Source: Pseudacidovorax intermedius
Lineage (GTDB): Bacteria > Pseudomonadota > Gammaproteobacteria > Burkholderiales > Burkholderiaceae_C
NCBI RefSeq assembly: GCF_001476815.1
Contig: NZ_LDSL01000043.1
Location: forward strand, 1-53,793
Length of the DNA stretch: 53,793 nt
Direction: 5' to 3'
A model generated the notes under the pieces. It searched no databases. It saw only the letters and a list, made by a program, of their open reading frames with translations, and was not told the origin of the DNA. Below, piece by piece: positions 1 to 53,793 of the stretch. The stretch's first letter is position 1; every line of letters begins with the position of its first letter. Position numbers and translations under genes: made by a program.

Positions 1-30
1 CGCGGAACCGGCTTTGCCGGGCCGCCGGAT

Positions 31-70
31 GTGCCCCCGCGAGGGGGTAGGCGGAGCGCGAAGCGCGCAG
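31..70. repeat. GC-rich double hairpin downstream of the family-3 SBP gene
   Basis: Two adjacent inverted repeats: CCCCC-gcga-GGGGG (34-47) and GCGCG-aag-CGCGC (56-60/64-68). They lie just beyond the stop of the minus-strand binding-protein gene that ends at 85, so they could help terminate or stabilise its mRNA, although no U-tract follows. The arrangement resembles dispersed GC-rich hairpins common in Comamonadaceae; that family assignment is from memory and cannot be tested within one window. Confidence 0.4.
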
Positions 71-84
71 CCTGGGGGCGGTCC

Positions 85-867
85 TCACTTCAACCACTTG
101 TCCGCAGCCTGCTTGAGGACGCCGCGCGTCTCCAGCTGGTCCCACACGAAGTTCATCACGCGCAGGTAGTCGGCATCGTCGGCCGGCAGCAGGAAGCCCA
201 GCTTGCTCGGCGGCGTGAGCGGCGCGTCGATGAAGGCGGCATGCAGGCGCGGGTCGGCCTTGGCATAGACCAGCGCCTCGTAGGTCTCGGTGATCATCAC
301 GTCGCCCTGGCCGGCAGCGATCAGCGCCGGGATCTCGGCGTTCTTCTCGTGCGTGCTCACCTGCGCGGCCTTGAGGTTCTCCAGCACGAAGGCCTCGTTG
401 GTGCCGCCCGGGTTCTTGATGACGCGCACGCCCGGCTGGTTGAGCGACTCCAGCGTGGTGAACTTCGCCTTGTCCGCTGCGCGCACCAGCGCCACCTTGC
501 CGAAAGGCGCATAGCCCGGGAGCATGGCCGCCACGCGGATGCGGGCGACGTTGCGCGTGATGCCGCCCACGGCCACGTCGTACTTGTCGGCCTGCAGGTC
601 CTTCATCAGGTTGGGCCAGGTGGTGGGCACCCATTCGATGCGCGCACCCAGTTCTTTGGCCAGGCGCTCGACCACGTCGATGTCGTGGCCCGCATAGCCG
701 GTGTCGGTCTTGATGGCGAAGGGCCGGTAGTCGCCGGGCGTGCCGACGCGCAGCACCTTGGTGTCCATCACGCGGTCCAGGCGCGGGCCGGCGTGGGCGG
801 CGGACAGGAAGGTCAGGCCGGCGACCAGGGCGGTGGCGGCCAGGGAGAACAGGCGGCGGGACAACAT
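85..867 (-). CDS. ABC transporter periplasmic substrate-binding protein, family 3
   Basis: A 260-residue extracytoplasmic solute-binding protein of family 3 (amino-acid / cyclohexadienyl-dehydratase-like clan). It opens with an Arg-containing Sec signal peptide (MLSRRLFS...) ending at an AHA site. The mature part shows typical SBP_bac_3 motifs: LRVGTPGDYRPFA, then GHDIDVVERLAKELG, then the DVAVGGITRN stretch. Such proteins capture amino acids or organic acids in the periplasm. I chose the ATG at 867; a longer ATG at 903 exists but has no Shine-Dalgarno and would put charged residues before the signal peptide. No permease or ATPase is adjacent, so it is an orphan SBP or a periplasmic dehydratase (PheC-like); the sequence does not decide. 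Confidence 0.85.
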   Translation of the reverse strand: MLSRRLFSLAATALVAGLTFLSAAHAGPRLDRVMDTKVLRVGTPGDYRPFAIKTDTGYAGHDIDVVERLAKELGARIEWVPTTWPNLMKDLQADKYDVAVGGITRNVARIRVAAMLPGYAPFGKVALVRAADKAKFTTLESLNQPGVRVIKNPGGTNEAFVLENLKAAQVSTHEKNAEIPALIAAGQGDVMITETYEALVYAKADPRLHAAFIDAPLTPPSKLGFLLPADDADYLRVMNFVWDQLETRGVLKQAADKWLK

Positions 868-1040
868 GGGTGCGCGCTTTCGGGAAGTTGGAAGTGGGCG
901 CATTGTGATGCGGCCCCGCGCCGCGGGCGACGGCGGCGCGCCGGAAGGTTGCCGTGCGCTCGGCCGCGCGGGCAGGACGCTTCCTAGAATCCAGCATCGA
1001 CCTGCGCATCCGACGCAGGCATCCGATCGGAGACAACGCC

Positions 1041-1829
1041 ATGAGCGATTCCCTGTCCAGCCCCCTGCTGCGCGCCCAGGACGGCGCGGTGGCCGTCCTG
1101 AGTTTCAACCGGCCCCAGGCCCTGAACGCCATCGACGTGCCGATGGCCCAGGCCTTCCTGGCAGCGGTGAAGGACCTCGCCGAGGACCGCGGCGTGCGCG
1201 CCCTGCTGCTGCGCGGCGAGGGCCAGGGCTTCATGGCCGGTGGCGACCTCGGGGTGCTGTCGGCCGACCCGCAGGGTGGCGCGGCGGCGCTGATCGGCCC
1301 GCTGCACGAGGCCCTGCAGTTGCTTGCGTCGCTGGACCTGCCCGTCGTCGCCGAGGTGCACGGCGTGGCGGCCGGTGCGGGCCTGAGCCTGATGCTGCAG
1401 GCCGACTTCGTGCTCGCCGCGGCCGGCACCCGCTTCAACCTGGCCTACGTCAACATCGGCGCCAGCTGCGACGTCGGCGCCTCGTGGGCGCTGCCGCGCT
1501 GGGTGGGCTTGCGCCGCGCGCTGGAGATCGCCATGCTGGGCGACATGCTCGACGCCGATGCGGCCGAGCGCATGGGCCTGATCAACCGCGTGGTCGCAGC
1601 CGACGCCCTGCCGGACGAGGCCATGGCGCTGGCCCGGCGCCTGGCGGCCGGGCCCACGCGGGCGCTGGGCCAGTTGCGCCGTCTCCTGCGCGGCAGCGTG
1701 GAGCGCGAGCTTCCGGCACAGTTGGCGGCCGAGGAAGCCGCCTTCCATGCCTGCGCCGCCACGGCCGATTTCCGCGAGGGCGTCGATGCCTTCTTCGCGC
1801 GGCGCAAGCCCGCCTTCCAGGGCCGCTGA
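1041..1829 (+). CDS. enoyl-CoA hydratase/isomerase family protein
   Basis: A 262-residue crotonase-fold protein acting on acyl-CoA thioesters in the cytoplasm. The CoA/oxyanion-hole segments are visible: AVLSFNRPQALNAI, then GFMAGGDLGVL (first oxyanion-hole region), then GVAAGAGLSLMLQADFVLA (second). Both Glu positions of a classical hydratase are hard to place: the second region reads GASCDVGASW where hydratases often have G..PE.G, so it may be an isomerase or non-hydratase crotonase. The ATG at 1041 follows GGAGAC at 1029-1034; the upstream in-frame ATG at 954 has no ribosome site. It lies 37 bp before the thiolase gene and is probably co-transcribed with it as a beta-oxidation-like pair. 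Confidence 0.88.
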   Translation: MSDSLSSPLLRAQDGAVAVLSFNRPQALNAIDVPMAQAFLAAVKDLAEDRGVRALLLRGEGQGFMAGGDLGVLSADPQGGAAALIGPLHEALQLLASLDLPVVAEVHGVAAGAGLSLMLQADFVLAAAGTRFNLAYVNIGASCDVGASWALPRWVGLRRALEIAMLGDMLDADAAERMGLINRVVAADALPDEAMALARRLAAGPTRALGQLRRLLRGSVERELPAQLAAEEAAFHACAATADFREGVDAFFARRKPAFQGR

Positions 1830-1866
1830 ACGCGGCACCGCTTCCATTCACGACGAGGACTTCACC

Positions 1867-3054
1867 ATGACCCCACGCGACATCTACGTCGTCGGCACCG
1901 CCCGCACGGCCATCGGCACTTTCGGCGGCGCGCTCAAGGACGTGCCCAACACCCAGCTCGCCACCACGGCCGTCAAGGCCGCCCTGACGCGCAGCGGCGT
2001 GGCGCCCGACGCCATCGGCCACGTGGTGATGGGCAACGTGATTCCCACCGACACCAGGGACGCCTACCTCAGCCGCGTGGCCGCCATCGATGCCGGCTGC
2101 CCCATCGAGACGCCGGCCTTCAACGTCAACCGGCTGTGCGGCTCGGGCCTGCAGGCCATCGTGTCGGCGGCGCAGGCCATCGCCCTGGGCGACTGCGACA
2201 TCGCCATCGGCGCCGGTTCCGAGTCGATGAGCCGCGGCCCCTATTTCGACACCGCCGCCCGCTACGGCGCCCGCATGGGCGACGTGCAGCTGCTGGACTA
2301 CATGCTGGGCATCCTGCACGACCCCTGGCAGAAGATCCACATGGGCATCACGGCCGAGAACGTGGCCGAGCGCCACGGCATCACGCGCGCGCAGCAGGAC
2401 GCCCTGGCCGCCGAAAGCCACCGCCGCGCCGCCGCCGCCATCGCCGCCGGCCGCTTCACCGAGCAGATCGTTCCGGTCGAGATCAAAAGCCGCAAGGGCA
2501 TCGCCGTCTTCGACACCGACGAGCACGTCAAGCCCGCCACCACCGTCGAGGTGCTGGCCGGCATGAAGCCCGCCTTCAAGAAGGAGGGCGGCACGGTCAC
2601 CGCTGGCAACGCCTCGGGCATCAACGACGGCGCCGGCGCCGTGGTGCTGGCTGAGGGCGAGCGGGTGAAGGCCCTGGGCCTGAAGCCGCTCGCGCGCCTG
2701 GTCGGTTATGCCCATGCGGGCGTGGAGCCGGCCTACATGGGCATCGGCCCGGTGCCGGCCACGCGCAAGGTGCTGGCACGCACCGGCCTGAAGGTGAGCG
2801 ACCTGGACGTCATCGAGTCCAATGAGGCCTTCGCCGCCCAGGCCTGCGCCGTGATGAAGGAACTGGATTTCGATCCGGCCAAGGTCAATCCCAACGGCTC
2901 GGGCATCTCGCTGGGCCATCCGGTGGGCGCGACCGGCGCCATCATCACCGTCAAGGCGCTGGCCGAACTGCAGCGGGTGCAGGGCCGCTATGCGCTGGTG
3001 ACCATGTGCATCGGCGGCGGCCAGGGCATCGCCGCTATCTTCGAGCGGGTGTGA
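1867..3054 (+). CDS. acetyl-CoA C-acyltransferase (thiolase)
   Basis: A 395-residue classical thiolase that catalyses reversible CoA-dependent cleavage of 3-ketoacyl-CoA. All catalytic motifs are intact: nucleophilic Cys in NRLCGSG, the NEAFAAQ loop, the base His in GHPVGATGA, and the second Cys in CIGGGQG near the C-terminus. Length matches the family (about 390-400). The start at 1867 (MTPRDIYVVG) matches the usual thiolase N-terminus; an in-frame ATG at 1747 lies inside the upstream crotonase gene. Pairing with the crotonase suggests a fatty or aromatic acyl-CoA degradation role. It contrasts with the thiolase-like protein at 35416, which lacks these residues. Confidence 0.93.
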   Translation: MTPRDIYVVGTARTAIGTFGGALKDVPNTQLATTAVKAALTRSGVAPDAIGHVVMGNVIPTDTRDAYLSRVAAIDAGCPIETPAFNVNRLCGSGLQAIVSAAQAIALGDCDIAIGAGSESMSRGPYFDTAARYGARMGDVQLLDYMLGILHDPWQKIHMGITAENVAERHGITRAQQDALAAESHRRAAAAIAAGRFTEQIVPVEIKSRKGIAVFDTDEHVKPATTVEVLAGMKPAFKKEGGTVTAGNASGINDGAGAVVLAEGERVKALGLKPLARLVGYAHAGVEPAYMGIGPVPATRKVLARTGLKVSDLDVIESNEAFAAQACAVMKELDFDPAKVNPNGSGISLGHPVGATGAIITVKALAELQRVQGRYALVTMCIGGGQGIAAIFERV

Positions 3055-3077
3055 GCGGCATGCCGCACCGCACGGAA

Positions 3078-3095
3078 GGCCGGGCATGCCCGGCC
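3078..3095. promoter_or_regulatory. 18-bp perfect palindrome covering a start codon
   Basis: GGCCGGGCATGCCCGGCC is perfectly self-complementary and its centre is the ATG (3086-3088) of the DUF938 gene. The Shine-Dalgarno GGAAGG (3074-3079) overlaps its left edge. In RNA it could fold back on the start codon or act as a weak terminator for the thiolase gene; there is no U-tract. Confidence 0.45.
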
Positions 3096-3685
3096 TGATG
3101 ACCAGTCCGGCCGCCGAGCGCAACAAGGGGCCGATCCTGGCCGAGTTGCTGCGCCTGATGCCGACGCGCGGCCGGCTGCTCGAAGTGGCGGCCGGCACCG
3201 GCCAGCATGCCGCGCATTTCGCGGCGGCGCTGCCGGCGTGGACCTGGCAGCCGACCGAGCCCGACGCGGCCATGCTGCCTGCCATCGCGGCCCGCACCGG
3301 CGGGCTGCCCAACGTGCTGCCACCGCTGGCGCTGGACGTGCGCGCGCCCTGGCCGGTGGCACCCGCCAGCCTGGACGGCGTGTACTGCGCCAACATGCTG
3401 CACATCGCGCCGTGGGACTGCTGCGCCGGCCTGATGAACGGCGCCGGCACCGCGTTGCGGCCGGGCGGGCGGCTGGTCGTCTACGGCCCCTTCGTGGTGG
3501 ACGGCGAGCCGCTGGCCGCCAGCAATGTGGCATTCGACGAAGACCTGCGCCGCCGCGACCCCGCCTGGGGCCTGCGCGCGCTGGCGCAGGTGCAGGCGGT
3601 GGCTGAGGCGGCCGGGCTGGCACTGGTCGAGCGCACCGCCATGCCGGCCAACAACCTGCTGCTGGCCTTCGATTGCCGCGCTTAG
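3086..3685 (+). CDS. DUF938 family protein, SAM-methyltransferase fold
   Basis: A 199-residue protein of the DUF938 family. It begins with the family signature SPAAERNKGPIL (residues 6-17), followed by a Rossmann-like motif I LLEVAAGTGQHAAHFA, an acidic post-motif TEPD, and GVYCANMLHIAPWDCC. The fold is that of class I SAM-dependent methyltransferases; no substrate is established for the family. The ATG at 3086 has GGAAGG upstream at good spacing; an alternative ATG at 3098 has none. It follows the thiolase gene by 31 bp on the same strand. The start codon is inside a perfect palindrome, an unusual arrangement. Confidence 0.85.
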   Translation: MPGLMTSPAAERNKGPILAELLRLMPTRGRLLEVAAGTGQHAAHFAAALPAWTWQPTEPDAAMLPAIAARTGGLPNVLPPLALDVRAPWPVAPASLDGVYCANMLHIAPWDCCAGLMNGAGTALRPGGRLVVYGPFVVDGEPLAASNVAFDEDLRRRDPAWGLRALAQVQAVAEAAGLALVERTAMPANNLLLAFDCRA

Positions 3686-3771
3686 CCGCGGTCCTACGGC
3701 GCGCCACGCTGGCGTCTCTCCGATCCGGGCTGTCGCCGGCGGGATAGTTGCATCGCTTCAGAAAGAATCCG

Positions 3772-4122
3772 ATGCGCACCACCAACATGCTGGCCGGCGT
3801 GGCCGTCAAGAACCTCGATGCCTCCATTGGCTGGTATGCCTCGGTCATCGGCCGCGGGCCGGACCGCCGCTCGGCCCAGCTGGCGGAGTGGCGCTTCGAC
3901 GGCTGCAGCTGCCTGCGTCTGGCCCAGGCGCCGCGGGCAGGTACCGAATCGGTGACGCTGGTGGTGGACGACCTGGATCAACAACTGGAACAGATCGAGG
4001 CCGCCGGTCTGCGGCTGCGCAAGCGTCACGAGGCCGATGCGGTCCGGCTTGCCATCCTGGCGGATCCCGATGGCAACCAGCTGGTACTGGCGCAAGTGCT
4101 GAGCGCGGCGCTGGCCTGCTGA
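3772..4122 (+). CDS. VOC (glyoxalase/bleomycin-resistance) superfamily protein
   Basis: A 116-residue single-module vicinal-oxygen-chelate protein. It shows the paired beta-alpha-beta-beta-beta pattern: GVAVKNLDASIGWYASVIGRGPD at the N-terminus and LAILADPDGNQLVLAQ at the C-terminus, the latter holding the usual DPDGN turn. Such proteins isomerise, cleave or sequester small ligands at a metal; the function here is not predictable. The ATG at 3772 begins MRTTNMLAGV; an in-frame ATG eight codons upstream gives a less typical extension. It ends 117 bp before the convergent LysR gene. Confidence 0.8.
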   Translation: MRTTNMLAGVAVKNLDASIGWYASVIGRGPDRRSAQLAEWRFDGCSCLRLAQAPRAGTESVTLVVDDLDQQLEQIEAAGLRLRKRHEADAVRLAILADPDGNQLVLAQVLSAALAC

Positions 4123-4239
4123 CCCCACAAGGGCGCGTACCTCTACCTCTGCGTCGGCATGCCCGGTCCGCGCTTGTTAAAGCGTGCCGGAGAAGGCTGC
4201 GCGCGGCTGCCGGCCGCAGATGCGGTGATCGCCGCAGGT

Positions 4240-5142
4240 TCATGGGCCGAGTTGCCGGGCTTGTGCCTCGATCTCACGCACCAGCGGATGGTGCTGGCCA
4301 CGGCGAGAGCGGATCAGGTGGATCTCTTCCTTCAGGTCCTCGCTGCGCCCCAGCCGCCGCAGCCCGCGCATCAGGCCCAGGTCGCCTGCGCCCAGGCCGC
4401 TGACCGGAAACACGCCCAGGCCGCGCGCCGCGAACACGGCCAGCAGGGCCGAGTCCTCGAATTCGCCGGCCACCTTGGGCCGCAGACCATGCCGCTCGAA
4501 CCAGCGGTCCAACTGCGGCCGCAGGGCGGAATGGGCCGTGGGCAGCAACAGCGGCAAGTCGCCCAGGCAGTGCGGGAACTGCCGCACCGCTGCCGCCTTG
4601 ACCAGCGCCGCCGGTCCCCACCAGTCCACGGGCGCTTCGGCGATGCGCACGCTGGCCAGCCGAAGCGCCGGGCGCGAGGGTGCCGCCTGGCCGGCCAGCA
4701 CCAGGTCGAGGTGGTGCATGGCCAGCTCGGCCAGCAGTTGTTCCAGCTCGCCTTCGTGGCACACCAGGCGCAATGCGGGCGTGCGCAGTACAGGCTCGAC
4801 CACGGCATGCGCGGCGAGCTTGGAGAGGCCGTCCGACAGGCCCACGGCGAGCCGCACCGCCGGCTCGGTGGCCGCCTGGCGCACCAGCTCGGGCAACTCG
4901 TGGCCGAGCTGGAAGATTTCCTCCGCGCGTTGCAGCGCGACCGCGCCGGCCTCGGTCAGGGCCACGGTGCGGCCGTCGGGCTTGAGCAGCTGGTGGCCGA
5001 GCGAGCGCTCCAGTTCGCGCACCTGGGCGCTCACCGTCTGCACCGCCACCCCCAGGCGTGCGGCCGCCTTGGAGAAGCCGCCTTCGCGGGCCACCGTCCA
5101 GAAGTAGTGCAGGTGCCGGTAGTTGAGTTCGTTCTGGCTCAT
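4240..5142 (-). CDS. LysR-family regulator, NhaR-like
   Basis: A 300-residue LTTR. The N-terminal winged HTH begins LNYRHLHYFWTVAREGGFSKAAARLGVAVQTVSAQVRELE, the wording typical of the NhaR branch (activator of Na+/H+ antiporter genes in enterics), followed by a LysR substrate-binding domain. It is transcribed divergently from the TerC gene, with 114 bp between the two start codons. That gap contains a symmetrical T-N11-A box (TTCGG-n5-CCGAA), so it probably controls itself and terC. The inducer is unknown; ionic or pH stress is a reasonable guess from the NhaR and TerC/Alx families. Confidence 0.88.
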   Translation of the reverse strand: MSQNELNYRHLHYFWTVAREGGFSKAAARLGVAVQTVSAQVRELERSLGHQLLKPDGRTVALTEAGAVALQRAEEIFQLGHELPELVRQAATEPAVRLAVGLSDGLSKLAAHAVVEPVLRTPALRLVCHEGELEQLLAELAMHHLDLVLAGQAAPSRPALRLASVRIAEAPVDWWGPAALVKAAAVRQFPHCLGDLPLLLPTAHSALRPQLDRWFERHGLRPKVAGEFEDSALLAVFAARGLGVFPVSGLGAGDLGLMRGLRRLGRSEDLKEEIHLIRSRRGQHHPLVREIEAQARQLGP

Positions 5143-5152
5143 GGCCCCAAGT

Positions 5153-5167
5153 TTCGGAAAAACCGAA
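5153..5167. promoter_or_regulatory. candidate LysR (T-N11-A) box in the LysR/terC divergent region
   Basis: TTCGGAAAAACCGAA is a 15-bp perfect dyad with a 5-bp centre, containing the LTTR signature T-N11-A (T5154 to A5166). It lies 11 bp upstream of the LysR start codon on the other strand and about 90 bp upstream of the terC start. Confidence 0.55.
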
Positions 5168-5195
5168 GTCTTTTTCCAGTTTCAACTGGTTTTTT
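5156..5195 (+). promoter_or_regulatory. overlapping hairpins with T-tracts in the terC leader
   Basis: Within the 114-bp leader, three mutually exclusive stems can form: TTCGG/CCGAA (5153-5167), GGAAAAA/TTTTTCC (5156-5162 with 5171-5177), and CCAGT-ttca-ACTGG (5176-5189) followed directly by TTTTTT (5190-5195). The last has the form of an intrinsic terminator ahead of terC. terC/alx genes are known in other bacteria to be preceded by Mn2+- or pH-responsive leaders (yybP-ykoY class); the conserved sequence of that class was not recognised here, so this is a structural suggestion only. Confidence 0.4.
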
Positions 5196-5256
5196 GGTGC
5201 GCGACCCGCGGGCATGATCGGCCCCCACATCGCCACTCCAACCCATCCCCGCCATC

Positions 5257-6279
5257 ATGGAAACACTGCTCTCCTTCTTCGCGGCCGACTTTCTCGGCCG
5301 GCCAGCCGGCCTGTGGCTGGCCTTCATGGCCATCGTGGTCACCCTGCTGGCGCTCGACCTGGGTGTGCTGCACAAGGGCGACCGCGAGATCGGCGTGCGT
5401 GAAAGCCTGCTGCTCTCGGGTGGCTACATCAGCGTGGCGCTGCTCTTCGGCGGCTGGGTGTGGTGGAGCCTGGGCGCGCAAAGCGGCATGGAGTACCTCA
5501 CCGGCTTCATGATCGAGAAGTCGCTGTCGATGGACAACGTGTTCGTCATCGCGCTGATCTTCAGCTTCTTCGCCATTCCGCGGCAGTACCAGCATCGGGT
5601 GCTGTTCTGGGGCATCCTGGGCGTGATCGTGCTGCGGGCGCTGCTGATCGGCGCGGGCGCGGCGCTGGTCACCAACTTCAGCTGGGTGCTGTACTTCTTC
5701 GGCGCCTTCCTGGTGTTCACCGGCGTCAAGATGTGGCGCATGGCCGATGCCGAGCCGGACATCGCCAACAACCCGGTGCTGAAGTTCCTGCGCGGCCGCA
5801 TGCGGGTGACCGACGGTCTGCGCGGCAATGCCTTCACGGTGAAGGAGGTCGACCCCAAGACCGGCCGCGTCGCCCGCTTCGCCACGCCGCTGCTGCTGGC
5901 CCTGGTGCTGATCGAGATCGTGGACCTGGTGTTCGCCGTGGACTCGGTACCGGCCATCTTCGCCATCACCACCGACCCGTTCATCGTCTACACCAGCAAC
6001 ATCTTCGCCATCCTGGGCCTGCGTGCGCTGTACTTCGCGCTGGCTGCGATGATCCACCGCTTCCATTACCTCAAGTACGCGCTGGCCCTGGTGCTGGTGT
6101 TCATCGGCACCAAGATCTTCCTGGTCAACTTCATCGGCAAGTTCCCGCCGGCCATCTCGCTGGCCGTGACCTTCGGCCTGATCGCCGGCGGCGTGCTGTA
6201 CTCGCTCTACCGCACCCGGGGCGACAGCCCGGCCGGCGGCGAGTCCACCAAGCTGGAGGCGCAGACGTCGCCGCGTTGA
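5257..6279 (+). CDS. TerC/Alx family membrane protein
   Basis: A 340-residue polytopic inner-membrane protein of the TerC family (TerC, Alx, MeeF/MeeY relatives), now linked mainly to manganese efflux and loading of exported metalloproteins. Roughly nine hydrophobic segments are visible. The family motifs GFMIEKSLSMDNVFVIALIFSFF (residues about 87-109) and ALVLIEIVDLVFAVDSVPAIFA (about 213-234) carry the conserved acidic residues in the membrane. Length and termini are normal. No strong Shine-Dalgarno precedes the ATG. It is divergent from an NhaR-like LysR regulator and ends in a strong intrinsic terminator. Confidence 0.93.
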   Translation: METLLSFFAADFLGRPAGLWLAFMAIVVTLLALDLGVLHKGDREIGVRESLLLSGGYISVALLFGGWVWWSLGAQSGMEYLTGFMIEKSLSMDNVFVIALIFSFFAIPRQYQHRVLFWGILGVIVLRALLIGAGAALVTNFSWVLYFFGAFLVFTGVKMWRMADAEPDIANNPVLKFLRGRMRVTDGLRGNAFTVKEVDPKTGRVARFATPLLLALVLIEIVDLVFAVDSVPAIFAITTDPFIVYTSNIFAILGLRALYFALAAMIHRFHYLKYALALVLVFIGTKIFLVNFIGKFPPAISLAVTFGLIAGGVLYSLYRTRGDSPAGGESTKLEAQTSPR

Positions 6280-6319
6280 TCGGCGAGGCCGATGCCGCAT
6301 GCTTGCGGCACCGGGCACA

Positions 6320-6344
6320 GGCCGGGCACATGCCCGGCCTTTTT
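6320..6344 (+). terminator. intrinsic terminator of the TerC gene
   Basis: GGCCGGGCA and TGCCCGGCC form a 9-bp GC-rich stem (6320-6328/6331-6339) followed by TTTTT (6340-6344), 41 bp after the terC stop. It separates terC from the convergent small gene. The stem closely resembles the palindrome at 3078-3095. Confidence 0.85.
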
Positions 6345-6360
6345 CGTTGGCGGCCGAGCG

Positions 6361-6558
6361 TCAGTCGGTGTGCGGGCCCATCAGGGTGAGCGCCTGCTGG
6401 CCGGCATAGAGCGCGGACATCATGGTGGGATAGGTCAGCAGCGATTCACACACCGTCACGTCCTCCCCGCCCAGGCGCTCGACGACCAGCCATGCATAGC
6501 GCCGGTAGGGCGGTGGCGTCTGCATGGCGAGGATGGCGTACTGGTGGGCGGAGGGCAT
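6361..6558 (-). CDS. small hypothetical protein
   Basis: A 65-residue ORF with good protein character: an aromatic-rich core (PPPYRRYAWLVVERLGGEDVTVCESLLTY split over residues about 15-43) and a hydrophobic, helical C-terminus (MMSALYAGQQALTLMG). No known domain is recognised. It sits alone between the terC terminator and the GGDEF gene, on the minus strand. The low frequency of Arg/Pro runs compared with shadow frames in this GC-rich DNA argues that it is real. Confidence 0.55.
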   Translation of the reverse strand: MPSAHQYAILAMQTPPPYRRYAWLVVERLGGEDVTVCESLLTYPTMMSALYAGQQALTLMGPHTD

Positions 6559-6641
6559 GCCGCCGAGCTTGGCAGCGCTTCAAGTCGCCGCCGTGAATGC
6601 CAGCCGTCCCACGCCGGCGCGTGGCTTGGCACCAACGCCGT

Positions 6642-7622
6642 TCAGTGCGCCCGCACGTCCTCGCGGCCGCGCTGCCGCTTGTGCCGGTACATGGCGCGGT
6701 CGGCGTCGCGCAGCAGCGCATGCATGTCGCCGCCGTCCTGCGGCGACCAGCGGGCCCAGCCGGTGCTGTAGCGCAGCGCCACCGCGGGCGGTGTCTGTGC
6801 ATTGCCGCGGCGGATGGTTTCCTCCAGCCGCCCGAGGCCGGCTTTGACGGCACGATCGTCGGCATGGCTCATCAGCACCGCGAATTCGTCGCCGCCCAGC
6901 CGGGCACAGACATCGGCCGCGCGGAAGGTGCCCCGCAGTGCGTCGGCGAAGCGCACCAGGGCGGCGTCGCCCTCGGCATGGCCGAGCTGGTCGTTGATCT
7001 GCTTGAAGCCGTCGAGGTCCAGGTACAAGAGCCGCGCCGGCATGTTCAGCCGGCGGCAGACAGCCAGCACGTGTTCGCCCAGGGCTTCGAAGCCGCGCCG
7101 GTTGCTCAGCTGGGTGAGGTGGTCGGTGGTGGCGGCCTGGGTGGCCAAGAGCTCTTCGCGCACCATGTCGGCCAGGTCGCCGAGCAAGGCTCGGTCCTCG
7201 GTGGACAGACGGCGCGGCTGATGGTCGAGGATGCACAGCGTGCCCAGCCGGTGGCCCTGGGCGTCGGTGAGCGGTGCGCCGGCGTAGAAGCGCACGTGGG
7301 GCGCGCCTGCCACCAGGGGGTTGTCATGGAACCGCTGGTCGTCGGCCAGGTCGGGCACCTCCATCACCACGTCCTGCAGGATGGCGTGGCCGCAGAAGGA
7401 CACGTCGCGCGGCAGCTCCTGCGCGTCCACGCCCTGGCGGGACTTGAACCACTGGCGTTCCGCATCGACCAGCGACACCAGCGCGATGGGCACCTGGAAC
7501 ATGCGGCGGGCGAGGCGGGTGACGCGGTCGAAGCGTTCTTCCGGTGCCGTGTCGAGCACGCCCAGCGCATGGAGTGCGCGCACGCGACGGGCGTCGTCGG
7601 CAGGAACGGGAGCTGGAATCAT
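6642..7622 (-). CDS. diguanylate cyclase with N-terminal GAF domain
   Basis: A 326-residue soluble protein. Residues about 20-160 form a GAF sensor with the common pattern QWFKSRQG...RDVSFCGHAI. Residues about 165-320 form a GGDEF domain (DHLTQLSNRRGF, then LDLDGFKQINDQLGHAEGD, then GGDEF at 243-247), predicted to make c-di-GMP from two GTP. An inhibitory I-site RxxD (RAAD, 234-237) is present, so product inhibition is likely. The ATG at 7622 begins MIPAPVPADDARR and fits relatives; an in-frame start at 7778 would add a low-complexity tail. It is the first of three GGDEF genes in the window. Confidence 0.9.
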   Translation of the reverse strand: MIPAPVPADDARRVRALHALGVLDTAPEERFDRVTRLARRMFQVPIALVSLVDAERQWFKSRQGVDAQELPRDVSFCGHAILQDVVMEVPDLADDQRFHDNPLVAGAPHVRFYAGAPLTDAQGHRLGTLCILDHQPRRLSTEDRALLGDLADMVREELLATQAATTDHLTQLSNRRGFEALGEHVLAVCRRLNMPARLLYLDLDGFKQINDQLGHAEGDAALVRFADALRGTFRAADVCARLGGDEFAVLMSHADDRAVKAGLGRLEETIRRGNAQTPPAVALRYSTGWARWSPQDGGDMHALLRDADRAMYRHKRQRGREDVRAH

Positions 7623-7821
7623 GTTGTTGCTGTGTCGTGCGCTCCTGCCGCCGTGCCGCCGACCTTGGCCGCCATGCCGCGCCGTCGGCGCGGGCCGGCC
7701 TGCCGGTGCACCGCGACCTGTCCGGCCGGTGCCGGGCAGGAGTCCGGCTTCATTGTCTGGACCGGCCATCGCGCCCACAAGCAGGCTAAACGCTTACTTT
7801 TGGTGCGTCGGATCTGCGGCC

Positions 7822-8838
7822 TCAGCGCCAGCCCTTGGCGAGGGCCATGACGCGGGACAGGTCCATCTGGCTGGCCTGCTGCTGCATCTGGGGCAGGTAG
7901 CGGGTCTGCAGGCCCTTGCCCTGTTCGAGGATGGTGGCGTAGCTGTCCTTCAGCGTCTGGGTGGAGAAGCTGCGGCCGCCGGCGTAGTAGCGCTTGGCCA
8001 GGTGGCCCAGGGCGTAGGTGGTGGCGAAGCTCATGCCCGAGCTCACGGCCTGCTTGCCCACGCCGCCCAGCAGGCCGCCGCCGAGCTTGCCGAGCAGGCC
8101 ACCGATCAGCTTGCGGCCGGTCTGCTCCAGATACTGGGAAGTCAGGCCGACCCCGGCCGTGGCCAGGAAGTCCTTGATGTGCCCGCGGTCCAGCTCGTAG
8201 CCGTGGGCCTGGCCGATGGTGTAGACCAGCCGCATCTGCAGCGGAATGATGGCCAGGGTGGAGAGCGTTTCGGGCAGCAGCTCCAGCGCGCCGCAGGTGA
8301 TGGCGGCCTTGAGAATCCGGTCGTCGAGTTCGGCATCGCCCACCGTGGCGCTGCGCGCGGGGCTCGCATCGGCGGGCGCGGTGGCGGCGGGCACGGGGGT
8401 CGCGGTGGCGGCCGCGCCGGTAGGAGCGGCCGCGGCCACGGGCAGCGCGGTGGGGCCGTCGAGCGGCGCCTCGGCCAGTTCGCGGGCCTGCACGTCGAAG
8501 GTCTCGGCCGCGCCCCCCAGATCCAGGCGGCGGCGCACCTCGCCCAGGAAGGCGGCTTCCTTGGGCGAGACAGCGCCGTCGGCGTCGCAGACGCACACCG
8601 CCATTTCGTAGGCCAGCTGGCGCGCGCCGCGCTCGGGCAGGCCGGCAGCCACCTCGTCCAGGCTCACGCGCTGGAGCAGCACGTCCTGGTAGAGCGTCGG
8701 CAGGTGCACCGACTGGTCGGCGCCCAGGCCCTGGGCGATCCGCCGGATCTCGTCGCGTTCCCGTTCATGCTTGTCGCCGTCGATGAATGCGGCCATGAGG
8801 CACAGGGAGAGCGTGGCGCGGAGGGCGGAGGTTTCCAT
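7822..8838 (-). CDS. TerB-like / DUF697-like protein
   Basis: A 338-residue protein. The N-terminal 140 residues resemble the TerB-like fold, with an acidic metal-binding-like element MAAFIDGDKHERERDEIRRIA and a second one CDADGAVSPKEAAFLGEVRRRL. A Pro/Ala linker follows (about 145-175). The C-terminal part (about 185-330) is helical with a glycine-rich hydrophobic hairpin (GRKLIGGLLGKLGGGLLGGVGKQ is its core) and a KRYYAGG segment, resembling the DUF697/YcjF-type membrane-associated region. The function is unknown; TerB relatives occur in stress and envelope-sensing contexts. It is encoded 96 bp downstream of the CHASE2-HD-GYP gene and may be read from the same message. Confidence 0.7.
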   Translation of the reverse strand: METSALRATLSLCLMAAFIDGDKHERERDEIRRIAQGLGADQSVHLPTLYQDVLLQRVSLDEVAAGLPERGARQLAYEMAVCVCDADGAVSPKEAAFLGEVRRRLDLGGAAETFDVQARELAEAPLDGPTALPVAAAAPTGAAATATPVPAATAPADASPARSATVGDAELDDRILKAAITCGALELLPETLSTLAIIPLQMRLVYTIGQAHGYELDRGHIKDFLATAGVGLTSQYLEQTGRKLIGGLLGKLGGGLLGGVGKQAVSSGMSFATTYALGHLAKRYYAGGRSFSTQTLKDSYATILEQGKGLQTRYLPQMQQQASQMDLSRVMALAKGWR

Positions 8839-8934
8839 GGAGGTCGTCCTTCGGGTCAGTGGAGAAGCAGGTCTGGTTCGTCAGGTGGCCGAAAGGTTCC
8901 AGGGTCCAGGCCGCCGCGCGGCGGCTCAGGGACG

Positions 8935-11040
8935 TCAGTGCGCGAGTGGCAGGACCGGCGTGGCGCCGGAGGGGGGCAGGGCGGCAGGCGCCTGCATGGG
9001 CGTGGGCACGGCGGCCACGGGCGCCGTCGGCGTGAGGAAGCTCATCTTCACATCGTCCTCGTCGCGGAAGCGCGCCGCGATGGCGAGGATCTGCGGCTCG
9101 ATGGCGAAGAAGGCCTCCAGCACCTGCGGATCGAAGGCGGTGCCGCTCAGGTCCCGCATCAGCTGCGTGGCATGGGCATGGCTGAAGGCGGGCTTGTAGC
9201 AGCGCCGGCTGATCAGCGCGTCGTACACGTCGGCGACGGCCATGATGCGCGCGGCCAGCGGAATGTCCTCGCCGGCCAGGCCGCGCGGGTAGCCGCTGCC
9301 GTCCCACTTCTCGTGGTGGCCGCCGGCGATCTGCGCCGCAATGGTGAGGAAGTTTTCGCCGTCGATGCGCCGGGCCGTGCCGATCAGGATCTGCCGGCCG
9401 TAGTCGGCATGGCGTTTCATCTGCTCCATCTCGTCCGGCGTGAGCTTGCCGGGCTTGAGCAGGATGTGGTCGGGCACGCCCACCTTGCCGATGTCGTGCA
9501 GCGGCGCCGAGATGAACAGCAGCTCGATGTAGTCGGGCGTGAGCGTCGCGCGGTGGTGGCCGGTGCGCCGCAGTTCCAGCGCGATGGCGCGCACGTAGTG
9601 CTGGGTGCGCTTGAGGTGGGCGCCGGTCTCGGGATCGCGGGTCTCGGCCACCGAGGCCATGGATTCGATGGTGATCTCGCGTGCGTTCTCCAGCTGGCGC
9701 AGCCAGGTGCTGGCCCGGCGCCGCTCGATGCCGTAGCGGCCGGCAAAGCCGCCCAGCAGCATCAGTGCCGCGACCACCGTCGGCGCGGCGGGCGAGACGA
9801 CCAGGCCGTCCTGCACGAAGAGCAGCACGCTGCCCGCAGCCGGCAGCAGGCCCACGAAGAGGCCGCCCAGCAGCAGCGACGCGCCGCTGCGTCCCGCGGC
9901 GAAGATCGCGGCCATGGCGAGCGCCACGCTCGCCGCCAGCGCCGCCGCCGCTGCCGTCGCCCAGACCGGCGACCGCACGAAGCTGCCCTCCAGCAGGTTC
10001 TCCGCGATCGCGGCCTGGATGCGCAGGCCCGGGAAGCGCGGGGCGATGGCAGTGTGGTGCACGTCGTTGAGTCCCACGGCCGAGCTGCCCATGAACACGA
10101 TGCGGCCGGCCAGCGCCGATGCGGGCACCTGGCCGTTGAGCACGTCCACGGCGGAAACGGCCGGGTAGTCGGCGACGCTGCGCGAGGTGCGCAGCAGCGC
10201 CTGGCCGCGCGCGTCGATGGGCGCGTCCACGGCACCGACGCGCAGCCGCGGCCCGTCCGGCGTGTCGACGACGGCCGCGCCGGCCGCGCCGCGCGCCTTG
10301 AGGACCGCCGCCAGCGCCAGGCTGGGATGCACCCGCCCGTCGTGCTCGATCAGCAGCGGCACGCGGCGCAGCTGGCCGTCGTCGTCCACCCGGTTGTTGA
10401 TGAAGCCGCTGTGGGCCAGGCCGGCGTCCACCGCCGGGGTGTTGGCCATCACGCCGCTGGCGCGGGGCAGGTCGAGCCGGGCGAAGGACGGATCGGCCGG
10501 CAGCGCGGAAGCCTCCGCGGCGCCGGGCGTGCCGGCGGTGCGGTGGTCGAAGTACAGGTAATGCGCACCGACGGCGCCGGTGCGGGCCAGGACGCGGCCG
10601 AGGTAGCCGTCGTTGTCCTGCAGGCTGGCGGGCACGCCCGAGATGCCCAGCGTCAGGCCGAAATCGCGCTCGTAGCGCTGGCGCAGGGTGTTGAGCGAGC
10701 TGCGGTCGGGCTCGGGGAACACGATGTCCAGCGCCACCGCGGCCGGCGCCGCCTCGGCGATGCGCTGCACGAGATCGGCGATCTGGTAGCGCGGCCACGG
10801 CCACTGGCCGACCGCGGCCAGGCTGACCTCGTCGATGTCCACCACCACCGTGTGGCGGGCCGGCTCGGCGCGGGCGGTCGTGCGCAGCAGGCCGTCCAGC
10901 CACAGGTGGTCCAGCCGGGCGAAGGACTGGGGATGCAGGCCCAGGGCCGCGCCGGTGGCGACGGCCAGGGCCAGGGCGCCGGCGAAGAAGGCCAGCACCT
11001 GCGGCCGGTTCAGCTGGTGGGCGAAACGCAGGGAGCGCAT
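8935..11040 (-). CDS. CHASE2 sensor with HD-GYP c-di-GMP phosphodiesterase domain
   Basis: A 701-residue membrane signalling protein. A TM helix (about 14-34) is followed by a periplasmic CHASE2 sensor (about 40-340, with TVVVDIDEVSLAAVGQWPWPR and the FMGSSAVGLND end), then three TM helices (about 360-434) and a cytoplasmic HD-GYP domain (about 455-650). Its metal-binding and GYP residues are intact: HDIGKVG (HD at 515-516), HHEKWDGSGYPRGL (GYP 583-585) and ADVYDAL. It should hydrolyse c-di-GMP. It is the last gene of a FecR-OmpA-CHASE2 operon, a grouping seen in many proteobacteria where CHASE2 is more often joined to adenylate cyclase or kinase outputs. Confidence 0.92.
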   Translation of the reverse strand: MRSLRFAHQLNRPQVLAFFAGALALAVATGAALGLHPQSFARLDHLWLDGLLRTTARAEPARHTVVVDIDEVSLAAVGQWPWPRYQIADLVQRIAEAAPAAVALDIVFPEPDRSSLNTLRQRYERDFGLTLGISGVPASLQDNDGYLGRVLARTGAVGAHYLYFDHRTAGTPGAAEASALPADPSFARLDLPRASGVMANTPAVDAGLAHSGFINNRVDDDGQLRRVPLLIEHDGRVHPSLALAAVLKARGAAGAAVVDTPDGPRLRVGAVDAPIDARGQALLRTSRSVADYPAVSAVDVLNGQVPASALAGRIVFMGSSAVGLNDVHHTAIAPRFPGLRIQAAIAENLLEGSFVRSPVWATAAAAALAASVALAMAAIFAAGRSGASLLLGGLFVGLLPAAGSVLLFVQDGLVVSPAAPTVVAALMLLGGFAGRYGIERRRASTWLRQLENAREITIESMASVAETRDPETGAHLKRTQHYVRAIALELRRTGHHRATLTPDYIELLFISAPLHDIGKVGVPDHILLKPGKLTPDEMEQMKRHADYGRQILIGTARRIDGENFLTIAAQIAGGHHEKWDGSGYPRGLAGEDIPLAARIMAVADVYDALISRRCYKPAFSHAHATQLMRDLSGTAFDPQVLEAFFAIEPQILAIAARFRDEDDVKMSFLTPTAPVAAVPTPMQAPAALPPSGATPVLPLAH

Positions 11041-11051
11041 CGGCGTCGCAC

Positions 11052-11684
11052 TCAGAGAATCTGCACCTCGACCCGGCGGTGGCGTGGGTCGGTGGGCTTG
11101 ATGCCGGGTTCGTCCAGCAGCTCGGCGCTGCCGAAGGCGCGCACGTCCAGGCGGTCGAGCGCCGGGTCGCTCTGGCGCAGCCAGCGGGCCACGGCCTGCG
11201 CGCGTTCCAGCGACAGGCGCAGGTTGTACTCGCGCGTGCCGCTGGCATCCGCGTGGCCGAAGATGCTGATGACCGTGGGCTTGCGCTCGCTGGCGATGCG
11301 CAGCAGCTCGGGCAGGCGGGCCTTGGACGCCTCGGTGAGCACGGCACGGTCGACCAGGAAGTTCAGCGTGATGCTGCGCGGCGCCGAGGGCTGGGCGGCG
11401 AGCAGCGGCGCGTAGCGGGCGTCGACCGCCTCGCGCCCCAGCGCCACCGCGCCCGACGGTGCGGCCGCGCCGCCGGTGGTCGACGTCGCGCTGTAGGCGG
11501 TGCTGAGCGTCTGGCGGCCCTGCGCCGTGCTGAGCGAGACGCTGCCCACATGGCCGTCGTCGTCGGGCAGCAGCACGAGGGTGGTTCGGGGCCGCGGCGG
11601 CGGCGGGCTGGCGCAGCCCGTGGCCAGCAGCAGGCCGATCAGGCAGGCCGCGACGAGCCGGGCGCGCGCGCCGGCGCGCATCAA
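11052..11684 (-). CDS. OmpA-family peptidoglycan-associated lipoprotein
   Basis: A 210-residue protein with a type II signal peptide ending in the lipobox LATGC (lipidated Cys24). A Pro-rich spacer is followed by a C-terminal OmpA-like peptidoglycan-binding domain: ITLNFLVDRAVLTEASKARLPELL, then ISIFGHADASGTREYNLRLSLERAQAVARWL, then RRVEVQI. It is expected to sit in the outer membrane and hold peptidoglycan. It overlaps the FecR gene by 4 bp (ATGA-type overlap) and precedes the CHASE2 gene by 11 bp, so the three proteins are translationally coupled and probably act together in envelope sensing. Confidence 0.9.
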   Translation of the reverse strand: MMRAGARARLVAACLIGLLLATGCASPPPPRPRTTLVLLPDDDGHVGSVSLSTAQGRQTLSTAYSATSTTGGAAAPSGAVALGREAVDARYAPLLAAQPSAPRSITLNFLVDRAVLTEASKARLPELLRIASERKPTVISIFGHADASGTREYNLRLSLERAQAVARWLRQSDPALDRLDVRAFGSAELLDEPGIKPTDPRHRRVEVQIL

Positions 11685-12214
11685 TCCGCCTCCAGGATCA
11701 GGCGGGTGCCGCGCACGCCGACCGTGGCGGTGGGCGTGTCCAGCCGCACCGACTGCGGCGCGAGCTTGCCGATCTTGCCGGAGGCATAGATGGTGCGGCC
11801 CTTCGCCAGGTAGAGGTCGAAGGCATAGTCGTCCGACTTGGGCTCGAAGGCATAGCGGCGCAGTTGCACGTCGGAGGACGCGTCGACGGTCAGGCGCGTG
11901 CCGTCGCGGAAGACCACGGCGGCCATGCCGTCGGCGCCGGTGACGAGGCGGTCGGTGGCGAGCAGCGCATCGCCTTCCTTCAGCGGCTGGCGGCTGCCGC
12001 CGCGGTGCAGCGTCACGCTGCCGCCGACGCGCTTGACGACCGCGACGGCCTCCGCGGCAGCCGCCGCTTCGGTGGCATCGGCGGCACGCGCGGGCCCAGG
12101 CGTGAGCGCGCCGGCCGCCAGGGCCAGCGCCAGCAGTGCGGCGGCCCGCGAGGGCCAGTGCGCCACGCGCGCGACGGGCCGGACAGGGGAAGCAGGGGCA
12201 GTCATGCGGGGCAT
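11681..12214 (-). CDS. FecR-domain periplasmic protein
   Basis: A 177-residue protein with a Sec signal peptide (hydrophobic AALLALALAAGAL, cut after ARA) and a FecR domain. The family landmarks are VKRVGGSVTLHRGG, then LKEGDALLATDRLVTGADGMAAVVFRDGT, ending GVRGTR. FecR domains sense or transmit envelope signals; here no sigma factor is adjacent, and the partners are the OmpA lipoprotein and the CHASE2-HD-GYP protein. In-frame starts lie at 12214 and 12205, and neither has a strong ribosome site; a longer ORF reaching to 12475 is unlikely because it would bury the signal peptide. Confidence 0.85.
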   Translation of the reverse strand: MPRMTAPASPVRPVARVAHWPSRAAALLALALAAGALTPGPARAADATEAAAAAEAVAVVKRVGGSVTLHRGGSRQPLKEGDALLATDRLVTGADGMAAVVFRDGTRLTVDASSDVQLRRYAFEPKSDDYAFDLYLAKGRTIYASGKIGKLAPQSVRLDTPTATVGVRGTRLILEAD

Positions 12215-12335
12215 CCGAAATGGGTGGGGACGGCGGGACGATGCCCGGGAGAAAGGCGAGGGGCGGTGTGCCCGGAAATGCAGGCCGGCGGCCCGCACAG
12301 CTGCCATTTCGGCAACTTCGGCGCCAACTTGAGTC

Positions 12336-12353
12336 GGCCGATGCCGATCGGCC
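12336..12353. promoter_or_regulatory. 18-bp dyad in the FecR-operon/GGDEF divergent region
   Basis: GGCCGAT-gccg-ATCGGCC is a 7-bp perfect inverted repeat in the 346-bp gap (12215-12560) between the divergent FecR operon and the membrane GGDEF gene. It could be an operator shared by both units. Apart from it and a repeated TTCGGC word (about 12308-12322), I see no clear sigma-70 promoter or gene in the gap. Confidence 0.35.
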
Positions 12354-12560
12354 CGGAATCGTTCATCGCGTCCGTCCGACAACGCTTTTCGACCGTTTTG
12401 CGGCGGGTCGCAGCAGCTATGCTCGCGCCCCAACCGGCGTCCCCGCCTCGGGCCGGGACGCCGGCCGTGCACCACCCATCAGGCCTTGGCCTGCGCATGT
12501 GCGAAGGCGCCGCCACGACGGCTGCGCCCGTCGTGCGAGCCTTTCGAACGGCCCCTGCCG

Positions 12561-13634
12561 ATGCCCTACACGACGTTGATCCACCTGCGCACCGCCTCTC
12601 CTGCCGAGCGGGAAGCCGCCTACCGCGAGCACACGCGCCAGCGCCTGCAGCTCACCGCCATCGAGATGGGCGTGACGGCCGTGGTGAGCTCGGCCCTGGC
12701 GCTGCTCGCGCGGCTGCTGATCCCGGCGCCGGAGTACGTGTGGCTGCGCGTGCTGCTGCTGCCGCTGACCGCCCTGTTCGCCTACGGCATCGCGCGGGCG
12801 CCGTCGGTGCGCAGCTACGGGCTGGCTTGCATGGCCACCATCGGCACGCTGGGCTTCAACAACTACCTGGGCGCTCTTGGCACCGACCGGCCGCTGATGT
12901 ACTTCCTGCCGGCGGCCATGATCCTCGTGCTCACCACCAGCTTCTTCTGGATCACGATGACGCAGTGGATCGGCGGCACGCTGGCGTGCTATGCCTTCTT
13001 CCTGCCCTTCATCGTCGACCACACGGCCAACCGGGCCGACACGGTGTTCACGCTGCTCTTTGCGGGCACGTCGCTGGCGACGGCGTTCGTCAGCCATGCG
13101 CGCATCCAGGACTACCAGCGCCGCGCCTTCGATCAGGAATGCCGGCTGGCCGAGCTCACCGCCACCGACACCCTGACGGGCGCCCGCAGCCGCGCCGAGT
13201 TCCTGCAGCAGGCGGAAGTGGCGGCGGCGCGCGCCCAGGCAAGCGGCGCGCCGCTCGCCCTGCTGTACCTGGACATCGACCATTTCAAGCGCCTGAACGA
13301 TGGCCACGGCCACGCCGTGGGCGACGCCGTGCTGCGCGGCATGGCCGAGGTGCTGCAGCAGGCCTTGCGCGAGCGCGACGTGTTCGGCCGCCTGGGCGGT
13401 GAGGAGTTCTGCGTGCTGCTGCCGGGCCAGACCGGGGACCGGGCCGCGGCCCTGGCGGAGCGCCTGCGGCCTTTGCTGGCGCAGGTGCCGCGCCCCGACG
13501 GCCGCCTCACCGTCTCTGCCGGCATCGCCGTGCTGCGCGCCGGGGAGTCCATCGCACAGGCCCTGCACCGGGCGGACCTGGCCATGCTGCAGGCCAAGCA
13601 GGCGGGGCGCGACCGGGTGTGCGTGGCGGACTGA
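12561..13634 (+). CDS. membrane-anchored diguanylate cyclase
   Basis: A 357-residue protein: an N-terminal membrane region of about six helices (residues about 30-190, unlike a named MASE domain that I can place), then a GGDEF domain (about 200-350) with TATDTLTGARSRAEF, LDIDHFKRLNDGHGHAVGD and an active GGEEF. The I-site RxxD (RERD, five residues before GGEEF) is present, so feedback inhibition is expected. The start at 12561 (MPYTTLIHLR) is preferred; the ATG at 12486 adds a Cys/Arg-rich stretch. It is divergent from the FecR/OmpA/HD-GYP operon, setting a cyclase and a phosphodiesterase on opposite sides of one regulatory gap. Confidence 0.88.
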   Translation: MPYTTLIHLRTASPAEREAAYREHTRQRLQLTAIEMGVTAVVSSALALLARLLIPAPEYVWLRVLLLPLTALFAYGIARAPSVRSYGLACMATIGTLGFNNYLGALGTDRPLMYFLPAAMILVLTTSFFWITMTQWIGGTLACYAFFLPFIVDHTANRADTVFTLLFAGTSLATAFVSHARIQDYQRRAFDQECRLAELTATDTLTGARSRAEFLQQAEVAAARAQASGAPLALLYLDIDHFKRLNDGHGHAVGDAVLRGMAEVLQQALRERDVFGRLGGEEFCVLLPGQTGDRAAALAERLRPLLAQVPRPDGRLTVSAGIAVLRAGESIAQALHRADLAMLQAKQAGRDRVCVAD

Positions 13635-13695
13635 CGGGCAGGCCCACGCACCCCGAGGCGGCAGGAAGCGGCGCGCAAGGATCTGCCGGGCACGT

Positions 13696-14640
13696 TCAAT
13701 GGGCCCTCGCCACGCCCCGTAGCGCATCGGCGAAGGCCAGGACGATCGGCAGGTCGGGCAGGTCGCCCTTGCGAATGAACAGTCCGAACGACGGCAGCGG
13801 TACAGGGGGCGCGACGTCCACGCGCCGCACGCCACCGCGCGCCACCTCGTCGGCGGCATGTTCGCGGCGCACGGCGCAAAGCAGCGCCGGATCCGCACGG
13901 AGCAGGGAACCGATGGTGACGGAGGACATGACCTCGATCACAGGGACTGGCGGCGGCACGCCCTCGTTGAGGAAGGCCGTCATGAACGCCTGCCGCACCA
14001 GCGTGTCGCGCGGCGGCGCCATCCAGGCGGCGTCCTGCAGGTCGGCCCAGCGCAGCCGCCGTTTGCCGGTGCGCGGCGCCGCGCCGGCGGTCAGCACGCA
14101 CAACTCGTCCTCCAGCATGAGCACGGGTTTCAGCCGTGGGATCACGTCGCTGGCCAGCAGCTCCGGCGTGACAGCACCGAACACGCAGTCCAGCTCGCCC
14201 ACGAGCAGGCGTTGGATCAACTCGTGCACCCGACCCTCCCGGATCTGCACCATGGCCCCGGGCATCTTCCGGCGCAGCGCGGCCACCGCGGCCGGCACGC
14301 TGGCGGTGACGGATGGGGCGCCAAGCCGCAGCAGGGCGACGGCACCGCGCCGCAGTGCCTCGACTTCCTCGGTCGCCCGCTCCAGTTCGTGGAGCACGGA
14401 TCGCGCACGGTGGACCACGCCAATGCCCAGCGCATTCGGCTGCATGCCCTGATGGCTGCGCTCGAAGAGGCGGGCGTCGAAGCCGGCCTCGACCTCGCCC
14501 AGCATCTTGCTGAGTGCGGGCTGGCTCAAGTGCAGGCGCGCGGCAGCGCCGCGCATGCTGGCGGTCTCGCTCAGGGCGACCAGCAGTTCGAGGTGGCGCA
14601 GGCGCAGCTTTCGCACCAGGTGGTCGGTCCGACTGTCCAT
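13696..14640 (-). CDS. LysR-family transcriptional regulator
   Basis: A 314-residue LTTR with an N-terminal HTH (LRLRHLELLVALSETASMRGAAARLHLSQPALSKMLGEVE) and a C-terminal effector domain. Sequence style matches the GbpR/PcaQ-like group that controls aromatic or carboxylate uptake genes. It is divergent from the CaiB / DUF1254 / Bug / esterase operon and most likely its regulator. The 87-bp gap holds a 20-bp dyad with an LTTR T-N11-A core. The effector is unknown, probably the operon's substrate or an intermediate. Confidence 0.9.
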   Translation of the reverse strand: MDSRTDHLVRKLRLRHLELLVALSETASMRGAAARLHLSQPALSKMLGEVEAGFDARLFERSHQGMQPNALGIGVVHRARSVLHELERATEEVEALRRGAVALLRLGAPSVTASVPAAVAALRRKMPGAMVQIREGRVHELIQRLLVGELDCVFGAVTPELLASDVIPRLKPVLMLEDELCVLTAGAAPRTGKRRLRWADLQDAAWMAPPRDTLVRQAFMTAFLNEGVPPPVPVIEVMSSVTIGSLLRADPALLCAVRREHAADEVARGGVRRVDVAPPVPLPSFGLFIRKGDLPDLPIVLAFADALRGVARAH

Positions 14641-14681
14641 CGAGGGGGAAGGCGATAACGCCGAGTGATCACGACCTCACG

Positions 14682-14701
14682 ATTATTGAATTTTCAAGAA
14701 T
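14682..14701. promoter_or_regulatory. 20-bp dyad, candidate LysR operator
   Basis: ATTATTGAATTTTCAAGAAT reads as ATT-n-TTGAA-tt-TTCAA-n-AAT, symmetrical at 16 of 20 positions, and contains T-N11-A (T14684 to A14696). It is an AT-rich island in otherwise GC-rich DNA, between the LysR start (14640) and the CoA-transferase ATG (14728). This placement also argues against the in-frame ATG at 14665 being the CoA-transferase start. Confidence 0.65.
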
Positions 14702-14727
14702 GGGCTGCCTCGCTAAGGTCCGGGGTC

Positions 14728-15936
14728 ATGAGCTTCAGCCAATCCGACACGGCCCCTGCCGCCGCGCCCTTGAAGGGCGTGCGCGTGATCGACATGGGCC
14801 AGTACATCGCCGGTCCCGGCGCCGCCATGGTGCTGGCGGAACTGGGTGCCCAGGTCATCAAGATCGAGCCGCTGGCCGGCGACCAGGCCCGCCACATCGG
14901 CCGCTATGGCGCATCGATGTTGCAGGCCTACAGCCGCGGCAAGCAGTCCATTGCCCTCGACCTGAAGCAGGAGGAGGGCCGTGCCGTCGCCTGGCGGTTG
15001 ATCGGCGCCAGTGACGTGCTGGTGCAGAACCTGCGCCCGGGCGCCGTGGAGGCGCTGGGCTTCGGCGCCGACGCCGTGCGGGGGCGCCATCCGCGGCTGG
15101 TGTACCTGTCGATCTCCGGCTTTGGCATGCAGGGTCCGTCGCGCGGACGGCCCGGCTACGACATCGCGGCCCAGGCCGAAAGCGGGTTGATGTCCGTCAC
15201 TGGCGAGCCGGACCGCCTGCCGCAGAAGGTGGGCGTGCCCATCGTCGATGCGGCCGCGGCGCACCTGGGCGCACAGGCCGTGCTGGCCGCGCTCTATGGC
15301 CGCGAGCGCAGCGGGCAGGGGGCCACCGTGCGCACCTCGCTGCTGGAGGTGGCGCTGCACCTGCAGGCCACGACCTGGACCGACTACCTGGGCGGCGCGC
15401 CCGAGCCCACCCGCATCGGCAACGGCCAGCCCCACAACGCGCCGGCCGCCGAGGTGGTGCCCACGCGCGACGGCCACATCGTGCTCTCGGCCTATGCGGA
15501 CGAGCACTGGGCGCGCTTCTGCCGCGTGATGGGTCTCGAAGCGCTCATCGACGACCCGCGCTTCTGCAGCAATGCCCAGCGGGTGCGCCATCGCGGCGAA
15601 CTGCGTGCCGTGCTGCGCGACTGCCTGTCCGCATTCAGCAGCGAGGAATGCGTGGCGCTGCTCAGCCGCAACCAGATCGTGGTGGGCGCCGTGCGCAGCT
15701 ACAGCCAGGTGCTGCAGAGCGCCGACGTGAAGGCCAGCGGCATGCTGGTCGAGGCCGTGGCGGCCGATGGCAGCCGCTACACCACGCTGGCGCTGCCCTA
15801 CACGCTGGACGACGCCCCGCGCGCCGCGCCGCCCGCGGCACCGGCCGTGGGCGCCGACACCGATGCGGTGCTGGCGGAGCTGGGCTTCTCGCCGGCGCAG
15901 ATCGGCGCCCTGCGTCGGGACGGCGTCGTCGGTTGA
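14728..15936 (+). CDS. CaiB/BaiF-family (class III) CoA-transferase
   Basis: A 402-residue class III CoA-transferase that would move CoA between carboxylic acids through an aspartyl-CoA anhydride. The N-terminus has the family pattern LKGVRVIDMGQYIAGPGAAMVLAELGA and KIEPLAGDQAR. The expected catalytic Asp region is present around RPGYDIAAQAESGLMSVTGEP (residues about 145-165), followed by the usual C-terminal domain. The start at 14728 (MSFSQSD) lies after the LysR-type operator. It leads an operon with a DUF1254/DUF1214 protein, a Bug binding protein and an esterase, suggesting activation of an imported carboxylate or of an ester-hydrolysis product. Confidence 0.9.
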   Translation: MSFSQSDTAPAAAPLKGVRVIDMGQYIAGPGAAMVLAELGAQVIKIEPLAGDQARHIGRYGASMLQAYSRGKQSIALDLKQEEGRAVAWRLIGASDVLVQNLRPGAVEALGFGADAVRGRHPRLVYLSISGFGMQGPSRGRPGYDIAAQAESGLMSVTGEPDRLPQKVGVPIVDAAAAHLGAQAVLAALYGRERSGQGATVRTSLLEVALHLQATTWTDYLGGAPEPTRIGNGQPHNAPAAEVVPTRDGHIVLSAYADEHWARFCRVMGLEALIDDPRFCSNAQRVRHRGELRAVLRDCLSAFSSEECVALLSRNQIVVGAVRSYSQVLQSADVKASGMLVEAVAADGSRYTTLALPYTLDDAPRAAPPAAPAVGADTDAVLAELGFSPAQIGALRRDGVVG

Positions 15937-15971
15937 TGCCGCCGCGGGAAACAAGAAAAAGGAGACAGCCC

Positions 15972-17240
15972 ATGAACCCAACCATGCCTTTTGCCCATAT
16001 GGACGCCGCCGAGCAGGCGGTGATCCAGACCCTGCCGCTGTTCGAGATGATGCGCATGCGTGCCGCGACCACTGCCCGGCGCCATCCGCAGCATGGCTTC
16101 GCGGCGCCCGAGCGCGATTCGCACTGGCGCTGGGTCAACCAGTTCACCCACACCCACCGCCGGCTCGGCCCGCAGGACACCGAGGTGGTCAGCCCCAACA
16201 ACGACACCGTCTACAGCAATGCCTGGCTCGACCTGTCCGAGGGGCCGGTGCTGATCGAGTCGCCCGACATGGGCGAGCGCTACTGGACGCTCGGCCTGCT
16301 CGATGCCTGGACCAATCCCTTCGCCTACGTGGGCCGCCGCACCACCGGCAACCGGCCGCAGCGCACGCTGGTCCATGGTCCGGGCTGGCAGGGCAGGGTG
16401 CCGCCGGAGGTGACGCAGGTCATCGCCGCGCCCGGCCACGACGTGTGGCTCATCGGCCGAATCCTGGTCGAGGACGACGGGCCGGACGCGCAGCAGGTGC
16501 GGCGTCTGCAGGCCGCGCTGCGCATGCAGCGGCTGGATGGCGGCGACGCCGCGATGCGCGTCGACACGGGCATCGACGGCCGCGACACCCGCGTACCCGA
16601 TGCCGCGACCTACCGGCGCGTGGTGGATGCCGCGCTGGCCGGCAACCCGCCGCCGGAGGGCGAGGCATTGGCCTGGCCACCGTCGTCCGAGGCCCTGGCC
16701 GCCGCGCTGCTGGCGGTGTACGCGCATTTGCGCAGCGCAGGCCAGCCGCACGACCTGGGCGGCGGCTGGGCCATCCCGGTGCTGGTGCGCACGCACTGGG
16801 GCGACGACCTGCTCACCCGCGCCCGCATCGCGCGCAACTTCATCGGCGCGCTGGGCATGGACGAGGCGATGTACCCGACCGCCGAGGTGGACGCCGACGG
16901 CGCCGTGCTCGACGGCGCCCAGCGCTACGAACTGCGCTTCGCTCCTGGCTGCGGGCCGCAGGTGGGCGCCTTCTGGTCGCTCACGATGTACCGCCGCAGC
17001 GACTGCCTTTTCGTGGCCAACGCCATCGGCCGCTATTCCATCGGCGACCGCACGCCAGGCCTGGTGCACGACCCCGACGGCAGCCTGGCGATCCGCCTGC
17101 AGGCCGAGGACCCGGGCCCCGGTATCAACTGGCTGCCGGCGCCGCCGGGCGAGCCCTTCTACGTGGTGCTGCGCCTCTACCAGCCGCAGGAGGCGCACCT
17201 GGCGCTGCGCTTCGACTACCCGCCGATCCGGCGGCTCTGA
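15972..17240 (+). CDS. DUF1254/DUF1214 domain protein
   Basis: A 422-residue protein without a signal peptide. The N-terminal half matches DUF1254 (NQFTHTHRRLGPQDTEVVSPNNDTVYSNAWLDLS) and the C-terminal half DUF1214 (FWSLTMYRRSDCLFVANAIGRYSIGDRTPGL). Many relatives are exported; this one appears cytoplasmic. The biochemical role is not known; the two domains are beta-rich and occur together as one unit. A good ribosome site, AAGGAGA (15959-15965), precedes the ATG at 15972. It lies between the CoA-transferase and Bug SBP genes of the same operon. Confidence 0.88.
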   Translation: MNPTMPFAHMDAAEQAVIQTLPLFEMMRMRAATTARRHPQHGFAAPERDSHWRWVNQFTHTHRRLGPQDTEVVSPNNDTVYSNAWLDLSEGPVLIESPDMGERYWTLGLLDAWTNPFAYVGRRTTGNRPQRTLVHGPGWQGRVPPEVTQVIAAPGHDVWLIGRILVEDDGPDAQQVRRLQAALRMQRLDGGDAAMRVDTGIDGRDTRVPDAATYRRVVDAALAGNPPPEGEALAWPPSSEALAAALLAVYAHLRSAGQPHDLGGGWAIPVLVRTHWGDDLLTRARIARNFIGALGMDEAMYPTAEVDADGAVLDGAQRYELRFAPGCGPQVGAFWSLTMYRRSDCLFVANAIGRYSIGDRTPGLVHDPDGSLAIRLQAEDPGPGINWLPAPPGEPFYVVLRLYQPQEAHLALRFDYPPIRRL

Positions 17241-17276
17241 GCGACCCGACGACAAAGCAAGAACGGAGACAACGAC

Positions 17277-18266
17277 ATGCGCAAGATCCTTCCCCGCCGC
17301 CACTTCCTGGCCACGGCCGCCGCCGGCCTGGCGCTGCCCTGGGCGCTCGATGCCGCCGCGGCCGACGCCTGGCCCGCGCGGGCCATCCGGCTCGTCTCGC
17401 CCTACGGGGCCGGCGGCTCCAACGACATCCTCACGCGGGTGCTGGGCGACTTCCTTGGCCGCCGCCTCGGCCAGAGCGTGGTGGTGGAGAACAAGGCGGG
17501 CGCCGGCACACGCATTGCCAACGACTACGTCGCCAAGGCCGCGCCCGACGGCTACACGCTGCTGCATGCCGCCGCGCCCATCGCCATCGGCGAGGCGCTC
17601 TACAAGGACCTGCCCTACGACGTGCACAAAAGCTTCGCCGCCATCGGCAGCACGGCCATCGCACCGCTCTTCCTGGTGGTGAATGCGCAGGCGCCGTACA
17701 GGACGCTGGCGGAGTTCGTGCAGTACGCCAAGTCCAACCCCAAGGGCGCGACCTTCGGCTCGCCCGGCGCGGGCTCGGCGCCGCACCTGACGGCCGAACT
17801 GCTGCTGCGCGCGGCCGGCGCCAAGGGCATCGTGGTGCAGTACCGCGGCGACGCGCCGGCCTATACCGAGCTGCTGGCCGGGCGCATCGATGCGACGCTC
17901 ACCGCCATCTCCACCGCGGTGCCGCACATCCAGGCCGGCAAGCTGCGCGTGCTGGGCGTGGCCAACGAGACGCGCACGCCGCTCTACCCCGACGCGCCCA
18001 CGCTGCGCGAGCAGGGCCTGGCGCAGGTGGTGGGCTATGGCTGGTACGGCTTGCTGGCACCGGCCGGCACGCCGGCACCCGTGGTCGAGCGGCTCAATGC
18101 CGAGATCAATGCCGCCATCGCCGACGCCGAGGTGCGGCGCAAGGCCGAGGCCGCGGGGCTGGAACTGCGCGGCGGCACGGCCGAGGCCTTCAGCGCCTTC
18201 ATCGGCACCGAGACGCGCAAGTGGGCGCAGATCATCAAGGCCGCCAACATCACGGCCGAATCATGA
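17277..18266 (+). CDS. Bug-family (TctC) tripartite-tricarboxylate-type binding protein
   Basis: A 329-residue periplasmic protein of the Bug family, expanded in Burkholderiales. A Tat-like signal peptide (RRHFLATAAAG) is cut near AAA-ADA. The family motifs are clear: WPARAIRLVSPYGAGGSNDILTRVLGDFL, VVVENKAGAGTRIANDYVAKAAPDGYTLL, and GLLAPAGTPAPVVERLNAEI. These proteins bind carboxylates or related small molecules; TctA/TctB membrane partners are not nearby, as is common for orphan Bugs. GGAGAC lies just upstream of the ATG. Its stop codon overlaps the start of the esterase gene (ATGA), so the two are translationally coupled. Confidence 0.92.
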   Translation: MRKILPRRHFLATAAAGLALPWALDAAAADAWPARAIRLVSPYGAGGSNDILTRVLGDFLGRRLGQSVVVENKAGAGTRIANDYVAKAAPDGYTLLHAAAPIAIGEALYKDLPYDVHKSFAAIGSTAIAPLFLVVNAQAPYRTLAEFVQYAKSNPKGATFGSPGAGSAPHLTAELLLRAAGAKGIVVQYRGDAPAYTELLAGRIDATLTAISTAVPHIQAGKLRVLGVANETRTPLYPDAPTLREQGLAQVVGYGWYGLLAPAGTPAPVVERLNAEINAAIADAEVRRKAEAAGLELRGGTAEAFSAFIGTETRKWAQIIKAANITAES

Positions 18267-20038
18267 GCCGCGTCATCCTCGGGACCCGGCCGCTGGCCCG
18301 CGTACTGCGCCTGGCGAGCGTCGTGGCGACCATCATCGGCCTGGCCGCCTGTGCAGGAACGGGCGCGGGCTCCGGCGCCAACGCCCTGCGGCGCGACACG
18401 ACATTCGGCCCGGTGGCCGGGCGCGATGACGTCGCGCAGAGCGGCACGTGGCGCTGGACGGGCGTGCCCTATGCACAGCCGCCCATCGGCCCGCTGCGCT
18501 GGCGGGCGCCGCAGGCGCCGCAGCCGTGGACCGGGCTGCGCGACGCCACCCACTTCGCCCCGGCCTGCGTCCAGACGCAGCGGCTGTACGGGCCCGGCCT
18601 GAACAACCGCTACGACGAGACCGTGGGCACCGCCCTCGGCCGTATTGTGGGGTCGGAGGACTGCCTCTACCTCAACATCTGGACGCCCGCATCGCGCCCG
18701 GTGGCGCCGCGACCGGTGATCGTCTTCGTCCATGGCGGCAGCAACATCAGCGGCTACACCGCCGACCCGGTCTACGACGGCGCCGCACTGGCACGTTCGC
18801 AGGACGCCGTGGTCGTCACCGTCAACTATCGCCTCGGCATCTTCGGCTTCCTGGATGCAGCGCCGCTCAAAACCGGCCAGCGCGAGGAGGACTCGGGCAA
18901 CTTCGCGCTGCTGGACATCGTGCAGGCGCTGGGCTTCGTGGCCGACAACATCGCGGCCTTCGGCGGCGATCCGGAGCGCGTGACGCTGATGGGCCAGTCC
19001 GCCGGTGCCGTCAACGTCGATGCGCTCATGGTTTCGCCGATGCTGATGGCGCGTGCGCGGCCGCTGTTCCATCGCGTGGCGGCGCTGAGCGGCGGCCTGT
19101 CCACCGCGGCCACGCTGCCCCGGGGTGCCATCGCCGGTGTGCTCCCGAAGTCCGTCTGGGCCACGCGCGGAGAAGCCCTGCTGCTCGAGGGTCTGGTGGC
19201 GGGTGGGCATGCCGCGGACGAGGCGCAGGCCCGTCAGCTGGCGCGCAGCACCGCCCCGGCCCAACTGGCCGCCTGGATGCGGGCATTGCCGGCCGACACG
19301 CTGCTCGAGCGGGTGCGTACCCGCCTGGCTGCCCGCGGCATGGCGGCGTCCAACCCCATTCCCGATGGCTGGGTGCTGCCCCCAGACCCGATCGCCGCGG
19401 TGCGCGCCGGCCGCTATGTGAAGGTGCCCGTGCTGGCCGGCCACGCGCGGGACGAGACCAAGCTCTTTCCCCAACTCTTCGCGTTGCGGCCCGATCTGGG
19501 CGGCACCAGCGGCCGGCTGCTGGACGATGCCGCCGTGTTCGCCCTGGCCCATCGCTACGACCCGGACGCGCCCCCGCAGACCCGCATCGAGCAATGGATT
19601 CCGCCCGCCTACCTGCCCACGGACGCACCGCGCACCGGCTTCGATGCCCGCGCGGCCGAGCTCGACCGCCTGTGGTTCACGGCCATCCGCGACGACCTGA
19701 TGAACGCGCTGCAAAGCCAGCAGCGGGAGCTCTGGGCCTACGAATTCGAGTGGGACGGACTGCCCGCGCCCTTCGACCGGATTTTCGGCGCCGCCCATGC
19801 CTTCGACCTGCCTTTCGTCTTCGGAAACTTTGGCCCATCGCTGTTCGCCAACATCTCGTTCAGCCGCGCCAACGCGCCGGGACGGCTGGCGCTGTCGAAG
19901 GCGATGATGGCCAGCCTGGGCGCCTTGGCGCGCAGCGGCGATCCCAACGACCCGTCGCTGGGCAGAGCCTGGCCCCAGTGGCCGCGCCGGCTGGTGTTCG
20001 ACGCTGGTGCAACTGACAAACTCATCGGCGTGCGATGA
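18263..20038 (+). CDS. type-B carboxylesterase, lipoprotein
   Basis: A 591-residue alpha/beta-hydrolase of the carboxylesterase type B family. The N-terminal lipobox GLAAC (Cys30) predicts membrane anchoring, facing the periplasm. Visible motifs: oxyanion-hole HGGS (157-160), SEDCLYLNIWTP, and the nucleophile elbow GQSAG (Ser246; most relatives have GESAG). Acid and His residues should lie in the C-terminal third (FGAAHAFDLPFVFGN contains a plausible active-site His). It probably hydrolyses an ester before uptake by the co-encoded Bug SBP and CoA activation by the CaiB enzyme. It starts inside the SBP stop (4-bp overlap). Confidence 0.9.
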   Translation: MSRVILGTRPLARVLRLASVVATIIGLAACAGTGAGSGANALRRDTTFGPVAGRDDVAQSGTWRWTGVPYAQPPIGPLRWRAPQAPQPWTGLRDATHFAPACVQTQRLYGPGLNNRYDETVGTALGRIVGSEDCLYLNIWTPASRPVAPRPVIVFVHGGSNISGYTADPVYDGAALARSQDAVVVTVNYRLGIFGFLDAAPLKTGQREEDSGNFALLDIVQALGFVADNIAAFGGDPERVTLMGQSAGAVNVDALMVSPMLMARARPLFHRVAALSGGLSTAATLPRGAIAGVLPKSVWATRGEALLLEGLVAGGHAADEAQARQLARSTAPAQLAAWMRALPADTLLERVRTRLAARGMAASNPIPDGWVLPPDPIAAVRAGRYVKVPVLAGHARDETKLFPQLFALRPDLGGTSGRLLDDAAVFALAHRYDPDAPPQTRIEQWIPPAYLPTDAPRTGFDARAAELDRLWFTAIRDDLMNALQSQQRELWAYEFEWDGLPAPFDRIFGAAHAFDLPFVFGNFGPSLFANISFSRANAPGRLALSKAMMASLGALARSGDPNDPSLGRAWPQWPRRLVFDAGATDKLIGVR

Positions 20039-20093
20039 GTACGTGAGTCGCGCGGGAGCGGTACTAAGGTCTCGCGGGTACGACGTACGCCGC

Positions 20094-20288
20094 CTAGTTC
20101 GCGTCCGCTGTGCGCGCTTCAAGAACATCGGCCTGCAGCAGGTCAACAACGGCGCTGTAGTGCGGACGCCAACTGTTGTGTTCGACGAGGCCCAACGGGC
20201 GAGAGGGGCGCGCGCCGATCCACTGTTGGCGCAGGAGCGGCGCGATCACCGGGGCACTGTTGGGGAGTGGGCGGCGCCTGGCTGGCCC
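20094..20288 (-). pseudogene. possible C-terminal gene remnant
   Basis: On the minus strand an open stretch of about 65 codons ending at TAG (20094-20096) has protein-like composition: it includes APVIAPLLRQQWIGARPSR, then GLVEHNSWRPHYSAVVDLL. It has no start codon and begins right at the end of the GGDEF gene, so if real it is the broken 3' end of an older gene. I do not recognise the family. The whole 20039-20288 gap is less GC-rich than its surroundings and otherwise shows nothing I can support. Confidence 0.3.
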
Positions 20289-21464
20289 TCAATCCCGGAC
20301 CAACGCCAGCGTTGATGCTTTGCGCGCTGACTTCTCCTGGTATGACACCGCATCCGCGGTTGCGAGCAGTTCCTGCAGCGACATGCCGCCGGAAGAGATT
20401 TGGAAGCCAATCGACGCACCAATATGAATGCGCGCGGATTGCAGCAGTATGGGCACTCGCATGGACTGTTCTAGCCTCCCGCAGAAACGCCGCGCCACCT
20501 CGAGGTCAGCAACACCTGTCAGGACCACGACGAACTCGTCTCCGCCGACGCGGGCGATGAGGTCACTCTCCCGGCATTCATGCCTGAGCCGATCCGCACC
20601 GACCCGAAGGACTTCGTCCCCTGCTGCGTGGCCGTAGGCATCATTCACAGCCTTGAAGTCGTCCAAGTCCAGGGCGACGACCGTCAGCGGCGAGCCACTA
20701 TGCCGTTTGAATCGCTCTTCGAGTGCTCGCCGGTTCAAAAGACCGGTGAGCGGATCCAGGTCGGCCGATTCCTTGAGTCCTTGAATGGTCGCCTTGCTTC
20801 GCCGCAACAACAACGACGCGTAGACAGCGCTCCACACCAGAAACCCGAAGAACGCGGTAGCAACCATGCCGGCGCCGGTGAGTAAGCGCCGGTACTCGGC
20901 AGCACGCTGTTCGCTTCTGGCCTGCAGCAGCCGCCGTTCCTCGGCTTCAATCTCTCCCAGGAGCTTCCGAACGCTCCTGGCAGTGTCCTGCTCTACCCGT
21001 GGCTTCAGGATGGCAAGAAGAGCAGCGGGTCCATCGCGCTCAGCAATGACGGCGCTGCTGTTCATCCAACCGATCAGCTCCGCAAGCTCGGCTCGCAGCG
21101 CAAAGACTCGCTGGGTCTGCGAGACGCTTTGTTGCAGTAGCGCTTCCAAGCGTTCAGCAGCGTCCGCGGCGTTCCTGGCGGCCGTGCGCGTGTTGGCGAG
21201 ATATCCCGCAGCAGGTGAGATGGCGTAGTTGCGCAGGGCCAAGTTCCCCCGAAGTGCCTCCGTCCGCACGGTCTCAATCTCGTCCAACACCTCGTGAGCG
21301 TGCTGAACCCATGTGCTTGCCGACTGGTATCGAACCGCCGTCGCAACCAGAAGCGCGCTGCCCGCTACAACAAGCACAAGCGCCACGAACTGCGTGATCA
21401 GCAGGACTCGCGCGATGGGGCGGAGCATCTGACTCGCGGGTGATCTTGGGGTAATTGCGGCCAT
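20289..21464 (-). CDS. CHASE3-type membrane diguanylate cyclase
   Basis: A 391-residue protein: a TM helix (about 18-42), a periplasmic four-helix sensor of CHASE3 type (about 45-190, with the WVQHAHEVLDEIETVRTEAL helix and NYAIS), a second TM (about 195-215), and a GGDEF domain (about 230-385) with DLDPLTGLLNRRALEERF, LDLDDFKAVNDAYGHAAGD and intact GGDEF. The I-site RESD precedes it. Codon usage is visibly less GC-biased than in neighbouring genes. It lies between a gene remnant and an integrase remnant beside tRNA-Lys, so it may be cargo of a decayed integrated element. Confidence 0.9.
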   Translation of the reverse strand: MAAITPRSPASQMLRPIARVLLITQFVALVLVVAGSALLVATAVRYQSASTWVQHAHEVLDEIETVRTEALRGNLALRNYAISPAAGYLANTRTAARNAADAAERLEALLQQSVSQTQRVFALRAELAELIGWMNSSAVIAERDGPAALLAILKPRVEQDTARSVRKLLGEIEAEERRLLQARSEQRAAEYRRLLTGAGMVATAFFGFLVWSAVYASLLLRRSKATIQGLKESADLDPLTGLLNRRALEERFKRHSGSPLTVVALDLDDFKAVNDAYGHAAGDEVLRVGADRLRHECRESDLIARVGGDEFVVVLTGVADLEVARRFCGRLEQSMRVPILLQSARIHIGASIGFQISSGGMSLQELLATADAVSYQEKSARKASTLALVRD

Positions 21465-21619
21465 GGCGGAGCAATGAGCGGACGAAGGATCGTAACGAGC
21501 CTCAGCACCCCGATCGGCTGACCTGCTGGTGGAAGTTCATCGCAAAGTGGGCGACTCTTTCCCACGACGGGATGTCATCGCCTCTGTTGCCGAGCGCATG
21601 GGCAATGGCCGCGGACGCC

Positions 21620-21776
21620 GGCACACCTGGACGAGCTGGCATGTGCAAGCGGCACGCCCTTGTACGCTCTGCAGAGGATGGGGGCTGGTCGAGCACGGAC
21701 ATGGTGAGGCGGTACGCCCACCTTGCCGCTGATCATCTGGCTCCCTATGCGGAGCGCCCCGGCGGCCTGTGTTACA
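21620..21776 (+). pseudogene. tyrosine recombinase (integrase) C-terminal remnant
   Basis: Three successive reading frames give pieces of one integrase C-terminus: RRHTWTSWHVQ (box II region), then GTPLYALQRMG, then GGWSSTDMVRRYAHLAADHL, the last containing the catalytic-Tyr segment (RRYAHL). Two frameshifts separate them (around 21648-21652 and in the G-run near 21680-21685). The region upstream to about 21490 is open but only doubtfully integrase. No intact integrase is present, so the element can no longer move by itself. Its position 100 bp from the 3' end of tRNA-Lys matches integration at a tRNA gene. Confidence 0.75.
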
Positions 21777-21820
21777 TGGAATCGGGCATTCACGGCACAA
21801 ATCCGTCACAGCCCGGCGCA

Positions 21821-21860
21821 GAAAAGAAAAAAGCACCTAGGCCGCGAGACCTAGGTGCTT
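21821..21860 (-). terminator. intrinsic terminator of tRNA-Lys
   Basis: AAGCACCTAGG (21831-21841) and CCTAGGTGCTT (21850-21860) form an 11-bp perfect stem with an 8-nt loop. Read on the minus strand it is followed by TTTTCTTTTC (21830-21821). It lies 17 bp beyond the encoded CCA of the tRNA. Confidence 0.9.
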
Positions 21861-21877
21861 GATTCCATTCTCAATTT

Positions 21878-21953
21878 TGGTGGGCCCTGAGTGACTCGAA
21901 CACTCGACCTACGGATTAAGAGTCCGCTGCTCTACCAACTGAGCTAAGAGCCC
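21878..21953 (-). tRNA. tRNA-Lys (anticodon CTT)
   Basis: A 76-nt tRNA on the minus strand with CCA encoded (21880-21878). The acceptor stem GGGCTCT pairs with AGGGCCC (one U-G pair). The D arm contains AGCTCAGTTGGTAGAGC, the anticodon stem-loop reads GGACTCTTAATCC giving anticodon CTT (21920-21918), and the T arm contains GTTCGAGTC. It reads AAG lysine codons. The promoter and terminator are both visible. Confidence 0.95.
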
Positions 21954-21992
21954 GCTTTCGTGAATCTGTCGATCAACTCAGCGAAGAACGCG

Positions 21993-22022
21993 ATTATATG
22001 CAGGGTTTTCTGAGGCGGTCAA
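21993..22022 (-). promoter_or_regulatory. sigma-70 promoter of tRNA-Lys
   Basis: On the minus strand TTGACC (22022-22017), an 18-bp spacer and a perfect TATAAT (21998-21993) lie about 40 bp upstream of the tRNA 5' end. Confidence 0.85.
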
Positions 22023-22108
22023 CACCCCCTGCAAAGAAAGTTTTGGAATCGACTTCACTGCGGCCGGCCAGCAGCTCTGCTGCGCGACAGCCCCGGCCTG
22101 CAAACAAG

Positions 22109-22137
22109 TTGACAACTAAAACAATCAAAAGTAATGT
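22109..22137 (+). promoter_or_regulatory. near-consensus sigma-70 promoter
   Basis: A perfect TTGACA (22109-22114), a 17-bp AT-rich spacer, and TAATGT (22132-22137, four of six matches to TATAAT). Transcription should start about 22145, some 40 bp before the opine-dehydrogenase-like gene, making this one of the clearest promoters in the window. Confidence 0.8.
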
Positions 22138-22187
22138 TTATGCGGCCTCGGCAGGACCCTCGTCCGCCAGCCACACCAGGAGCAGAC

Positions 22188-23261
22188 ATGAGGATTGCGG
22201 TATTGGGTGGAGGGCACGGCTGCTACGCCGCGGCCGCCGATCTGTCGGAAGCCGGCCACGAGGTGCGACTGTGGCGCCGCGATGCGCAGGCGCTGCAGCC
22301 GGTCGTCGGGGCGGGCAGCATCCGGCTCAAGGACGCCGCCGGTGCCCGCGACGTGCCGATCGCCCGGGCCACCGCCGACATCGGCGAGGCGCTGCGCGAC
22401 GCCGAACTGATCGTGGTGCCCGTGCCCGCCACGGCCCAGGCCGACATCGCCCGGGCCATGGCGCCGCATCTGGTGGACGGGCAAGTCGTCTTCCTGCCGC
22501 CGGGCACCTTCGGCAGCGTGGTCATGGCCCGCATCGTGCGCGACGCCGGCAATCGCGCCGACGTGGCCTGGGCCGAGACCGGCACGCTGCCCTACCTGGC
22601 GCGCAAGCATGGCGAGCGCGAGGTCAACGTCACCATCCGCGCCATTCGCCTGCCGACGGGCGTGTACCCGGCGCGCCATGCCGAGCGGGCCATCGCGGTG
22701 ATCCGCGGCGCCTACCCGGCGGTGCATGGATGCGGCGACGCGCTGTCGGGTGCGCTGATGAACGCGGGTCCCATCATCCATCCGCCCCTGATGGTGATGA
22801 ATGCCGCGCCGCTGCAGCACTTCGAGCGCTGGGACATCCACAACGAAGGCACGCAGCGCGCCGTCCGCCAGGTGACGGACCAGCTGGACCGGGAGCGCAT
22901 CGCCGTGCGCGAGGCCTTTGGCCAGGGCGCGCCGCACTATCCGCTGGCCGACCACTACGACAACGACCGCTGGATGTACGGCGATGCGCACAAGCAGCTG
23001 GTGAAGTCCGGCGACTGGCGCGAGAACATCGACCTCTACGCCCACCGCTACATCACGGAGGACACCGAGCTGGGCCTGGCCTTCCTGGCCTCGGCCGCGC
23101 GGCATGCGGGCGTGGATGCGCCCATCGCGCACGGCCTGCTCGCCATCGTCGGCGGCTTCCTGGGACGCGACCTGCGGCAGGGACCGCGCAGCTTCGAGGC
23201 GCTGGGCCTGGCCTCGCTCTCCCGCGAGGCGCTGGCGCAGCGGCTGCACGATGGCGAATGA
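22188..23261 (+). CDS. NAD/NADP octopine/nopaline dehydrogenase family protein
   Basis: A 357-residue protein with an N-terminal Rossmann domain (IAVLGGGHGCYAAAADLSEAGHEVRLWRR, GxGxxG-like) and a C-terminal opine-dehydrogenase domain (residues about 180-340). The conserved His/Asp pair expected in opine dehydrogenases may be in GALMNAGPIIHPPLMVMNA. Known members make or break secondary amines from an amino acid and a 2-oxoacid; related proteins act on other 2-hydroxy or 2-oxo acids. AGGAGCAG precedes the ATG at 22188. It heads an operon with a 3-hydroxyacyl-CoA dehydrogenase-like gene (11-bp overlap) and an alpha/beta-fold protein, so the real substrate may be an acyl intermediate and not an opine. 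Confidence 0.82.
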   Translation: MRIAVLGGGHGCYAAAADLSEAGHEVRLWRRDAQALQPVVGAGSIRLKDAAGARDVPIARATADIGEALRDAELIVVPVPATAQADIARAMAPHLVDGQVVFLPPGTFGSVVMARIVRDAGNRADVAWAETGTLPYLARKHGEREVNVTIRAIRLPTGVYPARHAERAIAVIRGAYPAVHGCGDALSGALMNAGPIIHPPLMVMNAAPLQHFERWDIHNEGTQRAVRQVTDQLDRERIAVREAFGQGAPHYPLADHYDNDRWMYGDAHKQLVKSGDWRENIDLYAHRYITEDTELGLAFLASAARHAGVDAPIAHGLLAIVGGFLGRDLRQGPRSFEALGLASLSREALAQRLHDGE

Positions 23262-24306
23262 GCCCGACGCGCCCGCGATGACCGCGGGCCAGGCCGTGCC
23301 TGCACCACCGAACGGCACACGGCCCCGCTTCGTCGCCGTCGGTGCCGGCCGCATGGGACGGGGCATCGCCATCGCCTTCGCCTACGCGGGCCATCGCATC
23401 GCCCTCGTGGACCTGCGCCAGCGCAGCGATGCGGACTGGGCACGGCTGCGCGCCGAGGCCACGGCCGAGATCGACGGCGCCCTGCGCGGCCTGGCCGGCC
23501 AGGGCGTGCTGCGCGAAGAACAGGTCGCGCCCATCGCCGCCCGCGTGCAACTGGTGCGCGTGGACGAGGCGCCGGCCGCACTGGCTGCCGCCGAGCTGGT
23601 CTTCGAGGGCGTGCCGGAAACGATGGCGGCCAAGCGCGAGGCCTTCGACTGGCTCAACCGCCATTGCCGCGACGACGCCATCTTCAGCTCCACCACCAGC
23701 AGCATCCTGGTGACCCAGCTGGCAGCGCTGGTGCGGCGGCCCGAGCGCTTCCTCAACATGCACTGGCTCAACCCGGCCTATGTGATCCCGGTGGTGGAGC
23801 TGAGCTGCCACGACGTCACCGATGCGGATGTGCTGTCCCGCGCCAAGGCACTGCTGGAGGCCATCGGCAAGCTGCCCGTGGTCTGCGGCCCCACGCCCGG
23901 CTACATCGTGCCGCGCCTGCAGGCGCTGGTGATGAACGAGGCGGCGCGCATGGTGGAGGAGGGCGCCGCCACCGCCGAGGAGATCGACAAGGCCACGCGC
24001 TTCGGCCTGGGCCTGCGCTTCGCGGCGCTGGGCGTCGTGGAGTTCATCGACTTCGGCGGTTGCGACATCCTGCACCATGCCAGCCGCGAGATGTCGCAGA
24101 CCATCGACCCGGCCCGTTATGCCGCGCCCGCCATCGTCGAGGACATGGTGCGCCAGCAGCGCCTGGGCCTGAAGACCGGCAGCGGCTTCTATGCCTATGA
24201 AGGCCGCGACCTGGCGGCCTACCGCGCCGACGTGCTGGCCCGCACGCTGGCCCAGCTGCGCGGCGCGGGCCTGTGGCGCGGGCCGCAGGAAGAGACGCTG
24301 GCATGA
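23251..24306 (+). CDS. 3-hydroxyacyl-CoA dehydrogenase family protein
   Basis: A 351-residue NAD-dependent dehydrogenase. Its Rossmann motif is VGAGRMGRGIAIAFAYAGH, an SSTTSSILVTQL segment follows, and the catalytic His/Glu pair is in NMHWLNPAYVIPVVEL. The C-terminal helical domain has TPGYIVPRLQALVMNEAARM and ends with the usual GLKTGSGFYAYEG. The HWLNPA wording (instead of HFFNPP) is typical of a branch acting on small or unusual hydroxyacids, so fatty-acid beta-oxidation is not assured. The start at 23251 overlaps the preceding gene by 11 bp and its stop overlaps the next start by 4 bp. Confidence 0.88.
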   Translation: MANEPDAPAMTAGQAVPAPPNGTRPRFVAVGAGRMGRGIAIAFAYAGHRIALVDLRQRSDADWARLRAEATAEIDGALRGLAGQGVLREEQVAPIAARVQLVRVDEAPAALAAAELVFEGVPETMAAKREAFDWLNRHCRDDAIFSSTTSSILVTQLAALVRRPERFLNMHWLNPAYVIPVVELSCHDVTDADVLSRAKALLEAIGKLPVVCGPTPGYIVPRLQALVMNEAARMVEEGAATAEEIDKATRFGLGLRFAALGVVEFIDFGGCDILHHASREMSQTIDPARYAAPAIVEDMVRQQRLGLKTGSGFYAYEGRDLAAYRADVLARTLAQLRGAGLWRGPQEETLA

Positions 24307-25109
24307 GCGTCGCCATCCGCCGCGCCTTCACCGACCTGCCCATGGGCCAGGTGCACCATGCCGCCTGCGGCGATCCGTCCGCGCCGGCAGTGCTGCTGCT
24401 GCACCAGTCGCCGCGCAGCTGGCGCGAGTACGCGGCGGTGCTGCCGCTGCTGGGCCGGCACTGGCATGCCATCGCCATGGACACCGCCGGTTTCGGCGAC
24501 TCGGCCGCGGGCGCGGGGCCGGCCTCCATCGAACAGTACGCGCGCGTGGCGCTGGCGCTGGTCGATGCGCTGCAGTTGCCGCGTGTGCACGTCGTCGGCC
24601 ATCACACCGGGGGCGTGGTCGCCGTGGAGCTGGCCGCCCTGGCACCGTCACGCGTGGCGTCGCTCGTGCTGTCGTCCACGCCGTTCACCGATGCGGCCTT
24701 TCGCCAGGCGCGCGCCGAACGCCCGCCCATCGACGAGGTGCCGCCCAGCACCGACGGCAGCCACCTGATGGCGCTGTGGCAGCGGCGCCAGGGCTTCTAT
24801 CCGCCGGACCGGCCCGAACTGCTCGAAGCCTTCGTGCGCGACGCACTGGCCGTGGCCGATCCCGAGGCCGGGCACCGCGCCGTGGCCGCCTACCGCATGG
24901 AAGACCGCATCGGCCTGCTCACGCAGCCGGTGTGCATCCTGCGCGCGATGGCCGATCCCTTCGCTGCGCCGCATGCGCAGGAATGGATGCACCACCTGCC
25001 GCAGGCCGTGCTGGTGGAGATCGAAGGCGGCATGGTGCCGCTGCCCGATCAGATGCCCGAGGCCTTCGCGGCCGCGGTGCACGACTTCCTCGCGGCGTTG
25101 CCTGCATGA
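24303..25109 (+). CDS. alpha/beta-hydrolase fold protein with His at the nucleophile position
   Basis: A 268-residue alpha/beta-hydrolase fold protein. The strand-loop motif LLLHQSPRSWREYAAVLPLL and the Gly-rich DTAGFGDSA are typical, but the nucleophile elbow reads G-H-H-T-G (99-103), with His101 where Ser, Cys or Asp should be. Near the C-terminus the usual GGH triad segment reads EGGMVPLPDQMPEAF, with Met244 at the His position. Asp218 (RAMADPF) remains. It is therefore either a non-hydrolytic member (lyase, isomerase or binding role) or a distinct chemistry. It starts in the stop of the dehydrogenase gene and closes the three-gene operon. Confidence 0.85.
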   Translation: MSVAIRRAFTDLPMGQVHHAACGDPSAPAVLLLHQSPRSWREYAAVLPLLGRHWHAIAMDTAGFGDSAAGAGPASIEQYARVALALVDALQLPRVHVVGHHTGGVVAVELAALAPSRVASLVLSSTPFTDAAFRQARAERPPIDEVPPSTDGSHLMALWQRRQGFYPPDRPELLEAFVRDALAVADPEAGHRAVAAYRMEDRIGLLTQPVCILRAMADPFAAPHAQEWMHHLPQAVLVEIEGGMVPLPDQMPEAFAAAVHDFLAALPA

Positions 25110-25157
25110 AGGTCTCGTTCCGGGCGCAGCGCTACATTGCTGGCTCGATCCCGCCCG

Positions 25158-25982
25158 ATGCATTCCATCCGCCGCAACCCAAAGACGTTCCTCGACCGTT
25201 TGGTGTCGAGCGTCTGGGCGCAGGCGCCGCTGCCCGTCGCAGGTCCGGGCGAACGGCGGGAGCTTGTGCTCCCGACGGGGTCCACGCACGTGGCGTTGCG
25301 CTTCCATGGGCCGCCGATCCTCGTGTTCGACGACGCCGCAGACCGGCGCGGCCATGGTGTGGAGTTCGCCAGCGTCGGCGGAGCACGGGCGCGCTACCAC
25401 GTCCGCGACGTGTCCGCGCCATCCGGGTCGGTGGGCGCAATGCTGCGGCCGGGTGCTTGCCAGGCGCTGCTGGGCGTGCCTGAATCGGCTCTGGCAGGTC
25501 ACCACACGCCCCTGTCGGCGCTGGTCGGGTCTGCTGAGGTCGATGCCTTGCTGGAGCGCCTGCATCGGTGCAGGCGGCTTGAAGGCCGGCTGTCGCTGTT
25601 CGAGGACTGGCTCATCGGCAGGGCCCAGGGTCGCTTGCCTGTGCTTCATCCGGCATTGCAAGCGGTGTTGGGCACGACGCCCGGGCGGTTCGATCGGGTG
25701 GGGGACATGGTCGAGGCAAGCGGACTGAGCCACCGGCATTGGATTGCGGTGTTCCGCCACGCCACGGGGCTCGCACCGTCCGAGTGGCTCCAGCTGCAAC
25801 GCTTCGAAAAGGCCATCGGGTTGGCTGCGGATCCGTCATTCGCATGGGCGGACATTGCTGCCGGCAGCGGCTTCTCGGATCAGGCCCACTTGGCCAACGT
25901 CTTTCGCACCATCGCCGGTGTCACGCCGTCGCAGTGGCGGCTCCGACACGATCCGGGCGCCCCGCGGCACGTGCGCGCGTGA
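25158..25982 (+). CDS. AraC-family transcriptional regulator
   Basis: A 274-residue regulator. The N-terminal part (about 1-150) resembles the small beta-rich effector domain of AraC proteins with a VLPTGSTHVALRFHGPP opening; the C-terminal pair of HTH motifs is clear (MVEASGLSHRHWIAVFRHATGLAPSEWLQLQRFEKAI, then WADIAAGSGFSDQAHLANVFRTIAGVTPSQWR). I used the ATG at 25158; a TTG at 25137 is in frame. It stands 48 bp after the hydrolase operon and 80 bp before a VOC gene on the same strand; regulators of this type often control a neighbouring VOC gene. Confidence 0.88.
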   Translation: MHSIRRNPKTFLDRLVSSVWAQAPLPVAGPGERRELVLPTGSTHVALRFHGPPILVFDDAADRRGHGVEFASVGGARARYHVRDVSAPSGSVGAMLRPGACQALLGVPESALAGHHTPLSALVGSAEVDALLERLHRCRRLEGRLSLFEDWLIGRAQGRLPVLHPALQAVLGTTPGRFDRVGDMVEASGLSHRHWIAVFRHATGLAPSEWLQLQRFEKAIGLAADPSFAWADIAAGSGFSDQAHLANVFRTIAGVTPSQWRLRHDPGAPRHVRA

Positions 25983-26062
25983 CGGGTCGGGAGGTCAAAT
26001 TCCTGCAAGACGGTGTGCAGCGCAGGGCGCCAGAATGGCTTTTCACCACGACTGGAGCTGCC

Positions 26063-26500
26063 ATGGCCATCCACGAGCTGTATGCCTATCTCTGCGTGCG
26101 CGATGCGCAGGCAGCCATTGATTTCTATCACCGCGCCTTCGGCGCGACGGAGCTGTTTCGATTGACGGAGCCCAGCGGCCGTGTGGGCCATGCCGAGCTG
26201 GACTTCGGGGGGCACACGGTCATGCTGTCGGAGGAGTATCCCGAGATGGGGGTGCGCAGTCCGCAGGCGCTGGGTGCCACGCCCGTCACCTTGCATCTCC
26301 ATGTGGACGATGCGGATGGCCTGGTCGCCCGCGCCGTGTCGGCCGGTGCGACCCTGGAGCGTTCGCCCGAGGACCATTTCTACGGTGAGCGGTCCGGCAC
26401 GGTGCGCGATCCCTTCGGCCATCGCTGGCTGATTGGCCATGCCATCGAAACGGTGGCGCCCGAGGAGATGCAGCGACGCTACACCGCGCTGTTCGACTGA
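26063..26500 (+). CDS. VOC family protein, PhnB/YdeM-like
   Basis: A 145-residue vicinal-oxygen-chelate protein of the PhnB-like branch. Residues AYLCVRDAQAAIDFYHRAFGATELFRL open the first module; HAELDFGGHTVMLSEEYPEMG and DHFYGERSGTVRDPFGHRWLIG carry family landmarks (the last with the conserved R-D-P-F-G-H turn). No reaction can be assigned. The ATG at 26063 fits relatives. It follows the AraC gene and converges on the first MarR gene of the iad locus. Confidence 0.85.
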   Translation: MAIHELYAYLCVRDAQAAIDFYHRAFGATELFRLTEPSGRVGHAELDFGGHTVMLSEEYPEMGVRSPQALGATPVTLHLHVDDADGLVARAVSAGATLERSPEDHFYGERSGTVRDPFGHRWLIGHAIETVAPEEMQRRYTALFD

Positions 26501-26537
26501 CGGCGCTGCGCTGCTGCGCCGAGCGCGTCGGCGGCGC

Positions 26538-27014
26538 TCACTCGGCGTCCTCGCCGTCCCCGGCCTGATCGGCGTGCAGCGCGATCATCTGCCGCAGCGT
26601 CTTCTTCAACTCCTCGGCCCGCTGCAGGCCGAAGGGCTCCAGCACGCGGTGCTCATGCTCGCGCGCCAGCTTCATGAGGTGGGCCACGGCTTCGGCCCCC
26701 TGGGGCGTGATGCGCACCAGCGTGATGCGGCGGTCACTCTCGTGGGGCAGGCGCTCGACCTGGCCCTTGGCCTCCATGCGATCCAGCAGGCGCGTCACGG
26801 TGGGCTGCTTGGTCACCGTCACCTGCGCCAGGTCGCCGATGCTGATGGCCTCGCCATCCGCCAGCGAGGCCATCACCCGCCATTCGGACACCGAAAACCC
26901 GTGTTGCCGCGCGACCTTGTGGAACTCGCCGGAGATCAGCTGGCTCGCCTGTGCCAGCAGGGCGGGCAGGTAGTCGTCGACGAACAGGCGCGATTCGGGG
27001 GCGTGCAATGTCAT
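26538..27014 (-). CDS. MarR-family regulator flanking the iad locus (first)
   Basis: A 158-residue winged-helix regulator. The dimer helix leads to SVSEWRVMASLADGEAISIGDLAQVTVTKQPTVTRLLDRMEAKGQVERLPHESDRRITLVRITPQG, the canonical MarR recognition helix and wing. It is divergent from the IorA-type gene; the 143-bp gap contains a promoter with a partial palindrome between -35 and -10. Published Variovorax iad loci are controlled by MarR repressors released by IAA. This gene is the natural candidate; it is unrelated in detail to the second MarR at 51467. Confidence 0.92.
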   Translation of the reverse strand: MTLHAPESRLFVDDYLPALLAQASQLISGEFHKVARQHGFSVSEWRVMASLADGEAISIGDLAQVTVTKQPTVTRLLDRMEAKGQVERLPHESDRRITLVRITPQGAEAVAHLMKLAREHEHRVLEPFGLQRAEELKKTLRQMIALHADQAGDGEDAE

Positions 27015-27069
27015 GGCCGGAATGATCCTCTCGCTGGCATACCGATTGCTTGGCTAGGGTAATGCATGA

Positions 27070-27098
27070 TTGTGAATAGATTCAGGTCTAAATAGAGT
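27070..27098 (+). promoter_or_regulatory. iad first-unit promoter with embedded MarR operator candidate
   Basis: TTGTGA (27070-27075), a 17-bp spacer and TAGAGT (27093-27098) form a plausible sigma-70 promoter. The spacer contains TTCAGGTCTAAA (27081-27092), which matches TTTAAGACTAAA upstream of the second half of the locus at 39706. AATAGA is repeated on either side of it. A repressor bound there would block RNA polymerase. An AGGAGA ribosome site (27143-27148) precedes the ATG at 27158. Confidence 0.6.
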
Positions 27099-27157
27099 TG
27101 TATCTTGCCACCCCACGATTGGAAGCGCCGTCAGCGTTTCCCAGGAGAGCAGTTCCC

Positions 27158-29329
27158 ATGGCCGAGCGTTCATTCGTCGAAGAAGTGAAGAAGCTGCGTC
27201 TTGCCGAAGGCGAGACCTTTCGCGGTGAGGGCATTCTGGCCGTCACCAAGGCCCTGCTGGAGTCGGGCGTGTCGTACGTCGCCGGCTACCAGGGCGCGCC
27301 CATCTCGCACCTGATGGACGTGCTGGCCGATGCGCAGGACATCCTGGCCGACCACGGCATCCGCTTCGAGAACAGCGCCAGCGAGGCCACGGCCGCCGCC
27401 ACGCTGGCCGCCTCGGTCAACTATCCGCTGCGCGGCGCCGTGACCTTCAAGGCCACGGTGGGCACCAACGTGGCGTCGGACGCGCTGGCCAACCTGGCCT
27501 CCGGCGGCGTCACCGGCGGTGCGCTCATCATCGTGGGCGAGGACTACGGCGAAGGCTCCTCCATCATGCAGGAGCGCAGCCATGCCTTCGCCATGAAGTC
27601 GCAGATGTGGATGCTCGATCCGCGGCCCAACCTGCCGAGCATCGTGCAGGCGGTGAAGACCGGCTTCGAACTGTCCGAGGCCAGCAACACGCCGGTGATG
27701 CTGCAGCTGCGCATCCGCGCCTGCCACGTGCACGGCCAGTTCACCGCCTCCGACAACCGCCGCGCCGCCTTCACGCTGAAGGAGGCCATGGAGAACCCGC
27801 AGCGCGACGTGAGCCGCATCGTGCTGCCGCCCGCGAGCTTTCTGCACGAGCAGGAGAAGATCAAGCAGCGCTGGCCGGCCGCCGTGCGCTTCATCGAGGA
27901 GCGCGGCCTCAACGAGTTCTTCGCCGAGGGCGCCGACGACATCGGCATCATCGTGCAGGGCGGTTGCTACAACACGCAGGTGCGGGCGCTGGAGCGCCTG
28001 GGCCTGGCCGACGTGTACGGCCGCTCCAGGGTGCCGCTGTACGTGATGAACGTGGCCTATCCCGTGATCGACAGCGAGGTGGTGCGCTTCTGCGAAGGCA
28101 AGCGCGCCGTGCTGGTGGTCGAAGAAGGCCAGCCCAACTTCGTCGAACAGAACATCGCCACCATCCTGCGCCAGGCCGGCAGCACGACCGCGCTGCATGG
28201 CAAGGACCTGCTGCCCGTGGCCGGCGAGTACACCGCCCAGGCCGTGATGGCCGGCACGCGTGCCTTCTGCGAGCGCTACGGCCGCCTGGCGCCCAAGGCC
28301 GCGCCGGCCGAGGTGGTGCCCGCCAAGCCGCGCAAGATCATCCCGCTGATCAGCGAGGCGCAGCTGATGCCGCTGGAGCGCAGCGTGCACGCGCGCCCGC
28401 CGGGCTTCTGCACCGGCTGCCCCGAGCGGCCCATCTTCAGTGCCATGAAGCTGGTGGAGCGCGAGCTGGGCCAGCACCATGTGTCGGCCGACATCGGCTG
28501 CCATCTGTTCTCCATCCTGCCGCCGTTCAACATCGGCAACACCACCATGGGCTATGGCCTGGGTGCGGCCGGTGCCGCGGCGCTCAACACCCAGGCCGAC
28601 AAGCGCGCCATCGCGGTGATGGGCGACGGCGGCTTCTGGCACAACGGCCTGACCAGCGGCATCGCCAATGCGGTGTTCAACCAGAGCGACAACCTCACGG
28701 TGGTGGTCGACAACAACTACACCTCGGCCACCGGCGGGCAGGACATCCTGTCCTCCAAGGCCGTCAACGCCACGCGCAGCACCGGCCACGAGATCGAGCA
28801 GGCGGTGCGCGGCGTGGGCGTGAAGTGGGTCAAGACCCTGCGGCGCACCTACGACGTGGCCGGCATGCGCGACACGCTCAAGGAGGCACTGACGACCAAG
28901 GACAAGGGCCCGAAGGTCATCATTGCCCAGTCCGAGTGCATGCTCAACCGCCAGCGCCGCGAGAAGCCGCTGGTGCGCAAGGCCATCGCCGACGGCAAGC
29001 GCATGGTGCGCGAGAAGTTCGGCGTCGACCCCGACACCTGCACCGGCGACCATTCCTGCATCCGCCTGTCGGGCTGCCCGTCGCTGTCGATCAAGCCCAA
29101 CCCCGATCCGCTGCGGCAGGAGCCCGTCGCCGCCGTGATGGACAGCTGCGTGGGCTGCGGCGTGTGCGGCGAGGTGTCGCATGCGGCCGTGCTCTGCCCC
29201 TCCTTCTACAAGGCCCAGGTGGTGAGCAACCCCACCGGCTGGGACCGGCTGCGCGAGCGCGTGCGCGGCGCCGTCATCGGCTGGATGCAGCGCCGCGACG
29301 CCGAGCGCCGCGCGCGCCTGGCCTTCTGA
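27158..29329 (+). CDS. indolepyruvate:ferredoxin oxidoreductase alpha-type subunit (IorA family) of the iad locus
   Basis: A 723-residue thiamine-diphosphate 2-oxoacid oxidoreductase subunit. The N-terminal pyrimidine-binding domain shows GYQGAPISHLMDVLADA; the C-terminal TPP domain shows MGDGGFWHNGLTSGIANAVFNQSDNLTVVVDNN (about 487-520). An iron-sulphur region follows (CTGDHSCIRLSGC about 627, CVGCGVCGEVSH about 664). Together with the next gene it should oxidatively decarboxylate an aryl 2-oxoacid to an acyl-CoA. In this locus I infer the substrate is isatinate (2-aminophenylglyoxylate), giving anthraniloyl-CoA; indolepyruvate is the textbook alternative. It is the first gene of the long operon. 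Confidence 0.88.
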   Translation: MAERSFVEEVKKLRLAEGETFRGEGILAVTKALLESGVSYVAGYQGAPISHLMDVLADAQDILADHGIRFENSASEATAAATLAASVNYPLRGAVTFKATVGTNVASDALANLASGGVTGGALIIVGEDYGEGSSIMQERSHAFAMKSQMWMLDPRPNLPSIVQAVKTGFELSEASNTPVMLQLRIRACHVHGQFTASDNRRAAFTLKEAMENPQRDVSRIVLPPASFLHEQEKIKQRWPAAVRFIEERGLNEFFAEGADDIGIIVQGGCYNTQVRALERLGLADVYGRSRVPLYVMNVAYPVIDSEVVRFCEGKRAVLVVEEGQPNFVEQNIATILRQAGSTTALHGKDLLPVAGEYTAQAVMAGTRAFCERYGRLAPKAAPAEVVPAKPRKIIPLISEAQLMPLERSVHARPPGFCTGCPERPIFSAMKLVERELGQHHVSADIGCHLFSILPPFNIGNTTMGYGLGAAGAAALNTQADKRAIAVMGDGGFWHNGLTSGIANAVFNQSDNLTVVVDNNYTSATGGQDILSSKAVNATRSTGHEIEQAVRGVGVKWVKTLRRTYDVAGMRDTLKEALTTKDKGPKVIIAQSECMLNRQRREKPLVRKAIADGKRMVREKFGVDPDTCTGDHSCIRLSGCPSLSIKPNPDPLRQEPVAAVMDSCVGCGVCGEVSHAAVLCPSFYKAQVVSNPTGWDRLRERVRGAVIGWMQRRDAERRARLAF

Positions 29330-29348
29330 TGCGACGCAGGAGTTCGAC

Positions 29349-30908
29349 ATGACGCAACAGCAACAACCCATCAAGATCGCCATCCTCGCCATGGGCGGCG
29401 AAGGCGGCGGCGTGCTGGCCGACTGGCTGGTGGACCTGGGCGAGGCCAACGGCTGGATCGCGCAGACGACCTCGGTGCCCGGCGTGGCCCAGCGCACCGG
29501 CGCCACCATCTACTACGTCGAGATGTACCCCGAGGCGCAGGCCCAGGCCGACGGCGGCCAGCCCGTGCTGGCGCTGATGCCGCTGCCCGGCGACGTGGAC
29601 GTGGTGCTGTGCTCCGAGTTGATGGAGGCTGGCCGCGCGGTTCAGCGCGGGCTGGTCACGCCGGACCGCACGACGTTGGTCGCCTCGACGCACCGCGTCT
29701 ATTCCATCGCCGAGAAAAGTGCCATGGGCGACGGCCGGGTCGACAGCGCGCAGCTGCTGGCCCATGCCGAGCAGGCCGCGCAGCGCTTCGTGCGCTTCGA
29801 CATGGCCGAGGCCGCGGCGCAGAACGGCAGCGTGATCAGCGCCGTGCTGTTCGGCGCGTTGGCGGGCACCGGCGTGCTGCCCTTTGAGCGCGCGCAGTTC
29901 GAGGCCACCATCGAGCGCGGCGGCGTGGGCGTCAAGCCCAGCCTGAAGGCCTTCGGTGCGGCATTCGTGCGCGCGCAGGCGGGCGAGGCGCCCGTCCAGG
30001 CCGAGCCGGTCGCGCCCGCCACGCCGCGTGCCACGTCGGCCGATCCGGCCATCCAGGCACTCCTGACGCGCCTGTACGCCGAGTTCCCGGTCCAGGCCCA
30101 GCCGCTGATGCTCGAAGGCCTGCGCCGCCTGGTCGACTACCAGGACGTGGCCTATGCCGCGCTCTACCTGGACCGCATGGCCGAGGTCTGCCGGCTTCCC
30201 GACGATGCGGCCCGCACGCTGGCCTGCGAGACGGCGCGCCACCTGGCGCTGTGGATGAGCTACGAGGACACGGCCCGCGTCGCGCAGCTCAAGACCCGCG
30301 CCAGCCGCTTCGCCCGCGTGAAGCAGGAGACGGGCGTCAACGCCGACCAGGTCATCGCCATCAACGAATACATGCACCCGGGCCTGCGCGAGATCTGCGA
30401 GACGCTGCCCGGCGGCCTGGGCCGCTGGCTCATGGGCTCGGGCGCGCCGCGCCGGCTGGTGGAGGGCATGACGCAGAAGGGCCGCGTGGTGCAGACCAGC
30501 TCGGTGCACGGCTTCCTGCTGCTGTCGGCCGTGGCCTTCGCCCGCCGCTGGCGGCGCAGCACCATCCGTTACTCGAAAGAGAACGGACGCATCGCGCAAT
30601 GGCTGCAGGGTCTTCGCGATGCAGCCGCAGCCTCGCCGGAACTCGCCGTCGAACTCGCCCGCTGCCAGAAGCTGGTGAAGGGCTACAGCGACACCCACGA
30701 GCGCGGCGTGCGCAACTACGACACCGTGATCGCCGCCTGGCGCCAGGCCGGCCCCGCGCTGGCGCCCGCCACGCTGCGCGCCTGGCGCGAGGCGGCGCTG
30801 GCCGACGAGCATGGCCATGCACTCAAGGCCGCACTCGCACAGCATGCGGCCTCCTACGCCGCCACCACGGCCACGCCGCTCGTGGCCGCCATGGCCGTGC
30901 CGGCCTGA
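29349..30908 (+). CDS. indolepyruvate oxidoreductase beta-type subunit (IorB family) with C-terminal extension
   Basis: A 519-residue partner of the IorA-type protein. The N-terminal 200 residues are the gamma/IorB domain (IKIAILAMGGEGGGVLADWLVDLGEA, GVAQRTGATIYYVEMYP). The remaining 300 residues are a helical extension of the type found in aerobic-type proteobacterial IorB proteins (DUF6537-like; KTRASRFARVKQETG and LARCQKLVKGYSDTHERG). It lies 19 bp downstream of IorA and 13 bp before the reductase gene. Its presence in an oxygenase operon indicates an oxygen-tolerant member; the electron acceptor is not encoded here. Confidence 0.87.
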   Translation: MTQQQQPIKIAILAMGGEGGGVLADWLVDLGEANGWIAQTTSVPGVAQRTGATIYYVEMYPEAQAQADGGQPVLALMPLPGDVDVVLCSELMEAGRAVQRGLVTPDRTTLVASTHRVYSIAEKSAMGDGRVDSAQLLAHAEQAAQRFVRFDMAEAAAQNGSVISAVLFGALAGTGVLPFERAQFEATIERGGVGVKPSLKAFGAAFVRAQAGEAPVQAEPVAPATPRATSADPAIQALLTRLYAEFPVQAQPLMLEGLRRLVDYQDVAYAALYLDRMAEVCRLPDDAARTLACETARHLALWMSYEDTARVAQLKTRASRFARVKQETGVNADQVIAINEYMHPGLREICETLPGGLGRWLMGSGAPRRLVEGMTQKGRVVQTSSVHGFLLLSAVAFARRWRRSTIRYSKENGRIAQWLQGLRDAAAASPELAVELARCQKLVKGYSDTHERGVRNYDTVIAAWRQAGPALAPATLRAWREAALADEHGHALKAALAQHAASYAATTATPLVAAMAVPA

Positions 30909-30921
30909 GGCAGAGGCGCGC

Positions 30922-31926
30922 ATGACCGCATCGCCCGCCATCGCGACCCTGCCGCTGCGCGTGGCCGAGGCCCGCACGCTCAACCCGCTGATCCGCCTGC
31001 TGCGCCTGGAACATGCCGAAGGCGCCGCGCTGCCCGGCTGGACGCCCGGCGCCCACATCCAGGTGCAGGTGCGCCTGCCCGACGGCCAGACCGACTGGCG
31101 CCACTATTCGCTGATCGACCTGGAAGGCGTGGCCAGCACCCCGGGCTTCGCACCCACGGCCTACACCGTCGCCGTGCGGCTGGAGGAGGGCGGCCGCGGC
31201 GGCTCGCGCTTCATGCACCAGGGCCTGCAGCCCGGCGACGCGATCACCGTGCAGCCGCCGCGCAACGACTTTCCCCTGGACGACAGCCCTGCCCGCGCCG
31301 TGCTGCTGGCGGGTGGCATCGGCATCACGCCGCTGGCCAGCATGGCTGCACGCTGCCGAGCCCAGGGCCGCCCCGTCGCGCTGCACTACGCCGGCCGCAG
31401 CCGCACGCTCCTGGCCTTCGCCGACGAGCTTCAGGCGCTGCTGGGGGAGGGCCTGCGCCTGCATGCCGACGACGAGGCGGGTGGCGCCGGCTTCGACATC
31501 GGCGCGCTGCTGGATGGCATGGCCGCCGACGAGCCGCTCTACGTCTGCGGTCCCAAGCCGCTGCTCGACGCCGTGCTGGCCGCCACGCAGGCCCGCGGCT
31601 GGGCCCCGGGCCGCGTGCACTTCGAGCTGTTCAGCGCACCGGTGGTGGAAGCGGGCGACCAGCCCTTCGAGGTCGAATTGGCGCAATCGGGCCAGCGCTT
31701 CACCGTGCCCGCCGACCAGACCCTGCTGGACTGCATGATCGAACACGGCTGCGACCCGCTGTACGACTGCAAGCGCGGCGAATGCGGCGTGTGCGCCGTG
31801 CCGGTGATCGAGGGCGAGATCGACCACCGCGACTACGTGCTGTCGCAGGCCGAGAAGGACGGCGGCCAGGTGATGCAGATCTGCATTTCCCGCGCCAGGG
31901 GCCCGCGCCTGGTGATCGACCTGTAG
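30922..31926 (+). CDS. iadC: IadC, phthalate-dioxygenase-reductase-type electron transfer protein
   Basis: A 334-residue reductase with the domain order of the phthalate dioxygenase reductase/VanB family. A flavin domain (DWRHYSLIDLEG; this wording suits FMN) is followed by an NAD domain (LLAGGIGITPLASMA, YVCGPKPLLDAVL) and a C-terminal plant-type [2Fe-2S] domain (CKRGECGVC, about 283, with a later Cys in QICIS). It carries electrons from NAD(P)H to the Rieske centre of IadD. In Variovorax the iadC product is reported as an FMN-type reductase needed for IAA conversion. It is probably shared with the second Rieske pair, which has no reductase of its own. Confidence 0.9.
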   Translation: MTASPAIATLPLRVAEARTLNPLIRLLRLEHAEGAALPGWTPGAHIQVQVRLPDGQTDWRHYSLIDLEGVASTPGFAPTAYTVAVRLEEGGRGGSRFMHQGLQPGDAITVQPPRNDFPLDDSPARAVLLAGGIGITPLASMAARCRAQGRPVALHYAGRSRTLLAFADELQALLGEGLRLHADDEAGGAGFDIGALLDGMAADEPLYVCGPKPLLDAVLAATQARGWAPGRVHFELFSAPVVEAGDQPFEVELAQSGQRFTVPADQTLLDCMIEHGCDPLYDCKRGECGVCAVPVIEGEIDHRDYVLSQAEKDGGQVMQICISRARGPRLVIDL

Positions 31927-31954
31927 CCCTGCCCGGGAACAAAAAAGGCCTGCC

Positions 31955-33274
31955 ATGACACGCTACCGAGACAACCCCGACGCCATCCGCGCCCTGGTGC
32001 AGCCGCAACAGGTGCACCGCGACCTCTACATCAGCCCCGAGCTCTTCGAACTGGAGCAGGAGCACTTCTTCGCCAACACTTGGAACTACGCCGGCCACGA
32101 CAGCCAGGTGCCCAAGCCCGGCGACTACATCACCGTCGACATCGCCGGGCGGCCGCTGATCGTGGTGCGCCACACCGACGGCACGGTCAAGGTGCTCATG
32201 AACCGCTGCGCCCACAAGGGCTCGCGCGTGGTCAACGGCGCCTGCGGCAACACGGGCAAGTTCTTCCGCTGCCCCTACCACGCCTGGACCTTCAAGACCG
32301 ACGGCGCGCCGCTGGCCATTCCGCTCAAGAACGGCTACGAGGGCACGGCGCTGAAGGACTGCGACGCGGCCAAGGGCCTGGTGCCCGTGCGGCATGTGCG
32401 GCTCTACCGCGGCTTCATCTTCGTCAAGCTCAACGACGTGGGGCAGGACTTCGAGGAGTACTTCGGCGATTCGCTGTCCTCCATCGACAACATGGCCGAC
32501 CGCTCGCCCGAGGGCGAACTGGAGGTGGCCGGCGGCTGCCTGCGCTTCATGCACCAGTGCAACTGGAAGATGTTCGTCGAGAACCTCAACGACACCATGC
32601 ATCCCATGGTGGCGCACGAGTCCTCGGCCGGCACCGCCAAGGCCATGTGGGCCGGCCAGCCGGCCGATGCGCCCAAGCCGATGGCCATCGAGCAGTTCGT
32701 GCCCTTCATGTCCGACTACCAGTTCTTCGACGGCATGGGCGTGCGGGTGTACGACAACGGCCACAGCTTCTCGGGCGTGCACTTCAGCATCCACAGCAAG
32801 TATTCGGGCATCCCTGGCTACGAGGAGGCGATGAAGGCGCGCTACGGCGACGAGCGCACGGCGCAGATCCTGGGCATGGCGCGGCACAACACCGTGTACT
32901 ACCCCAACCTCACGATCAAGGGTGCCATCCAGGCCATCCGCGTGGCGCGGCCCATCGCGGTGGACCGCACGCTGGTGGAGAGCTGGACCTTCCGCCTCAA
33001 GGGCGCGCCCGACGAGCTGCTGCAGCGCACCACCACCTACAGCCGGCTCATCAACTCGCCCTTCTCGGTGGTCGGCCATGACGACCTGCAGGCCTACCGC
33101 GGCATCCAGGCCGGCCTGCATGCCAGCGGCAACGACTGGGTCAGCCTGCACCGCAACTACGACGAGCACGAAGGCCGCGAGCCGGAAGAGACCAGCAACG
33201 GCACCAACGAGCTGCCCATGCGCAACCAGTACCGGTCGTGGCTCAAGCACATGACGCTGACGATGGAGGCATGA
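31955..33274 (+). CDS. iadD: IadD, Rieske oxygenase alpha subunit for indole-3-acetate
   Basis: A 439-residue aromatic-ring-hydroxylating oxygenase large subunit. The Rieske [2Fe-2S] ligands are C85-x-H87 (NRCAHKG) and C106-x2-H109 (RCPYHAW). The mononuclear iron motif is N-L-N-D213-T-M-H216-P-M-V-A-H221, with Asp213 bridging to the neighbouring subunit's Rieske centre. Position directly after the reductase and before the small subunit matches the iadC-iadD-iadE order described in Variovorax, where the enzyme converts IAA to 2-oxindole-3-acetate. The start at 31955 follows AAAAAAGG. It has a paralogue at 42342 in the same locus. Confidence 0.92.
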   Translation: MTRYRDNPDAIRALVQPQQVHRDLYISPELFELEQEHFFANTWNYAGHDSQVPKPGDYITVDIAGRPLIVVRHTDGTVKVLMNRCAHKGSRVVNGACGNTGKFFRCPYHAWTFKTDGAPLAIPLKNGYEGTALKDCDAAKGLVPVRHVRLYRGFIFVKLNDVGQDFEEYFGDSLSSIDNMADRSPEGELEVAGGCLRFMHQCNWKMFVENLNDTMHPMVAHESSAGTAKAMWAGQPADAPKPMAIEQFVPFMSDYQFFDGMGVRVYDNGHSFSGVHFSIHSKYSGIPGYEEAMKARYGDERTAQILGMARHNTVYYPNLTIKGAIQAIRVARPIAVDRTLVESWTFRLKGAPDELLQRTTTYSRLINSPFSVVGHDDLQAYRGIQAGLHASGNDWVSLHRNYDEHEGREPEETSNGTNELPMRNQYRSWLKHMTLTMEA

Positions 33275-33774
33275 CCATGGCAGATCTCACGCCCGCCACC
33301 GTCACCCGCGAGCAGCTCGTCGACTTCGTCCTGCACGAGGCCCGGCTGCTGGACGAGAAGCGCTTCGACGAATGGAATGCGCTCTTCACCGACGACGCCA
33401 TCTACTGGGTGCCGCTCACGCCCGGCCAGCCCGACGGCCTGAGCCACACCTCGCACCTGTACGAGGACAAGCTGCTGCGCGACCTGCGCATCGAGCGCTT
33501 CAAGAGCCCGCGCGCCTTCTCGCAGCAGCCGCCCAGCCGCTGCCAGCATGTGCTGCAGCTGCCCGGTCTGGAGTCGCGTGACGAGGCCGCCAACCGCTTC
33601 GTGATGCGCACGCCCTTCCACTACAGCGAGGCGCAGGCGGACGAGATGCTCTTCCTCACCGGCGTGGCCTGGCACCACCTGTGCGTGGAGGGGGGCGCGC
33701 TGCGCATGACGCTCAAGCGCGTGGACCTGATCAACAGCGATGCCGCGCTGCCGGCGGTGCAGCTCTTTCTCTGA
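33271..33774 (+). CDS. iadE: IadE, Rieske oxygenase beta subunit
   Basis: A 167-residue small subunit with the NTF2-like fold of ring-hydroxylating dioxygenase beta subunits (VDFVLHEARLLDEKRFDEWNALFTDDAIYWVPL, then SPRAFSQQPPSRCQHVLQ). It has a structural role in the alpha3beta3 oxygenase. The ATG at 33271 overlaps the alpha-subunit stop (ATGA), giving coupled 1:1 synthesis; a second ATG two codons later (33277) is also possible. Confidence 0.92.
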   Translation: MTMADLTPATVTREQLVDFVLHEARLLDEKRFDEWNALFTDDAIYWVPLTPGQPDGLSHTSHLYEDKLLRDLRIERFKSPRAFSQQPPSRCQHVLQLPGLESRDEAANRFVMRTPFHYSEAQADEMLFLTGVAWHHLCVEGGALRMTLKRVDLINSDAALPAVQLFL

Positions 33775-33787
33775 AGTGAACTCCGGC

Positions 33788-35416
33788 ATGGACCACCGCA
33801 CCATCCACGACGCCTTCACGGCCAGCGCCGCGCGCACGCCGCAGGCGGACTTTCTTTTCACCGAGCCGGTGACGGCCGAGGTCTACGGCATCACGCCCGG
33901 CGCGACCGCCTGGGCCGAGGCCGCCGCCGAGGTCGAGCGCCTGCGCCTCGCCTATGCCCAGGCCGGCTGGGGCCATGGCCACCGGGTCGGGCTGCTGCTG
34001 GAGAACCGGCCCGCCTTCCTCTACCACTGGTTCGCGCTCAATGCCCTGGGCGTGAGCGTGGTGCCCATCAATGCCGAGATGCGCTCGGCCGAGCTGGCCT
34101 ACCTGATCGGCCACAGCGAGATCGGCCTGGCCGTCACGCTGCCGCAGCGCGCCGCCGACCTGCAGGCCGCCGCGGCCCAGGCCGGCCGGACGCTGCACAC
34201 CATGACGGCCGACGCCACGGACGTGCCCGCACCCACAGAGCCCGCACCCCGCGCCAACGAAGTCGTCGGCCCCGGCAGCGAATGCGCGCTGCTCTACACC
34301 TCGGGCACCACCGGCCGGCCCAAGGGCTGCATGCTGAGCAATGCCTACTTCCTGCGGGCGGGCGAGTGGTACGCGGGCCTGGACGGCGTATGCGCCTTCC
34401 GCCGCGACCAGGAGCGGCTGATGACGCCGCTGCCGCTGAACCACGTCAATGCGATGGCCTTCTCGACCATGGTGGTGTTGGTGGCCGGCGGCTGCCTGGT
34501 GCAGCTGGACCGCTTCCATCCCCGCAGCTGGCTGCAGAGTGCGCGCGACAGCGGCGCCACCATCGTCCACTACCTGGGCGTGATGCCCGCCATGCTGCTC
34601 GCCGCCGCCGAGGCACCGGCCGACCGCGACCATGCCATCCGCTGGGCCTTCGGCGCCGGCGTGGACCGCAAGAACCACGCGCCCTTCGAGGCCCGCTTCG
34701 GCTTTCCGCTGGTGGAGGCCTGGGCCATGACCGAGACTGGCGCGGCCGCTTGCATCATGGCAAACCACGAGCCGCGCCAAGTGGGCACCAGCTGCTTCGG
34801 CCGGGCCGAGGATTTCGTCGAAGTGCGCCTGGTCGACGATGAGGGCCAGGACGTGCCCGCCGGCATGCCGGGCGAACTGCTGGTGCGTTCCAGCGGCGAC
34901 GATCCGCGGCGCCATTTCTTCGGCGGCTACCTGAAGGACCCGACCGCCACCGACGAAGCCTGGCAAGGCGGCTGGTTCCACACGGGCGACATGGTGCGCC
35001 GCGACGAGGCGGGCCACCTCTACTTCGTGGACCGCAAGAAGAACGTCCTCCGCCGCAGCGGCGAGAACATCTCGGCGGTGGAGGTGGAAAGCGTGCTCAA
35101 CCAGCATCCGGCCGTGAAGGTCTCGGCCGTGGCGGCCGCGCCCGACGCGGTGCGCGGCGACGAGGTGCTGGCCTGCATCGTCATCGATCCCGATGCCGCG
35201 GCCGAGCCGGGCGAGGCGCTGGCCGCCGACATCGTGCGCCATGCGCTGGCCCAGCTGGCCTATTACAAGGCGCCGGGCCACGTGGCCTTCGTCGATGCGC
35301 TGCCGCTCACCGCCTCGCAGAAGATCCAGCGCGGCGAACTGCGGCAGATGGCGCAGGCGCTGCCCGGCAGCAAGGGCTGTTTCGACACCCGCGCCATGAA
35401 GAAGAGGCAGGACTGA
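33788..35416 (+). CDS. AMP-forming acyl/aryl-CoA ligase (first of the locus)
   Basis: A 542-residue ANL-superfamily enzyme that adenylates a carboxylate and forms its CoA thioester. The P-loop is [16 protein letters not shown], the A5 motif EAWAMTETGAA, the hinge region GWFHTGDMVRRDEAGHLYFVDRKKN, and the A10 lysine ALPLTASQKIQRGEL. The start at 33788 follows the beta subunit by 13 bp. The likely substrate is the oxygenated product of IAA (2-oxindole- or dioxindole-3-acetate). Its stop overlaps the start of the thiolase-like gene, tying CoA activation to the next step. Confidence 0.88.
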   Translation: MDHRTIHDAFTASAARTPQADFLFTEPVTAEVYGITPGATAWAEAAAEVERLRLAYAQAGWGHGHRVGLLLENRPAFLYHWFALNALGVSVVPINAEMRSAELAYLIGHSEIGLAVTLPQRAADLQAAAAQAGRTLHTMTADATDVPAPTEPAPRANEVVGPGSECALLYTSGTTGRPKGCMLSNAYFLRAGEWYAGLDGVCAFRRDQERLMTPLPLNHVNAMAFSTMVVLVAGGCLVQLDRFHPRSWLQSARDSGATIVHYLGVMPAMLLAAAEAPADRDHAIRWAFGAGVDRKNHAPFEARFGFPLVEAWAMTETGAAACIMANHEPRQVGTSCFGRAEDFVEVRLVDDEGQDVPAGMPGELLVRSSGDDPRRHFFGGYLKDPTATDEAWQGGWFHTGDMVRRDEAGHLYFVDRKKNVLRRSGENISAVEVESVLNQHPAVKVSAVAAAPDAVRGDEVLACIVIDPDAAAEPGEALAADIVRHALAQLAYYKAPGHVAFVDALPLTASQKIQRGELRQMAQALPGSKGCFDTRAMKKRQD

Positions 35417-36591
35417 TGGGCCGGCGACAACGCAGCAACTACGAGGGTGTGGCCGTGGCCGTGCCCGTCACCGTGCCCTACCAGCGCTATTCCACCGAGG
35501 GCGCGCACTGGTTCCTGGGCAAGGCGGTGCGCGCGCTGGTGGAGGCCAGCGGCATTGCCAAGGACGACATCGACGGCCTGTGTCTTTCCAGCTTCTCGCT
35601 GGCGCCCGACACGGCCGTCGGCGTGACGCAGCACCTGGGCCTGTCGCCGCGCTGGCTGGACCATGTGCCCACCGGCGGTGCATCGGGCGTGATGTGCCTG
35701 CGCCGCGCCGCGCGCGCCGTGCAGAGCGGCGACGCCGAGGTGGTGGCCTGCGTGGCGGCCGACACCAACCACGTCGACTCCTTCCGCCAGACGCTGGGCG
35801 CCTTCAGTCACTTCGCGCGCGATGCGACCTATCCCTACGGCTCGGGCGGGCCCAACTCCATCTTCGCGATGATCACGGCGCACTACATGCGCCAGTTCGG
35901 TGCCCGGCGGGAGGACTTCGGCCGCATCTGCGTGGCCCAGCGGCAGAACGCGCTGCTCAATCCCAACGCCATGTTCAAGAAGGCGCTGACGCTGGAGGAG
36001 TACATGGCAGCGCGGCCCATTTCCGACCCGCTGCACCTGTTCGACTGCGTCATGCCCTGCGCCGGCGCCGAGGCCTTTCTGGTGATGACGGCCGAGCGTG
36101 CCCGCGACCTGGGCCTGCCCTATGCCACGCTGCGCGGCGGCATCGAGCGCCACAACGCCTTCGCCGACGACCCGATCATGGTGCGGGGCGGCTGGGCCCG
36201 CGATCGCGACGACCTGTATGCGCAGGCCGGCGTGCAGCCGAAGGACATCGACTTCATCCAGACCTACGACGACTATCCCGTCATCGTGATGATGCATTTC
36301 GAGGACCTGGGCTTCTGCGAGAAGGGCGAGGGCGCCGCCTTCGTGCAGTCGCACACGCTCACGCACGACGGCAGCTTTCCCAACAACACCAGTGGCGGCC
36401 AGCTCTCGGCCGGCCAGGCGGGCGCCGCCGGCGGCTTCCTCGGCATGACCGAGACGCTGCGCCAGCTCACCGGCCAGGCCGGCCCGCGCACCGTGCCTGA
36501 TGCGCAACTGGGCCTGGTGGCCGGCTTCGGCATGGTCACCTACGACCGCTGCCTGTGCACCGGCGCCGTGATCCTCGGGAGGCAGGAATGA
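35416..36591 (+). CDS. thiolase-like protein lacking catalytic Cys and His (SCP2/Ltp-type)
   Basis: A 391-residue thiolase-fold protein of the SCP2-thiolase/Ltp branch. Where thiolases have the nucleophile in C-A-S-G this protein has G-A-S-G (Gly88). Where they have GHPxGATG it has AGQAGAAGG (Gln334). The C-terminal CxG (Cys381-T-G) is kept, as is the branch motif DDYPVIVMMHFEDLGFCEKGEGAAFV around residues 285-310. Relatives paired with DUF35 partners include steroid side-chain retro-aldolases (Ltp2) and the benzylsuccinate-pathway BbsAB. I infer retro-aldol cleavage of a tertiary 3-hydroxyacyl-CoA, here dioxindole-3-acetyl-CoA to isatin plus acetyl-CoA. Its DUF35 partner is the next gene. 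Confidence 0.87.
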   Translation: MGRRQRSNYEGVAVAVPVTVPYQRYSTEGAHWFLGKAVRALVEASGIAKDDIDGLCLSSFSLAPDTAVGVTQHLGLSPRWLDHVPTGGASGVMCLRRAARAVQSGDAEVVACVAADTNHVDSFRQTLGAFSHFARDATYPYGSGGPNSIFAMITAHYMRQFGARREDFGRICVAQRQNALLNPNAMFKKALTLEEYMAARPISDPLHLFDCVMPCAGAEAFLVMTAERARDLGLPYATLRGGIERHNAFADDPIMVRGGWARDRDDLYAQAGVQPKDIDFIQTYDDYPVIVMMHFEDLGFCEKGEGAAFVQSHTLTHDGSFPNNTSGGQLSAGQAGAAGGFLGMTETLRQLTGQAGPRTVPDAQLGLVAGFGMVTYDRCLCTGAVILGRQE

Positions 36592-36615
36592 CGTTTTTCC
36601 ATTTCAGGACCCTCG

Positions 36616-36735
36616 CTCCCTCTCCCCTCGCGGGAGAGGGCTGGGGAGAGGGGGCTGCAACGGCCGCAAGGCACGAGGGCGCCTCCGTGCCGTGCACCCC
36701 CTCTCCCCAACCCCTCTCCCACGAGGGGAGAGGGG
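36616..36735. repeat. REP/BIME-like long inverted repeat inside the operon
   Basis: Two 39-nt arms (36616-36654 and 36697-36735) are near-perfect reverse complements of each other, and each holds its own small hairpin (for example CTCTCCC-ctcgc-GGGAGAG). They are made of alternating CCCTCTCCCC and GGGGAGAGGG words, the style of REP/BIME elements widespread in proteobacteria. The 196-bp gap 36592-36787 splits an otherwise tightly packed operon between the thiolase-like and DUF35-SDR genes and holds no gene. Confidence 0.8.
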
Positions 36736-36787
36736 CTCGCGCCCGAATTCCGGGCGGGACGTTCAACTTCCACCTCGGGGCCGCACG

Positions 36788-38041
36788 ATGACCATGCCGC
36801 TCATGCGCCCCAAGCGCAAGAACCCCGTCCTGCGCACCCGCCAGATGAACCTGCCGCCCTGGGCGCGCGGGCGCGAGGCGCTGGGCATCACCGCCGCCGC
36901 AGCCGAAGGCCGCTTCGAGCTGCAGGTGTGCGAGGAATGCGGCACCGTGCAGTACCCGCCGCGCGGCGCCTGCAAGCAATGCCTGTCCACCGACCTGCGC
37001 TGGCGACTCCAGACCGGCGAGGGCGAACTGCTCAGCGCCACCACGCTGCACCACAGCAACGACCTGTTCTTCCGCGAGCGCCTGCCGTGGCGGCTGGGCA
37101 TGGTCAAGCTGGACAGCGGCCCCTCCCTCATGGTCCACCTGCATGGCGAGGTGGGCGAGGCACCGCAGCGCGTGCGCGTGGGTGCCCGGCTCGACCGCGC
37201 CGGACAGGCGGTACTGATCGGATTCCCTTTCGAAGGAAGCACACACATGGCCGACGACCCGATGCTGCGCGAGATGACCAGCGATCCCAAGTTCCGCAAG
37301 GTGCTGGTGACGGACGGCAAGACGCCCACCGGCCAGGCCCTGGTGCGCGCCCTGGTCAAGGCCGGCGCCGACATCGTCTGGGTGGGCCATGCCGAGCCGT
37401 GGAAGCAGCTCGGCGGCCTGGAGGACATCCGCGCGCTGCCGCAGGTGACGCTGGTGCCGCTGGACCTGACCAACGGCCGCGCCGTCACCGAGCTGGCCGG
37501 CGAGATCGGCGGCAAGGTGGACATCGTCATCAACAACGCCGAGGTGCACCGCACCTTCGGCATCGGCGCGCGGCGCGGCACCGACGTGGCGAAGCTGGAG
37601 ATGGACATCAACTACTTCGGCCTGCTGCGCCTGGCGCAGGAATTCGGCCCGGCGCTCAAGGGCCGTTCGGCCGATGGCGCGACCGGGGCCACGGCCTGGG
37701 TCAACCTGCTGTCGATCTACGCGCTGTCCAATTTTCCGCCGCACGGCACCTTCAGCGCCAGCAAGGCCGCGGCCCATTCGCTGGCGCAGTGCCTGCGCGC
37801 CGAGATGCGGCCGGCCGGCATCCGCGTCATCAACGTCTTCCCCGGCCCCATCGACGACGAATGGAACCAGCACATGCCGCCGCCGAAGCTCGGCCCCGAC
37901 GCGCTGGCCAGTGCCATCGTGAAGGCGCTGCGCGACGGCGTGGAGGACGTCTACCCCGGCGACGTGGCGCAGGAATGGCTGCAGCGGTGGCGCGACAACC
38001 CCAAGGTGCTCGAACGCGAGCTGGCAACGAATGGCGGCTGA
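36788..38041 (+). CDS. DUF35 (Zn-ribbon/OB) - SDR fusion protein
   Basis: A 417-residue two-domain protein. Residues about 15-150 are a DUF35/ChsH2-type domain: Zn-ribbon Cys48, Cys51, Cys62 and Cys65, followed by an OB-fold (ELLSATTLHHSNDLFF...RLGMVKLDSG). Residues about 170-410 are a short-chain dehydrogenase fold, but degenerate: the Gly-rich motif reads TDGKTPTG, NNAG reads NNAE (249-252), and the catalytic Tyr of YxxxK is Phe322 (TFSASK, Lys326 kept). DUF35 proteins are obligate partners of Ltp/Bbs-type thiolases; benzylsuccinate BbsCD also uses one inactive SDR subunit. The SDR half is therefore probably structural or a regulatory partner for a true SDR in the locus. Confidence 0.87.
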   Translation: MTMPLMRPKRKNPVLRTRQMNLPPWARGREALGITAAAAEGRFELQVCEECGTVQYPPRGACKQCLSTDLRWRLQTGEGELLSATTLHHSNDLFFRERLPWRLGMVKLDSGPSLMVHLHGEVGEAPQRVRVGARLDRAGQAVLIGFPFEGSTHMADDPMLREMTSDPKFRKVLVTDGKTPTGQALVRALVKAGADIVWVGHAEPWKQLGGLEDIRALPQVTLVPLDLTNGRAVTELAGEIGGKVDIVINNAEVHRTFGIGARRGTDVAKLEMDINYFGLLRLAQEFGPALKGRSADGATGATAWVNLLSIYALSNFPPHGTFSASKAAAHSLAQCLRAEMRPAGIRVINVFPGPIDDEWNQHMPPPKLGPDALASAIVKALRDGVEDVYPGDVAQEWLQRWRDNPKVLERELATNGG

Positions 38042-38063
38042 GGCCACCGGCAAGGAGACACCG

Positions 38064-38885
38064 ATGAGCAATGCAACCCTGACCCCCACTGCCGCGCCCA
38101 CCGGCCTCGACGCTCTGGCCGGCCTGGTCGGCGCGCTGGCCACCGGCCGCATTCGCGTGGTCGACCTGACGCAGACGCTGACGCCCGACTTCCCGCAGAT
38201 CGCGCTGCCGCCCGAGATGGGCCAGTGCTGGCCGTTCCGCATCGAAGAGGTCTCACGCTACGACGAGCGCGGCCCGGGCTGGTACTGGAACAACTTCTCC
38301 TGCGGCGAGCACACGGGCACGCACTTCGATGCGCCGATCCACTGGATCTCGGGCCGCGACCTGCCCAACAACGCGGTGGACACCATCCCCGTGCAGAACT
38401 TCGTGGCGCCGGCCTGCGTGATCGACTGCTCGCCCCAGGTCAAGGACGATCCGGACTACCTGCTCACGCTGGACGACATCGCCGAATGGGAGGCCGCGCA
38501 TGGCCGCATCCCCAAGGGCGCGTGGGTGCTGATGCGCACCGACTGGTCCAAGCGCACCGACCCGGCCGAATACCAGAACTTCGACGAGACCGGCCAGCAC
38601 ACGCCGGGCCCGAGCACGGCCGCAGTGCGCTTCCTGGTGGAAGAGCGCGACGTGCTGGGCTTCGGCTCCGAAGCCATCGGCACCGACGCCGGCCAGGGCT
38701 ACCACCTGCGCCCGCCGTATCCCTGCCACTACTACATGCACGGGGCCGGCCGCTACGGCCTGCAGTGCCTGTGCAACCTGGACCTGCTGCCGCCGGCCGG
38801 CGCGGTGCTGATCTGCCCGCCGCTGAAGATCGAGAAGGGCAGCGGCAGCCCGCTGCGCGTGCTGGCGCTGGTGGGGTCGGCATGA
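38064..38885 (+). CDS. cyclase-family metal hydrolase, isatin-hydrolase-like
   Basis: A 273-residue member of the cyclase/kynurenine-formamidase-like family. The metal-binding signature HxGTHxDxPxH is complete: His83, His87, Asp89 and His93 (HTGTHFDAPIHW). Isatin hydrolase, which opens isatin to isatinate in IAA breakdown, belongs to this family, as do kynurenine formamidases. In the proposed pathway it would open isatin released by the thiolase-like/DUF35 complex. The ATG at 38064 has AAGGAG upstream (38052-38057). Its stop overlaps the next start (ATGA). Confidence 0.86.
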   Translation: MSNATLTPTAAPTGLDALAGLVGALATGRIRVVDLTQTLTPDFPQIALPPEMGQCWPFRIEEVSRYDERGPGWYWNNFSCGEHTGTHFDAPIHWISGRDLPNNAVDTIPVQNFVAPACVIDCSPQVKDDPDYLLTLDDIAEWEAAHGRIPKGAWVLMRTDWSKRTDPAEYQNFDETGQHTPGPSTAAVRFLVEERDVLGFGSEAIGTDAGQGYHLRPPYPCHYYMHGAGRYGLQCLCNLDLLPPAGAVLICPPLKIEKGSGSPLRVLALVGSA

Positions 38886-39619
38886 GCACGACGCAGGACC
38901 GCGGCGTCGCCGTCGTCACCGGCGGCAGCGCCGGCATCGGCAAGGCCATCTGCCAGGACCTGCTGGAGGGCGGCTGGGAGGTGGTGAGCCTCGCGCGACG
39001 GCCCGCGGACATCGCGCATGCGCGCCTGCACAGCATGGAGGTGGACCTGAGCGACCGCGCCGCCACGACCCAGGCCGTGGCCGAAGTCGCGTCGCGCTGG
39101 CAGGTGACCACCGTGGTCCACAACGCCGGCGTGATCCGCGCCGCCTTGCTGCCGCAGGTGCAGCTGACGGATTTGGACGCGCTGGTGGACTTGCACCTGG
39201 GCTGCGCCGTGCAGCTGGTGCAGGCCGCACTGCCGGCCATGCGCGCCGCGGGTTACGGCCGCGTGGTGCTGCTGTCGTCGCGCGCGGCCCTGGGCCTGGC
39301 CACGCGCACCAGCTATTCGGCCACCAAGGCCGGCATGCTGGGCATGGCGCGCACCTGGGCGCTGGAACTGGGCGGCGAGGGCATCACCGTCAACGTGGTG
39401 GCGCCCGGGCCGATCCGCACCGACATGTTCTACGACGTGGTCGATGCCGGCAGCGAGAAGGAAAGGGCACTTGCCGCCAGCGTGCCCGTCAGGCGCCTGG
39501 GCGAAGCCGCCGATGTGGCACGGGCCGTGCGTTTCTTCGTGGAGCCGGCCAACAGCTTCGTGACGGGCCAGGTGCTCTACGTGTGCGGAGGCACCAGCGT
39601 GGGGAGCCTGACGCTGTAG
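38882..39619 (+). CDS. short-chain dehydrogenase/reductase
   Basis: A 245-residue classical SDR with an intact cofactor motif (VTGGSAGIGKAI), NAG, catalytic Ser (LLSSRAAL) and YSATK. NAD(P)-dependent oxidation or reduction of a hydroxyl/keto group is expected. It may work with the inactive SDR half of the DUF35 fusion two genes upstream. It is the last gene of the first transcription unit of the locus; a 207-bp gap follows. Confidence 0.88.
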   Translation: MSTTQDRGVAVVTGGSAGIGKAICQDLLEGGWEVVSLARRPADIAHARLHSMEVDLSDRAATTQAVAEVASRWQVTTVVHNAGVIRAALLPQVQLTDLDALVDLHLGCAVQLVQAALPAMRAAGYGRVVLLSSRAALGLATRTSYSATKAGMLGMARTWALELGGEGITVNVVAPGPIRTDMFYDVVDAGSEKERALAASVPVRRLGEAADVARAVRFFVEPANSFVTGQVLYVCGGTSVGSLTL

Positions 39620-39705
39620 CACGTGCATCGGCGCACCATGCGGTTGCATGGTCGCCGGCATGTGGTCAGTCCCCTTGCAACGCCTGGATGTGCTCGCTAG
39701 GATTG

Positions 39706-39717
39706 TTTAAGACTAAA
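39706..39717. promoter_or_regulatory. MarR operator candidate upstream of the transporter half
   Basis: TTTAAGACTAAA, a partial palindrome (TTTA...TAAA), shares 9 of 12 positions with TTCAGGTCTAAA at 27081; consensus TTYARGWCTAAA. It lies in the 207-bp gap (39620-39826) within an AT-rich stretch containing AATAAT (39716-39721, five of six to the -10 consensus), although no convincing -35 was found at 17 bp. Confidence 0.55.
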
Positions 39718-39826
39718 TAATTGATAAGTCATGTGCCAGTGCGGCAGCCGCAGGAGTGTGGAAGAGGCGGCCCGTCGACACCGGCGTTGTTCCACCGTGT
39801 TGCCACCGAATCAGATGGAGTTCGCG

Positions 39827-41002
39827 ATGAAGATGATGACGTCCCTACGTCCCCTGCGCAGCCTGGCTGCCCTGGCCTGTGCCACGCTGCTGGGCGCCGC
39901 GGCGCCCGCTGCACTGGCCGCCGACTACAAGGTCGGCTTCATCACCTCGCTGTCGGGCCCCGTCTCGTCGCTGGGCATTCCCTACCAGAAGGGCATGGCC
40001 GCGGCGCAGGCCTTCAAGGCCGACATCGACGGCAAGAAGGTGCAGGTCATCCAGCTCGACGATGCCTCGGACCCGAGCACCGCCGCACGCAACGCGCGCA
40101 AGCTGATCGACGAGGACAAGGTCGACGTCATCATCGGCACGGCCGGCTCGCCGGGCGCGCTGGCCATCGCAGCCGTGGCGCGCGAGACCAAGACGCCGCT
40201 GATCTCCATCGCCAACGCCAACCTGGCGGGCGAGGAGGGCGCCTGGATGGTCACGCTGCCCCAGCCCGCGCCGCTGATGGTCAGTGCGGTGGTCGAGCGC
40301 ATGAAGAAGTCGGGCGTCAAGACGGTGGGCTACATCGGCTTCTCCGACGCCTGGGGCGACCTGGTGTACGACGCGCTGCAGAAGAGCGCCGAGCCGGCCG
40401 GCATCAAGGTGGTCTCCAACGAGCGCTATGCGCGCGCCGATTCGTCGGTGACGGGCCAGGTGCTCAAGATCGTCGCGCTGCGGCCCGACGCGGTGCTCAC
40501 CGGCACCTCGGGCACGCCGGGTGCGCTGCCCTACCTGGCGCTGGCCGAGCGTGGCTACAAGGGCCAGATCTACGGCATGCATGCGCTGATCAACCCCGAC
40601 TTCGTGCGCGTGGGCGGCGCCTCGGTCGAAGGCCTGCTGGCGCCCACCGGGCCGGTGATCGTGGCCGAGCAGCTGCCGGCCGACAACCCGATCCGCAAGG
40701 TGTCGATGGACTTCCGCAGCGCCTACCAGAAGGCCAACGGCGCCATGCCCACCGACGCCTTCTCGGCCTACAGCTTCGATGCCTGGCTGATCTTCCTGGA
40801 TGCCGCCAAGCGCGCCTCGGCCAAGGCCGAACCGGGCACGCCGCAGTTCCGCGTGGCGCTGCGCGATGCCATCACCAGCACGAAGGAGCTGGTCGGCACG
40901 CACAGCGTCTACAACTTCACGCCCAACGACCGCTACGGCTCGGACGAGCGCTCGCGCGTGGTGGTGCGGCTCGAAAAGGGCCAATGGAAGCTGGTGCCCT
41001 GA
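39827..41002 (+). CDS. branched-chain-type (LivK) ABC substrate-binding protein 1
   Basis: A 391-residue periplasmic binding protein of the Leu/Ile/Val-type (Peripla_BP_6). The signal peptide ends AALA-ADYKVG; the mature start KVGFITSLSGPVSSLGIPYQKGM and the VIGTAGSPGALAIAAVARE core are typical. GATGGAG precedes the ATG at 39827. Variovorax iad loci carry several such proteins (IadK series); IadK2 is reported to bind IAA specifically. This is the first of three paralogues, all ending in a conserved GQWKL[VA]P-type tail. Which one binds IAA cannot be read from sequence alone. Confidence 0.9.
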   Translation: MKMMTSLRPLRSLAALACATLLGAAAPAALAADYKVGFITSLSGPVSSLGIPYQKGMAAAQAFKADIDGKKVQVIQLDDASDPSTAARNARKLIDEDKVDVIIGTAGSPGALAIAAVARETKTPLISIANANLAGEEGAWMVTLPQPAPLMVSAVVERMKKSGVKTVGYIGFSDAWGDLVYDALQKSAEPAGIKVVSNERYARADSSVTGQVLKIVALRPDAVLTGTSGTPGALPYLALAERGYKGQIYGMHALINPDFVRVGGASVEGLLAPTGPVIVAEQLPADNPIRKVSMDFRSAYQKANGAMPTDAFSAYSFDAWLIFLDAAKRASAKAEPGTPQFRVALRDAITSTKELVGTHSVYNFTPNDRYGSDERSRVVVRLEKGQWKLVP

Positions 41003-41085
41003 GCGCCCGAGCGCGTTGCCGACGCCTTCCCTGAACATCGGTTCGCCGGCGCCCACGGCCCGGCCCTGAACCTCGCATTCACGCA

Positions 41086-41104
41086 GCGGCCGCCGGCCGG
41101 CCGC
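41086..41104 (+). promoter_or_regulatory. GC-rich hairpin between binding-protein genes 1 and 2
   Basis: GCGGCCG-ccggc-CGGCCGC forms a 7-bp perfect stem 53 bp upstream of the second SBP gene. The 154-bp gap is otherwise empty. Such stems commonly stabilise the upstream SBP message so that the binding protein is made in excess; no U-tract follows. Confidence 0.35.
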
Positions 41105-41156
41105 TTCCTTCCGCCGCTTCGCCTTCCCTCAGTTCGCTTTCACGGAGTCCTTTGCC

Positions 41157-42302
41157 ATGGCCTCGCCGCTGCTTCGTCCCCTCGCCCTGCTGGCCGCCTC
41201 GGCCTTCGCCGTCGGCGCCTTCGCCGCCGACCTCAAGGTGGGCGTCATCAGCTCGCTGTCCGGCCCGGTGTCGGCGCTGGGCATTCCCTACGAGAAGGGC
41301 ATCCGCGCCGCCCATGCGCAGATGCCGACCATCGCCGGCCGCAAGGTCGAGCTGATCGTGCTGGACGATGCCTCCGACCCCACCACCGCCGGCCGCAACG
41401 CCCGCAAGCTGGCCACCGAGGACAAGGTGGACGTCCTCATCGGCACTTCGGGCGTGCCCGGCGCCATGGCCATCGCCGCCGTGGCCCGCGAGCTGAACGT
41501 GCCGCTGATCTCGCCCACGCCGGTGTCGCTGCCGGGTGCCGAGAACGGATGGACCGTCTCGGTATCGCAGCCCTTCGAGCTGATGGTCGCCGCCGTGGTC
41601 GACAAGATGAAGGCGGCGGGTGTGAAGACGGTGGCCTTCATCGGCTTCTCCGACGCGCTGGGAGACCTGGCCTACGACTCGCTGGTCAAGAGCGCCGATG
41701 CCGCCGGCATCAAGGTGGTGGCCAACGAGCGCTATGCGCGCGCCGACAGCTCGGTGGCCGGCCAGGTGCTCAAGATCGTCGCCCAACGGCCCGACGCGGT
41801 GTTCGCCGGCAACTCGGGCACGCCCGGCGCCTTGCCCTACCTGGCGCTGGCCGAGCGCAACTACAAGGGCCGCATCTACGGCACGCACGGCCTGATCAAT
41901 GCCGACTTCGTGCGCGTGGGCGGCAAGTCCATCGAGGGCCTGGAAGTGCCCAGCGGCCCGGTGCTGGTGGCCGAGCAGCTGCCGACCGACAACCCGATCC
42001 GCAAGGTGTCGATGGACTTCCGCGCCGCCTACCAGAAGGCCAACGGCGCGCCGCCGGTCGATGCCTTCTCGTCGTACACCTACGACGCCTACCTGCTGCT
42101 GGCCAATGCCGCGGCACGCGCCAAGGGCGAGCCGGGCACGCCGGCCTACCGCCAGTCGCTCAAGGACGCCATCGTCGCCACCCGCGAGCTGGTGGGCACG
42201 CACGGCATCTACAACTTCACGCCCGACAGCCGCTACGGCTCGGACAAGCGCGCGGTGGTGATCGTGCGGATGGAAAAGGGCCAGTGGAAGCTGGTGCCCT
42301 GA
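41157..42302 (+). CDS. branched-chain-type (LivK) ABC substrate-binding protein 2
   Basis: A 381-residue Peripla_BP_6 protein with a signal peptide ending AFA-ADLKVG and core LIGTSGVPGAMAIAAVARELN. It is clearly paralogous to the proteins at 39827 and 44167 (shared GIPYEKGI, GFSDALGDLAYDSLVKSA, NERYARADSSVAGQVLKIVA, GTPGALPYLALAERNYKG). It occupies the second binding-protein position of the locus and so may correspond to IadK2 of Variovorax; that is inference from order only. It delivers ligand to the LivH/LivMG/LivF transporter. Confidence 0.9.
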   Translation: MASPLLRPLALLAASAFAVGAFAADLKVGVISSLSGPVSALGIPYEKGIRAAHAQMPTIAGRKVELIVLDDASDPTTAGRNARKLATEDKVDVLIGTSGVPGAMAIAAVARELNVPLISPTPVSLPGAENGWTVSVSQPFELMVAAVVDKMKAAGVKTVAFIGFSDALGDLAYDSLVKSADAAGIKVVANERYARADSSVAGQVLKIVAQRPDAVFAGNSGTPGALPYLALAERNYKGRIYGTHGLINADFVRVGGKSIEGLEVPSGPVLVAEQLPTDNPIRKVSMDFRAAYQKANGAPPVDAFSSYTYDAYLLLANAAARAKGEPGTPAYRQSLKDAIVATRELVGTHGIYNFTPDSRYGSDKRAVVIVRMEKGQWKLVP

Positions 42303-42341
42303 TCGCCGGATCGACGTGACCCGCAGCACCCCCGGCCCGCG

Positions 42342-43658
42342 ATGAACACCCGCTACCGCGATGACCCCGCCGCCATCCAGGCCCTGGTGCAGGACCGGCG
42401 CGTGCACCGCGACCTGTACCTGAGCCAGGAACTCTTCGCGCTGGAGCAGGAGCGCTTCTTCGCCCGCACCTGGCAGTTCGCGGGCCACGCGAGCGAGGTG
42501 CCCGCGGCGGGCGACTACTGCACGCGCGAGATCGCCGGCCGGCCGCTCCTGATGGTGCGGCAGGCCGACGGCGGCGTGGGCGTCTTCTACAACCGCTGCG
42601 CCCACAAGGGCGCGCAGCTGGTGACCGAGGAACACGGCAACACCGGCCGCTTCTTCCGCTGCCCCTACCACGCGTGGACCTACAAGCTGGACGGTGCGCC
42701 GCTGGCCCTGCCGCTCAAGGCCGGCTACGAGGGCACCGGCCTGGCGCAGTGCGAGTCGGGCCAGGGGCTGCAGCCGGTGGCCGGCGTGGCCACGTACCGC
42801 GACTTCGTCTTCGTGCGCCTGGCCAAGGACGGGCCGGCCTTCGAGGACTACTTCGGCGGCATCCTGCAGGTGATCGACAACATGGTCGACCGCTCGTCCG
42901 AGCGGCGGCTGACGGTGGCCGGCGGCGTGCTGCGCAACGTCATCCACTGCAACTGGAAGATGTACCTGGAGAACATCAACGACACGGTGCATCCCATGTC
43001 CACCCACGAGTCGGCCACGCAGGCGGCCGGCGCGCTGTGGAAGGACCAGCCGGCCGATGCGCCCAAGCCCATGGCCATGGAGCAGATCCTGCCCTTCGGC
43101 TCGGGCTACGACTTCTTCGACCGCATGGGCGGGCGCGTGTACCCCAACGGCCACAGCGTGCTGGGCACGCGCTTCAGCATCCATTCCAGCTACGCGCAGC
43201 TGCAGGACTACGAGGACGCGCTGCGCAGCGCCCTGGGCGAGGAGCGCGCCAACGACGTGCTGCAGCGCTCGCCGCAGAACGCGGTGCTCTTTCCCAGCCT
43301 GTCGCTCAAGGGCTCGCCGCAGGCCATCCGCGTGATCCGGCCGCTGGCGGCCGACCGCACGCTGGTGGAGGCCTGGAGCTTCCGCGCCGAGGGCGCGCCC
43401 GATCTGCTGCTGCAGCGGTCGATGAACTACAACCGCCTGGTCTTCTCGCCCATGTCGGTGGTGGCCCATGACGACGTGCACCTGTTCGAGAGCATGCAGC
43501 AGGGGCTGCGCGGCGAGGGCAACGAATGGGTCAGCCTGCATCGCGGCTTCTCGGAAGGCGAACGCAGCGACGTCGTGGAAGAGACCAGCGGCACCGACGA
43601 GCGCCTCCTGCGCAACCAGTTCCGCGCCTGGGCGAAGTGGATGGGGGCGGGCGCATGA
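42342..43658 (+). CDS. second Rieske oxygenase alpha subunit of the locus
   Basis: A 438-residue large subunit, paralogue of IadD along its whole length (both begin TRYRD-P-AI-ALVQ and share the KDQPADAPKPMA segment style). Rieske ligands are C86-x-H88 and C107-x2-H110; the iron site is N-I-N-D214-T-V-H217-P-M-S-T-H222. No reductase gene accompanies it, so IadC probably serves both. I infer it either hydroxylates 2-oxindole-3-acetate at C3 to the dioxindole or handles another auxin. Start at 42342 is 39 bp after SBP2. Confidence 0.9.
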   Translation: MNTRYRDDPAAIQALVQDRRVHRDLYLSQELFALEQERFFARTWQFAGHASEVPAAGDYCTREIAGRPLLMVRQADGGVGVFYNRCAHKGAQLVTEEHGNTGRFFRCPYHAWTYKLDGAPLALPLKAGYEGTGLAQCESGQGLQPVAGVATYRDFVFVRLAKDGPAFEDYFGGILQVIDNMVDRSSERRLTVAGGVLRNVIHCNWKMYLENINDTVHPMSTHESATQAAGALWKDQPADAPKPMAMEQILPFGSGYDFFDRMGGRVYPNGHSVLGTRFSIHSSYAQLQDYEDALRSALGEERANDVLQRSPQNAVLFPSLSLKGSPQAIRVIRPLAADRTLVEAWSFRAEGAPDLLLQRSMNYNRLVFSPMSVVAHDDVHLFESMQQGLRGEGNEWVSLHRGFSEGERSDVVEETSGTDERLLRNQFRAWAKWMGAGA

Positions 43659-44134
43659 CGCTTTCTGCGGAGGACTTCGTCGTCCACGAGGCCGAGCTGA
43701 TCGACGACCGTCGCTGGGACGACTGGCTCGCCCTGTTCGCCCCGGACGGCCGCTACTGGATCCCGTTGCAGGGCGCAGCGCAGGCCGATGCCGACAGCCA
43801 CAACGCGCTCGCGCTGGAAGACCGCCTGCTGCTCGAGCTGCGCGTCAAGCGCCTGCACAGCCCGCGCGCCCACTCCCAGCATCCGGCCAGCCGCTGCCAG
43901 CATGTGCTGCAGGCCCCCCGGCGTCTGCCCGCCGCAGCAGAGGGCGGCGACACGGTCCGCCTGCGCACCGCCTTCCTCTACGTCGAATCGCGCGGCCCGC
44001 AGCAGGTGCTGCTGGCGGGCCACTGCGTCCACACCCTCGTGCCCGGCGGGCCGCTCGGCTGGCTGATCCGCGAGAAGCGGGTCAACCTGCTCGACGCGGG
44101 CCAGCCGCTGCCGGCCATCCAGTTGTTCGTCTAG
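43655..44134 (+). CDS. second Rieske oxygenase beta subunit of the locus
   Basis: A 159-residue NTF2-like small subunit (FVVHEAELIDDRRWDDWLALFAPDGRYWIPL, then SPRAHSQHPASRCQHVLQ), paralogue of IadE. Its start overlaps the alpha-subunit stop (ATGA), the same coupling as in the first pair, so the two-gene unit was probably duplicated as a block. Thirty-two bp separate it from the third binding-protein gene. Confidence 0.9.
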   Translation: MTLSAEDFVVHEAELIDDRRWDDWLALFAPDGRYWIPLQGAAQADADSHNALALEDRLLLELRVKRLHSPRAHSQHPASRCQHVLQAPRRLPAAAEGGDTVRLRTAFLYVESRGPQQVLLAGHCVHTLVPGGPLGWLIREKRVNLLDAGQPLPAIQLFV

Positions 44135-44166
44135 TCCTTGTCTTTTCCTCCAACCAGGAGTTCCCC

Positions 44167-45336
44167 ATGAAGAAGATGCTGATGTCCCTCGGCCGTGGCG
44201 CGGTGGCTGCCGTCGCGCTGGCCGCGGTCGCGGTGGCGGCCCAGGCGGCCGACCTCAAGGTCGGCCTGAGCGTGTCGCTCTCCGGCCCGAACTCCTCCAT
44301 CGGCGTGCCCTATGCCAAGGGCATGCAGGCCGCGCTGGCCTACAAGGGCGAGATCGCCGGTCGCAAGGTGCAGCTCATCGTGGTCGACGACGGCTCCGAT
44401 CCGACCGCGGCTGGCCGCAACGCCCGCAAGCTCGTGGAGGAGGACAAGGTCGACGTGCTGATGGGCACCTCGGGCGTGCCGGCCGCCATCGCCATGGCCC
44501 AGGTGGGCCGCGATGCCAAGGTGCCCATGGTCGGCCTCACGCCGCTGCTGCTGAACCCGGCGGACAACGCCTGGGTCATGACCGTGGCCCAGCCCACCCA
44601 GCTCATGATCGACGCCGTGGTGGAGCGCATGAAGAAGGACGGCGTGCGCACTGTGGGCTACATCGGCTTCTCCGACGCCTGGGGCGACCTGGTCTACAAC
44701 GCGCTCATCAAGGCCGCGCCCGGCGCCGGCATCCAGGTGCTGGGCAACGAGCGCTATGCCCGCTCCGACCAGTCCGTCACCGGCCAGGTGCTCAAGCTGC
44801 TCGCCATGCGGCCCGATGCGGTGATGACCGGCGGTGCCGGCACGCCCGGCGCCTTGCCCTTCCTGGCCCTGGCCGAGCGCGGCTTCAAGGGCAAGGTCTA
44901 TGGGCAGCATGGCCTGATCAACCCCGACTTCGTGCGCGTGGTGGGCGCGGCCGGGCAGGGCGCGCTGATGTCCACCGGGCCCGTCATCGTGGCCGAGCAG
45001 TTGCCGGCCGACCACCCGACCCGCAAGATGGGCCTGGCCTTCCGCGAGATCTACCAGAAGGTCAACAACGCACCCACCAGCGATGCCTTCTCGGCCTATT
45101 CCTTCGATGGCTGGCTGGTGTTCGCCGATGCCGCCCAGCGCGTGCTGGCCGCGGGCAAGGCCGAACCCGGCACGCCCGAATTCCGCCAGGCCCTGCGCGA
45201 CGCCATCTTCAGCACCCGCGAGGTGGTGGGCACGCACGGCGTCTACAACTTCAAGCCCGGCGACCTGTACGGCGTGGACGAGCGCGCCCGCGTCATCGTC
45301 ACGCTGGACAAGGGCCAGTGGAAGCTGGCGCCCTGA
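44167..45336 (+). CDS. branched-chain-type (LivK) ABC substrate-binding protein 3
   Basis: A 389-residue Peripla_BP_6 protein with signal peptide ending AQA-ADLKVG. It shares the same family blocks as SBP1 and SBP2 (GVPYAKGMQAALAYKGEI, LMGTSGVPAAIAMAQVGRD, YIGFSDAWGDLVYNALIKAA) but is the most divergent at ligand-contact regions (LLLNPADNAWVMTVAQPTQL in place of the ANLAGEEGAW/VSLPGAENGW segments). CAGGAG lies upstream of the ATG. It precedes the permease genes by 68 bp and may extend the transporter to another indolic or aromatic acid. Confidence 0.9.
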   Translation: MKKMLMSLGRGAVAAVALAAVAVAAQAADLKVGLSVSLSGPNSSIGVPYAKGMQAALAYKGEIAGRKVQLIVVDDGSDPTAAGRNARKLVEEDKVDVLMGTSGVPAAIAMAQVGRDAKVPMVGLTPLLLNPADNAWVMTVAQPTQLMIDAVVERMKKDGVRTVGYIGFSDAWGDLVYNALIKAAPGAGIQVLGNERYARSDQSVTGQVLKLLAMRPDAVMTGGAGTPGALPFLALAERGFKGKVYGQHGLINPDFVRVVGAAGQGALMSTGPVIVAEQLPADHPTRKMGLAFREIYQKVNNAPTSDAFSAYSFDGWLVFADAAQRVLAAGKAEPGTPEFRQALRDAIFSTREVVGTHGVYNFKPGDLYGVDERARVIVTLDKGQWKLAP

Positions 45337-45404
45337 CCCGCTGACGCGAAGGGAGCGCAACGCATGACAACGACGGCAATGACGACACAAAGGACTCCAC
45401 GACC

Positions 45405-46456
45405 ATGACCTGGGACGTCGCCCTCATCCTGGGCATCGACGGCTTGGCCAACGGCGCCATCTACCTGCTGGCCGGGCTCGGCCTGGTGCTGATCTTCTCG
45501 GTCACGCGGGTGGTGTTCGTGCCCTTCGGCGACATCGCGGCCTTCGCCGCGCTGACGCTGGCGGCCTTCGAGACCGGCAAGCTGCCGCCCACCATCGGCA
45601 TGGTGATCTTCCTGGCCGCGCTGGCGCTGCTCACCGAGGTGGGCAGCCTGCTGCGCAAGGGCGAGGCCCGGCGCATTCCGAAGGCGCTGCTGCTGTGGGG
45701 TGTGCTGCCGCTGGTGCCCTGCGCCATCGCCTGGGCCGCGGCGCGCGCCGGCGTGCCGGTGGCGCTGCAGATCGTGGCCTCGGTGCTGCTGGTGGTGCCG
45801 GTGGCACCGCTGCTGGCGCGGGTGGTCTTCCAGCCCATTGCCGATGCCTCGGGGCTGGTGCTGCTGATCGTGTCGCTGGCGCTGCACTTCCTGCTGTCGG
45901 GCCTGGGCCTGCTGTTCTTCGGGCCCGAGGGCTCGCGCACCAGCGCGCTGACCTCGGCCTCGCTGACGCTGGGCGACGGCTTCACCGTCAGCGGCCAGGT
46001 GGTGCTGATGGTGAGCGCGGCCATCGTGCTGAGCGGCCTGTTCTTCCTGGTGTTCGAGCGCACCGTCACCGGCAAGGCGCTGCGCGCCACGGCGGTGAAC
46101 CGGGTAGGCGCGCGGCTCGTGGGCATCCGGCCGGCGCGCACCGCGCTGCTGGCCTACGGCTGCGCCTCGCTGCTGGCGGGGCTGATCGGCGTGCTGATCG
46201 CGCCGGTCACCACCATGTACTACGACTCGGGCTTCATCATCGGCCTCAAGGCCTTCGTGGCGGCCATCATCGGCGGGCTGGTGAGCTACCCGGTCACGGC
46301 CATCGGCGCGCTGGCCGTGGGCATCATCGAAAGCTTCGCCTCCTTCTGGAGCGGAGCGCTCAAGGACGTGATCGTGTTCAGCCTGCTGATCCCGGTGCTG
46401 ATGGCGCGCTCGTACATGGCGCGCCACCACGAGGAAGAAGCCGAGGAGATCGACCA

Positions 46457-46460
<4 letters not shown>
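45405..46460 (+). CDS. livH: LivH-type ABC permease
   Basis: A 351-residue inner-membrane permease of the LivH/BPD_transp_2 family, longer than the usual 290-310. It begins with the family opening DGLANGAIYLLAGLGLVLIFSVTRVVFVPFGDIAAFAALT and contains the EAA-like loop TVTGKALRATAVNRVGARLVGIRPAR. Extra residues lie between the first helices (about 55-100). Its stop overlaps the LivM-LivG start (ATGA). With LivM and LivF it forms the channel fed by the three binding proteins; auxin uptake is the inferred role. Confidence 0.93.
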
Positions 46461-48240
<1,780 letters not shown>

Positions 48241-48244
<4 letters not shown>

Positions 48245-48978
48245 GCACGACGCCCATGCTGGAGATTGCCGACCTGCACGTCGGCTACGGCCAGGTCGAG
48301 GCGGTGCGCGGCGTGTCGCTCACGCTGCAGCCGGGGCAGATCATCTCGGTCATCGGCCCCAATGGCGCGGGCAAGACCACGCTGCTGGCCGCGGCCATGG
48401 GCCTGCTGCCGTCGCGCGGCACGCTGCGCTTCGAGGGCGAGGACCTGTCGGGCCTGGACGTGGAGGCGCGCGTGGAGCGTGGCCTGTGCCTGGTGCCCGA
48501 GAAGCGCGAGCTCTTCGGCGAACTCACGGTGCTGGACAACCTGCGCCTGGGCGCCTATTCGCGCCGCCTGCGTTCCGACGCGCTGCGCCAGCGGCTGGAC
48601 GGCGTGTATGCGCGCTTTCCGCGCCTGGCCGAGCGCCGGGGCCAGCGGGCCGACACGCTCTCCGGCGGCGAGCGGCAGATGCTCGCGGTGGGCCGCGCGC
48701 TGATGTCCGCGCCGCGCCTCCTGATGCTGGACGAGCCCAGCCTGGGCCTGGCGCCGCTGATCGTGCAGGAGATTCTGTCCATCGTGCGCCAGCTGCGGGA
48801 GGACGGGGTGTCCATCCTGCTGGTGGAGCAGAACGCCCGCGCCGCGCTGGAAAGCTCGGACTACGGCTACGTGCTGGAGACGGGCGAGGTGGCGCTGTCC
48901 GGCGACTCCGCAGCCCTGGCCGACGACGAGCGCGTGCGCGCGACCTACCTGGGCGGCGGCACGCATGACGACGACTGA
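48241..48978 (+). CDS. livF: LivF-type ABC ATPase
   Basis: A 245-residue ATPase of the LivF family: [16 protein letters not shown] (Walker A), [23 protein letters not shown], intact [15 protein letters not shown], Walker [14 protein letters not shown], and [27 protein letters not shown]. It pairs with the LivG half of the preceding fusion. It starts in the stop of that gene (4-bp overlap) and its own 3' end overlaps the next gene's start by 14 bp. Confidence 0.94.
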
Positions 48979-50578
48979 CGCTGCTGACCCGCCGCTGCTG
49001 CCCGTGCCGCAGCGCACGCTGCCGCAGATGCTGCGGCGGCAAGCCCAGTGCTTCGGCGATGCGCCGGCCGTGCGCCTGGGCGACCAGCGCTGGCGCCATG
49101 CCGAGCTGCCCCGCCGCGCAGCGGCCCGCGCCGGCGCGCTGCAGGTCGCCGGCGTGGCACGCGGCGACCGCGTCGCCATCCTGGCGGGCAACCGGCCGCA
49201 GTTCCTCGACGCCTTCATCGGCTGCGGCTGGATAGGCGCGGTGGCGGTGCCCATCAACACCGCCTCGATGGGGCCGCAGATCGAGTACTTCCTCGCCAAC
49301 AGCCAGGCCGCGCTGCTGGTCATCGAGGCGCAGTACCTCGACCGGCTGGCCACGGCCGACCTGGGGCGCACGGCGCTCCGGCGCATCTGGGTGCTGGAAG
49401 GCGAAGGCGCCACGGTGCCGGCATCCGTGGCGGGTGTGGCGGTCGAGGCCTGGCCGTCCGAAGGCGACGAAGCCGCGCCCGCCGAGGTCGGCCCGGCCGA
49501 CACGCTCGCCATCCTCTACACCTCGGGCACCACCGGCCCCTCGAAAGGCGTGCTGTGCCCGCATGCGCAGTACTACTGGTGGGGCGTCAACAGCCTGCGC
49601 GTGCTGGGCGTGCGCGCCGACGACGTGCTGTGCACCACGCTGCCGCTGTTCCACATCAATGCCCTCAACACCTTTGCCCAGGCCTGCCTGTCGGGCGCCG
49701 AGGCGGTGTTCGAGGGCCGCTTCTCGGCCTCGGGCTTCTGGCCGTCCATGCAGGCCTGCGGCGCCACCGTGGTCTACCTGCTGGGCGCCATGGTGCCGAT
49801 CCTGCTCGCGCAGCCGGAAGGCGCCGCCGAACGCGAGCACCGCGTGCGCATCGGCCTGGGCCCGGGTGTGCCGGGCGCCGCGGGCGAAGCGTTCGCGGCC
49901 CGCACCGGCGTGCGCCTGCTCGAAGGCTATGGCTCCACCGAGACCAACTTCGTCATCGCCACTGCGCCCGATTCGCCGCGCGGCGGCGTCATGGGCTGGG
50001 TGCTGCCCGGCTTCGAGGCCCGCGTGGCCGACGAGCACGATGCCGAACTGCCCGACGGCCAGGCCGGCGAGCTGCTGCTGCGCGCCCACGAGCCGCATGC
50101 CTTCGCCAGCGGCTACTTCCAGATGCCCGACAAGACCGTCGAGGCCTGGCGCAACCTGTGGTTCCACACCGGCGACCGCGTGGTGCGCGAGGCCGACGGC
50201 GCCCTGCGCTTCGTGGACCGCATCAAGGACGCGATCCGCCGCCGCGGCGAGAACATCTCGTCCTTCGAGGTGGAGCAGGTGCTGCAGAGCCATCCCGCCG
50301 TGGCGACCGTGGCCGTGTACCCGGTGCGTTCCGAGCTGGCCGAGGACGAGGTGATGGCCGCGCTGATCCTGCGCGAGGGCCAGGCGCCGGCGCCGCAGGA
50401 ACTGGCCGCCTGGTGCGAGGCGCGCCTGCCGTACTTCGCCGTGCCGCGCTGGTTCGACATCGTCGATGACCTGCCGCGCACCGAGAACGGCAAGGTGCAG
50501 AAATACAAGCTGCGGGAGCGCGGCGTGACGCCCACCGCCTGGGAGCGCCCGCCGCAGCCCCGCGCCCGCCGGGCCTGA
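48965..50578 (+). CDS. AMP-forming acyl/aryl-CoA ligase (second of the locus)
   Basis: A 537-residue ANL enzyme of the crotonobetaine/carnitine-CoA-ligase-like branch. Motifs: [65 protein letters not shown], and A10 lysine in [14 protein letters not shown]. It differs enough from the ligase at 33788 to have its own substrate; anthranilate or a second auxin-type acid would be reasonable. The ATG at 48965 overlaps livF by 14 bp. Confidence 0.87.
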
Positions 50579-50585
50579 ATCGGCC

Positions 50586-51374
50586 ATGTCCGCCGCCCCT
50601 GCCGCCGTTCCCTCCATCGCCGCCGCCCCGGTGCTGGCCGGCCGCGTGGCCCTGGTCACCGGCGCGGCCCAGGGCCTGGGCCTGGCCATCGCGCGGGCCC
50701 TGGGCGAGGCCGGCGCCCGGCTGGTGCTGGCCGATGCCCAGCCCGCCGTGCAGGCGGTGGCAGCGGCCTTCACCGCCGACGGCCTGCCGGCCAGCGCCGT
50801 GGTCGCGGACGTCGCCACCGAGGACGGCTGGCAGCGCATGCTGCAGGCCGGCTGCGCGGCGCACGGCTTCATCGACGTGCTGGTCAACAACGCCGCGCGC
50901 ACGCCCACCGCCGGCCCCTGGGACATCGCCATGGCGGAATGGGACGAGGTTATGGCCGTCAACCTGCGCGGCTGCTTCCTCGGCTGCCGCACGCTGGGCG
51001 CGCACATGCGCGCGCGGGGGCAGGGCGGGCGCATCCTCAACCTGGGCTCGCTGGCCGGCCAGCAGGCGAGTGCGGCGACGGGGCTGCACTACGCGGCCTC
51101 CAAGGCCGGCATCCTGGCGCTCACGCGCGGCTTCGCCACCGAGCTGGCGCCCGATCGCATCACCGTCAATGCCCTGGCGCCGGCCGCCATCCGCAGCCCG
51201 GCGCTCGACGGCCTGCCCGCCGCGCGGCAGGCGGCGCTGCGCGCCGCCATCCCGCTCGGCCGCTTCGGCGAGCCCGCCGAGGTGGCGGGCGCGGCCGTCT
51301 TCCTGGCCTCGGACGCTGGCGCCTTCATCACCGGCGCCACGCTGGACGTCAACGGCGGGAGGCTCATGCGATGA
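50586..51374 (+). CDS. short-chain dehydrogenase/reductase
   Basis: A 262-residue classical SDR with VTGAAQGLGLAIARALGEAGA, NNAA, catalytic Ser (NLGSLAGQQAS) and YAASK intact, and the GRFGEPAEVAGAAVFLASD C-terminal block of FabG-like enzymes. It starts 7 bp after the ligase gene. The substrate is unknown; it is a second candidate partner for the inactive SDR half of the DUF35 fusion. Confidence 0.88.
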   Translation: MSAAPAAVPSIAAAPVLAGRVALVTGAAQGLGLAIARALGEAGARLVLADAQPAVQAVAAAFTADGLPASAVVADVATEDGWQRMLQAGCAAHGFIDVLVNNAARTPTAGPWDIAMAEWDEVMAVNLRGCFLGCRTLGAHMRARGQGGRILNLGSLAGQQASAATGLHYAASKAGILALTRGFATELAPDRITVNALAPAAIRSPALDGLPAARQAALRAAIPLGRFGEPAEVAGAAVFLASDAGAFITGATLDVNGGRLMR

Positions 51375-51466
51375 GCGCCGAGCCCCTCCCGCCGGCCGGC
51401 GCCGCCCCCGGCTATGCTCGCCCGACCCGAGAACGAACGGCAGCGTCCCAGAGAGAAGAGAACAGG

Positions 51467-52057
51467 ATGGCCACCCATTCCAAGCATTTCCGCATCGTCC
51501 AGTCCCTGGGCGAGGAACACATCGGCCTGGAAGCCCGCGCCCAGGCCGACGACCACCTGGACACCAAGATCTGGCTGCGCCTGCTGGCCTGCAGCACGCA
51601 GATCGAGCAGCAGATCCGCCAGCAGCTGCGCACCCGCTTCGGCACCACGCTGCCGCGCTTCGACTACCTGGCCCAGCTGGACCGCTATCCCGAGGGCCTG
51701 CGCATGAACGTGCTCTCGCGCTACCTCATGGTGACGGGCGGCAACGTCACCGGCCTCACGGACCAGCTGGTCAAGGAGGGGCTGGTGGAGCGCATCGACG
51801 ACCCGGAGGACCGGCGCTCCTGGCGCGTGTGCCTCACCGACAAGGGCCGCACCGAATTCGCGGCCATGGCGGCCGAGCACGAGAAATGGCTGATCGACAT
51901 GTTCAGCGGCCTGCCCGCCGGCAGCAAGGAGGCGCTGTACGAGCACCTGGGCCGGCTGCGGGTGCACCTGGTGCAGCGGCCCGCCGCTGCGGCTGTCGCC
52001 GCCGATGCCGCGCCGGCCGTGGACAGGCGCGCGCCGCGCAAGGCCCGCAGCCGCTGA
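51467..52057 (+). CDS. MarR-family regulator closing the iad locus (second)
   Basis: A 196-residue regulator with a longer N-terminal part than the first MarR. The winged helix is PRFDYLAQLDRYPEGLRMNVLSRYLMVTGGNVTGLTDQLVKEGLVERIDDPEDRRSWRVCLTDKG; a basic Ala/Pro tail ends the protein. The ATG at 51467 is preferred; one at 51371, overlapping the SDR stop (ATGA), would add 32 residues and give translational coupling. It is co-directional with the operon, so it would be autoregulated with it. Variovorax iad loci are known to carry two MarR regulators. Confidence 0.9.
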   Translation: MATHSKHFRIVQSLGEEHIGLEARAQADDHLDTKIWLRLLACSTQIEQQIRQQLRTRFGTTLPRFDYLAQLDRYPEGLRMNVLSRYLMVTGGNVTGLTDQLVKEGLVERIDDPEDRRSWRVCLTDKGRTEFAAMAAEHEKWLIDMFSGLPAGSKEALYEHLGRLRVHLVQRPAAAAVAADAAPAVDRRAPRKARSR

Positions 52058-52179
52058 GCGACCCTCTGCCACCGTCAGCCGGACGCAGCGCCGCCTGACG
52101 CGCCGGGCCCGCCGGCCGTGCTAGGTTGCCGCGTCGCCGCTCGCCGGCCTGCTGCTGCCGCCCCGCGCGGCCCCTTGCT

Positions 52180-53193
52180 TTGGACTCCCTCACCCAGATC
52201 GTTCTCGGCGCCGCCGTCGCGGCTGTGTCTGTGCCGGCGCGCGACCGGCGCGTCGCGCTCGCGGCCGGCGCCGTGCTCGGTACCCTGCCGGACCTCGACG
52301 GCATTCCGCTCGCCCTCATGGGCCTGGACCCGGTGACCCGCGTCACCTGGCACCGCGGCCCCTCGCATTCGCTGCCGCTGCTGCTGGCGGCCGGCTGGCT
52401 GCTGTGGCTGCTGCTGCGGCGCTGGAACCAGCGTGTCCGCACAGCGCCCCGGCCCTGGCTCGTGGCCATCTGGCTGGCGCTGCTGACGCATCCGCTGCTG
52501 GACGCCTTCACCGTCTACGGCACGCAGCTGTGGTGGCCGTCGCCCACCCGGCCGGTGATGGGCGGCAGCATGTTCATCATCGATCCGCTCTACACCCTGC
52601 CGCTGCTGGCCGCCTGCATCGCGGCCGCCGTGGCCGGCCCGCGCGCGTGGGGCCGGCGCTGGCTGGCCGGCGGGCTGCTGCTCGGCAGCCTGTACCTGGG
52701 CTGGAGCCTCGTCGGCCAGCAACTGGCCGACCGTGCCGCGGCCCGTGCGCTGGCGCCGATGGGCCTGCGGGACGCGCCGCGACTGGTGGTGGTCACGCCG
52801 CTCAACACGCTGCTGTGGCGCGTGGTCGTGATGACGCCCGACGGCTTCCTGGAAGGCGAGCGCTCGCTGGTGGCCGACCGCGGCGCCATGCGCTTCACCG
52901 CCCATGCCAGCGACACGGCGGCGCTGCAGGCGCTGGGCGCGGACCCCGCCGTGGCGCGGCTGCGCTGGTTCACCCACGGCTTCATGAAGGCCGAGCGCGA
53001 CGGCGACGCGCTGGTGGTGTCGGACCTGCGCATGGGCGCCGAGCCCGACTACAGCTTCAACTACCGCGTGGCGCGCTGGGCGGACGGCCGCTGGCAGCCG
53101 GTGCCGGTGCGCCAGCAGTCGGGCATCCGCGATGCGAAGGGCATGCTGGCGGCCACCTGGCAGCGCATCTGGCACGCAGCGCCGGCGCCGTAG
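52180..53193 (+). CDS. DUF457/YdjM-like membrane-bound metal-dependent hydrolase
   Basis: A 337-residue inner-membrane protein of the LexA-binding, YdjM-related family. The N-terminus (L/M)DSLTQIVLGAAVAA matches the family start, which makes the TTG at 52180 the likely start codon. Conserved polar residues follow: LGTLPDLDGIP, HRGPSHSLPLLL and LLTHPLLDAFTVYGTQLWWP, with His/Asp suited to metal binding in or near the membrane. About five TM helices are followed by a soluble C-terminal half. The function is not established. It stands alone downstream of the iad locus and converges on cheB. Confidence 0.88.
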   Translation: MDSLTQIVLGAAVAAVSVPARDRRVALAAGAVLGTLPDLDGIPLALMGLDPVTRVTWHRGPSHSLPLLLAAGWLLWLLLRRWNQRVRTAPRPWLVAIWLALLTHPLLDAFTVYGTQLWWPSPTRPVMGGSMFIIDPLYTLPLLAACIAAAVAGPRAWGRRWLAGGLLLGSLYLGWSLVGQQLADRAAARALAPMGLRDAPRLVVVTPLNTLLWRVVVMTPDGFLEGERSLVADRGAMRFTAHASDTAALQALGADPAVARLRWFTHGFMKAERDGDALVVSDLRMGAEPDYSFNYRVARWADGRWQPVPVRQQSGIRDAKGMLAATWQRIWHAAPAP

Positions 53194-53217
53194 CCGGCGG
53201 CTTTCGGCCGGACGCAC

Positions 53218-53793
<576 letters not shown>

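What the first reader, a model, noticed from the sequence alone, without database searches (positions are those of the whole stretch)
35416..38041. Proposed retro-aldol step: thiolase-like protein without Cys/His plus DUF35 partner
The thiolase-like protein has Gly88 for the nucleophilic Cys and Gln334 for the catalytic His, so normal thiolysis is unlikely. Its adjacent DUF35 partner points to the Ltp2/ChsH2-type aldolase complexes that cleave tertiary 3-hydroxyacyl-CoA. Dioxindole-3-acetyl-CoA is such a compound; cleavage would give isatin and acetyl-CoA. This explains why a CoA ligase, a thiolase fold and an isatin-hydrolase-like gene follow the oxygenase. I know of no description of this step for bacterial IAA breakdown.
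Basis: inference. Interest (0 to 1): 0.88.

Follow-up and report, generated by a model that had tools for sequence, protein, structure and literature searches.

The report
Likely auxin-degradation aldolase mislabelled as thiolase
Two neighbouring genes in a bacterial auxin-breakdown cluster, labelled a thiolase and an alcohol dehydrogenase in relatives, look like one aldolase complex that cuts off the hormone's side chain to leave isatin, which would fill an unexplained step in how root bacteria destroy the plant hormone.

Summary
The thiolase-fold protein (35416-36591) has Gly88 and Gln334 where thiolases have the nucleophilic Cys and the His.
The locus is a known kind, the iad auxin-degradation locus; by position these genes are iadG and iadH. 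A 2025 preprint calls IadG a ketothiolase and IadH an alcohol dehydrogenase that together remove the acetyl group reductively.
IadG's closest solved structure by sequence and fold is the bile-acid retro-aldolase Sal, and IadG groups with Sal, apart from Cys+His thiolases. The Sal base Tyr, the Gly replacing Cys and both supporting Gln are present in 81 of 81 close orthologs. Sal's acid Cys304 is Asp in all 81 (YDDY), so this is a new variant.
IadH's SDR domain lacks the first cofactor glycine in 79 of 79 copies and the catalytic Tyr in 69, so it is probably not a dehydrogenase. The next gene matches isatin hydrolase.
Best reading: IadG-IadH cleaves dioxindole-3-acetyl-CoA to isatin and acetyl-CoA without NAD(P)H. 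Nothing biochemical was shown here.

The parts
27098..29329 (+). iadA/iorA-like: 2-oxoacid (indolepyruvate) oxidoreductase alpha, TPP
   Evidence: TIGR03336 E 4.7e-87 (below cut-off); TPP_enzyme_C; IorA/IadA named a marker of iad loci in PMC9613470
29349..30908 (+). iadB/iorB-like: indolepyruvate oxidoreductase beta family
   Evidence: NF006179 705.6 bits over cut-off 348
30811..31926 (+). iadC: flavin/2Fe-2S reductase
   Evidence: Fer2, NAD_binding_1; start uncertain
31955..33274 (+). iadD: Rieske oxygenase alpha
   Evidence: Rieske, Ring_hydroxyl_A
33238..33774 (+). iadE: Rieske oxygenase beta
   Evidence: Ring_hydroxyl_B
33740..35416 (+). iadF: AMP-forming acyl-CoA ligase, proposed to make dioxindole-3-acetyl-CoA
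   Evidence: AMP-binding E 9.9e-56; start uncertain
35416..36591 (+). iadG: thiolase-fold protein, proposed retro-aldolase
   Evidence: PDB 9myr_A (Sal aldolase) best by sequence and fold
35677..35679 (+). Gly88, replaces the thiolase nucleophilic Cys (Sal Gly89)
   Evidence: 81 of 81; mapping
36265..36276 (+). Tyr284-Asp285-Asp286-Tyr287 (YDDY): proposed base Tyr284 (Sal Tyr302) and acid Asp286 (Sal Cys304)
   Evidence: 81 of 81; mapping
36400..36402 (+). Gln329 (Sal Gln347)
   Evidence: 81 of 81
36415..36417 (+). Gln334, replaces the thiolase His (Sal Gln352)
   Evidence: 81 of 81
36788..38041 (+). iadH: DUF35-SDR fusion, proposed DUF35 partner of IadG
   Evidence: Pfam; directly behind iadG on the same strand in 78 of 80 named loci, the other two cut off by contig ends
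36893..37195 (+). DUF35: zinc ribbon (CxxC-x10-CxxC) and OB domain
   Evidence: four Cys 79 of 79
37298..37870 (+). degenerate SDR domain: Asp at first Gly of TGxxxGxG, NNAE for NNAG, FSASK for YxxxK
38031..38885 (+). iadI: isatin hydrolase
   Evidence: 5nnb_A E 1.5e-112; GLQC and WXW signature; start uncertain
38882..39619 (+). iadJ: SDR with intact motifs
39731..41002 (+). iadK-type substrate-binding protein
   Evidence: Peripla_BP_6

Best explanation
IadG and IadH form a CoA-dependent retro-aldolase. IadF makes dioxindole-3-acetyl-CoA (inferred). IadG's Tyr284 takes the proton from the tertiary C3 hydroxyl, the bond between C3 and the side-chain CH2 breaks, and Asp286, helped by Gln329 and Gln334, protonates the acetyl-CoA enolate (inferred by mapping on Sal). 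The products are isatin and acetyl-CoA, with no NAD(P)H needed. The DUF35 part of IadH packs on IadG and shapes the pocket, as in Sal-Shy and Ltp2-ChsH2 (inferred). Its SDR part keeps the fold but has lost the first cofactor glycine and usually the catalytic Tyr, so it is most likely a scaffold or lid. IadI then opens isatin to isatinate. Shown here: domain content, residue replacements and their conservation, fold and tree placement, gene order. Shown by others: the genes are needed and C10H9NO4, taken as dioxindole-3-acetate, builds up in mutants. Not shown in anything I found: the reaction itself.
Confidence: 0.8

Rival explanations
1. IadG does the retro-aldol cleavage, but the SDR part of IadH is an active reductase that turns isatin into dioxindole, so dioxindole is the true product of IadFGH (close to the published 'reductive removal').
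For: C8H7NO2 accumulates when iadI is absent. Ser 79, Asn 78 and Lys 78 of 79 of the SDR active site stay conserved, and ten of 79 copies have Tyr at the catalytic position, nine of them with the Lys. In the control, the NNAG Gly was read as missing in 10 of 60 SDRs and YxxxK as incomplete in 9 of 60 (crude alignment), so those two losses alone are weak signs.
Against: The first cofactor Gly is Asp in 79 of 79 and Asp or Asn in 33 of 33, while it is Gly in 60 of 60 other SDRs sampled from this genome and in 71 of 71 IadJ rows. In the six loci from another class (L066-L071) the Lys is also lost, 6 of 6. In L245 I see no SDR motif left (by eye). IadI resembles isatin hydrolases, whose known substrate is isatin. 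Isatin could be reduced by other cell reductases (inference).
Confidence: 0.12
2. IadG is a genuine ketothiolase (EC 2.3.1.16), as annotated.
For: Thiolase fold; best NCBIfam matches are 'acetyl-CoA acetyltransferase' and 'lipid-transfer protein', below cut-off; published annotation.
Against: No Cys and no His at the two thiolase positions in 81 of 81; outside the Cys+His group; the expected substrate has no 3-keto group (chemistry).
Confidence: 0.04
3. The lactam is opened first, and IadG-IadH cleaves a ring-opened (2-aminophenyl)malyl-CoA to isatinate and acetyl-CoA.
For: Same retro-aldol chemistry; iadI deletion also raises C10H9NO4.
Against: C8H7NO2 accumulates without iadI, so the acetyl group can leave before IadI acts; IadI carries the isatin hydrolase signature.
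Confidence: 0.06

Closest known systems
Sal-Shy(DUF35), Comamonas testosteroni bile-acid aldolase (PDB 9MYR; PMC12329534)
   Same: Thiolase fold with DUF35 partner; Gly for the nucleophilic Cys; YDxY with base Tyr; both supporting Gln; acetyl-CoA released (expected here)
   Different: Acid Cys304 is Asp286 in IadG; oxyanion Gln161 is Pro146; DUF35 has the four-Cys zinc pattern, not C3H1; partner is fused to an SDR, not a MaoC hydratase; expected product is a ketone (isatin), not an aldehyde; 32.1% identity
Ltp2-ChsH2(DUF35) steroid aldolase (PDB 6OK1)
   Same: Thiolase fold, DUF35 partner with four-Cys zinc, base Tyr; acts on a C17 hydroxyl, a tertiary alcohol (structure recalled)
   Different: YDHF and acid Tyr344 against YDDY and Gln334; lies on the other side of the 97/94 branch, on a long branch of its own
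iad locus of Variovorax paradoxus CL014 (PMC12633357, PMC9613470)
   Same: Same gene kinds and order; named Variovorax loci (e.g. L106, L107) carry the same set
   Different: The preprint assigns IadG as ketothiolase and IadH as alcohol dehydrogenase; its main text does not contain the word DUF35
Isatin hydrolase A (PDB 5NNB, 5NMP; PMC6117287)
   Same: IadI matches at E 1.5e-112 and has the GLQC, WXW and metal motifs
   Different: No difference that bears on function was looked for beyond these motifs

Membership tests
Sal/Ltp2-type DUF35 thiolase-fold aldolases | Thiolase fold | tested here: met
Sal/Ltp2-type DUF35 thiolase-fold aldolases | Nucleophilic Cys replaced by Gly | tested here: met
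   81 of 81
Sal/Ltp2-type DUF35 thiolase-fold aldolases | Base Tyr in a YD motif | tested here: met
   Tyr284, 81 of 81; mapping
Sal/Ltp2-type DUF35 thiolase-fold aldolases | Known general acid (Sal Cys304 or Ltp2 Tyr344) | tested here: not met
   Asp286 and Gln334 instead, 81 of 81
Sal/Ltp2-type DUF35 thiolase-fold aldolases | DUF35 zinc/OB partner encoded next door | tested here: met
   Pfam; 78 of 80 loci, two cut by contig ends
Sal/Ltp2-type DUF35 thiolase-fold aldolases | Groups with a proven aldolase in a tree | tested here: met
   With Sal, support 97/94, unrooted
Sal/Ltp2-type DUF35 thiolase-fold aldolases | Complex formation and retro-aldol activity | not testable with these tools
   needs proteins
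Ketothiolase EC 2.3.1.16 | Nucleophilic Cys and GHP His | tested here: not met
   Gly88 and Gln334, 81 of 81
Classical SDR dehydrogenase (IadH C-terminal part) | SDR fold | tested here: met
Classical SDR dehydrogenase (IadH C-terminal part) | TGxxxGxG cofactor motif | tested here: not met
   First Gly is Asp in 79 of 79; control 60 of 60 SDRs have Gly
Classical SDR dehydrogenase (IadH C-terminal part) | Catalytic YxxxK | tested here: not met
   FSASK in the window; complete YxxxK in 9 of 79; control 51 of 60
Isatin hydrolase (IadI) | GLQC/GLAS, WXW and HxGTHFD motifs | tested here: met
   GLQC 75 of 77, WYW 76 of 77, HTGTHFD 76 of 77, the rest gaps; motif definition PMC6117287
iad auxin-degradation locus | IorA/IorB-like iadA and iadB with Rieske pair and downstream genes in order | tested here: met
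   marker definition
iad auxin-degradation locus | Degradation of IAA by this strain | not testable with these tools
   needs culture

The most novel reading that the evidence does not exclude
IadG-IadH founds a third catalytic type of thiolase-fold CoA retro-aldolase, using a Tyr-Asp pair (YDDY) where Sal uses Tyr-Cys and Ltp2 Tyr-Tyr. It works with a DUF35 protein whose attached dehydrogenase has been kept as a non-redox structural part. The wider YDD(Y/F) group would be an unrecognised set of such aldolases acting on aromatic and other acids.
Probability: 0.5. Interest if true: 0.75.

Novelty: new variant of a known kind. Interest (0 to 1): 0.63.

Why it matters
The iad locus is how Variovorax and related root bacteria remove excess auxin, and it has been engineered into other strains, one of which promoted plant growth in natural soil (PMC12633357). 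That preprint says its middle steps were inferred from annotation. If this reading is right, two of the nine genes have the wrong function on record, side-chain removal needs no reductant, and isatin rather than dioxindole is the on-path product. It would also take DUF35 aldolases from steroid into aromatic catabolism with a different catalytic acid. One in vitro assay decides it.

Tried and rejected
Thiolase reading: rejected on residues, tree and substrate chemistry. Loss of Cys as proof by itself: rejected, since many relatives lack the Cys but keep the His. Of nine PF22691 matches in this genome, I aligned six: IadG and C292:54920-56032 lack both, C100 and C292:39887 lack the Cys but keep the His, two on C228 keep both; the three weakest matches were not aligned.

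IadH as alcohol dehydrogenase: considered and judged unlikely, not excluded. The own-genome SDR control took one ORF from each of 60 loci, out of 71 PF00106 matches, left out IadH and IadJ, includes one SDR of this contig (L249), and used a crude alignment: first Gly 60 of 60, NNAG Gly 50, Tyr plus Lys 51, all five residues 44. Only the first-Gly result is clear-cut; some misses are probably alignment noise.

Alignment A1 used wrong strands and was discarded; A2 replaced it. Two loci with 8 kb downstream lack iadI (L143, L152); the few downstream ORFs tested gave no other ring-opening enzyme. A third iad-type locus, L276, also showed no iadI. The Asp/Glu-racemase-like genes near iadGHI in L066, L067, L069 and L070 remain unexplained. 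No promoter-like or terminator-like site was found in 36500-36900. The VIA list for IadH covered the SDR part only; the DUF35 part was barely tested there, though phmmer finds 6ok1_B and 9myr_B for it. A model of the complex could not be made with these tools.

By, iadD was found in 72 and an AMP ligase at 31% identity or more in 78 of the 80, so the oxygenase and ligase vary more than iadG-iadH.
Full report
WHAT IS THERE. The finding covers two genes of an operon read on the + strand. The first, 35416-36591, encodes a 391-residue thiolase-fold protein. The second is one protein of about 417 residues, 36788-38041: a DUF35 module (zinc ribbon and OB fold) followed by a short-chain-dehydrogenase (SDR) domain. 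Around them lie, in order, IorA-like and IorB-like subunits, a reductase, a Rieske alpha and beta pair, an AMP-forming CoA ligase, the two genes, an isatin-hydrolase-like gene, an intact SDR and a substrate-binding protein. This is the content and order of the iad auxin-degradation locus, for which IorA/IadA and IorB/IadB are named as exclusive markers (PMC9613470, passages). I use iad names by position. I did not compare with the CL014 sequence itself, but named Variovorax loci such as L106 and L107 show the same order, with iadH 89% identical. The closest named relatives listed are Xenophilus and Pseudacidovorax (which may leave out the window's own genome).

THE RESIDUES. In 81 IadG proteins (window plus 80 named loci) Gly88, Tyr284, Asp285, Asp286, Tyr287, Gln329 and Gln334 are each present in 81 of 81, and in 33 of 33 of a second, overlapping set. 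Mapped on the bile-acid aldolase Sal (PDB 9MYR) they correspond to Gly89, Tyr302, Asp303, Cys304, Tyr305, Gln347 and Gln352. In Sal, Tyr302 is the proposed base, Cys304 the proposed acid, Gly89 stands where thiolases have the nucleophilic Cys, and the two Gln may support Cys304; C304A, C304S and C304H had no detectable activity (PMC12329534: abstract, passages and sections 8 and 10). IadG therefore shares these residues except the acid, which is Asp. Asp is a chemically reasonable acid or base at an acyl-CoA alpha carbon, as in citrate synthase (recalled), but that is inference. Sal's proposed oxyanion residue Gln161 is Pro146 in IadG, as it is Pro in Ltp2.

THE PARTNER. IadH has four zinc Cys in the canonical C-x2-C-x10-C-x2-C pattern in 79 of 79, as reported for ChsH2 and unlike the C3H1 pattern reported for Shy. 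iadH lies directly behind iadG on the same strand in 78 of 80 named loci, with gaps from -13 to 212 bases; the other two end at a contig edge with 121 and 31 bases left. In the SDR part, the first Gly of the cofactor motif is Asp in 79 of 79, the last Gly of NNAG is Glu or Asp in 79 of 79, and the catalytic Tyr is Phe in 67, Tyr in 10 and Trp in 2; a complete YxxxK occurs in 9. In the second set the first Gly is Asp in 30 and Asn in 3 of 33, and in its six loci from another class the catalytic Lys is lost in 6 of 6. The SDR iadJ of the same operons keeps the three glycines in 71 of 71, and NAG, Tyr and Lys in 70 of 71 with a gap in one. In a control of 60 other SDR loci from this genome the first Gly was present in 60, but the NNAG Gly in only 50 and Tyr plus Lys in only 51 by a crude alignment, so the first Gly carries most of the weight. 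In a distant locus (L245/L276) I see by eye no SDR motif left, although the DUF35 part and the C-terminal tail remain. Ser, Asn and Lys of the SDR site stay conserved in the close orthologs, so I do not claim that the pocket is empty of function, only that NAD(P)-dependent catalysis is unlikely.

THE NEXT ENZYME. The product of 38031-38885 matches isatin hydrolase A (5nnb_A, 1.5e-112). It carries the GLQC motif that the isatin hydrolase paper names as a signature together with the metal site (PMC6117287, passages): GLQC in 75 of 77, WYW in 76 of 77 and HTGTHFD in 76 of 77, the rest being gaps. iadI is present downstream in 76 of the 78 loci that can be judged, though not in L143, L152 and, in another search, L276. 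This points to isatin as the product handed on by IadG-IadH.

THE PUBLISHED PATHWAY. A preprint of October 2025 (PMC12633357; sections 5, 6 and the Discussion read; passages) shows by deletion that CDE, F, G, H, I and J are needed for anthranilate, that C10H9NO4 (taken as dioxindole-3-acetate) builds up when F, G, H or I is deleted, and that C8H7NO2 builds up without IadI. From annotation it calls IadG a ketothiolase and IadH an alcohol dehydrogenase, together with IadF removing the acetyl group reductively. My results argue against both labels. The arithmetic is simple: C10H9NO4 equals isatin C8H5NO2 plus acetic acid C2H4O2, with no redox change. C3 carries the hydroxyl, the ring and the side chain, and so cannot be oxidised to the 3-keto group a thiolase needs. 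Retro-aldol cleavage is the plain way to release acetyl-CoA. If C8H7NO2 is dioxindole, it is isatin plus two hydrogens and could come from isatin by any carbonyl reductase when IadI is absent (inference); an active IadH reductase would explain it equally well and is the main rival. The shared phenotype of the G and H deletions fits two subunits of one enzyme. The rise of C10H9NO4 in the iadI deletion fits a reversible aldol step (inference). [quoted passage not shown]

WIDER SETTING. In five loci from another class of the phylum (L066-L070), iadG, iadH and iadI stay together with no Rieske genes found within the fetched 14-20 kb, while a sixth (L071) has them. Two of the five carry a fused flavin monooxygenase/old-yellow-enzyme protein of the salicylyl-CoA 5-hydroxylase model (L070 over cut-off, L066 just below), an architecture that I recall for 2-aminobenzoyl-CoA monooxygenase and that would fit anthranilate as the end product. 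Two YDDF paralogs (L090, L091) lie between an enoyl-CoA hydratase and a DUF35 gene, with a CoA ligase near, and in L091 an aldehyde dehydrogenase, the setting one would expect of a retro-aldolase. Three other YDD paralogs whose neighbours were tested (L088, L092, L093) do not show that setting, and two (L089, L094) were not tested.

NOVELTY. Searches of the held library (listings) showed me no paper that assigns a retro-aldol step, or a DUF35 aldolase, to auxin or isatin metabolism. Papers outside that library were not searched; the Bradyrhizobium pathway paper of 1995 and the paper I took for the Ltp2 structure are not held. The locus and the gene requirements are known, so I file this as a new variant of a known kind: a Sal-like aldolase with a different acid, a different partner fusion and a new substrate class. 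It should not be called a Sal or an Ltp2, because the defining acid of each was tested and not met.

Noticed in passing
window 36615-36741: Long palindromic repeat between iadG and iadH, with at least 39 other places in the genome (which scored 40 of 818 first-look candidates); folds with z -8.8. In a close relative (L055) iadG and iadH are only about 30 bases apart, so it looks like an insertion between the two subunit genes.
   Followed up: partly
window 27098-30908: IadA/IadB resemble indolepyruvate oxidoreductase. Isatinate is itself a 2-oxo acid (2-aminophenylglyoxylate), so these subunits might turn it into 2-aminobenzoyl-CoA; a lead only, since the published nine-gene iadC-K2 region restored anthranilate without them.
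   Followed up: no
G000:C292:54920-56032 (L088): Second YDDY thiolase-fold protein in the same genome, beside a CoA ligase and near a dienelactone-hydrolase/SnoaL fusion and an arylmalonate-decarboxylase-like gene; no DUF35 among the neighbouring ORFs tested.
   Followed up: partly
L276 (G904:C13): iad-type locus without a detectable iadI, in which the SDR part of IadH shows no motif by eye.
   Followed up: partly
L143, L152: iad-type loci with 8 kb of downstream sequence but no iadI.
   Followed up: partly
L066, L067, L069, L070: Asp/Glu-racemase-like gene near iadGHI in loci from another class, role unknown.
   Followed up: no
L171: Aromatoleum evansii KB740, described in PMC9613470 as an anaerobic IAA degrader, also carries an iad-type locus (IadG 69%).
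   Followed up: no
window 42342-43658: Second Rieske alpha subunit downstream of the substrate-binding proteins, with no beta subunit among the neighbouring ORFs tested.
   Followed up: no
window 22134-24306: Octopine/nopaline-dehydrogenase-like gene followed by a 3-hydroxyacyl-CoA dehydrogenase upstream of iadA.
   Followed up: no
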